IMG/VR virus record: IMGVR_UViG_3300043446_001394
Location: 1-46,731 of that record
Reading direction: 5' to 3' (one strand)
DNA: 46,731 bases
Source: a virus
The first letter of the stretch is position 1. Every line of letters begins with the position of its first letter. The notes beneath the pieces are model-generated. The model was not told where the DNA came from, did not search any database, and saw only the letters and a list, made by a program, of their open reading frames with translations. Positions 1 through 46,731 of the stretch are shown here, piece after piece. The position numbers were made by a program, and so were the translations under genes.

Positions 1-296
1 TTTCTTCTTGCTGCTCTTTTTGGACCTGGTTTATCTTCTGTAACCGCTGTACTTAATTTTGAACCTGGATTCATTCTTCTGTAAGCTTTAACTCCAGATT
101 CAGTCATTCCTGCACCAGATTCTGTAGATCTAAAATTCTTTTTGTTTCTTGCAGGCATGCCACCTTTTGCAAGATCAACAACTGCTCCTAAACTTGCTCT
201 TAATTGTTTTGATTGTTTATTTTTATCAGATTCTTCGCCAAGACCATAATAGTCTTGTAATGTATCATAATAAGTGCCTGATTTTATAATAGGCAT
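1..296 (-). CDS. Small basic phage protein, C-terminus cut by window edge
   Basis: Reading starts at an ATG at 296 and stays open to the left edge (about 98 codons). The N-terminus reads MPIIKSGTYYDTLQDYYGLG. Further on lie GGMPARNKKNFRS, then GMTESGVKAYRRMNPGSKL and an Arg/Lys-rich end (PGPKRAARRK). The T-x-x-G..AYRRMNPGSKL..AVTE block resembles a short domain of unknown function widespread in phage genomes (DUF6321-like, from memory). It is the last visible member of the capsid-side minus-strand unit, seven bases after the 109-aa protein gene. The true C-terminus lies outside the window. Function unknown. Confidence 0.7.
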   Translation of the reverse strand, partial: MPIIKSGTYYDTLQDYYGLGEESDKNKQSKQLRASLGAVVDLAKGGMPARNKKNFRSTESGAGMTESGVKAYRRMNPGSKLSTAVTEDKPGPKRAARR

Positions 297-303
297 TTAA
301 ATA

Positions 304-633
304 TTATGGTTGTGGTTGATACATTGGGCCTGGACCCGAATATTTATCTGTAAGTAATGTTACTGCTGCAATGCTAGTAAATGTTGAAACATAAACTCCT
401 TGTGGAAATAAAATTCCATCTTCTGGGAAATTTAAATTAATAATATCTCCAGCTGGAACGTCTGCCACAAATAAAGTTGTACCAGTTGCACTTTCTGTTT
501 TTAATTCAACAGTTCCAGTTCCACCACCTGATGACGCAACTATAATTCCTCTTAATCTTATTGATGGAGCGATTACTACAGTTGATGTAGCCGCTGTAAT
601 TCTTGTAGCTTGTATATCTGATTTAAAACCCAT
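304..633 (-). CDS. Small beta-rich virion-like protein (109 aa)
   Basis: This small Ser/Thr/Gly/Val-rich protein has alternating hydrophobic residues typical of beta structure (e.g. IAPSIRLRGIIVASSGGGTG) and a Pro-rich tail ending PGPMYQPQP. In style it resembles the 112-aa protein at 44469-44807, which suggests both are small structural or decoration proteins, but no catalytic motif is visible. It lies just beyond a strong terminator after the major capsid gene, so it may be read by leak-through or from its own start. Role inferred only from composition and position. Confidence 0.6.
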   Translation of the reverse strand: MGFKSDIQATRITAATSTVVIAPSIRLRGIIVASSGGGTGTVELKTESATGTTLFVADVPAGDIINLNFPEDGILFPQGVYVSTFTSIAAVTLLTDKYSGPGPMYQPQP

Positions 634-649
634 AATTCCTATTGTACCT

Positions 650-681
650 AAAAAATACTGGGGCGTAAAGACGCCCCAGTA
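650..681 (-). terminator. Rho-independent terminator after the major capsid gene
   Basis: A perfect 11-bp stem (TACTGGGGCGT at 656-666 with its complement at 671-681) encloses a 4-base loop. On the minus strand it is followed directly by six T residues (650-655). It starts 15 bases past the capsid stop codon. This is the cleanest intrinsic terminator in the window and should set high capsid expression apart from the downstream genes. Confidence 0.9.
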
Positions 682-695
682 TAATTAATTACTTA

Positions 696-1622
696 TTAAG
701 CTCCTGCAGAACCGAAGATTCCTCTAGGGTCAGACCAGCCGTAGCTGTATCTTTCTCTAGCTTTGAATCTAACGTTTCCTGTGTCGAAATCACCTTCAAT
801 CGCAGTTTTAATTGGCGATCTTACAAAGTGTTTTAATCCATTTGGAGCATCCGTCATGATGAAAAATGCATCAGTGTCTGTTAAGAAATGGTTAACTCTG
901 TAACCTTCTGGGATCATTCCCATATTTAACATAGCGTTGATGTCGTTTTTCGCGAACGCGTTAGCACCACCTGGAGTTGTTGATAAAGGTGTTCTTAAGA
1001 TTCTCTCAGCAGTAAATTGTAATTCTTTTGGAATAATCAATTTTCTACCTTGTAGAGCAACTTTTAAACCTCTTTCATCTACAAACGCAGCAATGTCAAT
1101 TAACGATTGCTCAAGTGATGTTTCTGATAAGTCAGCAGCAGTAGAAAGTATATTTCTAAACGTTCCACCGTTAGCAAGAGGGTGATCTGAAGCTAATAAA
1201 GCTTTTCCGTCACCACCTGTGTAAGATGAACTAAATCCATTGTTTAAGATGTTAGCCGCAATAACTTGTTTAGTTTGCGACATTGATCTTGCCAATGCTC
1301 TAGTGTATCTCGCAGCAAGTCTATCATACAAGTTATCTTCAATAGCTTCCTCAGTAATCGCGAATGCTAAAGCAATCGTGTTATGAGTGTATCTAGAAGT
1401 GTATGCTTCTGTAGCATTATCAAATACTACTGGAGCACCTTCTTGTTTGATTTCAGCGCTTGCAAATCCTGTTAACATAACTTCTTCTTCGAAAGCTCGA
1501 TCTGAAGTTTCTGTTACAAAGATTTCTGCGTCTTCGTTATCGTATCTGTTATATTCCAGGCCGAATAGTGCATTCAATCCTGGCTCTAGTTCTTTAACTA
1601 GCTGTGAACGTGATATAGCCAT
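696..1622 (-). CDS. Major capsid protein (HK97-fold type, gpT-like)
   Basis: 308 aa. The gene sits directly downstream of the scaffold-like and structural genes and ends at a strong terminator, as expected for the most expressed virion gene. The N-terminus has the MAISRSQLVKELEPGLNALF / YNRYDNEDAEIF pattern. A TGGDGKALLASDHPL segment and a C-terminal RFKARERYSYGWSDPRGIFG segment match major capsid proteins of uncultured marine podoviruses and the Mu gpT-type head subunits. The start is fixed by an AGGAG ribosome site nine bases upstream. No cleavage site can be proposed with confidence. The fold is inferred from family resemblance, not from a structure. Confidence 0.85.
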   Translation of the reverse strand: MAISRSQLVKELEPGLNALFGLEYNRYDNEDAEIFVTETSDRAFEEEVMLTGFASAEIKQEGAPVVFDNATEAYTSRYTHNTIALAFAITEEAIEDNLYDRLAARYTRALARSMSQTKQVIAANILNNGFSSSYTGGDGKALLASDHPLANGGTFRNILSTAADLSETSLEQSLIDIAAFVDERGLKVALQGRKLIIPKELQFTAERILRTPLSTTPGGANAFAKNDINAMLNMGMIPEGYRVNHFLTDTDAFFIMTDAPNGLKHFVRSPIKTAIEGDFDTGNVRFKARERYSYGWSDPRGIFGSAGA

Positions 1623-1636
1623 AGTTTATTCTCCTA

Positions 1637-2215
1637 TTATAGACCTGTTTGGTTTTGTTTATAGAAGTGATTATTAATTCTCACTACTATGTTAGCGTTA
1701 GTAGCTGATGTATCACTGTTTAAAGGATCTTGTGATATATCAATTGCCATTAACGGTAACGTGTTTGTTGTGTTTGCCGAACTTTGATCTAACTGAACAT
1801 AAGAAATACCAGTTTGTGTATTTCCAGTTACGTTAGTTACATCATAGTTTGAAAACAGACCAGTAACGGCCACTGTGCCGCTAGCATTGATTTCAAACAC
1901 CGTGTCTGGACCATCAATTACGAACGCTGTAATGTCTGAAGCGTTTGTGCTTGCTGGATAATAATTTTTCCAAGTCGGTTTTTGAGTCGTTGGGTCTGTA
2001 TAAAAGCAACCATTGAAAACACCCACAACAGCATTAGTAGTTCCTGCAACATATCTTGTGATTGTTCCAGAAGTGTTTGGTATAACCAAATCTCCTTGGA
2101 AAATCGCAGTTGTATTATTTGCAGATATTCTATATCTGTTCTGAGCATTAATAAATGGACTGCCGTTTAGCTGTCTAGATGGTCTAAGACCAAATTTTTC
2201 TAGTACGTTTGCCAT
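1637..2215 (-). CDS. Beta-rich capsid-associated structural protein (192 aa)
   Basis: Sequence rich in Thr, Asn, Ser and Val without catalytic motifs. It carries the segments SPFINAQNRYRISANNTTAI, VVGVFNGCFYTDPTTQKPTW and KNYYPASTNASDITAFVIDG, a pattern I recognise from proteins encoded next to the capsid gene in marine phages. It lies 14 bases upstream of the major capsid start, in the same transcription unit. A head decoration, capsid-stabilising or head-closure role is likely but is inference from position and composition. Confidence 0.7.
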   Translation of the reverse strand: MANVLEKFGLRPSRQLNGSPFINAQNRYRISANNTTAIFQGDLVIPNTSGTITRYVAGTTNAVVGVFNGCFYTDPTTQKPTWKNYYPASTNASDITAFVIDGPDTVFEINASGTVAVTGLFSNYDVTNVTGNTQTGISYVQLDQSSANTTNTLPLMAIDISQDPLNSDTSATNANIVVRINNHFYKQNQTGL

Positions 2216-2276
2216 TTGTTTTATACTCCTTGTTATTGTTTATGTTTATTTTACTTTGGTTGGTATTATAAAAATT

Positions 2277-2750
2277 TTATCTTTTATTTCCCCCACCAAA
2301 AGTTACGCGAGATTGTCTATTAATATTAATAGGCATCTCAGGTCGTTGTTCCTTCATTAGATCTGAATCAATCGCGTTAATTCTATCTTGAGTAATTCTT
2401 TTGAAATACTCTGCGCGAGATTTCACAATCTCTTCTGGTATCCTAGCCAACACTAGGCCAGCAACCCCGATCAACCCTGCGTATTTTCCTTCATGGATAA
2501 TTGGGTATTGGTTTTTTCCGAATTTACTTACTATTTCCTCGGATCTAACAAACTCCCAACCTTCTCTCATTTTCTTCGATACATTTGCAGTATCTTGAAA
2601 ACCCATTGACTCGACTCTTATCCATCTGTGGACATAGCCGTCTGGCGCAGGTGGTGCATCCAGAGATGATGGTGGCGCCCAAGGTTTATTTCTATCAACC
2701 TTAATTTCTTCGGACGCGCGTGAAGATCTTTTATTTTCTTTATCGCTCAT
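2277..2750 (-). CDS. Conserved phage protein next to scaffold (157 aa)
   Basis: The protein begins with a charged low-complexity stretch and a Pro-rich linker (KPWAPPSSLDAPPAPDG). A compact domain follows with YVHRWIRVESMGFQDTANV, a Gly/Val/Leu segment (GLIGVAGLVLARIPEEIV) and a basic tail. The HRWIR..G..D..N....REGWE pattern is typical of a family found beside the scaffold gene in marine podoviruses. Its start is one base from the scaffold stop, so the two are translationally linked. A head-assembly role is inferred. Function not known to me. Confidence 0.65.
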   Translation of the reverse strand: MSDKENKRSSRASEEIKVDRNKPWAPPSSLDAPPAPDGYVHRWIRVESMGFQDTANVSKKMREGWEFVRSEEIVSKFGKNQYPIIHEGKYAGLIGVAGLVLARIPEEIVKSRAEYFKRITQDRINAIDSDLMKEQRPEMPININRQSRVTFGGGNKR

Positions 2751-2751
2751 A

Positions 2752-3765
2752 CTAATTTGCCTCCTTCACGTATTTAGCGTATTCTTCTAGTGGCACCCCT
2801 AATTTTTTAGCAATAGCAACTTGTGATTTGGTGAGTCTCACAGTTCTGCGTCCCTCCTGTTTTCTTCCAGCGGAAGCAACAGTTTGAACGGGCTTACGTT
2901 GTTCTTCAACAACAAACTTATGAGGGAAATATCCCTTCATTCGTTTATCTATCTCATTATAATACTCATCGCTCTCTACTTCAACACCACTGCCAACTAG
3001 TTCTTCATGGATTGAAAAAGCGGCTTGAGTCATGATTTTATCATCCCCAAACCAAGTATTTTTAGTAGCCCAAGACTTAGCTTTTTCGCTAGGTTTTGGT
3101 ATAACAACGTTGTCTTTTTGGACTTTAGCTTCTTCAACTTCAAGTTTTCTTTGTTCTTCAAGTTGTTTAGCTCTCATCTCACGATCAGCCATTTGCAATT
3201 TAGCTTTCTCTTTTTGAACTGCTAATTGCGTTAACTCATCGTTAGCTTCCATGATCTTATTAGGATCATTAGCTTCAATAGCTGCTTTTAACTTAATTTT
3301 TACTTGTTCTCTTTGAGCATCTACTCTTGCATCAAATTCCTTCAAGTAATTAGTATCAGCAGTATCGAATTTCTTCTCATAGTCGCTGTATTTCTTTTGC
3401 AAACCTTTTGCAAATTCTACAGCAGCCTGTTCTCTTCTCTCGGCTTCTCTATATCTACGAGTTAATTTATCAATTCGCTTTTGAACAGACTCTGAAATTT
3501 CTGATAAGTCATCAGTTTTAGTTTCAGTTGCTTTTGGTTGTTCAACAGGTTTTGTTTCAACAGGTTTTTTATCTTCTACCTGTTCAATCTCAACCTTTTC
3601 TTTTTTCTCTTCTTTAGAATGAGTTGTATAACCAAGATCAACTTCACCAACATTTAAACTTAGTGCTTTCTTCTCGGTTTTTGACTCTTCTTTTATTTGT
3701 ATTTCTTGTTCTTTGACATCGTCAAGATCAAGCTCCACTTCTGGAGTCTTCTTCTCGTCTACCAT
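2752..3765 (-). CDS. Probable scaffolding protein (337 aa)
   Basis: Highly charged, Lys/Glu-rich protein. The N-terminal third is acidic and low-complexity (KKTPEVELDLDDVKEQEIQI). Residues about 90-220 are predicted coiled coil (heptad Leu/Ala/Glu/Lys), and a small basic C-terminal domain contains RRTVRLTKSQVAIAKKLGVP. Length, composition and position upstream of the capsid fit a phage scaffold whose C-terminal helix-turn binds the capsid protein. The start has AGGAG upstream and lies 12 bases from the GroES-like gene. No enzymatic motif seen. Confidence 0.75.
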   Translation of the reverse strand: MVDEKKTPEVELDLDDVKEQEIQIKEESKTEKKALSLNVGEVDLGYTTHSKEEKKEKVEIEQVEDKKPVETKPVEQPKATETKTDDLSEISESVQKRIDKLTRRYREAERREQAAVEFAKGLQKKYSDYEKKFDTADTNYLKEFDARVDAQREQVKIKLKAAIEANDPNKIMEANDELTQLAVQKEKAKLQMADREMRAKQLEEQRKLEVEEAKVQKDNVVIPKPSEKAKSWATKNTWFGDDKIMTQAAFSIHEELVGSGVEVESDEYYNEIDKRMKGYFPHKFVVEEQRKPVQTVASAGRKQEGRRTVRLTKSQVAIAKKLGVPLEEYAKYVKEAN

Positions 3766-3777
3766 TTGTTTTCTCCT

Positions 3778-4221
3778 TTAGTATAAGTGAAGAATATCTT
3801 GAGGACGTTTAACAACACCGATAATCTCATCGTCATTTAAAATACGGTGTTCACCATATTTTGTTTTGAAACGAGATCCAGCATATCTTCCGTACATTAC
3901 GAACTGGCCTTCTTTGCACCAAGCTCCTGTAGGAAATTTATCTTTATCTAAATAACAAAGATCCCCCATTTTAACTACAATTCCAATAACTGTAGTCATA
4001 GCAATCGTATCCTGAGTTTGCTCGGATAGAATAAGTCCACCTTTAGTTTTAGATTCTCCAGAATATGGTCGCACTAACATGCGATAACCAATTGGGTCTG
4101 GAAGACAATCTAAATACTCTCGGATGCCTTTTGCGTCTGTTGGGATTTTTGTGGATGTCTCGTTAGATTTTTCAGAATTAGTTGGAATTACTAATTTCTG
4201 ATTCGGTACCACTATCGTCAT
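3778..4221 (-). CDS. GroES-like co-chaperonin (Cpn10 fold)
   Basis: 147 aa. After a 35-residue polar lead, the Cpn10-like core starts with LPDPIGYRMLVRPYSGESKT and KGGLILSEQTQD (mobile-loop region). It continues with GIVVKMGDLCYLDKDKFPTG and a C-terminal GEHRILNDDEIIGVV strand, matching the order of GroES strands. Phage GroES analogues (T4 gp31 being the classic case) help fold the capsid protein with host GroEL. The gene lies immediately before scaffold and capsid, which fits. Its start overlaps the end of the 76-aa gene by 44 bases. Confidence 0.85.
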   Translation of the reverse strand: MTIVVPNQKLVIPTNSEKSNETSTKIPTDAKGIREYLDCLPDPIGYRMLVRPYSGESKTKGGLILSEQTQDTIAMTTVIGIVVKMGDLCYLDKDKFPTGAWCKEGQFVMYGRYAGSRFKTKYGEHRILNDDEIIGVVKRPQDILHLY

Positions 4222-4408
4222 CTATACTCTCCTCTTTATGTTGCAGGTCTTTTAGATCCTGTAGCAGCGTCTCTAATGCGCTGAGCCTGCCCTTAGCATA
4301 GTGGAGCCTATCTAACGTGTCTATACCATAGCAAATATCTTGCCTGGTTTCTTCTATACGTTTTCTCACGTAATTTCTTATAAATTGCAACGTATTTATA
4401 TCCATCAT
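4178..4408 (-). CDS. Small helical protein (76 aa), unknown
   Basis: N-terminal 55 residues are strongly helical (MMDINTLQFIRNYVRKRIEE, then LDRLHYAKGRLSALETLLQD). The tail is acidic and Ser-rich (DDDSGTESEISNSN). That tail is the part read in the frame overlapping the GroES-like N-terminus, so it may be a consequence of the overlap. The start ATG overlaps the stop of the 34-aa gene (ATGATG). Similar short helical proteins occur beside phage GroES-like genes. No function known. Confidence 0.65.
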   Translation of the reverse strand: MMDINTLQFIRNYVRKRIEETRQDICYGIDTLDRLHYAKGRLSALETLLQDLKDLQHKEESIDDDSGTESEISNSN

Positions 4409-4509
4409 GAATTTATTTTCTTATCTCTTTTAATTTTTCTTTTTAATTCTTGTCTCCAGATCCAATAATCTAACCAAGATGAGAATCTTTTTATTAAATT
4501 AAATATCAT
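4405..4509 (-). CDS. Micro-protein with amphipathic/aromatic N-terminus (34 aa)
   Basis: Encodes MIFNLIKRFSSWLDYWIWRQ followed by a Lys/Arg-rich end. The start overlaps the stop of the 28-aa gene (ATGA), and its own TGA overlaps the start of the 76-aa gene. Tight coupling on both sides is the main evidence that it is translated. The Trp-rich amphipathic helix followed by a basic tail could bind membrane, and with the holin two genes upstream a lysis role is imaginable. This is inference. Confidence 0.5.
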   Translation of the reverse strand: MIFNLIKRFSSWLDYWIWRQELKRKIKRDKKINS

Positions 4510-4592
4510 TTTTTTAACTTCTTTTTTAACTGTTTAATCTTTTTTTGCAACTTAAAAATGATGTGCTCTAAGTCGTTTGGACCCTTATCCAT
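4506..4592 (-). CDS. Micro-protein, lysine-rich helix (28 aa)
   Basis: Begins MDKGPNDLEHIIFKLQKKIK and ends in a run of Lys/Leu heptads. The start overlaps the last codons of the holin gene and the stop overlaps the next start (ATGA), so it sits in a coupled chain holin / 28 aa / 34 aa / 76 aa / GroES-like. It would be a short coiled coil. Short Lys-rich helical products next to holins recur in marine phages. Function unknown. Confidence 0.5.
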   Translation of the reverse strand: MDKGPNDLEHIIFKLQKKIKQLKKKLKK

Positions 4593-5013
4593 TTTCTTGA
4601 TCTTTGGATGTTGGTTTATTAGCCATGGTTCTAGCAACACTCTCCGCGGACCTACCAACCACGTATCCGCCTAAACCTATTTGTAATAATGTCCACACGT
4701 CTCCTGGTAATTCTATTGTGATAGATGCTTTAAAGAAAAATAATATTACAGGACCTAATACATAATTCCATACTAATATAAAAATTAATACGTACATTAA
4801 TAAAGGTCTCCAGCTAGCTGCAAACCAACCAGCTTTAGCTTCTGCTTCTATAACTCTAGCGGCTGCTTGTAATTCTTGTGTATGAGATTGTAGCATCTGC
4901 GTTTGCAGATCTGCTTTTAATTTTGCTGCAAGGTCTTTGTCGGCGACTGCTTTATCAACGGTGTTGAATAAGATTTTTGCAAGTGGGGCAACTGCTTGAA
5001 TGATGGGCAACAT
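4585..5013 (-). CDS. Holin-like membrane protein (3TM/GTA holin family)
   Basis: 142 aa. Residues 1-60 form an Ala/Leu-rich amphipathic helix. Residues about 69-94 are a strong membrane span that includes WRPLLMYVLIFILVWNYVLG. Residues about 105-121 form a second span ending GLGGYVVGRSAESVA. The W-R-P-x-x-M-Y signature and GGYVxGRSxE tail match the 3TM holin family described from gene transfer agents and many alphaproteobacterial phages. It would form pores in the inner membrane to time lysis. A clear AGGAG ribosome site lies upstream, inside the overlapping endonuclease gene. No endolysin was recognised in the window. Confidence 0.8.
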   Translation of the reverse strand: MLPIIQAVAPLAKILFNTVDKAVADKDLAAKLKADLQTQMLQSHTQELQAAARVIEAEAKAGWFAASWRPLLMYVLIFILVWNYVLGPVILFFFKASITIELPGDVWTLLQIGLGGYVVGRSAESVARTMANKPTSKDQENG

Positions 5014-5354
5014 TCTTTAAATTTCTCCTTTCTTCTTATACCAAAATACGGAACCATTTGCAACATCACGGATATTGCTTTGTCTCCTGATACAGTCCAT
5101 TTCCATGATTTACTCCATTTTTTATTTTTAGGTATGCTTGTTGTTATGCAACCTAATTTAAAATAATCTACAAATCTAATTACGATATCTTCATCACACA
5201 TTCTAATCTGTGCTCTAAAATATCTATTAGCTTTACTTTCTTTTCCCCAATAACCAAAGGATCCTTCACCCTCAAACACACCAGCAAGAAATATTAACTT
5301 TTCTCTTTGTGTAAGAGTTCTATAATTATTTAACCCCGATAAATTTTTTTCCAC
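4917..5354 (-). CDS. LAGLIDADG-type homing endonuclease, free-standing
   Basis: The motif FLAGVFEGEGSF at residues 22-33 matches the single LAGLIDADG helix with its catalytic acidic residue. It is followed by YFRAQIRMCDEDIVIRFVDY and GCITTSIPKNKKWSKSWKW, the beta-saddle pattern of this family. Single-motif members usually act as homodimers that cut DNA to spread their own gene. The start is probably GTG at 5354, with no strong ribosome site. The last about 32 residues are read out of frame over the holin start and look like read-through. The gene therefore overlaps neighbours at both ends (29 and 97 bases), unusual for an inserted mobile gene. Confidence 0.75.
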   Translation of the reverse strand: MEKNLSGLNNYRTLTQREKLIFLAGVFEGEGSFGYWGKESKANRYFRAQIRMCDEDIVIRFVDYFKLGCITTSIPKNKKWSKSWKWTVSGDKAISVMLQMVPYFGIRRKEKFKECCPSFKQLPHLQKSYSTPLIKQSPTKTLQQN

Positions 5355-5574
5355 TTTTTTGAATATCTTTTATGCCTTGTATGTCTGACTTTGCACCAGT
5401 TCGTCTATAAATGCAACCACCTTCTTTTAGTCCCTGTGGATTAGGTCCTTTTTTAGGAGGAGGTCCAAATCTTACACCAGGCATAGTGATCTTTTTAATC
5501 TTTGGGGGTGTTATTTTTTTAATTGTAGGGTTTTTTAACTTTTTAATTGTAGGATTTTTTAAATATTGTTTCAT
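5326..5574 (-). CDS. Small basic phage protein with N-terminal repeats (82 aa)
   Basis: The first 30 residues are a Lys/Pro/Ile low-complexity repeat (LKNPTIKKLKNPTIKKITPP). The conserved-looking part then begins at MPGVRFGPPPKKGPNPQGLK and ends GKKFIGVK. An internal ATG before PGVRFGPPP could be an alternative start. The first ATG overlaps the portal stop (ATGA), which favours translation from there. Pro-rich VRFGPPPK..PNPQG proteins ending in FIGVK are encoded just after the portal in related marine phages. Function unknown. It may be a minor head-tail component. Confidence 0.65.
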   Translation of the reverse strand: MKQYLKNPTIKKLKNPTIKKITPPKIKKITMPGVRFGPPPKKGPNPQGLKEGGCIYRRTGAKSDIQGIKDIQKSGKKFIGVK

Positions 5575-7916
5575 CTTTTAGTAAAAAAAGATTGTTGCTG
5601 TTTTTCTCTAGCAATTTTTAATTTTTCTTCTGCAACTTTGATTCTTTGTGCAGCTTGTTGCTCTTGATTTTCTAATTTCATCTTCTCTACATCAATTCTG
5701 TCCTCAAATTCAAAAGATTTTCTTTCCATTTCTTGTTGAGACTCTCTAGAACGTCTTTGAATGTCTAAAGCTTTAAGATCTAACTCTCTTTGTTTCAACA
5801 TTACTAACGGATCTTGTTGTTCTCCACCTTCTGCTTGTACTAATTGTTGAGTTAATTCTACAATTCGTTTAGCAACGAGTGAATTAAATTGAACTTGGTA
5901 ACCATTTGGATCTTGTTGTTGTAGCATTGCGTTCTGTGGGTTCTCCATCATCGCTGCTCCAACCTCTCCGTGCGCTTGATACGCAATATGATCTGAAATA
6001 TGTCCTTGAAGTAAAGCATAAACCATTGGATTTGTTTGAACCATTCTACTTTGCATGAAAATTGCATGGGCACTAATGTGAGAAACATGATCTTGCTCTG
6101 GAAATACTTTTAACATTTCCATTCTAAGTGCTTTAGAATTCTCTGTAGCTGGATCTTCTGGTGTAGGTTCTCTTTCTGGAATTAATAAATCATCAATTTG
6201 TCTAGTTCCTAACGCCTCATACACTCTTCTGTACGCTTCTCTTAGGTTATGCATCTGTGGATTAGACATTGCAATCTTTAAATTCTCATTTGCAAGTGTA
6301 ACTCTTTGTGCCATTGAATAAATACTTGGATCTGCAACTGGAATAACATCAACCCTATCGTTGAAATCTTCCATTTTAATTGTTCTATCTGCACCATAAA
6401 CTGCATATGGATATTCTGGTGGTAGATAATCTGCAAATACTTCTGCTAAAATTCTAAATTCTTGTTTCATTGCGTAGTAACATCGCTTATGAATCGCTGA
6501 CATTACACGAGATCCTCGTTCTAATAATGCAATTGTAGTCCCAACAGCTGCTTGTTGGTTACCATCTCCTACTTGCATATCTGCAATGGATGCAAATCTT
6601 TGTCCTGCTTGTACTACAAATCCTAATAATTGGAATAAAGTTTGCGAAGGTTCTTTAAATGGTAATATTTGGAACTGGTCTTTTATGTTTCCGCCTGGTG
6701 CATCTACGTCTCTGAATTCACCTGGCTGGAATGGTTGGTCATCATCCCTGATTCTAATTCCACGGCTCTTGAATCCTGCTGGTAAATTAGCAAGAGTACC
6801 TGCATCTAGTAACTGTCTTAAGCTAGAAGTAGCAGTTCTAGATAATCCACCAATCATATGAATTAATCCAAAGCCATAAAATCCTAAACCTGGTAAAAAT
6901 TTGTAATGTACAAAGTATTCTTTTCTTGTTTTTAATGGATCTTCTTTGTCGTAGTTTCTATAAACAGATAAAACTTGTTGTGAACCTTCATCAATCGTTA
7001 CAATGTAAGGAATCTTAATATTCTTTTCTTCTGGATTTGCTGTTGTTTCATATTCACTTAAATCTAAATCAACATGCATTTCTAAAATGTTATATTGATA
7101 AGTTGTATCTCCACTTGGTTTTACACCTTCAATCTCTGATAACTTTTGTTGTATCGCTGTTTGTTCTGGTTGTTTAGGAATTAATTCTACATCTAAATAG
7201 AATCCAGCTTTTTGATATTTAATAACATCATTCTCATTCATTTTAACAACATGAGTAATACGTTCTGAATCTTTTAAATCCGTTGCATAATATGGAACTA
7301 CTAAATCATCTGCAGGTACAAATTTAGATACGGCTCTTTGTAGTATTTCATCGTAATAAACTTTTTTAAATGCAGATCCTGATAATGGTAAATAAAATAA
7401 TAATTGATCAAAGTCTGGAGTATACTCTTCCATTTTTTCCATTAACATATAGTTCATGAAATCTTTAACTCGTTCTGCTTGTCTTAAAATATCTGGTGTC
7501 TCTAATCCAACAACTTCAGTTCTTACTGGACCTTCTGCTGGTAATAATTCTTTATAAGCTTGTGCTTGAAATTGTGTAACCGATTCTGCAAGAAGTGGAT
7601 GTGTAACTCCTGTTGCTCCTTGAAATGGTCTTGTCATGTCCTGGTATTTAAATCCTAATAGATCTAAACCTTGAACATAAGTTTGTTCCCAATCTAGTCT
7701 TGATACTCTATCTTTTTTATAATCAGCAATAAGATCTAATGCTAGACGACTTAATGCTCTGTCATCCATATCTTCTGCAAGGTTCTTGTAAAAGTTTTCT
7801 TCTACAGGTTGTTGCGGAGTTTGTTCTTCTTCAGGAAGAACAACATCTAATCCTTCTTCAGGAATAGAGTTGTCTTCCATTGGAAGTTCTTCATTAATCT
7901 TATCGATCTCAGCCAT
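5571..7916 (-). CDS. Portal protein (P22-like large type)
   Basis: 781 aa, typical length for P22-type portals. An acidic N-terminal lead is followed by the conserved region RPFQGATGVTHPLLAESVTQ and FQAQAYKELLPAEGPVRTEV, then LPLSGSAFKKVYYDE and the wing/stem region (e.g. GTTIALLERGSRVMSAIHKR). A C-terminal barrel-like coiled coil from about residue 690 onward is rich in Gln, Glu and Lys. Twelve copies form the DNA channel at one capsid vertex and bind the terminase during packaging. The start shares one base with the stop of the preceding gene's partner at 7916. Terminase, portal, scaffold, capsid order on one strand is canonical. Confidence 0.92.
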   Translation of the reverse strand: MAEIDKINEELPMEDNSIPEEGLDVVLPEEEQTPQQPVEENFYKNLAEDMDDRALSRLALDLIADYKKDRVSRLDWEQTYVQGLDLLGFKYQDMTRPFQGATGVTHPLLAESVTQFQAQAYKELLPAEGPVRTEVVGLETPDILRQAERVKDFMNYMLMEKMEEYTPDFDQLLFYLPLSGSAFKKVYYDEILQRAVSKFVPADDLVVPYYATDLKDSERITHVVKMNENDVIKYQKAGFYLDVELIPKQPEQTAIQQKLSEIEGVKPSGDTTYQYNILEMHVDLDLSEYETTANPEEKNIKIPYIVTIDEGSQQVLSVYRNYDKEDPLKTRKEYFVHYKFLPGLGFYGFGLIHMIGGLSRTATSSLRQLLDAGTLANLPAGFKSRGIRIRDDDQPFQPGEFRDVDAPGGNIKDQFQILPFKEPSQTLFQLLGFVVQAGQRFASIADMQVGDGNQQAAVGTTIALLERGSRVMSAIHKRCYYAMKQEFRILAEVFADYLPPEYPYAVYGADRTIKMEDFNDRVDVIPVADPSIYSMAQRVTLANENLKIAMSNPQMHNLREAYRRVYEALGTRQIDDLLIPEREPTPEDPATENSKALRMEMLKVFPEQDHVSHISAHAIFMQSRMVQTNPMVYALLQGHISDHIAYQAHGEVGAAMMENPQNAMLQQQDPNGYQVQFNSLVAKRIVELTQQLVQAEGGEQQDPLVMLKQRELDLKALDIQRRSRESQQEMERKSFEFEDRIDVEKMKLENQEQQAAQRIKVAEEKLKIAREKQQQSFFTKR

Positions 7917-8434
7917 TAGTAAAGTTTTGTAGGTTTACTTCTCGCTAATTTGTTTCCTCTTGCAACTACTGATCCACCTGTTGATGCTTTCATCATTTTA
8001 CCTTTTTTAGCACCAGTTGCTCCAGTTATTCTTGCTAGTCTTCTAGCTTTTGGACTTTCTGGATTTAATTCATAAGGTGTACCGATACGTTCTAATCTTG
8101 CTGCTTCAGATGCTCTGAATCCTTCTATAGATCCTGGCTCACCATATAATCCTGTTTTAGGATTAAGTGCTGTTTGATTATTGTATCCTGAAGATCTGCT
8201 AGATGTATCCATTGATGAATCTATTCCAAATCCTCTATCAGCTCCTCCCGTTGATGTTGATGCCATTGCTTTTCTTGGAGCAATTGATTCGTCAGAAGTA
8301 AGATCTCTAGTTTCGCTTCTTGCAATTTCAAGTCCTTTTTCTTCTGCAGATTTACCAAGAACTTTAGACGCGCCGTATGCTGCAGCGAGACCTAAACCAA
8401 TCTTAGCTAAATCATTTAATTTTTTTCTTGCCAT
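7916..8434 (-). CDS. Gly/Ser-rich protein with basic C-terminal tag (172 aa)
   Basis: The protein begins with a short Ala/Leu helix (KIGLGLAAAYGASKVLG), then a disordered Ser/Gly/Thr region. It ends with a GGSVVARGNKLARSKPTKLY tag, similar to tails on four other small proteins between here and TerL. The ribosome site AAGGAG is clear upstream. It lies between TerL-side small genes and the portal with one-base overlap to the portal start. Possibly a minor virion or packaging-associated protein. No enzymatic motif. Confidence 0.6.
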   Translation of the reverse strand: MARKKLNDLAKIGLGLAAAYGASKVLGKSAEEKGLEIARSETRDLTSDESIAPRKAMASTSTGGADRGFGIDSSMDTSSRSSGYNNQTALNPKTGLYGEPGSIEGFRASEAARLERIGTPYELNPESPKARRLARITGATGAKKGKMMKASTGGSVVARGNKLARSKPTKLY

Positions 8435-8499
8435 GGTTGTTTTCTCCTTGTTGTTATAACAAGTTTATTTTAACATGCAATGATAATTAGGACTATACT

Positions 8500-8670
8500 T
8501 TACAGTAAATCGTTAATGTATCCGCCACCTTTTACCTTGATTTCTCCGCCTTCTTGCTTCTTATCCTTCATAGTAAAAAGTTCTTGTTCTACTTCGGTTA
8601 CCTTATCTATATCGCCTTTTATTTTGGCTTCTTCTAATAACTGTAGTAATTGTGTAAGTCTACTTGGCAT
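8500..8670 (-). CDS. Small protein with shared C-terminal tag (56 aa)
   Basis: Encodes MPSRLTQLLQLLEEAKIKGD, a helical segment, and ends GGEIKVKGGGYINDLL. The terminal motif is almost the same as that of the adjacent 130-aa protein (GGEVEVGKGKDYIKDLI). The ATG overlaps the stop of that upstream gene (TAATG), supporting translation. Function unknown. The shared tag suggests a common binding partner. Confidence 0.6.
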   Translation of the reverse strand: MPSRLTQLLQLLEEAKIKGDIDKVTEVEQELFTMKDKKQEGGEIKVKGGGYINDLL

Positions 8671-9062
8671 TATATTAAATCCTTTATGTAATCTTTACCT
8701 TTACCAACTTCTACTTCTCCACCTGATTTAAATCTTTTAGTAATACCAAATTTAAATTCTTTTCCTTGTGGATTTTTTGATACATTAAAACCAGCAGTAG
8801 TTGATTCGTCTTCTGAAGTATATTGTGCACCAAGGCCGAGGTCCGTGGAGCTTGATCCTGCAATACTGTATTCTGTTTGACCTTTTTTAACAGATGCTCC
8901 AATGACTGGCTTTTGTTTTTCAATATCCGCTCCAGCGCCTAGAGTTGCATATTCACCTTTTGATTTATCTAATAAATCTTCTCCAACTAAATCTGTAACA
9001 TCTATTCCTGTGCCAACAATCTTGTTGCCAAGTCCTTTGATAACTTTATCTAGGGCACCCAT
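8670..9062 (-). CDS. Beta-rich protein with shared C-terminal tag (130 aa)
   Basis: Ser/Gly/Thr-rich segments with alternating pattern (YSIAGSSSTDLGLGAQYTSE, STTAGFNVSKNPQGKEFKFG) suggest beta strands. The C-terminus reads GGEVEVGKGKDYIKDLI. The N-terminus is helical with a Val/Gly pattern. The gene is coupled by TAATG to the 56-aa gene, and its start immediately follows the 73-aa gene's stop. No known function. Probably virion-associated given the location between TerL and portal. Confidence 0.6.
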   Translation of the reverse strand: MGALDKVIKGLGNKIVGTGIDVTDLVGEDLLDKSKGEYATLGAGADIEKQKPVIGASVKKGQTEYSIAGSSSTDLGLGAQYTSEDESTTAGFNVSKNPQGKEFKFGITKRFKSGGEVEVGKGKDYIKDLI

Positions 9063-9284
9063 TTAGAATACTCCTCTAAACGGAACCTTCTTTACTTGAA
9101 TTGGTTTTTGTCCTCTAGAGAAACCACCTTCCATAAATGATTCTGTGTCTGTAACATTTGGTGTAGGTTTAGCTGCTGTTCCTTTTATTGTCTCCATAGT
9201 TGTAGCAGGTTTATCTTTTTGGTCATAGAATCCTGGTTTGAATTCATTGCGACTCATGTAAGGATCTTTTTTAGATTTTGGCAT
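9063..9284 (-). CDS. Small basic protein with GG..RG tail (73 aa)
   Basis: Polar N-terminus (MPKSKKDPYMSRNEFKPGFY) and a tail ESFMEGGFSRGQKPIQVKKV ending PFRGVF. The tail fits the glycine-arginine tag family seen in neighbouring products. The stop is directly followed by the next start. No structured domain evident. Function unknown. Confidence 0.55.
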   Translation of the reverse strand: MPKSKKDPYMSRNEFKPGFYDQKDKPATTMETIKGTAAKPTPNVTDTESFMEGGFSRGQKPIQVKKVPFRGVF

Positions 9285-9292
9285 TGTATCTC

Positions 9293-9694
9293 CTACGATA
9301 GTTTCGCGGGTCTAATTCCACGGATCGCGGCTCCCGTTCCTCTTACAGAACCACCTTGAGCTAATGCAACTCCCATTCCTCTTTCAGCCATTCCTCCGCC
9401 ACGCTTTTTCATTTTAGATTTTCCAGCTTCAGATAATGCAATCGCAATTGCTTGTTTAGGATTTTTTACAACGGGTCCTTTTTTTCCACCTGATCTTAAT
9501 TCACCAGATTTAAATTCTTTCATTACTTTTCCAATTTTCTTTTGAGACTTAGTTAATGCACCTTTAGCTGCTTTAACCATTTTACCCATTTCAGTTTCTT
9601 TATAACCTTTCTTTTCCATCATAGTTTCTTTTCCTTCCATTTTCATAGATTCTTTACCTTCATGTTCTTTAGACATGTCTTTAGCTTTTTTCAT
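9293..9694 (-). CDS. Lys/Met-rich small phage protein, DUF6496-like (133 aa)
   Basis: I place the start at the ATG at 9694, because AGGAG lies seven bases upstream and overlaps the TerL stop. A longer reading frame would run 24 codons into TerL without a ribosome site. The N-terminal half is Lys/Glu/Met low-complexity. The middle contains EFKSGELRSGGKKGPVVKNP and KQAIAIALSEAGKSK, a short module common in phage genomes (DUF6496-like, from memory). The end has RGMGVALAQGGSVRGTGAAI followed by RGIRPAKLS, the fullest version of the regional C-terminal tag. Confidence 0.7.
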   Translation of the reverse strand: MKKAKDMSKEHEGKESMKMEGKETMMEKKGYKETEMGKMVKAAKGALTKSQKKIGKVMKEFKSGELRSGGKKGPVVKNPKQAIAIALSEAGKSKMKKRGGGMAERGMGVALAQGGSVRGTGAAIRGIRPAKLS

Positions 9695-9701
9695 AGGGCT
9701 C

Positions 9702-11177
9702 CTAATAATATTTATATTCTTTTTGAACTCTATCCATAGGGTCTTTCCAATCGGACCCTGTTTCAATAAAGTTACCTTGACGGTATCTTAACACAGCTTG
9801 TGTAGTACTATCAACATAGTCATCATACTCTCCATGAGGAAACGCGGCACATTCCTCAATAACTTCTTCTGCAAAGTGTTCTCCCTCTGGATACCATACG
9901 GACCCTGATTCAAATACAGGAGCACACGCATTTACCCTTGTATGCTTATCTTTTCCACGGGATGGAGTAAAAGGAATTACTGGAATACCCATCCTTCTAA
10001 ACTCATGGGTTAAAGGCTCACCAGAAGCTTTCGCTTCAATAATAACAGATTCAGGTTCCCAGTATTTATATTGTTCCATAGCAACTGCTTTTAATTCTGG
10101 AAAGTCGTATTTACCTTTCATTGCATCTAACAATATTAGATTAGGAGATCCACCTTCTTCTGGAGTAAAAATTCCCCAAGTAGTAATAGCAGAATAGTCT
10201 GCAGATTCTTTTGCACTAAATGCAGTATCATAACTTTGTATAACATGTTGTAGATGTGGGATATGATCCTTCTCCCAAGGTCTCCACCAATCTCGTTTTA
10301 TAATTGCGCCTTCTTCTGATGTAGGGTTCTGCATATATTGCGCAGACCAGTTACGAACAGGTAGTGTTGCTTTAACTCTTTCCAATTCATCAATCTGCCA
10401 AAACTCTGGCCACAATGGTTTACCTGATTCTAATATTGCAGGAAAAGATATTAGTTTCCATTTGTCTGCTTTATTTTCTTTTTGTCCCCTAATCAACATC
10501 CCTGTTAAATCGTTCTCGGCCCATCTTGTCATAACAAGAACTATAGATCCGCCAGGTTGCAAACGTTGTCTGGGTCCTGATGAATACCATTCAAATGTTC
10601 TTTCCATTGCTTTCTTAGATAAGGAATCCTGTTCTGTATGTGGATCGTCTATGATTAATAGATCGGCACCTCGCCCAGTAATTGCTCCGCCGACCCCCGC
10701 AGCAAAGTATTCACCGCCATGATTCGTTTCCCATCTACCTTTAGCTTTAGAATCTTCTCGTAACTTAACATCCCCAAATATTTGTTTGTATTCTTTTGAA
10801 TCAATTAGATTACGGATCTTCGCTCCGAACCTTGCTGATAATTCTGCATTGTGTGTTACTTGCATTAGTTTTAATTTTGGAAACTTACCCATCATCCACG
10901 CTGGAAAGAATACGGAAGCAAATTCTGATTTGGTATGTCGGGGAGGCATATTAACAATAAGGCGCCCTTTTTTCTGATTAGCTATATTAGTAAATTCTTT
11001 AGCCATGATTTGGTGATGGCCCCACTTTGAAGGGTCCTTTTCTTTACGCATAATAATATCAGGCCAAACCTCCTGAACAAAATATAAAAAATTGTCCTGA
11101 CAAAGTTTAATATGTTTTATCCAAGTTTTTTCTACTTCTTCGCGTAATCGTTCTGTTGTTAAAAACTCTTTTTCCAT
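9702..11177 (-). CDS. terL: Terminase large subunit (packaging ATPase and nuclease)
   Basis: 491 aa. The ATPase domain has a Walker A-like MPPRHTKSE (residues 77-85), Walker B LLIIDD (173-178) and coupling motif VLVMTRWA (213-220). The C-terminal RNase H-like nuclease has SYDTAF (D317), VIIEAK (E381) and YDDYVDS (D453/D456). It cuts concatemeric DNA and drives it into the capsid through the portal. Full length with all key residues present. It heads the late minus-strand unit. The small subunit is not adjacent but at 16281-16802. Confidence 0.95.
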   Translation of the reverse strand: MEKEFLTTERLREEVEKTWIKHIKLCQDNFLYFVQEVWPDIIMRKEKDPSKWGHHQIMAKEFTNIANQKKGRLIVNMPPRHTKSEFASVFFPAWMMGKFPKLKLMQVTHNAELSARFGAKIRNLIDSKEYKQIFGDVKLREDSKAKGRWETNHGGEYFAAGVGGAITGRGADLLIIDDPHTEQDSLSKKAMERTFEWYSSGPRQRLQPGGSIVLVMTRWAENDLTGMLIRGQKENKADKWKLISFPAILESGKPLWPEFWQIDELERVKATLPVRNWSAQYMQNPTSEEGAIIKRDWWRPWEKDHIPHLQHVIQSYDTAFSAKESADYSAITTWGIFTPEEGGSPNLILLDAMKGKYDFPELKAVAMEQYKYWEPESVIIEAKASGEPLTHEFRRMGIPVIPFTPSRGKDKHTRVNACAPVFESGSVWYPEGEHFAEEVIEECAAFPHGEYDDYVDSTTQAVLRYRQGNFIETGSDWKDPMDRVQKEYKYY

Positions 11178-11456
11178 GGGTCCTATTTTTATTATGCCGT
11201 GCTAATTCTTACCTTACTACGTTTATGAATCCTGCTCAAGCTCATCATGGCTGAGCCTTACTAATTCGCGTTTAGGTTGTATTTTTGGAATTTATTTAAA
11301 AGAGTAAGGTCAACTGAGTAATGACCCTTAGGGCATAGAGCCGTGCCTAACGCCTCGCGCCTCTATGTTCTTACGTGAATATACGTGAAGTTATTGTAAG
11401 TGATAATGAATGATTATCGGAAGTAATGCGCCACGTTCACACAATGTCACACAACA
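11178..11456. other. 279-bp intergenic region upstream of terL
   Basis: No convincing reading frame. It holds the 5' leader of terL (AGGACCC before the ATG), a C/G-rich stretch (cgcctcgcgcctc), and two sets of 10-bp phased repeats annotated separately. A late promoter for the structural genes probably lies here, but no clear -35/-10 pair could be fixed. Confidence 0.5.
11372..11389. repeat. 10-bp phased GTGAA pair
   Basis: TACGTGAA occurs at 11372-11379 and again at 11382-11389, giving GTGAA half-sites exactly 10 bp apart. The same spacing recurs at 12275-12289, 12597-12611 and 13739-13753 next to small-gene leaders. Candidate binding site of a phage or host regulator. Inference. Confidence 0.45.
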
Positions 11457-11466
11457 TCACACAACG
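11437..11466. repeat. Three tandem 10-bp TCACACAANR repeats
   Basis: TCACACAATG, TCACACAACA and TCACACAACG follow one another without gaps. The third overlaps the stop codon of the VRR-NUC gene. On the minus strand they read as GTGTGA units with one-helical-turn spacing, related in sequence and phase to the GTGAA pairs nearby. Could be an iteron or operator array. Confidence 0.55.
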
Positions 11467-11837
11467 CGCGCGCTCAAGTCATTGAGTAAGTACTCGATAC
11501 CTTGCGCGGTATCATCAGCGCACGCTAACAACCTCGCGCCTAACGGCTCAAGTTTATAAGTTTTAAGCCCTCCTTGCTTGCCTACCTTAATCAAGTTAAA
11601 AACGTGCCCGCCGTGCTTTATAAGCTTAAGTTGCCACGCGATTTGATACTTACTTAACCCGAGATTCTTAGCTGTTGTATACTTAAATTCGAGCCAAAAT
11701 GAACGCCCGTTTATAATACAAAAACAATCGGGCACGCCCGCGCTTGTATAGGTTTCAACCCTTTGAAAGTAATGATTTTTATTGACGTTTTTAACGCGAT
11801 TTAAAAAAGTGTTTTCTGGTTTTCTTGACACGCTCAA
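11457..11837 (-). CDS. VRR-NUC-type PD-(D/E)XK nuclease
   Basis: About 126 aa. The core ETYTSAGVPDCFCIINGRSF followed by WLEFKYTTAKN gives the PD...ExK nuclease signature (D in GVPD, E and K in LEFK). The later LSKYQIAWQLKLIKHGGHV is the conserved Q-x-x-W helix of VRR-NUC proteins, small phage and bacterial endonucleases related to Holliday junction resolvases. There is no ATG. The likely start is TTG at 11837 or GTG at 11831, and both sit in a stable hairpin. Base use (many CG dinucleotides) differs from the structural genes. A role in DNA recombination, junction trimming or host DNA degradation is inferred. Confidence 0.75.
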   Translation of the reverse strand: MSVSRKPENTFLNRVKNVNKNHYFQRVETYTSAGVPDCFCIINGRSFWLEFKYTTAKNLGLSKYQIAWQLKLIKHGGHVFNLIKVGKQGGLKTYKLEPLGARLLACADDTAQGIEYLLNDLSARVV

Positions 11838-11856
11838 GCGTACAACTTGAGCGTGT
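11828..11856 (-). promoter_or_regulatory. Hairpin overlapping the nuclease gene start
   Basis: ACACGCTCAAG at 11828-11838 pairs perfectly with CTTGAGCGTGT at 11846-11856 across a 7-base loop. On the minus strand the proposed TTG/GTG start codons lie within the 3' arm. No T-run follows, so it is not an obvious terminator. It may hide the start codon or act as a dyad operator. Confidence 0.45.
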
Positions 11857-11873
11857 AAAATGCAAGGTAAGTG

Positions 11874-12245
11874 CTAAGAATAAATTATATGACTGTGACC
11901 GTTTTCGAAAGCCTCTAAGGTTAAGTCGCGCGTTTCAACCGCAATATTAGAAATAGCGCTCGGTTTCGCGAATTCATACCAGATGGCGCCGTCCGCGCCC
12001 TCGTAAAGACTATCTATGAATTTTTGCGCGGAATAATAGCCCGCGTCAACTAATTTCGTGTACCCGTCCGATTGCGAGCCGTCACAGTCGCGCCCGCCGT
12101 AAACAATTAAAACGCGCCCGTTTTCCGCGTTTTCTTTAATTTTTAAAACTTCAAGATTTTTGTTTTCTAATAAATTATTATTAGAACGATATTTACTTAA
12201 CAAACGCGCAACCGATTTGTTAAAAGTTTTATTTCTTTTATGCAT
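11874..12245 (-). CDS. Unknown early protein (123 aa)
   Basis: A basic N-terminus (MHKRNKTFNKSVARLLSKYR) precedes a compact domain with GRVLIVYGGRDCDGSQSDGY, then TKLVDAGYYSAQKFIDSLYE and GADGAIWYEFAKPS. I do not recognise the family. The GG-R-D-C-D-G-S run is unusual. The ribosome site AGAGGATGTAAAA precedes the ATG. It has its own upstream terminator and promoter-like element, so it is expressed as a single gene. The CpG-rich base use is shared with its neighbours. Possibly a small anti-host or regulatory protein. No evidence beyond location. Confidence 0.6.
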   Translation of the reverse strand: MHKRNKTFNKSVARLLSKYRSNNNLLENKNLEVLKIKENAENGRVLIVYGGRDCDGSQSDGYTKLVDAGYYSAQKFIDSLYEGADGAIWYEFAKPSAISNIAVETRDLTLEAFENGHSHIIYS

Positions 12246-12274
12246 ATTTTTACATCCTCTTTTTTGTTTATTAT

Positions 12275-12305
12275 GTGAAATTATATGAATTTAAGGGCTT
12301 GTCAA
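12275..12305 (-). promoter_or_regulatory. Promoter-like element for the 123-aa gene
   Basis: TTGACA (minus strand, 12305-12300) follows the terminator. TATAAT lies at 12285-12280 but with only a 14-base spacer, shorter than a standard sigma70 site. A GTGAA pair 10 bp apart (12275-12279 and ATGAA at 12285-12289) overlaps the -10 area, as in the two other leaders. A regulated promoter is likely. The exact start site is uncertain. Confidence 0.45.
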
Positions 12306-12340
12306 CTAAAAAATAAAGCGGGTTTTTACGCCCGCTTTAT
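12306..12340 (-). terminator. Rho-independent terminator after the 71-aa gene
   Basis: A perfect 10-bp stem ATAAAGCGGG (12313-12322) pairs with 12331-12340 around an 8-base loop. On the minus strand it is followed by TTTTTT. It is immediately followed by the TTGACA of the next gene's promoter-like element. Confidence 0.9.
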
Positions 12341-12355
12341 TATGTAATTTTTGTA

Positions 12356-12571
12356 TTAAAGTATATGCCAGTCTACTTGGCTTTCAAAATTATTATATGG
12401 AATTGAGCCAAAATTTTTGGCGTTTTTTATATCCTCTAAAATAACCTCTTTTAAGTCATTTAAACCGTTTTCTTGACTTGCGAAAGGTTTTCCGCTGTCT
12501 ACGTCATAACTATGATTTATTTCAACTTGCTTTTCATCAATAGTTAAAACAATGTTTTCGTGTTTTTGCAT
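12356..12571 (-). CDS. Unknown small early protein (71 aa)
   Basis: Acidic and soluble, beginning MQKHENIVLTIDEKQVEINH and ending with FESQVDWHIL. No known motif. It has the standard AGAGGATGTAAATG leader and is isolated between two copies of the terminator-promoter cassette, so it is a stand-alone transcript. It is the neighbour of the ArdC gene. Small acidic products in this position in phages are often host-takeover or anti-defence proteins, but nothing in the sequence proves that. Confidence 0.55.
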   Translation of the reverse strand: MQKHENIVLTIDEKQVEINHSYDVDSGKPFASQENGLNDLKEVILEDIKNAKNFGSIPYNNFESQVDWHIL

Positions 12572-12666
12572 TTACATCCTCTTTTTTGTTTATTGTGTGA
12601 ATTTACGTGAATAATATAACTTGTCAACTAAAAAATAAAGCGGGTTTTTACGCCCGCTTTATTGTG
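12572..12666 (-). repeat. Terminator-promoter-leader cassette, copy 2
   Basis: Second copy of the cassette at 12251-12346. It holds the AGAGGATGTAA leader of the 71-aa gene, GTGAA half-sites at 12597-12601 and 12607-12611, a TTGACA (12627-12622, minus strand) and the GCGGG hairpin. Confidence 0.7.
12629..12662 (-). terminator. Rho-independent terminator after the ardC-like gene
   Basis: The stem ATAAAGCGGG (12635-12644) pairs with 12653-12662 and is followed on the minus strand by a T-run. It is identical in stem to the terminator at 12313-12340. It lies 10 bases past the ArdC stop. Confidence 0.9.
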
Positions 12667-12672
12667 TGATAT

Positions 12673-13617
12673 TTAAGCAACTTTTCTCAATTGTTCTGGA
12701 TATTCTTTAATTTTGCCTTTATTAAGCAAAAATTCGCTCGCTCGGTATGATTGCGAAAGCGCGCTAATTAAAAACTTATTATCGTTTTCTAATGCGCTTA
12801 TCCAACTTTTAAGATACGCGAGATTATTAGTGTTAACTGTTTTTTGTAAGTTAAAACGTTGAGACAATAAAACCGCGCCAATTTCCGCGATTAATTCCTC
12901 GTGTGCATATTCCAATTGCGCATTGTCTTTAAAACGTTTTTTGTTTTTTTCAAATCGCGCTAGTCGGTTTTTTGCTCCGCTCCAATGTATCAACTCGTGA
13001 AATAATACCGAGTAATAATTGCCCGTTGCGCTATTATCTGGCGTGTCTTTAAAAGTTTTTTTATCACTCATAACAACTTTATCGACCGTTATATTATAAA
13101 AACAACGTCCGTCATTACTGTGTGACAAATGCAAGCCCTCGATTGAATTGACAAAGTTTTCAATTTCTTGATTATCAATAACCTTACTTTCGGGCGTTTC
13201 GCTAGGCGCTCTATACGTTGAATTTTTTAAATCAACTTGCGCCAAATTATAAACGTAAGATACTTTTAAAAACGCGAAAGTTTTTTCATCATTTTTTTCG
13301 TTTTCTTTTACGTTCTTTTTAAACGTGCTATAGTAAAATATTGCGCGTCCGTTTTTTTCTTGACCCTCTAAGATAGTCGCGCCAACACTTAACCACGCTT
13401 TTTTTGTAGCCCACAAATTAGATTTAAAATCTAATTTACGTTTTTGGATATTTAAACCCCAGAAATTGACGCCGTTATATTCTTTAAGCGTTAACGCGTT
13501 CTTAGGGTACCCGTAGCCAGAAAACGATTTAAAATATTTTAAACCGTCTTTTTTTAAACCGTCAACTATTTCATTTTGTAAAATTGTTAACGCGTCTTTC
13601 GTATATTTACTGAACAT
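12673..13617 (-). CDS. ArdC-like antirestriction protein
   Basis: 314 aa in two parts. The N-terminal ssDNA-binding domain (about 1-125) has YPKNALTLKEYNGVNFWGLN and a TKKAWLSVGATILEGQEKNG stretch, the hallmark G-x-N-x-x-x-L / G-x-x-V-x-K-G-E pattern in slightly divergent form. The C-terminal zincin-like metallopeptidase has FHELIHWSGAKNRLAR, with HExxH at 207-211 and a third ligand likely at E245 (ELIAEIGA). ArdC proteins of plasmids and phages protect incoming DNA from restriction. The gene is transcribed divergently from the GP88-like gene, with its own terminator. The CpG-rich composition suggests a different recent history from the late genes. Confidence 0.85.
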   Translation of the reverse strand: MFSKYTKDALTILQNEIVDGLKKDGLKYFKSFSGYGYPKNALTLKEYNGVNFWGLNIQKRKLDFKSNLWATKKAWLSVGATILEGQEKNGRAIFYYSTFKKNVKENEKNDEKTFAFLKVSYVYNLAQVDLKNSTYRAPSETPESKVIDNQEIENFVNSIEGLHLSHSNDGRCFYNITVDKVVMSDKKTFKDTPDNSATGNYYSVLFHELIHWSGAKNRLARFEKNKKRFKDNAQLEYAHEELIAEIGAVLLSQRFNLQKTVNTNNLAYLKSWISALENDNKFLISALSQSYRASEFLLNKGKIKEYPEQLRKVA

Positions 13618-13649
13618 ATTACATCCTCTTTTTTTGTTTATATTGATTA

Positions 13650-13739
13650 CAAAATACCTATTAATTAATAGTTGTCAATAATTATTTTTAAATATTTTTA
13701 ATTATTTTTATTGACAATAATTTAAACGCGTTGTAAGTG
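13650..13739. promoter_or_regulatory. Divergent promoter region with inverted TTGACA boxes
   Basis: TTGTCAATAA (13672-13681) and its exact complement TTATTGACAA (13708-13717) form a 10-bp inverted repeat. They provide facing-away -35 boxes for the ArdC gene (minus) and the GP88-like gene (plus). Minus -10 candidate TATTTT lies at 13656-13651 (16-base spacer). The plus -10 is weak (TAAGTG at 13734). Between the boxes is a threefold 10-bp tandem repeat, ATTATTTTTA / AATATTTTTA / ATTATTTTTA (13681-13710). Confidence 0.6.
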
Positions 13740-13768
13740 TGAATTTAAGAGAAATTACGTAAAAATAT

Positions 13769-14470
13769 ATGAGTTATAAACCGCAAAAAAAGTTATTGAG
13801 TTTTAATAACTTTAAAATGCAAAAATCAGTAAAATTCGGGTATCTTACCGCAATCTTACATTTAGCGCCGTACAACTTAAGCGGGTATAATATTTGCCCG
13901 AAAGCCTCGCAAGGTTGCGCGCTCGCGTGTTTAAACACGGCGGGACGCGGTCAGATGAATTGTGTACAAAAAGCACGAATTAATAAAACGTTATACTTTT
14001 TAAAAGACCGCCAAAAATTTTTAGAGCATTTATTTAAAGAGATAACAACATATGAAAAACTAGCCAAAAGTAAAAATTTAAAATTAGCCGTAAGATTAAA
14101 CGGGACAAGTGATTTACCGTGGGAACGATATAAATTTAAAGATAATAAAAATTTAATGGAATTATTCCCGAACGTTCCATTTTATGATTATACAAAAATA
14201 TTAAATCGTTTTAATCAAGTATTGCCAAAAAATTATAGTCTTACGTTTTCAAGAAGTGAAAGCAACGAAAACGAAATTAAAGAATTATTAACAACTGATA
14301 ATAATATTGCAGTTGTTTTTAATAAACTACCTAAAAAATATTTGGGTAGGCGCGTTGTGACGGGAGATGAAAGCGATTTACGTTTTCTTGACCCGAAAAA
14401 AACAATAATCGGTTTACTAGCTAAGGGACGCGCAAAAAAAGACAATAGCGGGTTTACGGTTATTAATTAA
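13769..14470 (+). CDS. GP88/DUF7227-like cysteine-motif phage protein
   Basis: 233 aa. The motif NLSGYNICPKASQGCALACL with NTAGRG following gives C43-x6-C50-x3-C54 plus C65. Next come VQKARINKTLYF and DRQKFLEHLFKEI, and then AVRLNGTSDLPWERY. This order matches a phage family named after mycobacteriophage gp88 (from memory). Its activity is unknown to me. The three close cysteines could bind a metal or an Fe-S cluster. A C-terminal GRRVVTGDESDLRFLDPKKT block is also family-typical. It is the first gene of the plus-strand early set. There is no canonical ribosome site: GAGA lies 17 bases upstream. Confidence 0.7.
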   Translation: MSYKPQKKLLSFNNFKMQKSVKFGYLTAILHLAPYNLSGYNICPKASQGCALACLNTAGRGQMNCVQKARINKTLYFLKDRQKFLEHLFKEITTYEKLAKSKNLKLAVRLNGTSDLPWERYKFKDNKNLMELFPNVPFYDYTKILNRFNQVLPKNYSLTFSRSESNENEIKELLTTDNNIAVVFNKLPKKYLGRRVVTGDESDLRFLDPKKTIIGLLAKGRAKKDNSGFTVIN

Positions 14471-14487
14471 AAAAGAGGACAATAAAA

Positions 14488-14664
14488 ATGAATAACTTTA
14501 CAAAAAAAGAAAAAGAAAAAATATACAATTACATTAATAATATTTTAGATGATATGGATATAAAAGAATTAATGGAAATTGCGTTCGATCATTTTGAAAA
14601 ATATTATTTTTCTTTAAAAAAAGAAGAATTAATTAGTCAAAATGTTTTAACAAAAAAAAGATAA
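14488..14664 (+). CDS. Small acidic helical protein (58 aa)
   Basis: Begins MNNFTKKEKEKIYNYINNIL and continues DDMDIKELMEIAFDHFEKYY, ending VLTKKR. The ribosome site AGAGGACAATAAAA matches the leader used throughout this region. The D-x-x-E-L-M-E-I-A...YY pattern recalls short phage proteins of unknown function. It lies 17 bases after the GP88-like gene, so probably co-transcribed. No function inferred. Confidence 0.6.
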   Translation: MNNFTKKEKEKIYNYINNILDDMDIKELMEIAFDHFEKYYFSLKKEELISQNVLTKKR

Positions 14665-14687
14665 TAAAAACCAATGGAGGACATAAA

Positions 14688-14936
14688 ATGGAAAACAAAA
14701 TAAAACAATTTATTAAAAAATACATTGTTAAAAATAAAACTATAGCTAAAAAAATAGATTATCAAAGTCAATTTGAAGAAAACGTTTATTTTAAAACACA
14801 AAAAGAGTTTTTAGAAAAACAAAAAATAGGGTCAATAAAATCTTGGTGGAACGGAAAGCACGCGTGGATATATTGGTATATTTGCGATTGTTGTGATCTA
14901 TTATATAAAAAAGGTTTTTTTAAAAAATCAAAATAA
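14688..14936 (+). CDS. Unknown small basic protein (82 aa)
   Basis: Lys/Ile-rich N-terminal 35 residues are followed by IGSIKSWWNGKHAWIYWYIC and DCCDLLYKKGFFKKSK. The Trp/Tyr/Cys-rich patch and the CDCC cluster could contribute to metal binding or a membrane-surface association, but no known domain is recognised. The leader TGGAGGACATAAA is strong. It belongs to the 13.8-15.9 kb early set. Confidence 0.6.
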   Translation: MENKIKQFIKKYIVKNKTIAKKIDYQSQFEENVYFKTQKEFLEKQKIGSIKSWWNGKHAWIYWYICDCCDLLYKKGFFKKSK

Positions 14937-14957
14937 ACTAACAAGAGGACATAAAAA

Positions 14958-15152
14958 ATGAGACAATTAACAAAAAAACAAAAAAAAATATTAGATAATT
15001 ATATAAATATCTATAGACTTGAGGACTTGCCAGACGGCGTTTTTGAGCAATTAGAAAAAATAAACAATACTGAAATTTTATGGAGTGAGACAAATAGGTA
15101 TTTGTCAGATAACTACCATAAAAATTTATATAACAATAAAGGAGTAAATTAA
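14958..15152 (+). CDS. Unknown small protein (64 aa)
   Basis: Basic N-terminus (MRQLTKKQKKILDNYINIYR) and a Glu/Asp-containing middle (LEDLPDGVFEQLEKINNTEI). The leader AGAGGACATAAAAA is the local consensus. The T-x-K-Q-K-x-I-L-D-x-Y pattern is seen in many small phage proteins and also starts the next gene (MTEKQKINFFNWLD), so the two may be distant duplicates. No function known. Confidence 0.6.
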   Translation: MRQLTKKQKKILDNYINIYRLEDLPDGVFEQLEKINNTEILWSETNRYLSDNYHKNLYNNKGVN

Positions 15153-15153
15153 A

Positions 15154-15336
15154 ATGACTGAAAAACAAAAAATAAATTTTTTTAATTGGTTAGATACTTA
15201 TAAAATTTATTTAATTGATAATTTGACCGATAATAAAATTTATGATGACCCGTGGCAAAAATCAGATATAAATAGGCTTAATAAACATATAAGTTTTATT
15301 AAAAAACTAATTAACAACAAAGGACATAAAAAATGA
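15154..15336 (+). CDS. Unknown small protein (60 aa)
   Basis: Helical and Asn/Lys/Asp-rich, starting MTEKQKINFFNWLDTYKIYL. The start lies one base after the previous stop with AAAGGAG upstream. The stop overlaps the next start region. It resembles its upstream neighbour at the N-terminus. Function unknown. Confidence 0.6.
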   Translation: MTEKQKINFFNWLDTYKIYLIDNLTDNKIYDDPWQKSDINRLNKHISFIKKLINNKGHKK

Positions 15337-15590
15337 AAACTAAAAAAATAAACGTAGTAGAAAACGTGCGAGGATATAAAAATATATCTTTAAAATTAGA
15401 TACCTATTCTAAGTTATTTGATTTGTCGCAAAAGGTTTTTGGCGTGCCTATTAGTATCGCGAAAACTGTTGAATTTTTGGCAGATAATTATACTAATGGC
15501 GCGGGGGTCAATAACCACGTGCCTAGCAATTACAACGTGGTTATCCCGCAATACTTGCCTAAACAAATTAAAAAAATAGGTAGAAAATGA
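15333..15590 (+). CDS. Possible ribbon-helix-helix DNA-binding protein (85 aa)
   Basis: The segment YKNISLKLDTYSKLFDLSQK followed by VFGVPISIAKTVEFLADNY has the beta-strand, helix A, turn, helix B plan of Arc/MetJ-type regulators. The strand S-L-K-L-D would insert in the DNA groove. A basic tail ends KQIKKIGRK. It overlaps both neighbours by four bases. It could be the regulator acting on the repeated operators at 11.4-17.2 kb, an inference from location only. Confidence 0.5.
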   Translation: MKTKKINVVENVRGYKNISLKLDTYSKLFDLSQKVFGVPISIAKTVEFLADNYTNGAGVNNHVPSNYNVVIPQYLPKQIKKIGRK

Positions 15591-15898
15591 AAATTTTTAA
15601 TTTAAAAGAAAAACCTATTGGAGCTTTTATTGAAATGGAGGATATAAAAAATAAAAGCAAGTATAATAATTACGTAAGTTTTGGAAAATACATTAATAAT
15701 GAAAATGGAATTGATTGCGATAGTTTTGCAATTAATGACATAGAAATTTTTCATAATTTTATTAATGAAAATGATTTAAAATCTTATTTGAACGAGCAAT
15801 TTACTGAAGATTTTAAGTTATTATCTTACAAACTTTATTATACAAATAATAATTGGCAAAAAATAAAAGATTTAAGAAAAAAATATAAAAACAATTAA
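15587..15898 (+). CDS. Unknown protein (103 aa), end of early plus unit
   Basis: Begins MKIFNLKEKPIGAFIEMEDI and has alternating Asn/Ile/Asp segments. No motif recognised. The start overlaps the previous stop by four bases. The stop codon overlaps the stop of the convergent minus-strand gene: the sequence TTAA serves as TAA on both strands. Function unknown. Confidence 0.6.
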   Translation: MKIFNLKEKPIGAFIEMEDIKNKSKYNNYVSFGKYINNENGIDCDSFAINDIEIFHNFINENDLKSYLNEQFTEDFKLLSYKLYYTNNNWQKIKDLRKKYKNN

Positions 15899-16209
15899 AT
15901 TTTTTTAATATCAATTATAACTGAATTAGGAATTAGCGTTGTATTGGCAATTTCATCAATTACGCCCGTTTTTTCATCTTTAAGGGCGTAATCGCCAAAG
16001 ACCCTAGTTATGCCCTTAGATTGTGTTAATAAATGCCCCTTTGTAGTGCATATAGGCAATTTCGCGCTCTTTAAATCATCAATACCTTGCCACGCGCTAT
16101 CGCTAGTTATGTCGAGCCATTTAATTTCAACTAATGGATATTTTTCAATTTCTTTTTTTGCTTTTTTATTTATCGCTAATTTTCTTTTTATCATAAATTT
16201 TGATTGCAA
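15895..16209 (-). CDS. Conserved phage protein (about 104 aa), unknown
   Basis: The core KYPLVEIKWLDITSDSAWQG, then IDDLKSAKLPICTTKGHLLT and QSKGITRVFGDYAL, is a pattern I know from short phage and alphaproteobacterial proteins of unknown function (W-x-D-I...W...D...P.C.T.G.L). In-frame starts are TTG at 16209, with AGGA four bases upstream, or ATG at 16194. I favour TTG because of the ribosome site. It follows the terminase small subunit on the same strand. Confidence 0.65.
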   Translation of the reverse strand: MQSKFMIKRKLAINKKAKKEIEKYPLVEIKWLDITSDSAWQGIDDLKSAKLPICTTKGHLLTQSKGITRVFGDYALKDEKTGVIDEIANTTLIPNSVIIDIKKI

Positions 16210-16280
16210 CTATTCCTAGTTTCGCATTTAAATGGCTATTGTGAACTTTATTAAAAGTATTAATAAAAGTTTTCCAGTCG

Positions 16281-16802
16281 CTATTTAATAATTTCTGTTT
16301 CAGAAGTGATGTCGATAATCGCTTTGTTTTCATCCAATTTGTTTTCTAATTCAGATAATCTTTTTTCAAGTTGCTCGCGTGACATACCCTCTAAACCAAC
16401 GTGCGAAATTTCTTTTTTATCGACATAAAAACCAGATAATTGACCCATACGAAATTCAGATTGGACAGCAGAATTGAATTGATTTTTTTCTTCCGCTTTA
16501 TTTCTTAATCGTTCAAAAACTTTGTAAGAACGTAATTTATCTTTTTCATATTTTTGTAATTCTTGCGATAATCTTTTTTCTAAGTATCTTACAACGTGCG
16601 GATTTAATTCTGGGTTAGTTAACTTACTCGCGGTTTCGTACGGTTTTCCGCCGTCTTTTGTAGTATATCCCGCCTCAATACAAGCATCCGCCTTTGTCAT
16701 ACTACCCCAATTCGCAACTAGAACGTCTACGAATTTACGTTGTTTCGGAGTTAAATCAGTTATTGTTTTTAAAGTGTTTTTCTTTGAGGGCATAAAAATC
16801 AT
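16281..16802 (-). CDS. terS: Terminase small subunit
   Basis: 173 aa. LTPKQRKFVDVLVANWGSMT and KADACIEAGYTTKDGG form the N-terminal helix-turn-helix of the Terminase_2 type (L-T-x-K-Q-x-x-F...A..AGY). A long helical oligomerisation segment follows (KYEKDKLRSYKVFERLRNKA), and the C-terminus is an acidic coiled coil (MSREQLEKRLSELENKLDEN) that would contact the large subunit. It binds the packaging site on concatemeric DNA. The gene is unusually far from terL, with the accessory genes in between, yet on the same strand. Its promoter lies in the repeat-rich region upstream. Confidence 0.85.
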   Translation of the reverse strand: MIFMPSKKNTLKTITDLTPKQRKFVDVLVANWGSMTKADACIEAGYTTKDGGKPYETASKLTNPELNPHVVRYLEKRLSQELQKYEKDKLRSYKVFERLRNKAEEKNQFNSAVQSEFRMGQLSGFYVDKKEISHVGLEGMSREQLEKRLSELENKLDENKAIIDITSETEIIK

Positions 16803-16840
16803 TTTAACTGTTTTCCCTAAGGTAATCTATATACAAATAT

Positions 16841-16868
16841 TTTTTTAAAAATTTTTTTGTATACAAGT
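16841..16868. repeat. GTATAC-containing repeat, copy 1
   Basis: A T-run, AAAA, T-run, then GTATACAAGT. It is repeated with two changes at 17095-17123. The GTATAC hexamer is a dyad. Candidate operator or melting element. Confidence 0.6.
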
Positions 16869-16926
16869 GTTTCCGTTTAGTAAATATATGTTTACTAATT
16901 ATTAAAAAAGTGTTGTTATTATTGAG

Positions 16927-16957
16927 TTTTCCCAGAGTTGTCAATAACTGGGAAAAA
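16927..16957. repeat. TTTTCCCAG...CTGGGAAAA inverted repeat, with direct copy at 16979
   Basis: TTTTCCCAG (16927-16935) faces CTGGGAAAA (16948-16956) across AGTTGTCAATAA. The 18-mer TTTTCCCAGAGTTGTCAA recurs at 16979-16996. Each copy contains a TTGACA box on the minus strand, so these sites could be operators over promoters for terS. Confidence 0.6.
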
Positions 16958-16978
16958 ATAACTATTGATTTTATTGAC

Positions 16979-16996
16979 TTTTCCCAGAGTTGTCAA
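16979..16996. repeat. Second copy of the 18-bp TTTTCCCAGAGTTGTCAA repeat
   Basis: Perfect 18-bp match to 16927-16944, offset by 52 bp. It is followed by an imperfect partner CAGGAAAAA. Other single CCCAG or CTGGG boxes lie at 17142-17150 and 17194-17200. Confidence 0.65.
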
Positions 16997-17094
16997 CAAT
17001 TCAGGAAAAAACTAGGAATGATTAACCTATTGATTTATATATCTAATTTGATGTTTTTGTCAATTTTTCCTAGTTTTTAGTCTAAAACCAAACT

Positions 17095-17123
17095 ACTTTT
17101 TAAAATTTTTTTTGTATACAAGT
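17095..17123. repeat. GTATAC-containing repeat, copy 2
   Basis: Second copy of the 16841-16868 element, about 255 bp away and in the same orientation, again followed by AAGT. Confidence 0.6.
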
Positions 17124-17185
17124 ACCTTAGTGGGTACATTTCTGGGAAAATTGGCGTATTTCCTTGCTCATTTTTTCCGAAAGTA

Positions 17186-17214
17186 TTGACAAATTCCCAG
17201 TTTCAAGAATACAT
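17186..17214 (+). promoter_or_regulatory. Weak promoter candidate for the rightward early unit
   Basis: TTGACA (17186-17191) with ATACAT 17 bases on (17209-17214). A CCCAG box lies within the spacer. The -10 is poor, so this is tentative. Confidence 0.3.
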
Positions 17215-17231
17215 ATAAATCAATGACTTAT

Positions 17232-17250
17232 CCGTGAGCCGTGAGCCGTG
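17232..17250. repeat. Heptad CCGTGNN array
   Basis: CCGTG at 17232, 17239 and 17246, a strict 7-bp period. Related short arrays occur at 17391-17402 (complement) and inside several genes elsewhere in the window. Confidence 0.7.
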
Positions 17251-17270
17251 TATCGTTTTACGCGGTTTTT

Positions 17271-17364
17271 CTCGTCAAGGGGAGTAGGAGCATTACCCAG
17301 TCTCAACGGGTATCATTAGGTATCATTAGGTATCTTCTCGTCAAGGGCAATAGGAGTATACCCA
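17271..17364. repeat. Direct repeat CTCGTCAAGGG..TAGGAG..TACCCA, two copies 66 bp apart
   Basis: CTCGTCAAGG starts at 17271 and again at 17337. In both copies it is followed by TAGGAG and TACCCA. Between them are two TATCATTAGG units (17311-17330). No reading frame explains the pattern. Confidence 0.6.
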
Positions 17365-17413
17365 AAGCAAACGGGTACACAAGCAAGGAACACGGAACAC
17401 GGATTTGGGATTA

Positions 17414-17443
17414 AACTAGGGGTAGAATAAGCTACCCCCAGTT
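17414..17443 (+). promoter_or_regulatory. GGGGTAG hairpin before first early micro-gene
   Basis: AACTAGGGGTAG pairs with CTACCCCCAGTT with one mismatch and a 6-base loop. No T-run follows. It stands just upstream of the AAAGGACG ribosome site at 17450-17460. Similar GGGGTA/TACCCC hairpins occur at 18232 and 22295. Confidence 0.5.
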
Positions 17444-17462
17444 AAAAGAAAGGACGTAAAAA

Positions 17463-17567
17463 ATGTTTACTTTTTTACCTCTAAATTTTAGTCTTTTTTA
17501 CGGAAAGTGTCAAGAAATAATTTTTTACAACCAAAACGCGATACAACCTATAATTGTACAACCTTAA
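17463..17567 (+). CDS. Micro-protein (34 aa), unknown
   Basis: Encodes MFTFLPLNFSLFYGKCQEII and ends IQPIIVQP. AAAGGACGTAAAAA upstream is the same leader used by proven-looking neighbours, which is the main reason to call it. The N-terminal half is hydrophobic and aromatic. Alternatively it is a leader peptide for the downstream unit. Confidence 0.45.
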   Translation: MFTFLPLNFSLFYGKCQEIIFYNQNAIQPIIVQP

Positions 17568-17703
17568 ATTGTGTGTATTTATGCAACAATGCGTGACTTT
17601 ATTGCAACCTACTAATAGTGTCTAAGTTATCAACACCCACTAAACGACATCAAATATATTTTAAAAAGGACATAATCTTGCCACATTTGTCAAGTACTAT
17701 TAA

Positions 17704-17735
17704 TTAATAATAAATTTTAATTAATTTATTATTAA
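17704..17735. repeat. Perfect 13-bp AT-only inverted repeat
   Basis: TTAATAATAAATT (17704-17716) is exactly complementary to 17723-17735 with a 6-base TTAATT loop. It lies 25 bases before the start of the 72-aa gene. Possible operator, melting site or weak terminator-like hairpin. Confidence 0.6.
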
Positions 17736-17760
17736 CAAACAAAAAAAGATAGGAGTAAAA

Positions 17761-17979
17761 ATGCCTAGATACGCGTTAACAGAAAGTACTAAGCACCTTG
17801 ATATGCAAGAAAGAGTGCAAGTACAAAAATACAATATTACAAAAAACAAAATTGGATATTGTATTCAAATACTAAAATGGAATGAAAAGAGAGAAATTTA
17901 CGAAGCTCTTTATACCATTGATAGTAAGGAGTTTAATTTCGAAGATAATTCGGACAAGGCAAGAGAAAGTTCCGAATAA
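17761..17979 (+). CDS. Unknown small protein (72 aa)
   Basis: Soluble, charged, with a central beta-like stretch NKIGYCIQILKWNEKREIYE and an acidic tail. The ribosome site ATAGGAGTAAAA is strong. No motif recognised. It is followed by a GC-rich hairpin without a T-run. Alone between hairpins, so probably a separate transcript segment. Confidence 0.6.
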   Translation: MPRYALTESTKHLDMQERVQVQKYNITKNKIGYCIQILKWNEKREIYEALYTIDSKEFNFEDNSDKARESSE

Positions 17980-17991
17980 GTTTAGCTAACC

Positions 17992-18017
17992 CAATGCCCA
18001 GAACAATCTGGGCATTG
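17992..18017 (+). promoter_or_regulatory. 10-bp hairpin after the 72-aa gene
   Basis: CAATGCCCAG (17992-18001) pairs with CTGGGCATTG (18008-18017) over a 6-base loop. There is no T-run, so it is a stabiliser, processing signal or weak terminator rather than a standard one. The arms again hold CCCAG/CTGGG. Confidence 0.55.
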
Positions 18018-18057
18018 AGATAGTTAATAATGACTATCAAAACAAAAGGACGAAAAA

Positions 18058-18222
18058 ATGAGCGAAACAAAAAAAGAAATGCAAGAACGACTTTTATATT
18101 TACAAGAAAAGTATGAAGATGTTCAAGCAGATATAAATCGTCTTAATGATAAAATACAAATCTTAAGACAAAGACAAATATATTTAGATAAAGAAATAAC
18201 TTCTTTACAATTAAAAGTATAA
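18058..18222 (+). CDS. Small coiled-coil protein (54 aa)
   Basis: Begins MSETKKEMQERLLYLQEKYE and keeps heptad Leu/Ile spacing to the end (TSLQLKV), so it is a continuous coiled coil likely to dimerise. The leader AAAGGACGAAAAA precedes the ATG. It is flanked by two hairpins. No function known. Confidence 0.6.
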   Translation: MSETKKEMQERLLYLQEKYEDVQADINRLNDKIQILRQRQIYLDKEITSLQLKV

Positions 18223-18231
18223 TACAATTTT

Positions 18232-18256
18232 GTACCCCCTAAAATTTAGGGGGTAC
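18232..18256 (+). promoter_or_regulatory. GTACCCCC hairpin after the 54-aa gene
   Basis: GTACCCCCTAAA faces TTTAGGGGGTAC as a near-perfect palindrome (18232-18256). There is no T-run on either strand. Shares the TACCCC/GGGGTA core with the hairpins at 17414 and 22295. Confidence 0.6.
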
Positions 18257-18349
18257 TACACCTCATCAAGACCCGAACTCAAGCATATACGTTCATTTAA
18301 ACAAGACTTTTATACAACTAAATAGTGAAAAATAAGGTTAATTTAATGT

Positions 18350-18378
18350 TTGACAATATTTGACAAATAATTTAATCG
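18350..18378 (+). promoter_or_regulatory. Tandem TTGACA boxes before the coupled operon
   Basis: TTGACA at 18350-18355 and again at 18360-18365, one helical turn apart. TAATCG lies 17 bases after the first. This is the last non-coding gap before 19 linked genes, so a promoter is expected here, though the -10 is weak. Confidence 0.4.
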
Positions 18379-18409
18379 TCAAGAATTAACAAAAACAAAG
18401 GAGTAAAAA

Positions 18410-18577
18410 ATGAAAGAAGATATACAGGTTATTAAACAGTACATTAAAACTTTTAATGACAGAAAATTGAGAGAGGAATATAGATTATATACCTCACTTG
18501 AAAAACCAACAATCCTTGAAAACTATTTTAAGGACTTTATTAAACAAGAAATAAACCAAAGAGGTATTGGAGTATGA
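18410..18577 (+). CDS. Small protein (55 aa), first gene of the coupled operon
   Basis: Begins MKEDIQVIKQYIKTFNDRKL, mostly helical and charged. The ribosome site AAAGGAGTAAAAA is strong. Its stop overlaps the next start (ATGA). It opens a chain of genes joined by one- or four-base overlaps to 22235. Function unknown. Confidence 0.65.
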   Translation: MKEDIQVIKQYIKTFNDRKLREEYRLYTSLEKPTILENYFKDFIKQEINQRGIGV

Positions 18578-18855
18578 AAAAAGAAAAGACATTATTACGT
18601 TTTAGAATTTATGACGGCGATAGGGAATATACCGATTACGCTATCATAGATAATAAAAAACTATTAACTTTAAATTACAAAGAAATAATTTCAGTTTTTT
18701 TCTATGATAATAAAGTTGATGAGGATCAATTTTTATCGGACGGCAGAGCCGTGAGGATTGAAAGTGAAATACCGATTACTGATGCAGAGGCAAAGAAACT
18801 AGAACAACTCAGTATAGCTTTTTTACTCGAGTTTGAATTAGAAAAGGTTGCATAA
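18574..18855 (+). CDS. Unknown protein (93 aa)
   Basis: The N-terminal beta-like part (LLRFRIYDGDREYTDYAIID) is followed by an acidic helix (ITDAEAKKLEQLSIAFLLEF). No known motif. Joined to both neighbours by overlaps (ATGA before, TAATG after). Possibly a small host-interaction protein, as is common for early phage genes, but nothing specific supports this. Confidence 0.65.
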   Translation: MKKEKTLLRFRIYDGDREYTDYAIIDNKKLLTLNYKEIISVFFYDNKVDEDQFLSDGRAVRIESEIPITDAEAKKLEQLSIAFLLEFELEKVA

Positions 18856-19043
18856 TGGCTATAACAATTAATGACATTAAAGACTGGCTAGAGAACGAAA
18901 TGTTTGTATATGAAGATTACGTTAAAGCTAGAGAAAATGGAGACGAGCCATTACACGATGATGGCACGGACGATATTAATTGTGGTCGTCATAAATGTGC
19001 AGAGCAATTATTAATGTACATAACTAGAAAGGAAAAAGAATGA
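18855..19043 (+). CDS. Unknown small acidic protein (62 aa)
   Basis: Begins MAITINDIKDWLENEMFVYE and contains DDGTDDINCGRHKCAEQLLM. A single His/Cys group (C-G-R-H-K-C) is noteworthy but too short to call a metal site. The opening I-x-D-I-K-D-W/V-x-W-L-E-x-E resembles the 75-aa protein at 20799-21026, which suggests paralogues. Confidence 0.65.
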   Translation: MAITINDIKDWLENEMFVYEDYVKARENGDEPLHDDGTDDINCGRHKCAEQLLMYITRKEKE

Positions 19044-19294
19044 ATACAATACTAGATGCTGTAAAAAAGCTAGATGAAACGATTGCTAAACAAAAAAGTA
19101 TTGCTAATAAACTAGCAGAGGAACACAAACAACTACAAGAGGCGTTAGCAGTAGTGTGTTGTAATGCAGATGAAGATTGTCCGTTAGAATATAGAACGGA
19201 ACATTTTAAATCAGCAATAACGGACGGTTATAATTTACTTACAAAAGTAGGTTATTTTAAAAACAAAAAGAGGGTAAACAAATGGGACACTTAA
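19040..19294 (+). CDS. Unknown coiled-coil plus cysteine protein (84 aa)
   Basis: The N-terminal coiled coil (LDAVKKLDETIAKQKSIANK) is followed by VVCCNADEDCPLEYRTEHFK. Three cysteines sit close together. ATGA coupling joins it to the previous gene, and a 13-base overlap joins it to the next. Function unknown. Confidence 0.65.
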   Translation: MNTILDAVKKLDETIAKQKSIANKLAEEHKQLQEALAVVCCNADEDCPLEYRTEHFKSAITDGYNLLTKVGYFKNKKRVNKWDT

Positions 19295-19491
19295 ATAAAA
19301 TATTTTATAACTATATGACTGAGCAAGACGCGTGGGACGAGTACCTTGGTCTTTTGAAAGATGACAATGCTTTCGCAGAACAATGGAAAGATACTCAAGA
19401 TGATTTTGAGGAGTGGTGTGAAATTAATGACGTTGTCTTAGTGGATACACGAGATAGAGTTAATCAACTAGAGGAGGCACAATTACAATGA
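19282..19491 (+). CDS. Unknown acidic protein (69 aa)
   Basis: Rich in Asp, Glu and Trp (EQDAWDEYLGLLKDDNAFAE). The start has GAGGGTAAACAA upstream inside the previous gene. No motif recognised. The strong negative charge is typical of DNA-mimic or inhibitor proteins of phages. That is only a possibility. Confidence 0.65.
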   Translation: MGHLNKIFYNYMTEQDAWDEYLGLLKDDNAFAEQWKDTQDDFEEWCEINDVVLVDTRDRVNQLEEAQLQ

Positions 19492-19730
19492 GTAATATAT
19501 GTTTATGGTGTAGACGTGATACTTCATTTGGCACGGGTTTATTTGTAAATAGAATACCCGCTTGGCTTGATGATGAGGAGGGCTACAAGTGTATTGAATG
19601 TGAAATAGAAACAATCAAAGAATGCTATTTAGAATGCGAGGACTGTGGCGAATATACTTGCGAGGGTAATGGTGAATGCGTTGATTGTGGTAGTCAAAAA
19701 TTAAAAGAAATAAAGGAAGTAAGAATATGA
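19488..19730 (+). CDS. Cysteine-rich zinc-ribbon-like protein (80 aa)
   Basis: Ten cysteines: CLWC (5/8), CIEC (35/38), C46, CEDC (50/53), C58 and CVDC (64/67). Paired CxxC knuckles like these usually bind two or more zinc ions. The rest is acidic. Small zinc-ribbon proteins act in nucleic-acid or protein binding. No catalytic residues are seen. ATGA overlaps join it to both sides. Confidence 0.7.
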   Translation: MSNICLWCRRDTSFGTGLFVNRIPAWLDDEEGYKCIECEIETIKECYLECEDCGEYTCEGNGECVDCGSQKLKEIKEVRI

Positions 19731-19912
19731 AACTAAATCAAAGGAACAAGGACGATTTAATAGAGGCTCTAATAGATTGGCACACGGAGGCTTATTATGC
19801 AAATAGGTATCTCTTTGATAAAGATGAAAACGAAAACGATGTAGGAAAAAACTACATAAAGTTTGAGGCGATGTTGAAAGTTATTAAAAAATTAATAAGG
19901 GAGGCAAAATGA
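19727..19912 (+). CDS. Unknown small protein (61 aa)
   Basis: Begins MKLNQRNKDDLIEALIDWHT and ends in a helical IKKLIREAK segment. The DDLIEAL..W pattern is helical throughout. ATGA overlaps on both sides. Function unknown. Confidence 0.65.
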   Translation: MKLNQRNKDDLIEALIDWHTEAYYANRYLFDKDENENDVGKNYIKFEAMLKVIKKLIREAK

Positions 19913-20160
19913 GTATACCCGATGTAGATGTACCTATTGGCTTTCTTTATGAAACAACATTGATGAAATACGCTAGTGGTCAATTAACTAAAGACGGAAT
20001 GATAATGTCGCCAGAGGACGCATTAGAACATTTCAAACAATTAGCGATTGATGAGGGCTTTGCAGAAAGTACAATAGAAAATTCAGCGGAAGAACTATTG
20101 TATGACTTAGAAGAAATAGAAGAACAAAAGTATAGAGAATATTTGGAGGAAAAAGAATGA
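19909..20160 (+). CDS. Unknown acidic protein (83 aa)
   Basis: The N-terminus MSIPDVDVPIGFLYETTLMK is followed by helices with GMIMSPEDALEHFKQLAIDE. The C-terminus is Glu-rich (LLYDLEEIEEQKYREYLEEK). No motif identified. Coupled by four-base overlaps to its neighbours. Confidence 0.65.
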   Translation: MSIPDVDVPIGFLYETTLMKYASGQLTKDGMIMSPEDALEHFKQLAIDEGFAESTIENSAEELLYDLEEIEEQKYREYLEEKE

Positions 20161-20342
20161 GTAAAGCATTTATCATACATAAAAAAGATTTGTCGTGTGG
20201 AATTTATTACACCCTAGATACGTTGTTTAGGGAAATAAATAATAAAGAAATAAGACCGCAAGATTTTTATTTCTTTACAAATGAAAATAAGGCTATAGCC
20301 TTTCAAGAACAACTAATAAACAAACAAAGGAGTAAAAAATGA
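20157..20342 (+). CDS. Unknown small protein (61 aa)
   Basis: Begins MSKAFIIHKKDLSCGIYYTL, a strand-turn-strand pattern, and ends with a basic helix (INKQRSKK). ATGA coupling to both sides. The AAAGGAGTAAAAA at its end is the ribosome site of the next gene. Function unknown. Confidence 0.65.
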   Translation: MSKAFIIHKKDLSCGIYYTLDTLFREINNKEIRPQDFYFFTNENKAIAFQEQLINKQRSKK

Positions 20343-20620
20343 TACAAGAAACATACAAACCAGATATCTTGGTTAAATTTGGGGACGAGGACATAGACGA
20401 CATTGGCGATTTTACATATTGCTATTGTTGGGCTATGGAGGGACTACAAGAATCTGGCGATAAAGACTATGAAAAAAAAGCAGATGAAATAGATGAACAT
20501 TACGAAAAAGTTAAAGATAATCTAACTCACAAAACTATGATTGAATTATTAGAGATGACTAATATGCGTGGTTGTGGTTGGGAAGTATTAAGTGAACATT
20601 ATGTAAAGGAGGAAAAATGA
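20339..20620 (+). CDS. Unknown acidic protein (93 aa)
   Basis: Asp/Glu-rich with LVKFGDEDIDDIGDFTYCYC and EMTNMRGCGWEVLSEHYVKE. The strong negative charge and aromatic residues suggest a surface-binding inhibitor, but I do not recognise a family. Its start has the best ribosome site within the operon (AAAGGAGTAAAAA). Four-base overlap with the next gene. Confidence 0.65.
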   Translation: MIQETYKPDILVKFGDEDIDDIGDFTYCYCWAMEGLQESGDKDYEKKADEIDEHYEKVKDNLTHKTMIELLEMTNMRGCGWEVLSEHYVKEEK

Positions 20621-20799
20621 ATAAAGACGAACTAACAGAAAGACAATGGGACGAACTTAGAGCAAGTACTGTTGAACGCATTATGGATATGAATGAAACA
20701 GAGGCAAAAGAAGAACTTGAAGAATATATCTTTAATGAAATGAGTAATAAACCAAAAGACTACTTACTTGAATGTGGTTGGATAACGGAGGAAGAATAA
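20617..20799 (+). CDS. Unknown acidic helical protein (60 aa)
   Basis: Begins MNKDELTERQWDELRASTVE and ends YLLECGWITEEE. Mostly helical and acidic. Its stop shares bases with the next start (TAATG). Function unknown. Confidence 0.65.
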   Translation: MNKDELTERQWDELRASTVERIMDMNETEAKEELEEYIFNEMSNKPKDYLLECGWITEEE

Positions 20800-21026
20800 T
20801 GAAAGACATAAAAGACGTTGTAGCGTGGCTCGAGGAAGAAATTGCCCATTTTGAAATGGCAGTTGAACAACATAACTATGTATCTAAAACAGATGAGATT
20901 AGATACAGAATGGCTCAAGAACTATTGGCTTGGACATTGGGATCAAAGTTTGATCCTAGATATTCCGTGAGCCGTGTTCCGTGTAGCGTGGAACAAGACA
21001 CTAAGTCATTTGGGAGTAGGACATGA
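20799..21026 (+). CDS. Unknown small protein with heptad-repeat-encoded tail (75 aa)
   Basis: I choose the ATG at 20799 because GGAGGAAGA precedes it and it overlaps the previous stop. An upstream ATG at 20772 lacks a ribosome site. Begins MKDIKDVVAWLEEEIAHFEM, similar to the 62-aa protein at 18855-19043. From residue 56 (RYSVSRVPCSVE) the coding sequence is the CCGTGNN heptad array, which looks like an inserted repeat that was kept in frame. Confidence 0.65.
   Translation: MKDIKDVVAWLEEEIAHFEMAVEQHNYVSKTDEIRYRMAQELLAWTLGSKFDPRYSVSRVPCSVEQDTKSFGSRT
20965..20990. repeat. CCGTGNN heptad array inside a gene
   Basis: CCGTG at 20965, 20972 and 20979, then GCGTG at 20986, all at 7-bp steps. Same unit as at 17232-17250. 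It lies in the 3' part of the 75-aa gene. Confidence 0.75.
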
Positions 21027-21202
21027 AATATAAATATAAATGGGTTATTACAAATTATGTAAATAAACTAAAAAAAAATATTATACCCCTTAAAGCAGAT
21101 AAACTTTTATTTAGTAATGATATACCTATTATTAAAAAAGGTAAGTATAAAGGACATATGGGCATAGGTGGAATGATACTTTGTATGGTAATTCAAAAAT
21201 GA
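21023..21202 (+). CDS. Small basic protein with hydrophobic tail (59 aa)
   Basis: Encodes MKYKYKWVITNYVNKLKKNI at the start and GHMGIGGMILCMVIQK at the end. The terminal Gly/Met/Ile stretch could be membrane-seeking. Coupled by ATGA to genes on both sides, the main evidence that it is real. Function unknown. Confidence 0.6.
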   Translation: MKYKYKWVITNYVNKLKKNIIPLKADKLLFSNDIPIIKKGKYKGHMGIGGMILCMVIQK

Positions 21203-21312
21203 TTAGCAAATACTTAAAAGACATTAAAAAATTACTTAAAGCCTATCACAAGAAATATGATTGCTTTGGTAAACCAATAAAAAAACCAACTAAGAGAAAG
21301 AGAAGAAGATAA
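21199..21312 (+). CDS. Micro-protein, very basic (37 aa)
   Basis: Begins MISKYLKDIKKLLKAYHKKY and ends PTKRKRRR. The strongly positive tail suggests nucleic-acid binding. Start overlaps the previous stop (ATGA). Its stop overlaps the next start (TAATG). Function unknown. Confidence 0.6.
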   Translation: MISKYLKDIKKLLKAYHKKYDCFGKPIKKPTKRKRRR

Positions 21313-21599
21313 TGGCAACAGAAAAACAAAGACTACATAACAATCTAGCCTCTTTAAGAGGAGTAGATAAGTTTATAGATTTTCTATTATACCACGTTGA
21401 TAAAACAACAAAGATACAAGGAACATTATTTGTATCGGAATACATTGTAAAACTTTGTAAAGATAGAAAGAGATACAATCAAAAATATAGAGAAGAAACA
21501 ATAGAAAAGATAAAAGAAATGAATAAACAACGCTTTGACCAAGATTATATATACAATAATCACGGCGAAGATGACTTTAACACTTGGAGTAATATATGA
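21312..21599 (+). CDS. Unknown helical protein (95 aa)
   Basis: Begins MATEKQRLHNNLASLRGVDK, followed by LFVSEYIVKLCKDRKRYNQK and an acidic end (HGEDDFNTWSNI). Predicted largely helical. TAATG before, ATGA after. I do not recognise a family. Confidence 0.65.
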   Translation: MATEKQRLHNNLASLRGVDKFIDFLLYHVDKTTKIQGTLFVSEYIVKLCKDRKRYNQKYREETIEKIKEMNKQRFDQDYIYNNHGEDDFNTWSNI

Positions 21600-21862
21600 A
21601 AATTAAAGACTTAATTAGAGAACTAAAACGTTATAAAGAAGATACAGAAGTTATCTTTAAAATCATACCACCAGAAGAAGTTTGTGATGATGACACAAGA
21701 GATATCCCTTTGACGTGGTACGGGACTATTGGTACATCACTCGCGGATCATGATAACCCAGCAATAGAATTCGGTTTACAATATGAAAACCCAGAAGATT
21801 GGGAGGAAGAATGGAAAGCGGGTTATGACCGATACTATGACGATGCAGGACAAGACATATAA
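21596..21862 (+). CDS. Small conserved phage-type protein (88 aa)
   Basis: Begins MKIKDLIRELKRYKEDTEVI, the K-D-L-I-x-x-L-x-x-(Y/V)-x-x-D-x-E-V start widespread among short phage proteins of unknown function. A middle segment (DIPLTWYGTIGTSLADHDNP) and an acidic aromatic tail (DWEEEWKAGYDRYYDD) follow. Function unknown. Confidence 0.65.
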   Translation: MKIKDLIRELKRYKEDTEVIFKIIPPEEVCDDDTRDIPLTWYGTIGTSLADHDNPAIEFGLQYENPEDWEEEWKAGYDRYYDDAGQDI

Positions 21863-21877
21863 CAATGAGAGGAAACA

Positions 21878-22015
21878 ATGACAAATAAACAATGGATAGA
21901 GAAGAACAGAGAACGACTAAAAGAATACCAAGCTAATTACTATTTAAAAAATATTGATAAGCTAAAAGAGTATAAACGCAAATGGTATCAATCAACTAAA
22001 AAGGAGAGCAAATGA
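21878..22015 (+). CDS. Micro-protein, Tyr/Lys-rich (45 aa)
   Basis: Begins MTNKQWIEKNRERLKEYQAN and contains YYLKNIDKLKEYKRKWYQST. The W-x-x-x-N-R-E-x-x-K-x-Y...Y...N..K..EY..KWY pattern matches the helical segment that often precedes HNH domains in phage nucleases. It may therefore be a remnant or stand-alone DNA-binding piece. The ribosome site GAGAGGAAACA is good. Confidence 0.55.
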   Translation: MTNKQWIEKNRERLKEYQANYYLKNIDKLKEYKRKWYQSTKKESK

Positions 22016-22077
22016 GTGGACACGATCATGCGATGTTTGCATTATTTGTAATAATAGCAATACTATGTTTACTATAA
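22012..22077 (+). CDS. Micro-protein, single membrane span (21 aa)
   Basis: Encodes MSGHDHAMFALFVIIAILCL plus one Leu. A short polar start is followed by a 13-residue hydrophobic helix. It overlaps the previous stop (ATGA) with AAGGAGAGCAA as ribosome site. Tiny membrane peptides of this kind occur in early phage operons. Function unknown. Confidence 0.5.
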   Translation: MSGHDHAMFALFVIIAILCLL

Positions 22078-22235
22078 TAAAACGTTGGACAAGTAATTTC
22101 TTTTGGTATATGAATAAGAATAGGTATGACGGCCAAAGGATAACTTGGTTAGAAAGATTTAAAGTTTTTTGGGCATTGCGCAATGAAAAGACTTGGGACG
22201 AGAAGTTTCAAGAATGGCGCAATATGAAACCATAA
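22065..22235 (+). CDS. Small Trp/Arg-rich protein (56 aa), operon end
   Basis: Encodes MFTIIKRWTSNFFWYMNKNR and then RITWLERFKVFWALRNEKTW, a basic aromatic helix protein. The start lies inside the preceding micro-gene in another frame, continuing the overlap chain. It ends the plus-strand operon, 59 bases before a hairpin. Function unknown. Confidence 0.5.
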   Translation: MFTIIKRWTSNFFWYMNKNRYDGQRITWLERFKVFWALRNEKTWDEKFQEWRNMKP

Positions 22236-22294
22236 CGATCTTTGTATGTCTATATCCCGTCATAGACGTACAATGCACACGTAGACGTGTAGTA

Positions 22295-22327
22295 GGGGTA
22301 GTTAGAATTAGGAACTTTAACTACCCC
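22295..22327. terminator. GGGGTAGTTA hairpin between convergent units
   Basis: GGGGTAGTTA (22295-22304) pairs with TAACTACCCC (22318-22327). It lies between the end of the plus operon and the end of the minus-strand 45-aa gene, where a bidirectional stop is expected. There is no clear T-run, so strength is uncertain. Confidence 0.55.
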
Positions 22328-22344
22328 GAATTATACACTACTAT

Positions 22345-22482
22345 TTAGTCTTCGTCTTCTTCGTCATCGAATTCAGAATCTTCGTTTTCAGATTCTAATT
22401 CTTCAACTTTTTCTCTAATATTCTCAATATCTTCGTTTATTCTATCTAGGATATCTTGAATTGTTTCTTTTTTCTTTGCCAT
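22345..22482 (-). CDS. Very acidic micro-protein (45 aa)
   Basis: Begins MAKKKETIQDILDRINEDIE, a coiled coil, and ends in a run of Asp/Glu (EFDDEEDED). A strong GGGAGG ribosome site lies six bases upstream. Acidic phage peptides can mimic DNA or bind host polymerase. No direct evidence here. It ends the minus-strand set that starts at 23918. Confidence 0.65.
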   Translation of the reverse strand: MAKKKETIQDILDRINEDIENIREKVEELESENEDSEFDDEEDED

Positions 22483-22532
22483 GAGATTTCCTCCCGCGAG
22501 AATTATGTGCGTTCATGAATATGGGATCAAGT

Positions 22533-22967
22533 CTATGCAGTAATAAACACGCAAGAGAAAAGAGCTGTGGTTGCATCTTTTACACAATTACGTAAATATT
22601 CTAATCTTGTTCTGTGATATTTTTTAGATTCGGCGTCTTTTGATTTTTTATATATAATATATTGTTTATAATATTTAGCCCAAGCAATTTGTTTTAAATT
22701 AAATGTAATATCACCTTTTTCAATGGCCTGAACATATTTTTCTTTTACTTTATTTGGCTCAAAGCCAGACCAATAACAAACTTTTTCAAAGTCATTATCG
22801 GATAACATTATCCATTCGTGAGCATTAACTTTATAAATACTTGATTTTCTATCTGATTGTTTAATAAGTGTATCTTCTAAGGCATTAACTAATACACCAC
22901 GCCAAAGTTTTTGTTCAGGTACTAATTCGTCTGTTTTAAGAGAAATGGTGGCAAATTCAATGCCCAT
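22533..22967 (-). CDS. Conserved phage protein of unknown function (144 aa)
   Basis: I choose the ATG at 22967, which overlaps the upstream stop. A GTG at 22997 is an alternative. PEQKLWRGVLVNALEDTLIK and WIMLSDNDFEKVCYWSGFEP form a pattern I have seen in marine phages and alphaproteobacteria (K-L-W-x-A-V-L..A..D....W......DF..VC..AG..P..V), where it is annotated as a domain of unknown function. It may be a DNA-binding or host-interaction protein. Confidence 0.6.
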   Translation of the reverse strand: MGIEFATISLKTDELVPEQKLWRGVLVNALEDTLIKQSDRKSSIYKVNAHEWIMLSDNDFEKVCYWSGFEPNKVKEKYVQAIEKGDITFNLKQIAWAKYYKQYIIYKKSKDAESKKYHRTRLEYLRNCVKDATTALFSCVFITA

Positions 22968-23175
22968 AATTTTTAACAAGGTAAGCGAGTAAGTCACGAT
23001 AGTATAAAGTTATTTCAGGACTTTCCCTTGTCTTGAGGTAATAATTGTAATCATCATATACATCCTCTATCAATTCTGAGATTTGCTGTCCAGACCACTG
23101 CTTTCCGTTCAATACAAACTCATCAAATCTATCATTCATTTTATTATTGTAAGCCTTATTTTTCATCTTTTCCAC
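22957..23175 (-). CDS. Unknown small protein (72 aa)
   Basis: Charged helical protein starting MEKMKNKAYNNKMNDRFDEF and ending LLAYLVKNYGH. Overlaps both neighbours. An internal ATG (MKNKAYNN) is possible as start. Function unknown. Part of the coupled minus-strand set under the 23.95-kb promoter. Confidence 0.6.
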   Translation of the reverse strand: MEKMKNKAYNNKMNDRFDEFVLNGKQWSGQQISELIEDVYDDYNYYLKTRESPEITLYYRDLLAYLVKNYGH

Positions 23176-23410
23176 CCTTTAAGACCTTTAATTTAAGTAT
23201 CCTTGCTTGTTTTTCAATCTTTTTTTTATGATTCATTTTCCAAATAAAATGAATATCGGTTAAGAATTGTTGATCGTGTTTTTTATAACCAAAGCTATAT
23301 CCACAATGTAATTGAAAAAAAGTTCCTGCAACAACTGCATAATCTTCAAGTGATAATCTAGTAGCACAAATTTGAAGTGATCTATGTAAATCAGTTGATT
23401 GTTTTTTCAT
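23156..23410 (-). CDS. Unknown small protein (84 aa)
   Basis: Begins MKKQSTDLHRSLQICATRLS with LEDYAVVAGTFFQLHCGYSF and a basic C-terminal helix. The Cys/His residues are scattered and no motif is evident. Overlaps both neighbours by 20 bases each. Function unknown. Confidence 0.6.
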   Translation of the reverse strand: MKKQSTDLHRSLQICATRLSLEDYAVVAGTFFQLHCGYSFGYKKHDQQFLTDIHFIWKMNHKKKIEKQARILKLKVLKGGKDEK

Positions 23411-23645
23411 CTTTTTCTATTGGCTTAATTAATTTAGCGTCTTTAATAATTGTATCTAATAATTCATTAAAACTTTTTTCATCTAATATTCCTCTATATA
23501 ATCTAAGTCCTTGTGAAAGTAATGTAGAAGCAACTAATTGATCGTCTTCATATTTATCTAATAGACGATAGGTATACTGTAATACTTCTTTATAAAGATT
23601 AAATAGTCTAGCTTGTTGGAGTATGTTTAATTTTTTAACGGGCAT
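23391..23645 (-). CDS. Unknown helical protein (84 aa)
   Basis: Leu/Tyr-rich helical sequence (MPVKKLNILQQARLFNLYKE) and a C-terminal LLDTIIKDAKLIKPIEKDEK. Its start overlaps the stop of a tiny membrane peptide gene. No known family recognised. Confidence 0.6.
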   Translation of the reverse strand: MPVKKLNILQQARLFNLYKEVLQYTYRLLDKYEDDQLVASTLLSQGLRLYRGILDEKSFNELLDTIIKDAKLIKPIEKDEKTIN

Positions 23646-23730
23646 TGAAATAGAATATTGAAAAAATAATTATGCATATAATGATAAACGTATATTCATA
23701 CCAATAAATACTTTTAATTAGTTCAATCAT
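23635..23730 (-). CDS. Micro-protein, single membrane span (31 aa)
   Basis: Encodes MIELIKSIYWYEYTFIIICI followed by IIFSIFYFNAR. Residues about 14-28 are a continuous hydrophobic span. The start overlaps the upstream stop (ATGA) and its end overlaps the next start, which argues for real translation. A small inner-membrane peptide. Role unknown. Confidence 0.55.
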   Translation of the reverse strand: MIELIKSIYWYEYTFIIICIIIFSIFYFNAR

Positions 23731-23918
23731 TTTTTTAATAATTTTTTTAAGTATGCTTCAATAGTCATTTTACTTTTATTTGCTCTAAATTTTACATAAT
23801 CGTGTGTAAGTTTTGATATCATTGATGCAGGGTTTCTAAATTTTTCATCACATAGTGCTTTTAAAATTTTATAATCATTAATTCTTACAGCGACACTTTT
23901 CCATTTTGTAATATCCAT
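23727..23918 (-). CDS. Possible ribbon-helix-helix regulator (63 aa)
   Basis: The segment KWKSVAVRINDYKILKALCD followed by EKFRNPASMISKLTHDYVK has the strand-helix-helix plan of Arc/MetJ-type DNA-binding proteins. S-V-A-V-R-I would be the DNA-contacting strand. The basic C-terminus fits. It is the first gene after the promoter at 23943-23971, with AAGGAAAATA as ribosome site, so autoregulation is plausible. Confidence 0.55.
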   Translation of the reverse strand: MDITKWKSVAVRINDYKILKALCDEKFRNPASMISKLTHDYVKFRANKSKMTIEAYLKKLLKK

Positions 23919-23942
23919 ATTATTTTCCTTAGATTCCTACTA

Positions 23943-23971
23943 GCTATAATGTGTTGGCAAGTACGTGTCAA
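23943..23971 (-). promoter_or_regulatory. Sigma70-like promoter for the 22.3-23.9 kb unit
   Basis: On the minus strand, TTGACA (23971-23966) is followed by a 17-base spacer and TATAGC (23948-23943). It is the best spaced promoter in the window. Transcription would start about 20 bases before the ribosome site of the RHH-like gene. Confidence 0.6.
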
Positions 23972-24004
23972 TGCTTAAAAAGTTAATAAATAAGCCACTT
24001 TTTA

Positions 24005-24238
24005 ATGATTGCCCATGATAGCAAAGATATGATAAGATACGACATGAAGTTATATAGATACCACGTTCGATATGCTGGTCATTGTATTAGTCATGACGTA
24101 TGGGCGTCCAACGATGAGGAATCTAGGAATAATTTCATAAAAGAACTCAATGATGGTAAATACACGATGAGAAAAGAAATCACGTATTCGCCATCAAAGA
24201 TGTTTATAACATACGAGGAACTTAATGTTTCTAAATAG
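24005..24238 (+). CDS. Unknown protein (77 aa)
   Basis: Core YRYHVRYAGHCISHDVWASN and EESRNNFIKELNDGKYTMRK. There is no strong ribosome site at the first ATG, and ATG at 24044 (MKLYRYHV) is an alternative. It is one of two plus-strand genes wedged between minus-strand units. A short alpha/beta fold seems likely. Function unknown. Confidence 0.5.
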   Translation: MIAHDSKDMIRYDMKLYRYHVRYAGHCISHDVWASNDEESRNNFIKELNDGKYTMRKEITYSPSKMFITYEELNVSK

Positions 24239-24440
24239 TGAAGCCTTGTTAGCAAGGAAAATGATTCTAGAATCAAAATGGAATCAACAATTTCTTGAAC
24301 AAGGAAAAGAAACTATCGACATGTTAAAGATTGAACTTGAATTGAAAGAACTTAAAAAACAATTAAGAGTTCAAACTATACATGAAGAAATTTCTAGACT
24401 AAAAAGTGAAGAAGAAGATATAAATTATATCGCTTCTTAG
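24225..24440 (+). CDS. Small coiled-coil protein (71 aa)
   Basis: Starts MFLNSEALLARKMILESKWN with GAGGA five bases upstream, then a Glu/Lys/Leu coiled coil (MLKIELELKELKKQLRVQTI). Ends in an acidic tail. Its stop codon overlaps the stop of the convergent ParB-like gene. Function unknown. Confidence 0.55.
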   Translation: MFLNSEALLARKMILESKWNQQFLEQGKETIDMLKIELELKELKKQLRVQTIHEEISRLKSEEEDINYIAS

Positions 24441-24901
24441 TTTTGTGGTAATTTAATTACGTTCTCTGTAAAGAGATGAAGACACTTCTCTGTGTATTTT
24501 TTCATTTTGCCTTGAAATAAAAATTCAAAGTCCATTACATTTTTCTTAGCAATATGTCTTTCCCAAACCTCTACATTTAATCTACCAAGAAAATTAACTT
24601 CTTCTGGTGTTTTAGCTTTATAGAATAAACTACCATCAGCTAATTTACCTTTTTTCAATACAGCAAATCTATTAGCACCATTTCTAACTTCATTATTCCA
24701 ATCAACAACCATAGGGCATAATAAACCATCTTTTTCCATCGAATGTCTTACAGTTTGTTTAAAATCATTATGTGGTGTGTGTATTTGTTTTACATCATCA
24801 AACCATAATAATTCCAAACGCATTGGAAATAATTGATAAAACGGATGAACAATGATCCGTGAGTCGTGGTACTTGGTTCTAGCTAGCTTGTCCAAAGTCA
24901 T
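24437..24901 (-). CDS. ParB/sulfiredoxin-like domain protein (about 154 aa)
   Basis: The segment RHSMEKDGLLCPMVVDWNNE followed by VRNGANRFAVLKKG matches the ParB N-domain pattern (S-x-x-x-x-G-x-x-x-P-x-x-V...G..R...). That fold includes partition proteins and phage nucleases or ATP-dependent enzymes. The rest is unlike known ParB proteins. The start overlaps the polymerase by 23 bases. The AGGAG site abuts the ATG at 24901 and is better spaced for a TTG two codons later, so the start is uncertain. A DNA-linked role in replication is inferred from its place. Confidence 0.6.
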   Translation of the reverse strand: MTLDKLARTKYHDSRIIVHPFYQLFPMRLELLWFDDVKQIHTPHNDFKQTVRHSMEKDGLLCPMVVDWNNEVRNGANRFAVLKKGKLADGSLFYKAKTPEEVNFLGRLNVEVWERHIAKKNVMDFEFLFQGKMKKYTEKCLHLFTENVIKLPQN

Positions 24902-26747
24902 CTCCTATGCTTATATCTACAACGCTTGGTACTTTAAATTCCATACATGTTTCCATAACTTCTTTTATTTTTAATTCATCTCCAGCTTTTACATTGAAAC
25001 ATAATTCATCATGGATTTGTAATATAGGAAGATATCCAGCTTCATAACAAGATACAATAGCTTGTTTAGTTTGATCGGCTGCCGAACCTTGTATCAATCT
25101 ATTTAATGCTTTATAGGTAAAAGCACGTTTAATTCCGTCTTTACCATATTTAGCAACAGCATTTTCAAATGTTTCAGCAGTATGGATACCAAAATCTTTA
25201 GTTTCCCACATATCAAATCTACATTTTCTACCTTTTTTAGTACGAATAACACCCTCATCGTTTGCTTTTTTCATACATCTATCAGATAATTGTTTTACAA
25301 ATGGAACTTTACGATTATATTTTGATATTAGTACTTCTGCTTCTTCTTTTGATAATCCTAAAGAGTTCGCTAATTTATTTTTTCCCATACCGTACATTAA
25401 TCCTAAGCCAATTGTTTTAGCTTGAGATCTTTCTATACCAACTAATTCTGCAATTGTTTGGTGAAAGTCTGCTGAAGCATTTGCATAGGCTCTAACAAGT
25501 TCTTGTGAACCTTCATAACCCTCGCCAATAGAAGCCGCATAGTGAACAACCATTCTTGGTTCTTGTTGTGAGTAATCAAAGGAACCCCACTTATGATCTT
25601 CTTCTGGTAAGAACAAGCCCCTAATCTTTTTAGCAAATTCTTTATTACGTGCAGGAAGTTGTTGTAAATTTGGGTTAGACATAGAAATACGACCAGATAC
25701 TGTTCCACCTTGATCTGATCTTAATTGATTAATCTCTGCATGAACTCTTCCTTTATGTTCATACTTTAAAATATTTGCAAGGAAAGTATTATGAAATTTA
25801 TTAATTTCTCTTGCTTGTACAATCAATTGAGAGATTTGGTGTTTAGAGTTATGCAACCAGTTTTGTGTAAAGGATGGTGCACCTGTATTTTCAGTTCTAG
25901 GATATTCAATCTTTAACTTATCAAAAGCTTCTCCTATTTGTCTTGCCGCCCAGATATCTACATCTTTACCAACAAGTTTATTAATCTTTTGTAATAACAC
26001 TTTCTCCTGTGTTGCAAACTCTACCATTAATTTACTTGCTTTCTCAACATCAACTCTAACACCTCTTTGACGCATTTTAATTAATATTGGAAGTATTTTA
26101 GATTCTAATTCCCATATCGTCATTAAATTTTGAGTTACAATTTCATGTTTAAATCGTTGCCACAATAAGTACGTGAGCCGTGCATCTTGTTCCGCGTAGA
26201 AACCAACATGCTCTGCTGGTAATTTCCACATCTCCGCTTTAGGATCAATACCATGATCTTTAGCCGCTTCAATTAAATCTGTTTCAGCTTTAATTTCTCC
26301 AAGATACTTTTTAGCTAAATTGTTTAATGAATAAGACCATTCATTTTCATCTATTAATGCGGCCGCTATCATGGTATCAATAATGACACCATTAACAGTC
26401 ATACCCATAGCATTTAGCCAACCTAGATCGTACTGAGCATTATGAAATATTTTTTTATTAGGTAATGCACATACAGTTTTAATATATTTAAGAACTTGTT
26501 CAGGAACCATATTGCCACCAGCAAAGTGATCAAAAGGATAATAACCTTGCCAACCATCTACGGCTACTGCAAAACCAATTACCTTTCCATTATTAGTTGC
26601 CCAACCAGCCCCTAATCCTTTAGTAATTCCATCATCTCTTGTTTCTAAGTCAATTGCTATTTCTGGATAACCAGATAAATCTTTATATTCACTTGGACAA
26701 GACCAAATACTTTTCTTAAACGTCATAGATAATTGTAAACTAGTCAT
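24879..26747 (-). CDS. Family A DNA polymerase with 3'-5' exonuclease
   Basis: 622 aa. The exonuclease domain has AIDLETRDDG (D33/E35), FHNAQYDLGW (D108) and FYAEQDARLT (Y184/D188). Polymerase motif A is FDYSQQEPRM (D391), motif B RSQAKTIGLGLMYG (440-453) and motif C QIHDELC (H579/D580/E581). There is no 5'-3' exonuclease domain, as in most phage PolA. The residue aligned with E. coli Phe762 is Leu448, a variant common among uncultured marine phages and linked with slower, more accurate synthesis in engineered enzymes. It is the core replicase of this phage. It overlaps the DUF3310 gene by eight bases. Confidence 0.95.
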   Translation of the reverse strand: MTSLQLSMTFKKSIWSCPSEYKDLSGYPEIAIDLETRDDGITKGLGAGWATNNGKVIGFAVAVDGWQGYYPFDHFAGGNMVPEQVLKYIKTVCALPNKKIFHNAQYDLGWLNAMGMTVNGVIIDTMIAAALIDENEWSYSLNNLAKKYLGEIKAETDLIEAAKDHGIDPKAEMWKLPAEHVGFYAEQDARLTYLLWQRFKHEIVTQNLMTIWELESKILPILIKMRQRGVRVDVEKASKLMVEFATQEKVLLQKINKLVGKDVDIWAARQIGEAFDKLKIEYPRTENTGAPSFTQNWLHNSKHQISQLIVQAREINKFHNTFLANILKYEHKGRVHAEINQLRSDQGGTVSGRISMSNPNLQQLPARNKEFAKKIRGLFLPEEDHKWGSFDYSQQEPRMVVHYAASIGEGYEGSQELVRAYANASADFHQTIAELVGIERSQAKTIGLGLMYGMGKNKLANSLGLSKEEAEVLISKYNRKVPFVKQLSDRCMKKANDEGVIRTKKGRKCRFDMWETKDFGIHTAETFENAVAKYGKDGIKRAFTYKALNRLIQGSAADQTKQAIVSCYEAGYLPILQIHDELCFNVKAGDELKIKEVMETCMEFKVPSVVDISIGDDFGQAS

Positions 26748-26955
26748 TGTAGTCCCTTTCTATAATCATCTCTATATAATGTATTGCTTTTAACAAATCT
26801 TGTTTCTTTCCTTTATCTTGGTGGCGACATATATACTTGATTGCATTACCCTCTGCAAACAATATTTTGTTTTTATTAATGAATTCAGATGGTTGTATGT
26901 CATACTTTTTATAATGTGCTCCACCCACTTGTCTAAAAAATGCTTTATTGCTCAT
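26740..26955 (-). CDS. DUF3310 (SaV-like) phage protein
   Basis: 71 aa. GGAHYKKYDIQPSEFINKN, then EGNAIKYICRHQDKGKKQDL and LKAIHYIEMII, are the full conserved signature of DUF3310, often labelled nucleotide kinase although activity is not proved. It is usually found in phage replication modules, as here between the helicase and the polymerase. Start overlaps the helicase stop (ATGA). Confidence 0.85.
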   Translation of the reverse strand: MSNKAFFRQVGGAHYKKYDIQPSEFINKNKILFAEGNAIKYICRHQDKGKKQDLLKAIHYIEMIIERDYND

Positions 26956-28589
26956 TTCTTCTCCTGTAAGTAAACTAAATAATCTCTACCAACAGGATAG
27001 TTATATTGATGATCGCTAGATAACAAATGCAATGTTTTCTTTGCTCTAGTGAATCCCGTGTAATAAACTTTTAGTTCGTCTATTTTGTCTTGTTTATTCT
27101 TCCTATTAAAATCAGAGGCATAATCGTTTTTAGCTGATACAATTACGTGATCAGCTTCTCCACCTTTAACAGAATGAATAGTATCTATAATGATTTGGGG
27201 TCGTTTGTCCAATTGTTCTTGCCCATATCGTTTTAATAATCTTATAAAGTAAATCTTTTGTTTTGAACTAAAGTTTCTTCTTAATATCCACCACCATTCT
27301 TTTGTTTGGCTTTCATCATCTAATGTTAAACCACACCATTCTTTTAATTCTTTAAAGTTATAAGTAGTAAAATCTGGCTGTTCTATCCAAAACTTTTCAT
27401 CTCTGTAATTAGAATTTTCAACTTCTCTAATATATCTATACATATTCTCTGCATTCTTCTTATCAATAGATTTTCCTTTTGATATAGCAGTCCATGTTTT
27501 AATTGCGTTCCATTGTTTTTGATCAAATGATTTAGTTTCTTTGCTATCTTCAAAATATAATCCTGCGGCTTTGGCGCCCATTCTTAATTCATTAACAACT
27601 TTAGTAACTCTTCCTAAGATATACCAAGTACCATCTAATTCATTAAAAGGTATCTCCATAAAACTCATATAACGTTTTACATAACCTTGTTCTTTATTAA
27701 TTGTTTCAAAATCTTTTTCTACGCTATCCAATATTCCTCTACGAACTATTTGAGAAAAATCATATATTGCTTGATTAAATCTTCTTGTTTTGTGTAATAC
27801 GACTTTTCGGCCTGGAAAATATGTAGTAAAATACTTTGGATCTGATCCATTCCATTTATAAATAGCTTGGTCATCATCTCCTGCTAAATAAATTCTTTTA
27901 ACATTATCAACGATCTTATAAATAACGGACCATTGTAATGGTGTAAAATCTTGAGCTTCATCTAATATTAAAATATCTAATGGAGGAAAAACTACTTCAT
28001 TAATAGCTCTTTCAATCATATCTGTAAAATCAATTAAAGGTCTTTCTCTTCCATTACGCTTATAATGTTCATAGGTAGATATCTTTCTTTGAAATACATC
28101 TATGTTATCTTTCTTGTAAGATTCCATTTTATAAACAGAGATTGGATCTTTCATCATGTTTCTTGATTTATCATAAATACCAAGTGACCAATCTTTATAA
28201 ACAAAGTTGTCATCTTCTAATCGCATATCAGAATATTTAATAAATTTTTCTTCTAATGCAAAATCAATTAAACAATTTTTAATATCAAAGATTTCTTCTT
28301 CAAAATATCTTCTGCAATATTTATGTAATGTTTTAAATCTAGAAAAATCTTTTTCAGTATATTGTGGAAATGCAGCAAGTGTTCTATCTCTTGCAGTATC
28401 TACTGCTTTATTTGTAAAAGATATAAAAGCAATATTATTAGGATTAGTTCCTCTTTTAATATGTCCCTTTAATACTTTTTCAATTAAAGTATATGTCTTT
28501 CCAGTTCCAGGGGGCCCAAATATTTTAACTGTCTTTTTATATATTTGTTTTAGCTTCTGGATTTCTAAATTTTCCTGTGTGATACTCAT
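26952..28589 (-). CDS. UvrD/Rep-like superfamily 1 helicase
   Basis: 545 aa. Walker A GPPGTGKT (25-32), motif Ia FISFTNKAVDTARDR, Walker B LILDEAQD (about 206-213), motif III GDDDQAIYKWNG, motif V TIHSVKGGEADHVIVSAKN and motif VI YTGFTRAKKTLHLL are all present. It unwinds DNA 3'-5' with ATP. As no DnaB-type helicase was recognised, it may be the replicative helicase of this phage. Its start lies 53 bases inside the primase gene. Confidence 0.9.
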   Translation of the reverse strand: MSITQENLEIQKLKQIYKKTVKIFGPPGTGKTYTLIEKVLKGHIKRGTNPNNIAFISFTNKAVDTARDRTLAAFPQYTEKDFSRFKTLHKYCRRYFEEEIFDIKNCLIDFALEEKFIKYSDMRLEDDNFVYKDWSLGIYDKSRNMMKDPISVYKMESYKKDNIDVFQRKISTYEHYKRNGRERPLIDFTDMIERAINEVVFPPLDILILDEAQDFTPLQWSVIYKIVDNVKRIYLAGDDDQAIYKWNGSDPKYFTTYFPGRKVVLHKTRRFNQAIYDFSQIVRRGILDSVEKDFETINKEQGYVKRYMSFMEIPFNELDGTWYILGRVTKVVNELRMGAKAAGLYFEDSKETKSFDQKQWNAIKTWTAISKGKSIDKKNAENMYRYIREVENSNYRDEKFWIEQPDFTTYNFKELKEWCGLTLDDESQTKEWWWILRRNFSSKQKIYFIRLLKRYGQEQLDKRPQIIIDTIHSVKGGEADHVIVSAKNDYASDFNRKNKQDKIDELKVYYTGFTRAKKTLHLLSSDHQYNYPVGRDYLVYLQEKK

Positions 28590-30114
28590 CGTCCATTTCA
28601 GTTATCGTGTTAGTTCTTCCGTTGCTCTTCTTTATTGATTGATGATTAATAAATTTAGGCATTTCAACATGCCAAACATTTTTAACCCCTTTATGATATT
28701 CTAATCTAGTGCAGTTTAATAAACGTAATGCATCTATTGTAGAATTAAATACTTTACTTTTTTTATCTTTAAGCCATTTATCAATTGTTGCTCTAGTAAA
28801 ATAACAAACGTTTGTCGTAGAATCTAAAACAATATATCCATCTTTTAATTTATCAAAATCATCTTGTTCTATTTTATCTTCAAAGAAATCTTTCAATGTT
28901 TGATATCTTTCATCTTCAACAATATCTGCATAATTAAAATGTTTATTTTCTACAAATCTTTTCATTAATGCTGATAACATTACTTCATAAGGATTTGGAT
29001 TAGCTTTAGACTTAGGTAATGTCTTCCAAAATATTCCATGTTTCATTAGTTTTAATCTCCAAGCTTTTTCATCAATCATATTTTCTGGTTGCATAACAAT
29101 ATGTTGATTCTCATAATCAAACTCATAATAAGTTGTTTTTAAATCAAAAGACTTCATAGGATTTTTAAACTCATCTATAATCTGTGGTACTTCAGCTTGT
29201 ATACCTAAAGATCTAGTCATACATAATTCTTTATTACATATAGGTGCTAGTTCTGGGTGTTTACTTGGACATAAATAAAAATAGCCACCTTTTTTAACAG
29301 ACTTTGCTGTATTCTCTACTTCTCTATCGTCTAATGGATTAGTAAATATTTCTCTGTTTCTATTCTTTCCTATTCTAATTAAATCTTCTAAATTTATTAA
29401 AGGATTCTTTTTAGTTTCTAATGTAAGTACATTAAATAAAAAATTGTTTCTATTATTACCAGACCATTTTTCTTGTATTAATTTTTGTACACAAGGAGGA
29501 TAGTTAGACCATTGTGCTTCTGGTTCATATGTTGGTGCTTCAAAATTATTTAATTCTTCAATACTCATTTTCTTTTTATTTGCTAAAGCAATAAATGATT
29601 GAAGGTTAATTCCCATACCATTTTCAGCTATTGCGTATTCAGAAGTTAATTCAGCATTGGTATAAGGCATACCAACAGCTTTATTCATTGGAAATATTTC
29701 ATTAGAAAGAAAATATAGCGTGTTCCAGTTATCTAAAACTTTTCTAATATCTTCTACTTTAGCCCAATCTTTTAAAAATAAAAATAAATGTAATCCACCA
29801 GATTTAGATAATACTGGAACTAATGGTAACTTTGAATTTGTAATTATGTCTACGTATTTTTTTGATGAATAATCTTGATAATTTTTTGGATCAATATCTA
29901 TACAGCCCCAGATAGCTTTATCGTCTCTTTCTGGTTTAAGACCAATAACAATTTTACCGTCAATATGGTCTTTCCATATTTCATCTGTTAATGGTTTATG
30001 AATAGTTAGGTAATCTGCTTTTCTTTTACCCCTTTCATCCTTGCCACCCGTTAGAGTGGCTTGGATGTATTGGGTGTTGTTTCCAGCAAATAGTTCCGCT
30101 AATTGCTTGTACAT
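28537..30114 (-). CDS. Archaeo-eukaryotic-type primase (AEP superfamily)
   Basis: 525 aa. GCIDIDPKNY (D73/D75) supplies the metal-binding acid pair, and VLSKSGGLHLFLFL (H109 in SGGLH) the nucleotide-binding strand. The arrangement resembles the primase domains seen in TOTE-type conflict elements and marine phages. A C-terminal Cys/His cluster near residue 285-305 (FYLCPSKHPELAPICNKELC) may bind zinc. The last 150 residues are of unknown fold, perhaps a winged-helix PriCT-like region. It makes primers for the family A polymerase. Bacterial DnaG and T7 gp4 domains are absent. Confidence 0.8.
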   Translation of the reverse strand: MYKQLAELFAGNNTQYIQATLTGGKDERGKRKADYLTIHKPLTDEIWKDHIDGKIVIGLKPERDDKAIWGCIDIDPKNYQDYSSKKYVDIITNSKLPLVPVLSKSGGLHLFLFLKDWAKVEDIRKVLDNWNTLYFLSNEIFPMNKAVGMPYTNAELTSEYAIAENGMGINLQSFIALANKKKMSIEELNNFEAPTYEPEAQWSNYPPCVQKLIQEKWSGNNRNNFLFNVLTLETKKNPLINLEDLIRIGKNRNREIFTNPLDDREVENTAKSVKKGGYFYLCPSKHPELAPICNKELCMTRSLGIQAEVPQIIDEFKNPMKSFDLKTTYYEFDYENQHIVMQPENMIDEKAWRLKLMKHGIFWKTLPKSKANPNPYEVMLSALMKRFVENKHFNYADIVEDERYQTLKDFFEDKIEQDDFDKLKDGYIVLDSTTNVCYFTRATIDKWLKDKKSKVFNSTIDALRLLNCTRLEYHKGVKNVWHVEMPKFINHQSIKKSNGRTNTITEMDDEYHTGKFRNPEAKTNI

Positions 30115-30117
30115 AAT

Positions 30118-30951
30118 TTAAAACGGAACTGATTCTGTATTACCTTTAATCTGTTGTGTTTCCTCTTTACCGAAATCAACTTTACCAAAGATATCTGACT
30201 TAATAGCACTTTCATAAAATGCTTTAGTCATCTCTAATAACTTGGCATACTTAGGATCGTTTAGATATTTGTTAAATTCAACTACCCAACCGAACCAATT
30301 GTTTCCAGAATTAGATTCTTTAGTTGTTGTTAATTTGTAAGCTGTTGCCCAAGACGGAGGACAAAAGAAACCTTTAGATCCTTGTAGTCTTCTACTTTGC
30401 ATCATAGAGTTCCAAGTCTTAGATTTTTTCTTTTGAGTAGACTTCATAGCAATCAAAGCTGTTTCAATTGGATTGTAATCTTTATCCAATATGTAAACAA
30501 AATGATTTCCAGTATCTTCAATGTAGTTACCGTTTTCTAATCTGTCTTTATTGTCTTCTCCTCTTTTTGTTTGTCTCATAACAGCAGGATCTAAATGGAT
30601 ACCTACTGGACGACCTTTGCTTTCGCCTCTGTCTTTCCATTCATTAAATGTATTAATGTATAGACAAGGAACTACAATAATTCCGTCTTTACCTTTATAC
30701 AAATTTCCTGTTGTTTCATTATAGATATCTCCTTGCTTTGCATTAGGATTATATCTTCCACTACCCTCATCTAATACTTCTGAACTTGCATATAGTATTT
30801 TTAAGATTGGTAGTTTCGTGTCACGTGCTGTGACATACTCTGAACCTTGTCCAGCTGACGCTTCTAGGTCAATTGTACTAGGTAGTGGTGCTTCTTTCTT
30901 TACAGCTACTTCAGTTTTTACTGAAGTAGGTTTTACTTGTGCGTTTGCCAT
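30118..30951 (-). CDS. Probable ssDNA-binding replication protein (277 aa)
   Basis: The middle region is OB-fold-like in its strand pattern (LPILKILYASSEVLDEGSGR, GIIVVPCLYINTFNEW, NHFVYILDKDYNPIETALIA) and has KTWNSMMQSRRLQGSKGFF. The C-terminus is polar and ends NTESVPF, recalling the terminal Phe tails of SSB and T7 gp2.5 through which partners bind. It lies next to the primase with three bases between them. Function inferred from location and tail. Related marine phage proteins are usually unannotated. Confidence 0.55.
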   Translation of the reverse strand: MANAQVKPTSVKTEVAVKKEAPLPSTIDLEASAGQGSEYVTARDTKLPILKILYASSEVLDEGSGRYNPNAKQGDIYNETTGNLYKGKDGIIVVPCLYINTFNEWKDRGESKGRPVGIHLDPAVMRQTKRGEDNKDRLENGNYIEDTGNHFVYILDKDYNPIETALIAMKSTQKKKSKTWNSMMQSRRLQGSKGFFCPPSWATAYKLTTTKESNSGNNWFGWVVEFNKYLNDPKYAKLLEMTKAFYESAIKSDIFGKVDFGKEETQQIKGNTESVPF

Positions 30952-30953
30952 GT

Positions 30954-31499
30954 TTACTCCTTCGTGGTTAGTTTAGTCTTGTTCGCTGTATATATCCCGA
31001 ATAAGTCTTCTGGTAATCCTTTGCCTTCGTTTATTTGTTCTTTAACAAAAGCTTTTAGAGTACTAGAATGTACTGTCGTAGATTGAAAAACATTATATCC
31101 TTTTGCTTTCAATTGTGCAACTAGATTGTTTGCTTCTGAATCTTCATTCATACCAAAGTCTAGAGATATATTGTTTTTGATTAGATCTCCAAAGCCATTG
31201 TCACGAAGCCAAGCGAATGCAGCTTCTTTTTTATCTTCAGAGATTTTAGCATAGTAGTAAGGACTAACTTTTACTTCAGTCCCATCTTCCAGCTTTATCA
31301 TAGATATACCCGATGACTGCATTAAGCTAGGGATAGCATGTTCAGAAAGAAATTTTTCTTGTTCTTTAACTTTGTTTAGTTTTTCTTCAATCGTCTTTAT
31401 TTCATTCTGAAGATCTATTAGCTCATTACACTTTACGGCTATATCTTTTGCCATACTTGTATCAACCCTTATTTTGGTTGATTCGCGTTCTAAGTCCAT
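30954..31499 (-). CDS. Coiled-coil replication-module protein (181 aa)
   Basis: The N-terminal 70 residues form a coiled coil (LIDLQNEIKTIEEKLNKVKE), followed by MIKLEDGTEVKVSPYYYAKI and EAAFAWLRDNGFGDLIKNNI. This plan resembles phage proteins encoded beside ssDNA-binding proteins in replication or recombination modules. AGGAGGTCTTT gives a strong ribosome site. It is the first gene of the long minus-strand replication unit. Function unknown. Confidence 0.6.
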   Translation of the reverse strand: MDLERESTKIRVDTSMAKDIAVKCNELIDLQNEIKTIEEKLNKVKEQEKFLSEHAIPSLMQSSGISMIKLEDGTEVKVSPYYYAKISEDKKEAAFAWLRDNGFGDLIKNNISLDFGMNEDSEANNLVAQLKAKGYNVFQSTTVHSSTLKAFVKEQINEGKGLPEDLFGIYTANKTKLTTKE

Positions 31500-31534
31500 A
31501 AAGACCTCCTATAAATATGCTTATATTTATTTAT

Positions 31535-31563
31535 TTGACAATGTAAAGCAAAAAATGTAAAAA
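31535..31563 (+). promoter_or_regulatory. Promoter candidate for the SNF2 helicase gene
   Basis: TTGACA (31535-31540), a 17-base spacer and TAAAAA (31558-31563), in the 98-bp gap between divergent genes. The leftward replication promoter must lie in the same gap but is less clear. Confidence 0.45.
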
Positions 31564-31597
31564 TATTAATAATACTTTTTTAAGTATAGAAACACGA

Positions 31598-33007
31598 ATG
31601 ACGAAACAATTTGAATATAAGACTAAGCCATTTGAACATCAAAGAGAAGCTTTAAAGAAAGGCGCAAAAGTAAAGAACTTTGCATATTTCTGTGATATGG
31701 GAGTTGGTAAAACTAAAATAGCCATTGATAATGCAGCTTATTTATTTACAGTAAATGAAGTAAATACAGTTATAGTAATAGCCCCTAACTCTGTTTATCG
31801 TAACTGGGAAAAAGAAATAACAACACATTGCCCAGTAGAACATACAATATCAATACATAAAGAACATAATAAATTTGATTATCAACATGAAAAATTAAAT
31901 TTCTTTTTAATTAATGTAGAAGCATTAAGTCATCCTAGTGGTGTAGAAATATTAGAAAAAATCATTAAACCAACAAAAAATAAATTAATGATGATTATTG
32001 ATGAATCTACAACTATTAAAAACAAAGGTGCTAAACGAACTAAAAATTTAATTAAACTTGGTTTAGATGCTAAATATAAAAGAATACTTACAGGGTCTCC
32101 TGTAACTAAATCGCCATTAGACTTATATAGTCAATGTGCTTTTTTAGATAAATCATTATTAGGTTTTAGTTCTTTTCTTGCCTTTAGAAATAGATATGCA
32201 GTAATGAGATTAATAGATATGGGTGGAAGAGCAATAGAAATACCACAGTATTATACAAATTTAGATGAGTTAGAAAGTAAGCTTAAAACATTTTCATTTA
32301 GAATTAAAAAAGAAGATTGTTTAGATTTACCAGAAAAAATATATCAAAGACGAAATATACAATTGGGTAAACAACAACAAGAAGTTTATAATAGATTAAA
32401 AAAAGCCGCCTTTGTTATTTTAAAAGATTCAGAAGTTAGCTTTACTAATAAATTAACAGAGATACTGAGATTACATCAAGTATGTAATGGCTTTGTTAAG
32501 ATGGATAATCAAGAAATAACTGTATTTGAAAATTGTCCTAAACTAAAAGAACTATTAGATATAATAGGAGAAGCCGATGGTAAATTTATTATATGGGCTA
32601 ACTATGTGCACAATATAAAATCTATTATTGATATATTAACAAAAACATACGGCTCCGATAGTACTGTAAGTATATATGGAGAAATAACACCAGAACAAAG
32701 ACAAGAAGCAGTTAGACGATTTCAAGAAGATGAGAAATGTAGATTTTTTGTAGGTAACCCAAGTACAGGAGGTTATGGACTAACTTTAACTAAAGCTTCT
32801 TATGTAGTTTATTTTAGTAATAGTTATAATTTAGAAGTTAGACAACAATCTGAAGATAGAGCACATAGAATAGGTCAATCTAAAAATGTTCTTTATATTG
32901 ATTTAGTTGCTGAAAAAACTATTGATGAATTAATAATAGCCGCTTTAAAAAATAAAATTAAAATATCCGCAGAAACATTAGGCGAAGTTATTAACAATTG
33001 GTTATGA
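31598..33007 (+). CDS. SNF2-type superfamily 2 DNA helicase/translocase
   Basis: 469 aa. FEHQREALKKGAKVKNFAYF (Q-motif/pre-I), Walker A CDMGVGKTK (32-40), motif Ia VIVIAPNSVYRNW, motif II IIDESTTIKN (DEST instead of DEAH), motif III LTGSPVTKSPLDLYSQ, a C-terminal lobe with FFVGNPSTGGYGLTLTKA and motif VI QQSEDRAHRIGQ. SNF2 ATPases translocate on double-stranded DNA. Many phages carry short forms like this with unknown task (repair, recombination or chromatin stripping). It is overlapped by the next gene by four bases. Confidence 0.9.
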   Translation: MTKQFEYKTKPFEHQREALKKGAKVKNFAYFCDMGVGKTKIAIDNAAYLFTVNEVNTVIVIAPNSVYRNWEKEITTHCPVEHTISIHKEHNKFDYQHEKLNFFLINVEALSHPSGVEILEKIIKPTKNKLMMIIDESTTIKNKGAKRTKNLIKLGLDAKYKRILTGSPVTKSPLDLYSQCAFLDKSLLGFSSFLAFRNRYAVMRLIDMGGRAIEIPQYYTNLDELESKLKTFSFRIKKEDCLDLPEKIYQRRNIQLGKQQQEVYNRLKKAAFVILKDSEVSFTNKLTEILRLHQVCNGFVKMDNQEITVFENCPKLKELLDIIGEADGKFIIWANYVHNIKSIIDILTKTYGSDSTVSIYGEITPEQRQEAVRRFQEDEKCRFFVGNPSTGGYGLTLTKASYVVYFSNSYNLEVRQQSEDRAHRIGQSKNVLYIDLVAEKTIDELIIAALKNKIKISAETLGEVINNWL

Positions 33008-33747
33008 ACTCAATAGCAATTGTTACATTAATTATAGGAGAAGAATGTACATCAAACTATAATAAATTTTGCAAAAAATCATTTAAAGAATATGCAAAAA
33101 AACATAATTTTGATTTAATTGAATTAGATTATTTAATTGATAAGAACACAAATAAACACATTGCTTGGCAAAAACTATTAATAGGTACTCTTGATATATT
33201 AAAAAAATATGAAACTTTAATTTGGATTGATGCAGATATAGTTATTAATGTTGAGAATGCTCCAAATATCCTTAATGGTATTCCTAAACATTGTGTAGGG
33301 GCTGTAAAATACCATCCCTTATTATCACAATCTTTATTTTATACAGCATATAGTAGAATGTCTAATGGTCTATCTGTACCAGAATTTAATTTAAAATTAT
33401 TAAGAAAACATAATTTAGAAATAACACCAAGATGTCTTATTAATTCTGGAGTATTAGTAATACCAAAAAGTGCATATGAAATTTTAAAAAATACTTATTA
33501 TAAGTACGAAGAAATAAAAAACAACGATCATCAAGAACAAGTTTTTTTATCTTATGAATTATATACCAATGGGGTAACTTGTTTTATAGATGATAGATTT
33601 AATGCAGTTTGGTATGAGTTTAAACAAGGTCCCTATTTCTTTAATTGTTCAAAGCAAGCAGATAAACAATTAATTCAAAAAGTATTAAGTGAGGTTTATT
33701 TTCTTCATTTTGCAGGTCCAAAAAAAGATATTATTCTTTTAGAATAA
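33004..33747 (+). CDS. Glycosyltransferase, GT-A fold (GMA12/MNN10-like)
   Basis: 247 aa from ATG at 33004, which overlaps the helicase stop (ATGA). A TTG two codons earlier is less likely. LIWIDADIVI gives the D-x-D metal site (D76/D78). LINSGVLVIPKSAYE and NDHQEQVFLSYELYTNGV match the acceptor-side and catalytic pattern of galactosyltransferases of the GMA12/MNN10 kind. SEVYFLHFAGPKKD is the usual C-terminal H-F-x-G. It would move a sugar from a nucleotide sugar to an unknown acceptor (DNA base, virion protein or host glycan). Its pairing with a DNA helicase hints at a DNA-linked acceptor but does not prove it. Confidence 0.75.
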   Translation: MNSIAIVTLIIGEECTSNYNKFCKKSFKEYAKKHNFDLIELDYLIDKNTNKHIAWQKLLIGTLDILKKYETLIWIDADIVINVENAPNILNGIPKHCVGAVKYHPLLSQSLFYTAYSRMSNGLSVPEFNLKLLRKHNLEITPRCLINSGVLVIPKSAYEILKNTYYKYEEIKNNDHQEQVFLSYELYTNGVTCFIDDRFNAVWYEFKQGPYFFNCSKQADKQLIQKVLSEVYFLHFAGPKKDIILLE

Positions 33748-33802
33748 TTAATTTGACTTTAGTCTAAATATTGATATTAAAGACATTAAATAATGTCTTG
33801 TG

Positions 33803-33830
33803 ATTTGGGCCACACTGTGGTGGCCCAAAT
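33803..33830. terminator. Bidirectional terminator between convergent genes
   Basis: ATTTGGGCCAC (33803-33813) pairs perfectly with GTGGCCCAAAT (33820-33830), with a 6-base loop. T-rich sequence follows on both strands but short. A second small hairpin AGACAT...ATGTCT lies at 33781-33798. Confidence 0.75.
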
Positions 33831-33834
33831 TTAA

Positions 33835-33876
33835 TTAGGAAATAAATTCCCATTCAGAATCGTTGTAAGGTATCAT
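33835..33876 (-). CDS. Tiny ORF coupled to the membrane peptide (13 aa)
   Basis: Encodes MIPYNDSEWEFIS. The ATG overlaps the stop of the 24-aa membrane peptide (TAATG). Only the overlap supports it. It could be non-coding. Confidence 0.25.
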   Translation of the reverse strand: MIPYNDSEWEFIS

Positions 33877-33950
33877 TATTTATAATTTTTATAAATTAAA
33901 TATGATATTGCTACAAAGCTAATAATAAAAAATATTATAATTGTAGTCAT
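33876..33950 (-). CDS. Micro-protein, single membrane span (24 aa)
   Basis: Encodes MTTIIIFFIISFVAISYLIY and ends KNYK. Nearly all of it is a membrane span with a positive C-terminal end. The start overlaps the Hsp20 stop (TAATG). A candidate small membrane peptide read along with Hsp20. Function unknown. Confidence 0.45.
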   Translation of the reverse strand: MTTIIIFFIISFVAISYLIYKNYK

Positions 33951-34372
33951 TATTTAATATCTATTTTAACACCTTCAATTTCTTTAGGTTCGTTGTACCC
34001 AAGTTTTATTTTTAATAGACCATCTTTCATTTCAGCTTCATCAACTATTACATCTTTAGCTAATTCAAACTGTTTAAAGAATTTTCTAAATGCTAGACCT
34101 TTTTGTACATAGTCTATATTTTTATCGTCTACTTTACCTTCAATAGTTAAGATGCCGTCTTTAACTTCTACAAGAACATTTTCTTTATTGTAGCCAGCTA
34201 AACCGATTTCTAAACCATACTTTCCTTTTGAATATTTTACTACATTGTAAAATGGGAAAGATTGAACTTTTGACCAACTGTCAAAAATTGTTTCAAACGC
34301 ATCATCAAAAAACTTTGTTGATCCGTTGAATAATTGCTTATTTAAATTATTGAAAACTTCTAAGTTTGTCAT
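33950..34372 (-). CDS. Hsp20 family small heat-shock chaperone
   Basis: 140 aa. The alpha-crystallin core runs from YNVVKYSKGKYGLEIGLAGY through NVLVEVKDGILTIEGKVDDK and FRKFFKQFELAKDVIVDEAE to MKDGLLKIKLG. GLLKIKL is the family's A-x-x-x-G-x-L-x-I signature. IbpA-like proteins bind unfolding proteins; phage versions (common in cyanophages) may help virion assembly or host survival. AAAAGGAGATAA gives a good ribosome site. Upstream and downstream genes are unrelated, so it looks like a separate acquisition. Confidence 0.9.
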   Translation of the reverse strand: MTNLEVFNNLNKQLFNGSTKFFDDAFETIFDSWSKVQSFPFYNVVKYSKGKYGLEIGLAGYNKENVLVEVKDGILTIEGKVDDKNIDYVQKGLAFRKFFKQFELAKDVIVDEAEMKDGLLKIKLGYNEPKEIEGVKIDIK

Positions 34373-34443
34373 AATTATCTCCTTTTGTTAAAGCAAGTTA
34401 ATTGACCCACCCCTATGGTGCAGTCATGGCTATTATATAATGA

Positions 34444-34968
34444 TTAATTAATAGATTTCAAGATCTTGGCACCTTTAGAAAGATTTTCATGTGCAAAAAG
34501 AGGTTGTAAATTTGTATAATGAAAACATTTAATTTGTTGTTTTGGATCAGATAAATCAAAAGCTGCACATGGAATTATATGATCTATATGCCAAACTTTG
34601 CCGTGATTTTGTTTTGTCATTCCTGGTTTAAATTTAGATCTTAAATGTTTCCATAAACCTTTAATATCAATGCCTAATAAATCTATTGTTTTTTTACATT
34701 TAATATTATGTTTAATAGTTCTATTTATTCTTGTTCTAATAGAAGCATATAATCTAAAATATGGATTTGTAGCATATACTTTATTTCTATACACTATCTT
34801 TTTTTTATTTAATTCTTTACTATTTCTATAATAATAAGCTCTCCACAAAGCTCTTTTTCTTTCTATATTATTTTTTGCCCAAAGTTTATTTACAGCAAGT
34901 GTGTGTTTTTTATTTTTTAAATAATGTTGTCTACGATATTCTTTTCTAGAATATTTTTTTGATTGCAT
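34444..34968 (-). CDS. HNH endonuclease
   Basis: 174 aa. VWHIDHIIPCAAFDL (H127, D129, H130) followed by NLQPLFAHENLSKGAK (N153, N162) is the full HNH beta-beta-alpha-metal motif. The N-terminal 90 residues are very basic and Arg/Lys/Tyr-rich helical repeats that would bind DNA. It could be a free-standing homing endonuclease. The start shares one base with the stop of the AdoMetDC-like gene (TAATG pattern). Confidence 0.85.
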   Translation of the reverse strand: MQSKKYSRKEYRRQHYLKNKKHTLAVNKLWAKNNIERKRALWRAYYYRNSKELNKKKIVYRNKVYATNPYFRLYASIRTRINRTIKHNIKCKKTIDLLGIDIKGLWKHLRSKFKPGMTKQNHGKVWHIDHIIPCAAFDLSDPKQQIKCFHYTNLQPLFAHENLSKGAKILKSIN

Positions 34969-35543
34969 TATTTTTCAAGTACTGACTTTTCTCTTGTGAT
35001 GTGACCTAAAACTGTTCCTTTGTGAACACCTTCTTTAATTCTATATCCATGTGTTCCATTACCATTAATCTCAACTTCTTTTCTGCTTTTTAATAAAGCA
35101 TTATTTTTCTTTTCTATTTCTTTGTTTTGATAATTTTTAACTATAGGATCAGTATAAGTTAAAGTATGTAATTCTTTTAGATCATGTTCTCTATCAAGAA
35201 ACTTGTATTCAATCTTTGTAGTATTAAAATCTTTTTTTATTTTTTCACAAATAGATTCTGGATCTAGATGACTGCAACTATAAACATCAAATTGAATTAA
35301 TTCAGGTTCAACTTTATTCCAAGTATGTAATACGATATGACTTGTTTCTATGATAGCCGCACCAGTAATTCCTTCATTACCAGGCATGTCGCAATATTTA
35401 ACATACGGTCCCATTAGAACCTTCATGTTAATATCTTTAATAAATTGTTCTAACCAACGCCTAAGAAACCCTTCGTCTGTCGGAGTATTTTTTCCTTCAG
35501 CGCGAATAATTAAATGTTTGTGAACAAGTAATTTATTATCCAT
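34968..35543 (-). CDS. AdoMet decarboxylase-like pyruvoyl enzyme (SpeD family)
   Basis: 191 aa from the ATG at 35543, which overlaps the exonuclease stop. A longer frame from 35642 would lie in the exonuclease gene. EGITGAAIIETSHIVLHTW holds the self-cleavage Ser (S68), His69 and catalytic H73. FDVYSCSHLDPES supplies Cys90. In classical SpeD the Ser follows Glu (ESH). Here it is Thr (E-T-S-H), so the cleavage site differs. The family makes decarboxylated AdoMet for spermidine; homologues have evolved into arginine or ornithine decarboxylases, so substrate is open. A C-terminal 70-residue extension is unusual. Confidence 0.75.
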   Translation of the reverse strand: MDNKLLVHKHLIIRAEGKNTPTDEGFLRRWLEQFIKDINMKVLMGPYVKYCDMPGNEGITGAAIIETSHIVLHTWNKVEPELIQFDVYSCSHLDPESICEKIKKDFNTTKIEYKFLDREHDLKELHTLTYTDPIVKNYQNKEIEKKNNALLKSRKEVEINGNGTHGYRIKEGVHKGTVLGHITREKSVLEK

Positions 35544-36255
35544 TAACTGACATTGTATTGTATTTTTTGACTCTGTCAAACCACTTGCTTTCATATTCTG
35601 AAAGTTTTTTTTGATCCATTTTGAACTGCTGATATATTCCATCTTTAGTACAAATACAAATTAAACCCTGTTCTATATTTCCATAATTTTTTTTATGTGC
35701 AAGTGAATAAGCAGCTATTTGATAATAATAATCTTCTATATATTCTTCTCTTTTTGGTTTATTTGCTTGTTTAAAATCTATAATAGTATCCTTGCCATCA
35801 AAGTTACCCACAAGGTCCGTGGATCCTGCCCATTGGTCGTCATAAGCAAGGCTAACCTCATTTCCATATATAATCTTTAATGGTTCTAGGTTCTCTATAA
35901 TCTTATGGGCCATAATACGCGATTGAGCCCCTTTAGAGCCTAGGTTTAGGTATCCAATGCCATTCATATAGTTCTCAAGAACATAATGCATCTCCGTGCC
36001 TCTATTAGCGGCCTGTGTGGTTATAGCTTGAGCCTGTTGATAACCTACTCGTTCTCTCCAAGCATCTAATGAAGCTTGTTTCTCTTTTGAAGCTGTTTTT
36101 GACAATATAGTGGTAACGGATGGTACTTTCTTTTCCCCAACAAGATAGGTCCGTGGACCGTGGTCATCGTCTCTTGTGTATTTAGCGTATTGGTATTTAT
36201 CAACTTTTTTAAAGTCGGTGACAATAAAACTAGTATCTTGTCTAATAAGCTTCAT
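35536..36255 (-). CDS. PD-(D/E)XK exonuclease (RecB/MGME1-like)
   Basis: 239 aa. RGTEMHYVLENYM (H90), NEVSLAYDDQWAGSTDLVGN (E133, D147), TIIDFKQANK (D160, K162) and EDYYYQIAAYSLA (Y/Q helix) are the ordered motifs of RecB-family single-strand exonucleases (PDDEXK_1). It would trim or recombine phage DNA, or break down host DNA for nucleotides. An N-terminal VPSVTTILSKT motif is also typical. The gene is coupled to the AdoMetDC-like gene by an eight-base overlap. Confidence 0.85.
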   Translation of the reverse strand: MKLIRQDTSFIVTDFKKVDKYQYAKYTRDDDHGPRTYLVGEKKVPSVTTILSKTASKEKQASLDAWRERVGYQQAQAITTQAANRGTEMHYVLENYMNGIGYLNLGSKGAQSRIMAHKIIENLEPLKIIYGNEVSLAYDDQWAGSTDLVGNFDGKDTIIDFKQANKPKREEYIEDYYYQIAAYSLAHKKNYGNIEQGLICICTKDGIYQQFKMDQKKLSEYESKWFDRVKKYNTMSVNG

Positions 36256-36292
36256 ATCTCTTATTAGATTAATTATTTAAAATAATCAATTA

Positions 36293-36523
36293 TTATTTAA
36301 CGAATCTGAATGCTATAACTATAAGTGTAAGGATCAAGGCACCCATACCACCGATCATGGACCAAAGGATCTTGTCTACTTTCTTTTCTATTTTATAAAT
36401 AGCACAACTCATATGTTTTAAGTGATTGTTTTTAATTATAGAGATATCTTTTTTTAAGTTATCTACTCTGTGATATAAATCTACCATATGATCTTCTAAT
36501 CTCGATTTTATAATTTTTTTCAT
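36293..36523 (-). CDS. Small coiled-coil membrane protein (76 aa)
   Basis: Residues 1-50 are basic and helical with heptad hydrophobics (VDLYHRVDNLKKDISIIKNN). Residues about 54-74 are a membrane span (MIGGMGALILTLIVIAF). Coiled coil plus a single C-terminal anchor is the plan of XhlA-like lysis accessory proteins, so a role in lysis is possible. ATGA overlap with the 804-aa gene. Confidence 0.55.
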   Translation of the reverse strand: MKKIIKSRLEDHMVDLYHRVDNLKKDISIIKNNHLKHMSCAIYKIEKKVDKILWSMIGGMGALILTLIVIAFRFVK

Positions 36524-38934
36524 AATCTACCAAACAGATTAGTATACTCTTGAATACGTTCTTGAGGAATATTAGTAATTTTACCACTAGTTCCAGAAGT
36601 AACTTGAGTTTGTATTGGTTTTAAATTAGCGGTTGATTTAACTGGTTGTGCTGCAGCTTGTGTTGCTTTTTGTTCAGTTATTGCTTTAGATATATTTTGA
36701 CCCGCTTGATTCTTTTCAGAATTACCAGCAGATCTTTTAATCATTTCTAAATATTGATTAGATAACTGCGCTGTATCATTATCACTGTTACCAGCAATAA
36801 GACCCATCTTTCCAAGATGTTCTGCTACCCCATCTAATCCTTTGTTACCTGCAATCTTTGTTCCTGATGCAATCCATTCTAAAAATTTTGGATTAGACAT
36901 AACTTTTAAAGCTGCAGCTCCACCGTAACCAAATATTGGAATACCTAATAAGAACATAGGATCACCTGTTCCAGCAGCTAATCCAGCTCCTGCTCCTACC
37001 ACAAGTCCTGTTCCAGCAGTTCCTTTAGTAACTGTTGAAGCTAAATCTTTAAATGGGTTTTGTTGTTCAATGTAAGTTGCAATTCTATTAATTTCTTTTA
37101 ATGAATTATTTAAAGTTTTATAACCTTTACCATTACCACCAAATAATGCTTTTTTAGCAGAATCTTCCATAGCACCATAGTTATCTAAAAATACTCTTGT
37201 ATTAAAAGTATTAGTTCTACCTAATGCTGCAAGTTCTCCTTTAACAGGTGCTGATCCTAACCTATCAATAACAGTTGCTACTAAAACTTTATATTCATCA
37301 GGAGTTAATGCTTTTTGTAATGCACTAATTTGAGAAGCTCCTGTTTTTGATTTATTAATTAAACTATTAACTAATCCATCTACATCTGCTTTTTTAGCAA
37401 TAGGTTCTAAAAAATCGTCTATTAATTTTAAATTAGTTTGATACCAAGAATCTGTTTTTTTCATTAAAGTTAAGGCTCGTTTATCAGGAAGATTACCTAC
37501 AGCATTTTGAATATCTCTTGATAGTTCTCCATATAATTTTTTATAAGTAGCTCTTGGAAGTGGGTCTATAAGAACTGGGTTACCTAATTTTTTACCTATC
37601 TCTGTTCTAAGAATTCTAGCTTTTGCATAATTAATAGTTCCTTCTTCTCCAGCATCTTTAGCTAAAGCAGCATACATTTTAGATAATTTTGGATCATTTA
37701 AAACTTTATTTAAATTAGGAAAAGAAGCATCTCCAACTTCTTTTTTTAAAAAGCCAAGGGTATTATTTAAACTAACAGGTGTATTTTTACCAATGATATC
37801 ATCTAAAGCACCGTATTTAACTGTTGCTTGATCTCTAAATCTTTCAAAGAATCCAGATCTATTAGTTATACCATATTCAGTATCTCCTAAAGGTAATTTT
37901 CCTGGACCTCTTTCTTTTATTAATCCACGTTGTACTATTTTAGATGTAACATCTCCTGGAATTTCTGTTGTTGGTATTTCTAAATTTTTAGTTACGATTT
38001 CACCAAATCTTTTACCTAAACTATTTTGTGCTGCCTCTGCATTTGATCTTAATATAGGAGCTGCAAATGGAACGTTAGCAAAAGTTGTTTCAAGAGTATC
38101 TACTACTTTATTATCTGTAACTTGTCCAAATGTAGGACGTGTGTCATATTTTTGAAATAAAGTTAATTTGTCTTTCATATTTAATTCAATACCTTTATCA
38201 ATTTTATCTGTTAAAGATAAAGAATCATAAGCTGCTTTTCCTTCTGCTTCTGGAATACCTAATTTTTCAGCAGCATTTTTATAAATTGCTTTTTCTGATC
38301 CACCTTTAAATAAATATTTAGTTGCACCTAATACTAATGGGGTTGCTGCTTGTGAAATTGATCCTAAAGCAAATTCTCCTAATCTTTCTTTTGCATGATC
38401 TGCTAAAGATCTATCAATTTCAGTTCCTGCCATTCTTCCAAGTTGTTCTATAAGCTCTGTACCTCCAGCTAATCCAGCTCCTGAAGCTGCAATAACTGCT
38501 GCTGGTCCACCAGGTGCTGCGGCAATACTTGCACCAAGAGATCCAGCAATACCCGTTATATCTCTAGATACATCTATAATATCTTTAAAATTCTTTTTTG
38601 ATTTATCATCTAAAATATATTTTTTATCATTAGCATCTGTAACAATAAAATTAGTTGGATCATATTCATCTTGTTTTACATCTTTAAAGAATTTTTTTAA
38701 TGTTAAAAATTTAGAATCTAAATTTGGAGCAGCCGATACAGCAAATCTTATTTTAGCATCTACTTCTGGTAATTTGTAATATCCTGTTGCTGGATCAATA
38801 TCGCTTTCAGCAACACCTGAAGGTGTTTTAGCATAAGTTGCTTTTATATCTTTTATAAAATCAAACTCTTCTTTACTGATTTGATCTCCAGCTATTTCAA
38901 CATTTAAGCCTTCGACATTAATAACTTTACCCAT
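36520..38934 (-). CDS. Large ejection/internal virion protein (804 aa)
   Basis: Ala/Gly-rich hydrophobic stretches near residues 125-160 (SLGASIAAAPGGPAAVIAAS) and about 640-690 (TGLVVGAGAGLAAGTGDPMF) could cross a membrane. The rest is long, helical and charged, typical of podovirus ejection proteins carried in the capsid and injected with DNA. It lies first in a run of virion genes (345, 289 and 152 aa) joined by one-base overlaps. No transglycosylase motif was seen. The role is inferred from size, composition and order. Confidence 0.65.
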   Translation of the reverse strand: MGKVINVEGLNVEIAGDQISKEEFDFIKDIKATYAKTPSGVAESDIDPATGYYKLPEVDAKIRFAVSAAPNLDSKFLTLKKFFKDVKQDEYDPTNFIVTDANDKKYILDDKSKKNFKDIIDVSRDITGIAGSLGASIAAAPGGPAAVIAASGAGLAGGTELIEQLGRMAGTEIDRSLADHAKERLGEFALGSISQAATPLVLGATKYLFKGGSEKAIYKNAAEKLGIPEAEGKAAYDSLSLTDKIDKGIELNMKDKLTLFQKYDTRPTFGQVTDNKVVDTLETTFANVPFAAPILRSNAEAAQNSLGKRFGEIVTKNLEIPTTEIPGDVTSKIVQRGLIKERGPGKLPLGDTEYGITNRSGFFERFRDQATVKYGALDDIIGKNTPVSLNNTLGFLKKEVGDASFPNLNKVLNDPKLSKMYAALAKDAGEEGTINYAKARILRTEIGKKLGNPVLIDPLPRATYKKLYGELSRDIQNAVGNLPDKRALTLMKKTDSWYQTNLKLIDDFLEPIAKKADVDGLVNSLINKSKTGASQISALQKALTPDEYKVLVATVIDRLGSAPVKGELAALGRTNTFNTRVFLDNYGAMEDSAKKALFGGNGKGYKTLNNSLKEINRIATYIEQQNPFKDLASTVTKGTAGTGLVVGAGAGLAAGTGDPMFLLGIPIFGYGGAAALKVMSNPKFLEWIASGTKIAGNKGLDGVAEHLGKMGLIAGNSDNDTAQLSNQYLEMIKRSAGNSEKNQAGQNISKAITEQKATQAAAQPVKSTANLKPIQTQVTSGTSGKITNIPQERIQEYTNLFGRL

Positions 38935-39971
38935 TATTTTTTAATGGTTGATGATTTTTTAGGTTTCCAAACACCTATCTTAGGATCTAAAGCGTGTGGC
39001 ACACCTCCATAAAATTTAATTTTTTCTCCATCAATAGTTAATACATCTGGATCTTCTTTAATTGGAATACCTGCTGCAGCAACTTGTCCTTTAATATAAC
39101 CAGGAGATTCAAAGAAAGTTAAACCACCTTGTTCAATAAATGCTTTTGCACCTTTTGGATCAATTCTATTAATTAAATTAACTTTATCAGATTCTATACC
39201 TCTTCTTAATGATCTAACTTGTTCTAATAAAGCAGCTTGATCCATTGCTGTAGTTCCACCAGCCATACCTTCTATATATCTATTAAATTCAGAATCTGTA
39301 ACTGCAGCTCCTGATTGATCTTTTAATCTAAGATTAATTAAATTTTGAAATTTTGCTCTTAATATTTTTCCTTCAGTACTAGGAAAAGGATTTCTTCCAC
39401 CTAAAGGACCAATACCTGGTAAATCTCCACCTTCTCCTTTTTGTGCAAGACTTTGTAAATATTCTTCTAAATCTCTTAAAGCAGAATCTGTTGATCTAAT
39501 ATTATATTTTTCTAATTGAGTATTAATTTCTTTATTTGAATCACTTACTTTAAATACTTCTTTAGCAACACCTGTTACAGCACCATCTTCAACATTTAAT
39601 AAAATTTCATCTGATGGATTATAACCAAGACTTGTTTTTTCAGCTTCTGTTGCTCTTTTAATTCCTTTTGTAGTTGTTTTCTTTTTAGTTTCAAGTTCAG
39701 CAATTTTTAAACCAATAGCTGGTATTTGTGCTACACCTTCACCAACACTTTTAAATAAAGAACTTAATTGAGATTCTCCTGGTCTTGTAGTTCCTTGTAA
39801 AAGACTAGCAGCCACTGGTGCTAGTAAATAACCTAATTTTTCGTTTTCACTAATTACTTCTCCACCTTCAGCAAGTTTTAAAGTAGCAATACCACCTTCA
39901 CTAACTTTTCTAGGTTTAATTTCTTCAACATATTTCTCACGAAATAATTTTCTTGATAAAACTGGATCCAT
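38934..39971 (-). CDS. Virion/ejection protein (345 aa)
   Basis: An early segment VSEGGIATLKLAEGGEVISE shows the GG-(V/I) tag type seen in other structural proteins of this phage. A hydrophobic LGYLLAPVAASLLQG follows, then Lys/Glu-rich helices. No known enzymatic motif. One-base overlap on both sides. It is a probable internal head protein on the same mRNA as the 804-aa and 289-aa proteins. Confidence 0.6.
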   Translation of the reverse strand: MDPVLSRKLFREKYVEEIKPRKVSEGGIATLKLAEGGEVISENEKLGYLLAPVAASLLQGTTRPGESQLSSLFKSVGEGVAQIPAIGLKIAELETKKKTTTKGIKRATEAEKTSLGYNPSDEILLNVEDGAVTGVAKEVFKVSDSNKEINTQLEKYNIRSTDSALRDLEEYLQSLAQKGEGGDLPGIGPLGGRNPFPSTEGKILRAKFQNLINLRLKDQSGAAVTDSEFNRYIEGMAGGTTAMDQAALLEQVRSLRRGIESDKVNLINRIDPKGAKAFIEQGGLTFFESPGYIKGQVAAAGIPIKEDPDVLTIDGEKIKFYGGVPHALDPKIGVWKPKKSSTIKK

Positions 39972-40840
39972 TATTTTTTAGCAATGTTATAAGCCGCATA
40001 TGCACCTAGACCAGCACCTGCTGCTTGAGCTAATGGATTAGCTCCTGGAGCTGTAGTAGCTGTTATAGAACTTTGCGTAGTTGGTAAATTAGTCATTATA
40101 TTTTTCAAGAATTCAACTCGTTGATATGGTTCATAAGCTTGTTGCAATTGAGTTTGTCTTTGTGCTTCTAAAGCCTGTTGACCTAATTGTTGTTGGATTC
40201 CTCCTGCTTGTAATAAACTTTGTATATCACCTTGTTGCATAGCTTGTTGTTGTGCTCCTGCTCCAAGGAGTGCTTGACCAGCACTTAATCCTGTTTGTGC
40301 TTGTAGTTGTTGTTGATTTTGTGCAGCTTGTAATGCTTGACCAAAACCTTGTTGTTGTGCTTGTCCGATTTGTCCAAGTGTTGCTCTTTGTAATTCTGCT
40401 CTTTGTACACCTTCTCTACCACCACCAAATGCACCTGATTGAACCGCTTGTGCAGATAATTCATTTTGTTTTTGTTGTGCTTGTCTATTAATTTCATCTA
40501 ATACGTATGATTGATATGGATTATAAAATTGAGAAATATTTGGTCCAGCATAAGCAGAACCTAATCCAGCTTGTAAACTTTGAATACCTTGTCCAACTGC
40601 TTGTTGTCCTACACCTGTTGTAGCAGCTTGTCCAAATCCTTGTTGTTGTAATGCACTCGGTGCAGCAACTTGTACTGATGGTAATGAAATTGGTTGTTGT
40701 GCTAATTGTACAGCTTGATCATATAAAGCAAGTTTACGTGCTTCTACTTCTGGTGCTTCTCTAGCGATTTGAACTTGTGTTCCAGATGTAGCGCCACCGC
40801 CACCTCCACTGCCTCCACCTCCTCCAAATATACCACCCAT
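39971..40840 (-). CDS. Gln/Ala-rich DNA-ejection-type protein (289 aa)
   Basis: It starts with a Gly repeat (MGGIFGGGGGSGGGGGATSG). A Gln-rich helical body follows (QQQGFGQALQAAQNQQQLQA) with the conserved FYNPYQSYVLDEINRQAQQK and GAFGGGREGVQRAELQRATL. The C-terminus is PYQRVEFLKNIMTNLPTTQS and an Ala/Gly tail (GAGLGAYAAYNIAKK). This combination is typical of internal head/ejection proteins of marine podoviruses. Low-complexity Gln coding explains the antisense open frames here. Confidence 0.75.
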   Translation of the reverse strand: MGGIFGGGGGSGGGGGATSGTQVQIAREAPEVEARKLALYDQAVQLAQQPISLPSVQVAAPSALQQQGFGQAATTGVGQQAVGQGIQSLQAGLGSAYAGPNISQFYNPYQSYVLDEINRQAQQKQNELSAQAVQSGAFGGGREGVQRAELQRATLGQIGQAQQQGFGQALQAAQNQQQLQAQTGLSAGQALLGAGAQQQAMQQGDIQSLLQAGGIQQQLGQQALEAQRQTQLQQAYEPYQRVEFLKNIMTNLPTTQSSITATTAPGANPLAQAAGAGLGAYAAYNIAKK

Positions 40841-41298
40841 TAAAATAACTCCTTTTGTAACTCTACGTGTTTAACTTTCCATCCATATTTTTTTACCACT
40901 TTACTCCAACCTGGTCTAGCTAACATACATAGTCTTTTACAATCATTTTGTACTGCAAAGTGTTCAATCATAGATGCCATATCATCTTGCCATAATTCTC
41001 TTTTTTCTCCAGTTAAAATAATACCTTCTAACTGTCTTAAATTAGGCTGGTCCGTGATCCGTGTAACGAGACAACCGAATACTTTCTGTTTAAGCCCGTC
41101 ATCAGAACCAAATACCACAAATAATTGCATACTACCCTCTATTAAATATTCTTTAATATGATGGGCGTTAGCATATCCTCCTGAATACTTTAAAGCCTCG
41201 GCAATCATAAAATTAACCAATGGCCAAAATCTTTCTACATCCGTATTATGAATGTGAAGGACGTCTACTCGTTTTTCAATTAGTTTTTCTGCTTGCAT
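40840..41298 (-). CDS. GNAT-like virion-associated protein (T7 gp13-like position)
   Basis: 152 aa. It has the acetyltransferase-like strand order with LFVVFGSDDGLKQKVFGCLV (beta 3-4) and IEHFAVQNDCKRLCMLARPG plus KKYGWKVKHVELQKEL (C-terminal strands). A clear acetyl-CoA P-loop (Q/R-x-x-G-x-G/A) is not visible. In T7-like phages a GNAT-like protein of this size is encoded beside the internal core proteins and aids morphogenesis. The location here is the same. Enzymatic activity doubtful. Confidence 0.65.
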   Translation of the reverse strand: MQAEKLIEKRVDVLHIHNTDVERFWPLVNFMIAEALKYSGGYANAHHIKEYLIEGSMQLFVVFGSDDGLKQKVFGCLVTRITDQPNLRQLEGIILTGEKRELWQDDMASMIEHFAVQNDCKRLCMLARPGWSKVVKKYGWKVKHVELQKELF

Positions 41299-42313
41299 CT
41301 AATAAATCAAATATTCTTTTAAATTTGTCTTGTTGATCATAGAAGTAAGCAGCACCTAATTTTCTCATCTCTCTCATATTATTCGGTGATGCACCTGCCA
41401 TAATCCCAGCGCCTAAAACTGCATCAGAACGAGATACGAATTCTCCATCAGCTAATTGCGCTAAAATAGTATCTGTATCTTTATCGCCTGTACCTGATCC
41501 ATCTTCCACGTATCCTGAAGCTCTAACATAATTGTTTTCATCTTCTTCATCGTGTGTAATTTTTGATGGCATATAATTAATTCCACCAACTGCAAATTTT
41601 GGTAATGCATTTACAATACCACCTTTGTTAAAAGTATACATAGAATTTTGACCATAGTTATATGGACTAACTGCTGTATATCTTGGTTGAGTAATTGTTC
41701 CTAAACCTTTTAATTTTTCTGATTCAGTTGCGTAAGCTTTTGTATAATCTTCACTTGTAAATGGTGGTTTTGGTTCTTCTGGTTCTTTAGCAAAAGCTGC
41801 TCCTATAACTGGAACCGCAACGCTACCAGCAAGAAATTTTTCTCCAGCTCCTAGTGATTGCCAACCTGTTGCAGGTACTGCTGCTTGTGCAGGTACTGCT
41901 GCTTGATATGCTCTTTCTGGTTGTAATACTTGTCCAGTTGTTTTATCAATAATTGCTTCTCTATAAGTTTGTTCTGGAACTCCTGCTACTGCTGGTGTTC
42001 CTGGTGTTCCGTATAAACTTTTAATACCTTCTCCAGCATATGTTTTGCCAAGTTGTCCTAAAAAATCTCCACCCCCACCTATATAACTTCCTTCAGCACC
42101 AAACCCTGGTACTAAACTTCCTATACCTTCGCTAGAACCGAAAGCTTGAAATAGATTACTTCCGCCAGGTCCCATACCTTGACCAACTCCTCCCATACCA
42201 GCTAGCTGAACTCCTCCAGCTGCTAATAATGCATCTCTAAATGATCTACCTGTAGATTTACCTCTTAATTTTTGTACGCCAAATACGGCTAATGCGACTG
42301 TGAATGGATCCAT
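41276..42313 (-). CDS. Structural protein with DGEFV motif (345 aa)
   Basis: A Gly/Ala-rich N-terminal half (AGGVQLAGMGGVGQGMGPGG) contains a repeated AVPAQAAVPAT piece. The C-terminal half has FNKGGIVNALPKFAVGGINY, then LAQLADGEFVSRSDAVLGAG and SPNNMREMRKLGAAYFYDQQ. The L-A-D-G-E-F-V...A.V.GAG...GA..M/Y block is a repeated feature of virion proteins in marine phages and tape-measure-like tails. The gene overlaps the GNAT-like gene by 23 bases. Probably an internal virion protein. Confidence 0.65.
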   Translation of the reverse strand: MDPFTVALAVFGVQKLRGKSTGRSFRDALLAAGGVQLAGMGGVGQGMGPGGSNLFQAFGSSEGIGSLVPGFGAEGSYIGGGGDFLGQLGKTYAGEGIKSLYGTPGTPAVAGVPEQTYREAIIDKTTGQVLQPERAYQAAVPAQAAVPATGWQSLGAGEKFLAGSVAVPVIGAAFAKEPEEPKPPFTSEDYTKAYATESEKLKGLGTITQPRYTAVSPYNYGQNSMYTFNKGGIVNALPKFAVGGINYMPSKITHDEEDENNYVRASGYVEDGSGTGDKDTDTILAQLADGEFVSRSDAVLGAGIMAGASPNNMREMRKLGAAYFYDQQDKFKRIFDLLDASRKTN

Positions 42314-42373
42314 ATTTTTAATTTAGTTAACTAAACGTTATTATAACTAATTAATGAAATATGTACAATATCC
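42314..42373. other. 60-bp gap between virion and glycosyltransferase genes
   Basis: AT-rich, with TTAGTTAACTAAACGTTA near 42323-42340, a short dyad. It may hold the promoter of the ejection unit on the minus strand. No -35/-10 pair could be fixed. Confidence 0.3.
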
Positions 42374-43201
42374 CTACTCTTTATCTGATTTTTCTAAGTC
42401 TTTAGGGTCTATGTCACTATTGATAGAAGTACCTAATACTTCAGCTTTATCTTTAGAAACTATGAATTCATCAATAAGCCTACCAGTATACCCGAATTCT
42501 CCATAATGCGATATATACTCATCAACTAAAGCATACATCTTAATACCCGCATGTTTAGCTAATTTACAGAAATAGAAATCTTCTCCTGTATAAGTTTTTT
42601 CATTTGGATCCCAATAAGTATCAAAAAAGTTATACATGTGTTCTCTTTCAACTAATTTACCGTCTATTAAAGTATGTTGTTTGATTGTAAATTCTGGGTA
42701 TTCTTTTATTAATTTTTCAATAGCTTCTCTTTTAATTAACATAAACCCAGCGGGACCTCTTTCAACTTCTATAAATCCATTTTCCATTTTAATGTCTCTA
42801 GGATCTGTAATAGCCATTGTATATTGATTACCTAATAACATTGGATCTAATGTAGAACCATTTTGAATTTTCTTTTTAATTTTTTGAAAGTCCATAGATT
42901 TAATTGGATATGGAACCATGCATATATCTTTGTCGTAGTTTAACATTTTTTCAAACATCTTAAATGAATATGCAATATCAGAATCTACAAATAATAAATG
43001 TGTACATTGAGAGTTTAAAAAAGCAGCAACACATAATTGTCTTCCTTGTGTAACTAAACTACTTTTCATTACTTGAAACATTACAGGTATTTTTCTAACA
43101 TAACATTCTTTTTGAAACTCTAAGGATGCTTTAAAATAATGAATTGAGACGTCTGAATGAACTGGTGTTCCTACAAATAATTTAATTTTATTTAATGCCA
43201 T
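42374..43201 (-). CDS. Glycosyltransferase, GT-A fold (family 2/ANP1-like)
   Basis: 275 aa. LFVGTPVHSDVSIHYFKAS begins the nucleotide-binding domain. LLFVDSDIAY is the D-x-D metal site (D73/D75). GPAGFMLIKREAIEKL and YTGEDFYFCKLAKHAGIKMY contain the acceptor loop and catalytic E-D. It would transfer sugar from a nucleotide sugar to a virion or cell-surface acceptor. Placement among virion genes favours virion glycosylation, an inference. Overlaps the next glycosyltransferase by 14 bases. Confidence 0.75.
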   Translation of the reverse strand: MALNKIKLFVGTPVHSDVSIHYFKASLEFQKECYVRKIPVMFQVMKSSLVTQGRQLCVAAFLNSQCTHLLFVDSDIAYSFKMFEKMLNYDKDICMVPYPIKSMDFQKIKKKIQNGSTLDPMLLGNQYTMAITDPRDIKMENGFIEVERGPAGFMLIKREAIEKLIKEYPEFTIKQHTLIDGKLVEREHMYNFFDTYWDPNEKTYTGEDFYFCKLAKHAGIKMYALVDEYISHYGEFGYTGRLIDEFIVSKDKAEVLGTSINSDIDPKDLEKSDKE

Positions 43202-44105
43202 TTAAAAAATTCTCCCAATACCCTTTAATAATGTTCCAATGATAAAATTGTTTATAATATTGCATTTGAAATTTTAATTTATCTTCTTCTATATTATTTA
43301 ATACATCAGGTAAAGTATTTATTACATATGCAAATTGATTGGCTAAATTAGTTTTATCTTTTAAATAAGGTACATAAATTGGAAAGTCTGCGCAGGTCTC
43401 ATATAAAGCACCGAGGTCCGTGGTCACTGCTACGAGTCCACAGGCTAACGCTTCAATAGCCGCGATACAGGATGTTTCTTCCCAAGTATTAGGATAAACA
43501 AATACATCATAAGTATGAAGTGTTTTTATTAATTTATCATGAGGACAATAACCTTTATAGTTAACGTTTTTTAATTTTCTAGCTTTATCGTATAAAGGTT
43601 TATATTGATCATCTGCTTCTTTTTTAAATTGATCTCCATATATCTGTGTACTTGAATATACATCAAGTTCTATTTTATCAGATTTAACTAATTCCATAGC
43701 GGATAACAAAACATCTAATCCTCGCCATGGAGTTGAAGTATAAACTAATTTTATTTTATCTTTACGTTTAAAGTTTTTCTTTAATATTAAATCATCTGTA
43801 AACCCATTTTTAATAACCATAGATTGCTCTGTTGGGATATCAAAGAAGTATCTATATTTTTCATAGACCCAATGAGAATTAAATATATACCAATCATATT
43901 TGCCGTGATTTAATTTATTTTTAAACCAAGGATAAAGATTAGGTTGATCATAACTATTTTGAATCCATAAAACATTTGTTTTATCAATAACAACTGGACT
44001 TCTTTCTGGAATAGATAATTCTAGTTTAATTTTATCTAAAAGATCTTTTGATACGTATTTATATAAATACGCTAATTGTATTTCAGTTCCACCAAACGGT
44101 TGCAT
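43188..44105 (-). CDS. Glycosyltransferase, GT-B fold (family 4)
   Basis: 305 aa. FGGTEIQLAYLYKYVS at the N-terminus is the glycine loop of GT4 enzymes. KLVYTSTPWRGLDVLLSAME starts the donor-binding half. VFVYPNTWEETSCIAAIEAL with ACGLVAVTTDLGALYE holds the E-x7-E motif (E in WEETS and E in IEALACG). The family makes glycans from NDP-sugars. It is paired with the GT-A enzyme by overlap, so the two probably build one glycan. The start shares one base with the preceding stop. Confidence 0.8.
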   Translation of the reverse strand: MQPFGGTEIQLAYLYKYVSKDLLDKIKLELSIPERSPVVIDKTNVLWIQNSYDQPNLYPWFKNKLNHGKYDWYIFNSHWVYEKYRYFFDIPTEQSMVIKNGFTDDLILKKNFKRKDKIKLVYTSTPWRGLDVLLSAMELVKSDKIELDVYSSTQIYGDQFKKEADDQYKPLYDKARKLKNVNYKGYCPHDKLIKTLHTYDVFVYPNTWEETSCIAAIEALACGLVAVTTDLGALYETCADFPIYVPYLKDKTNLANQFAYVINTLPDVLNNIEEDKLKFQMQYYKQFYHWNIIKGYWENFLNGIK

Positions 44106-44326
44106 TACTTAGTCTTACCAAATACCTGTAATGATGCAACTGTTATTTTTAAATCTCTTTGTAAATGTTCTGCTTTTGTAGGTGTGTTAGGATCTGCTAC
44201 ATCTGCGTGAAATTCATCAATTGTTGCATATGTCTGTCCTGTAACTTTATTCTTAATTATTTCTTCTGCTTTTGCAGGAACAACAGGGACTTCTTCCCCA
44301 TCAATAATTATTGTTTTATTTGCCAT
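44105..44326 (-). CDS. Unknown small protein (73 aa)
   Basis: Begins MANKTIIIDGEEVPVVPAKA and contains VTGQTYATIDEFHADVADPN with TPTKAEHLQRDLKI. The strand-rich start and the G-x-x-Y-x-x-x-x-E-x-x-x-D-x-A-D-P piece are typical of short structural proteins in marine phages. Function unknown. Confidence 0.6.
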   Translation of the reverse strand: MANKTIIIDGEEVPVVPAKAEEIIKNKVTGQTYATIDEFHADVADPNTPTKAEHLQRDLKITVASLQVFGKTK

Positions 44327-44344
44327 AAAATTTAATATATACTA

Positions 44345-44476
44345 TTAACGTCTACCTTGTCCACGATACTCTTTACGATTATTTCGTTTATTAGGTTTTT
44401 TTGAATGTCTACCAGGCCTTTTTTTATTGGTATGTTTAATAAAAGTACCTGAACCCGATTGTACTTTTCTAGCCAT
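44345..44476 (-). CDS. Small Lys/Arg-rich conserved phage protein (43 aa)
   Basis: Begins MARKVQSGSGTFIKHTNKKR. The rest is PGRHSKKPNKRN...EYRGQGRR. The R-P-G-R-H-x-K...N-K...Y-x-G-Q-G-R signature is a short conserved protein of marine T7-like phages (from memory). Highly positive charge suggests nucleic-acid contact, perhaps packed with DNA. The start lies in the overlap with the 112-aa gene. Confidence 0.7.
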   Translation of the reverse strand: MARKVQSGSGTFIKHTNKKRPGRHSKKPNKRNNRKEYRGQGRR

Positions 44477-44807
44477 TCTGATCGTTTCTATTCATTTCTA
44501 GTATTGCAAGTGTTGCTGTAACATTAGATATATTAGATGCAGATATACCAATAGTATCACTTTCTTGCAATACAATAGGTCCGTTTGCTAAATTACAAGT
44601 CGTAGGTCCTGTAATACTTGCATAAGCTACTACAAAATTAGTGCTAGTAGAAGCTTGATTAATTGTAACAGTTACATTTTTAGATCCAGATATATTTGCT
44701 ACCTGAATGTTTTGAATAACTGCTCTTGAATTAGCAGGACAACTATATACAGTTACAGTACTAGTAGTTGTTGGAGCATAAAATTTACTTATATAATAAT
44801 TAGCCAT
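44469..44807 (-). CDS. Small beta-rich virion protein (112 aa)
   Basis: Alternating Thr/Val/Ser strands (YYISKFYAPTTTSTVTVYSC, ISGSKNVTVTINQASTSTNF) and a QESDTIGISASN turn suggest a compact beta sandwich. It resembles the 109-aa protein at 304-633 in length and style. Likely a minor head, neck or fibre component. It begins four bases after the stop of the 421-aa structural protein. Confidence 0.65.
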   Translation of the reverse strand: MANYYISKFYAPTTTSTVTVYSCPANSRAVIQNIQVANISGSKNVTVTINQASTSTNFVVAYASITGPTTCNLANGPIVLQESDTIGISASNISNVTATLAILEMNRNDQNG

Positions 44808-44811
44808 ATTT

Positions 44812-46077
44812 TTATTGTGTTAAATCTATAAATGTTAATGTTCCAATTCCATCTCCTTTAGTTGCTCCTGATATAGTTTTAACTCCTAAAGTATATATAT
44901 CACTTACACCAGCAAGAGAAGATCCTAATTGTAAATCAAAATTATAGCCTGTTGCTTCTATAGTACTTGTTTGTCCACCTCCTCCAGTATTTGCAATATA
45001 ACCATTTTGTACAAGTGTTCCTGCTGCAGATATAGCAGTTGCAGATACATCCATTTCAACGTTTGCATCACTAGATACTGCTGACCATGAAGCTCCTGTT
45101 AATGTTGGATTTTTAATTAAAGCGATTTCATAGTTTTGTAAAGTTGTTGGTTGGAATTGAATTGATTTAGGTATTACAACTGCATTTAAAGCAGTTGAAG
45201 CTAATCTGATAGAAACGATTGGAAAGAAAGTTGATGTTGTATCTATATTAGTAAATATACTAGTTCTTCTAGCTAAATGTTCAACAGACGTTTGTTCAAA
45301 TCCAGCTTCAGATACAACTGATGAACATATTTGTTTTAAAGTAGATGAACTTGCTGTTGCTGCTGTATTTGTTATTTCATACCTTACAGGTAATATTGCT
45401 GTAGTCATATAAACAGAAGTTCCATAAACGTTTGCTGTATTATAAGTATGACATACAATATATTGGCCATTAATAATAAATCCACATCTAACTGATCCAA
45501 CCCCTAACCATTCAAAATCCATCCATAATATTTGAGGATGTGTTAAATCTAATGTTAATCCACTAGGTCCTGTCCCATCTAATTTATCACCATTCCAAGA
45601 AGATTGCTCAACTCGTCTTGTTGTATTGTCTACAGAACCACTAATATAGGTTCTTAATACAAATGCTTTAGTTCCAGGAGATGCTCCAGTCAATTCAAAA
45701 TAAACTCCATTTTGAGTTCCAAAGTATCCACAACGTTGTCTTAGGTTTGCTTTAGGATCATTCATTTGAAATGTCATAAGAGCAAGTAAACCTTTTCCTG
45801 GTTGATAAGGCATACATCTATAAGTTTGTCTAACAACTTCAGCACCAGAAGCAGTTGTATTAATCATAGCAACAGAAGCTTCATTAGTTAAAAAACTAGT
45901 ACTTCCTCCAGTTACAGTTGAGGTATCAAACTGATTATCTATTGCGTATCTATTTTGAGAATCAAATAATGTATAAGGAGAAGATACTCTTAATCTTCCA
46001 AATGCATCTGTATTTGTTCCATTAATTGCAACATAGATTGGATAAGCAGATCCTGAATTTACATTAGGGCAACTCAT
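44812..46077 (-). CDS. Conserved marine-phage structural protein (421 aa)
   Basis: I choose the ATG at 46077, which overlaps the upstream stop (TAATG) with AGGGTG as ribosome site. A GTG three codons earlier is possible. DAFGRLRVSSPYTLFDSQNR, then YQPGKGLLALMTFQMNDPKA and NLRQRCGYFGTQNGVYFELT and ILWMDFEWLGVGSVRCGFII form the signature of a structural family often seen in uncultured marine phages. It is beta-rich with no enzymatic motif. Possibly a capsid or tail fibre protein. The exact place in the virion is unknown to me. Confidence 0.75.
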   Translation of the reverse strand: MSCPNVNSGSAYPIYVAINGTNTDAFGRLRVSSPYTLFDSQNRYAIDNQFDTSTVTGGSTSFLTNEASVAMINTTASGAEVVRQTYRCMPYQPGKGLLALMTFQMNDPKANLRQRCGYFGTQNGVYFELTGASPGTKAFVLRTYISGSVDNTTRRVEQSSWNGDKLDGTGPSGLTLDLTHPQILWMDFEWLGVGSVRCGFIINGQYIVCHTYNTANVYGTSVYMTTAILPVRYEITNTAATASSSTLKQICSSVVSEAGFEQTSVEHLARRTSIFTNIDTTSTFFPIVSIRLASTALNAVVIPKSIQFQPTTLQNYEIALIKNPTLTGASWSAVSSDANVEMDVSATAISAAGTLVQNGYIANTGGGGQTSTIEATGYNFDLQLGSSLAGVSDIYTLGVKTISGATKGDGIGTLTFIDLTQ

Positions 46078-46256
46078 TAGCAACACCCTGATCTCATACT
46101 AAACCAAATTTGTCTTTGAATCTCTTGTGTATTATCTGTTTGATAAGAAGTATTTAATTGGTTTTGTAAAGTTTCTAATACCTGATTGATCTGTCTAAAG
46201 TTATCAACCGTATAAGGTTCTCTTGGTTCTGGTATATATAAATTAATCTTTGTCAT
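46077..46256 (-). CDS. Small virion-module protein (59 aa)
   Basis: Encodes MTKINLYIPEPREPYTVDNF and RQINQVLETLQNQLNTSYQT, ending WFSMRSGCC. The helical, Gln/Asn-rich middle could be a coiled coil. It is coupled by TAATG to the 421-aa structural protein and lies two bases after the tail protein stop. Function unknown. Confidence 0.6.
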   Translation of the reverse strand: MTKINLYIPEPREPYTVDNFRQINQVLETLQNQLNTSYQTDNTQEIQRQIWFSMRSGCC

Positions 46257-46258
46257 AA

Positions 46259-46731
46259 TTATGTTTGTGGGAAACTACCACCTCTTCCATCTGGTTGTAT
46301 ATCTACTCTAAATATTCCGTAACGCCAAGTATCATCTATAGCATCATTTTCTATTTTAAGACTAGCTAATCTACCTCTTGCACGTGTATCTACTTTATCA
46401 GTTGATGTATCAATAGTAAACGGACCTATAGAAGTTTGTCCTTTAGCTGTTGTTGTATCTGCTGGGTAAGCTCTTAAATAAATAGTTACTTTTGCATTTC
46501 CTTCTAAATTTTTAAAATCAGGTATAAATCTTCTAATCTTTAAGAAATACTCTCCATTACCATCTACGTCTAATTCAAAATCTCCTGATCTAATATATGC
46601 AGAAATAGCATTTGTACTTGTTGTTGTAGCTGTTGGTCTTAATATTTCATTCTTACCTTTTTCTTGTATAAAGTAATATGAAGCTCCATTACTTACACCA
46701 TTAATAACTGGAACAGTTGGTGTTGCATCTG
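46259..46731 (-). CDS. Tail tubular B/stabilisation-type protein, C-terminal part
   Basis: About 156 codons before the right edge. The N-terminal part is outside the window. Visible: SNGASYYFIQEKGKNEILRP, FELDVDGNGEYFLKIRRFIP and, near the end, GPFTIDTSTDKVDTRARGRL, ENDAIDDTWRYGIFRVDIQP and DGRGGSFPQT. The G-P-(F/Y)...T.K.D.RARGR.A.L.IE....D..WR.G..R.DIQPDGRR pattern matches the C-terminus of podovirus tail-tube/DNA-stabilisation proteins. This supports a short-tailed particle. Family by pattern, not by search. Confidence 0.7.
   Translation of the reverse strand, partial: DATPTVPVINGVSNGASYYFIQEKGKNEILRPTATTTSTNAISAYIRSGDFELDVDGNGEYFLKIRRFIPDFKNLEGNAKVTIYLRAYPADTTTAKGQTSIGPFTIDTSTDKVDTRARGRLASLKIENDAIDDTWRYGIFRVDIQPDGRGGSFPQT

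Follow-up and report, generated by a model that had tools for sequence, protein, structure and literature searches.

Nineteen small overlapping genes in a pelagiphage-like virus as a candidate early host-takeover array

What is encoded by a run of tiny open reading frames on the plus strand of the virus record IMGVR_UViG_3300043446_001394 (46,731 nucleotides, the whole of which is hereafter called the window), and what could it do for the virus? The run, referred to here as the array, contains 19 ATG ORFs (g1 to g19) at 18410..22235 (+), with products of 21-95 aa (mean 67 aa), the sizes given in the preliminary description. The overlaps of one or four bases that it reported for almost every gene were found at 15 of the 18 junctions (-4 or -1), together with the single 15-base gap (g16/g17), but two 13-base overlaps (g4/g5 and g18/g19) had gone unmentioned. 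Coding coverage of the array is 1.02, with 15 coupled junctions, of which up to 11 follow one another. In 300 dinucleotide shuffles, passed through the identical gene caller, which favours coupling, coverage averaged 0.20 (maximum 0.48) and coupled junctions 0.43 (maximum 3), which confirms a chain of nineteen small coupled genes. The reverse strand of the segment carries 7 ORFs and 1 coupled junction. Moreover, Shine-Dalgarno (SD) sequences of at least 4 nt are present at 16 of the 19 array starts vs 7 of 91 other ATGs.

Relatives were found for all 19 genes among 32 IMG/VR contigs, several of which stop within the array. The 142 homologous stretches, from up to 32 contigs, contain no internal stop, so the broken frames that the preliminary description had named as its refutation were not found. 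pN/pS is 0.06-0.46 in 17 of the genes. These results demonstrated that the array consists of genuine coding genes under purifying selection, and frame conservation, selection and SD sites together lend good support to the idea that these undescribed small genes form a functional cluster. Two relatives seemed to have an in-frame TGA in their portal gene, but this was not confirmed, as the translated frames are open throughout the portal.

The array begins with g1 (18410..18577, +, 55 aa, SD 6 nt), which is usually located at or close to the array start and is 80-98% identical in 13 contigs (pN/pS 0.21). It is followed by g2 (18574..18855, +, 93 aa, net charge -5, -4 coupling), found at 65-89% identity in 15 contigs (pN/pS 0.20). 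The g2 product is predicted, with low confidence (AF2 pLDDT 63), to be beta-rich with C-terminal helices; its model matched no fold in PDB or BFVD at E<=1e-3, its PDB profile search gave chance-level matches only, and a scan of bacterial genomes found no copy. Gene g3 (18855..19043, +, 62 aa, acidic, -1 coupling) is 93-100% identical in 2 contigs (pN/pS 0.06), and g4 (19040..19294, +, 84 aa, -4 coupling) is present in 8 contigs (pN/pS 0.32). Gene g5 (19282..19491, +, 69 aa, net -13) overlaps g4 by 13 bases and is 62-79% identical in 5 contigs (pN/pS 0.30). Its N-terminal MGHL derives from this overlap and is common to f3, an unrelated replacement gene. The ten-cysteine product announced earlier is that of g6 (19488..19730, +, 80 aa), whose 10 cysteines form CxxC pairs; it is 95% identical in contig L089 (pN/pS 0.07, a single pair), gave weak FYVE/ZZ matches against PDB and probably binds zinc. 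Gene g7 (19727..19912, +, 61 aa) is 67-70% identical in 2 contigs (pN/pS 0.30), g8 (19909..20160, +, 83 aa, net -16) occurs in 11 contigs (pN/pS 0.23), g9 (20157..20342, +, 61 aa, basic) is 70-77% identical in 3 contigs (pN/pS 0.33) and g10 (20339..20620, +, 93 aa, net -14) is 79-80% identical in 3 contigs (pN/pS 0.41).

Gene g11 (20617..20799, +, 60 aa, net -12) is 93% identical in contig L090 (pN 0.03, pS 0.10) and missing in many relatives. Its pooled pN/pS of 0.84 is due to two distant members that had been placed in the same family; in the near pair the ratio is about 0.3. Gene g12 (20799..21026, +, 75 aa), found in 13 contigs (pN/pS 0.24), has a helical-looking body, a linker coded by CCGTGNN heptamers and a conserved C-terminal tail, DTK[AS]FG. 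Gene g13 (21023..21202, +, 59 aa) matches a virion-module protein of the window encoded at 2277-2750(-) (BLASTP E=3e-7, hhalign probability 96%). Both match the same unnamed PHROG, phrog_36003 (E=6.9e-5 for g13, E=3e-62 for the larger protein), the g13 match spanning its conserved PII..GKY.G..G..G..L motif. Since g13 covers only about 40 of the 156 positions and sits in the small-gene array, outside the structural module, these similarities indicate that it is related to the virion-module protein but truncated and divergent. Gene g14 (21199..21312, +, 37 aa, net +14, with a Lys/Arg-rich tail) is the most widespread member, at 51-91% identity in 22 contigs (pN/pS 0.17), while g15 (21312..21599, +, 95 aa) occurs in 5 contigs (pN/pS 0.32).

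Gene g16 (21596..21862, +, 88 aa, net -14) has a core of about 58 aa common to other pelagiphage-like contigs (43-50% identity; pN/pS 0.16) and is 44% identical to gp08 of HTVC024P. Its PDB profile search gave nothing above chance level, and its AlphaFold model (pLDDT 52) is unusable. Gene g17 (21878..22015, +, 45 aa, basic) has a pN/pS of 0.16, matches phrog_17714 (E=2e-5) and vaguely resembles the N-terminal repeats of HNH/endonuclease VII proteins; an origin from the phage's own HNH gene at 34444-34968(-) was unsupported (BLASTP E=0.018 only). Of the two membrane-span products proposed earlier, only that of g18 (22012..22077, +, 21 aa) is convincing, with a single hydrophobic span (Kyte-Doolittle 2.00; all others at most 0.8). 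In relatives its place is taken by f12, an unrelated-looking hydrophobic 20-mer. The last gene, g19 (22065..22235, +, 56 aa), is 30-98% identical in 14 contigs (pN/pS 0.15). Because it has no SD (0 nt) and its start overlaps g18 by 13 bases, this start is probably reached via coupling.

The window portal is 68% identical to that of HTVC023P over 94%, and the virion-module protein is 66% identical; judged by these similarities, the virus is a relative of pelagiphages of the HTVC023P type, which are phages of the marine bacterium Pelagibacter. A DNA search of the array against phage records gave no match. Among the relatives, family order is retained in 328 of 348 family pairs, and upstream neighbours vary, with 8 different ones for g12 and 6 for g14. 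Contig G001, whose portal is 96% identical, is without 6 of the 19 array genes vs 8 of 59 other genes. At overlapping junctions, to which the comparison was confined and where the pairs are non-independent, sequences with the same upstream gene and different downstream genes are 0.60-0.66 identical until the ATG and at background beyond it (0.42 and 0.30 vs 0.39 and 0.30). Conversely, when the upstream gene differs and the downstream gene is the same, identity is 0.35-0.46 before the ATG and 0.62-0.69 after it. The array is thus modular, single genes being gained, lost or swapped at the start codon with their order retained. The ribosome-binding site lies in the 3' end of the upstream gene, and every gene thereby supplies the initiation site for its successor. 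As an example, g8 encodes in its 3' end (..EEKE and stop) the ribosome-binding site of whichever gene follows, and the same tail precedes g9, g12, f6, f11 or singletons.

Downstream of the array, two stable hairpins (22236..22344; fold -40.1 kcal/mol, z -5.5, no U-tract) lie between it and the converging minus-strand replication genes and form a probable two-way transcription boundary. Upstream, a leader-region hairpin (18231..18258, z -4.0) precedes g1, and two more small genes of 72 and 54 aa (17761..18222, +) are uncoupled to the array and separated by a strong hairpin (z -8.0). No convincing consensus plus-strand promoter was found upstream of g1, where promoter-like sites were not above shuffles, and inspection of the larger ORFs of the window revealed no phage RNA polymerase gene.

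As for function, the products were said to have none that is recognised. This held across Pfam, NCBIfam, PHROGs and PADLOC, except that g13 matches its unnamed PHROG; NCBIfam and PADLOC (whose scope is defence, not anti-defence) returned nothing, and no known inhibitor fold or family was found among the window products. The claim of many acidic products applies to 7 with a net charge of -8 or lower, and is not general, since 5 are clearly basic (+4 to +14). The strong negative charge typical of DNA mimics (Ocr/Gp44 type) is found in g8 (-16), g10 (-14) and g16 (-14); these three had no Pfam match, and g16 had neither a PDB match nor a model above pLDDT 52. In contigs L010 and L112, a protein resembling the RNA polymerase alpha-CTD, absent from the window, is encoded between array genes; in a genome search it scored above the Pfam cut-off in 2 of 12 phage records. 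The copies in the two contigs are identical and therefore count as one instance. This member of the relatives' array is the best functional clue. In HTVC024P, the g16 relative lies next to regulators, in a cluster of small genes at the left end. Small zinc-ribbon-like and lipoprotein-like products were noticed by eye in the relatives' arrays.

Our preferred reading, to which we give a probability of roughly two in three, is that the segment is an early, translationally coupled host-takeover accessory array of a pelagiphage-like podovirus. A single transcript would cover the array, which lies on the other strand from the structural genes and most of the replication genes, and would terminate at the double hairpin. 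Ribosomes would move from gene to gene, each stop overlapping the next start and each SD lying in the last codons of the preceding gene. The array evolves as single genes are gained, lost or exchanged at their start codons in a fixed order, so that any plugged-in gene could be translated at once. We infer that the products most likely act early, with a separate host process as the target of each (transcription among them) and not as one complex, and that they may be toxic; an early arsenal of inhibitors, as first suggested, is plausible. In contigs L089, L094 and L097 the array precedes the terminase small subunit gene, so position implies early timing not everywhere. More tentatively, the array might represent a relay in which start-to-start exchange units reshuffle sets of host-directed proteins in fixed order among pelagiphages. 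An inserted gene would then need no ribosome-binding site of its own to be translated from the right position, and the reshuffled sets would include the alpha-CTD-like protein and the DTK[AS]FG C-terminal tag on different proteins.

The segment could instead be a general accessory ('moron') region, with genes useful at various times (superinfection exclusion, envelope, lysis) and not for early takeover. The hydrophobic mini-proteins g18, f12, f20 and f14 and the lipoprotein-like f10 would fit such a region, frequent turnover and the lack of these genes in most relatives suit conditionally useful genes, and HTVC027P has mosaic temporal classes (PMC12753301). We consider it unlikely, given how tightly the array is built as one unit on a strand of its own, the alpha-CTD-like member, which suggests a role in transcription, and the regulators adjoining the g16 relative in HTVC024P. 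Still less probable is a set made up mostly of anti-defence genes, such as anti-restriction or anti-CRISPR ones, which the phages would exchange to keep up with the defences of their hosts. In its favour are the turnover of single genes between phages that are almost identical, the small acidic proteins and an anti-restriction gene (phrog_7245) elsewhere in the window, at 12673-13617, but no product matched a known defence-related family in PADLOC, which covers defence and not anti-defence, and the conserved g1, g12, g14 and g16 evolve slowly. In addition, the hosts of HTVC023P-type isolates are SAR11 bacteria, and defence systems are probably few in their streamlined genomes. The view that the ORFs arose by chance or are decayed genes in DNA rich in AT, which tiny products without recognised function might recall, is refuted by frame conservation (142 stretches without internal stop), along with the shuffle test, SD enrichment and pN/pS well below 1.

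The array offers a limited set of candidate takeover proteins, ordered and conserved, and the rule of their exchange is visible; this makes the seizure of SAR11 cells by pelagiphages directly testable. The rule could also help to locate similar arrays in unannotated phage genomes.

Among known phages, HTVC023P and HTVC027P resemble this virus in their portals (68% and 54% identical) and share virion-module and replication genes, but no homologue of the 19 array genes was found in them, save a weak match of g13 to the virion-module protein. The early genes of HTVC027P are all of unknown function (PMC12753301). In HTVC024P, gp08 lies among consecutive small genes at the left end; its cluster differs in looser junction coupling and has no array gene in common besides g16. 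Early genes of T7-like and T4-like phages are small, acidic or basic, and variable, and target host polymerase, nucleases and defences. To our knowledge, these regions are not ordered arrays with start-codon exchange boundaries, as found here. The host takeover module of Bacillus phage SPO1 comprises 26 mostly small early genes in several operons with several promoters, and its growth-inhibiting products have been tested (PMC6873191). Two traits of such modules, a contiguous cluster of mostly small genes and strong ribosome-binding sites of the well-expressed-gene type (SD at 16 of 19 starts), are present in the array, which is also alike in its mostly unknown functions. Unlike the SPO1 operons, the array is one coupled chain known from sequence, and no homologous protein was found. 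It is most likely a takeover array, SPO1- or T7-like in role and not homologous.

The window, a single virus record, encodes a portal protein with 68% identity over 94% to that of Pelagibacter phage HTVC023P and 54% identity to that of HTVC027P, and the virus is therefore a relative of the HTVC023P-type pelagiphages. Its structural genes lie to the left and right on the minus strand, as do the replication genes (22345-31499), and between them the small-gene array (18410-22235) occupies the plus strand. In three related contigs (L089, L094 and L097), a terminase small subunit gene follows the array on the same strand, so the genomic place of the array varies among relatives. The gene at 12673-13617(-) matches the anti-restriction protein family phrog_7245 (E=1.6e-49). 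Two promoter-like sites, 17513-17485(-) and 16996-16968(-), with identical hexamers (TTGACA-17-TAAAAT, 11/12 matches), face the structural genes in repeat-rich intergenic surroundings.

The array consists of 19 ATG genes of 21-95 aa, named g1 (18410..18577) to g19 (22065..22235) in order. Fifteen of the 18 junctions are overlaps of 4 or 1 bases, two are 13-base overlaps and one is a 15-base gap. In 300 dinucleotide shuffles, analyzed with the gene caller used for the real sequence, coupled junctions numbered at most 3 and coding coverage reached at most 0.48, against 15 and 1.02 in the real array. A Shine-Dalgarno (SD) sequence was found upstream of 16/19 array starts versus 7/91 other ATGs. 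These results bear out the coupled small-gene chain proposed in the preliminary description, which had noted the short overlaps and the single gap but not the pair of 13-base overlaps, and whose count of two membrane spans is one too high.

Relatives carrying parts of the array were gathered by IMG/VR scans using the polymerase, g2, g8, g12 and g16 as queries. None of the 142 stretches (32 contigs) matching g1-g19 over at least half the gene length contained an internal stop; the broken frames in relatives that had been named as grounds for refutation were thus absent, and the finding stands. All 19 genes occur elsewhere, in from one contig (g6, g11) to 22 (g14). Pooled pN/pS was 0.06-0.46 for 17 genes and 0.84 for g11, a value due to the merging of two distant members; for g13 no value was computable. 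The array genes are real.

Maps of 20 relatives showed a constant array layout with differing gene content. Gene order was invariant in 328 of the 348 gene-family pairs co-occurring at least twice, and upstream neighbours differed (eight for g12, six for g14). The window and contig G001, whose portals are 96% identical, have 13/19 array genes in common versus 51/59 other genes. When one gene has different successors, identity stays at 0.60-0.66 as far as the following ATG and drops to background directly beyond it; the reverse is seen when one downstream gene has different predecessors. The exchange boundary is thus visible at the start codons. Two cases are clear. The g8 tail ...GAGGA(A/G)AAAGA|ATGA is retained ahead of g9, g12 and two families outside the window (f6, f11). 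The successor of g4 is g5 in some contigs and the unrelated f3 in others, and each begins with MGHL because these codons fall within the end of g4. The SD is thus part of the upstream gene. The codons of C-terminal runs such as -EEK, -EEKE and -EEE make up at least part of the ribosome-binding site of the following gene. The combination of a single long coupled chain, a fixed gene order and exchange boundaries at start codons seems unusual, and no description of it was found in the open-access set of papers searched.

Short arrays of the heptamer CCGTGNN lie at 17232-17257(+), 17384-17402(-), 20965-20990(+) and 41052-41070(+) (0 expected from shuffles) and in many related contigs; one sits in the 3' part of g12 (20799-21026), where it encodes the variable linker. 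The C-terminal peptide DTK[AS]FG(G/S/R)R is common to g12 and otherwise different array proteins (L089, L107/L068, L144), with synonymously differing codons, and is possibly a movable short binding motif.

No named family was found for any of the 19 products in Pfam, NCBIfam, PHROGs or PADLOC. The ten cysteines of g6 form CxxC pairs with weak FYVE/ZZ matches only, so we infer a putative zinc binder. The virion-module protein encoded at 2277-2750(-) has a truncated relative in g13 and another in f4, which occupies the position of g13 upstream of g14 in relatives. A core of ~58 residues is common to g16, HTVC024P gp08 and other phage contigs. The best clue to the purpose of the array is f18, a 151-aa array protein of L010 and L112 (identical copies, hence a single instance) that contains a stretch resembling the RNA polymerase alpha C-terminal domain. 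This stretch was slightly below the Pfam cut-off when f18 was searched alone (E=1.6e-4), above it in the genome search (2/12 phage records matched), and had E=1e-3 against PDB 1doq.

Strong GC-rich hairpins without U-tracts occur between plus-strand units at 17990-18020, 18231-18258, 17418-17444 and 22240-22340, the last being a double hairpin (z -5.5) at the array end; they are perhaps the terminators of this phage group. Most likely, the array would be transcribed as one transcript ending at this double hairpin, and ribosomes would pass along it gene by gene through translational coupling; the lack of an SD at g19 would be difficult to account for in another way. Several host processes, including transcription, would then be targets of the products. 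Rival explanations are that the array is a general accessory region or an anti-defence set.

Expression of the array may be early, by analogy to the SPO1 takeover module (PMC6873191) and to HTVC027P, in which the function of every early gene is unknown (PMC12753301). No homology of the array to the SPO1 module or to other early small-gene regions was found. The likeness is one of role: the array would resemble both the SPO1 takeover module (PMC6873191) and these other early regions.
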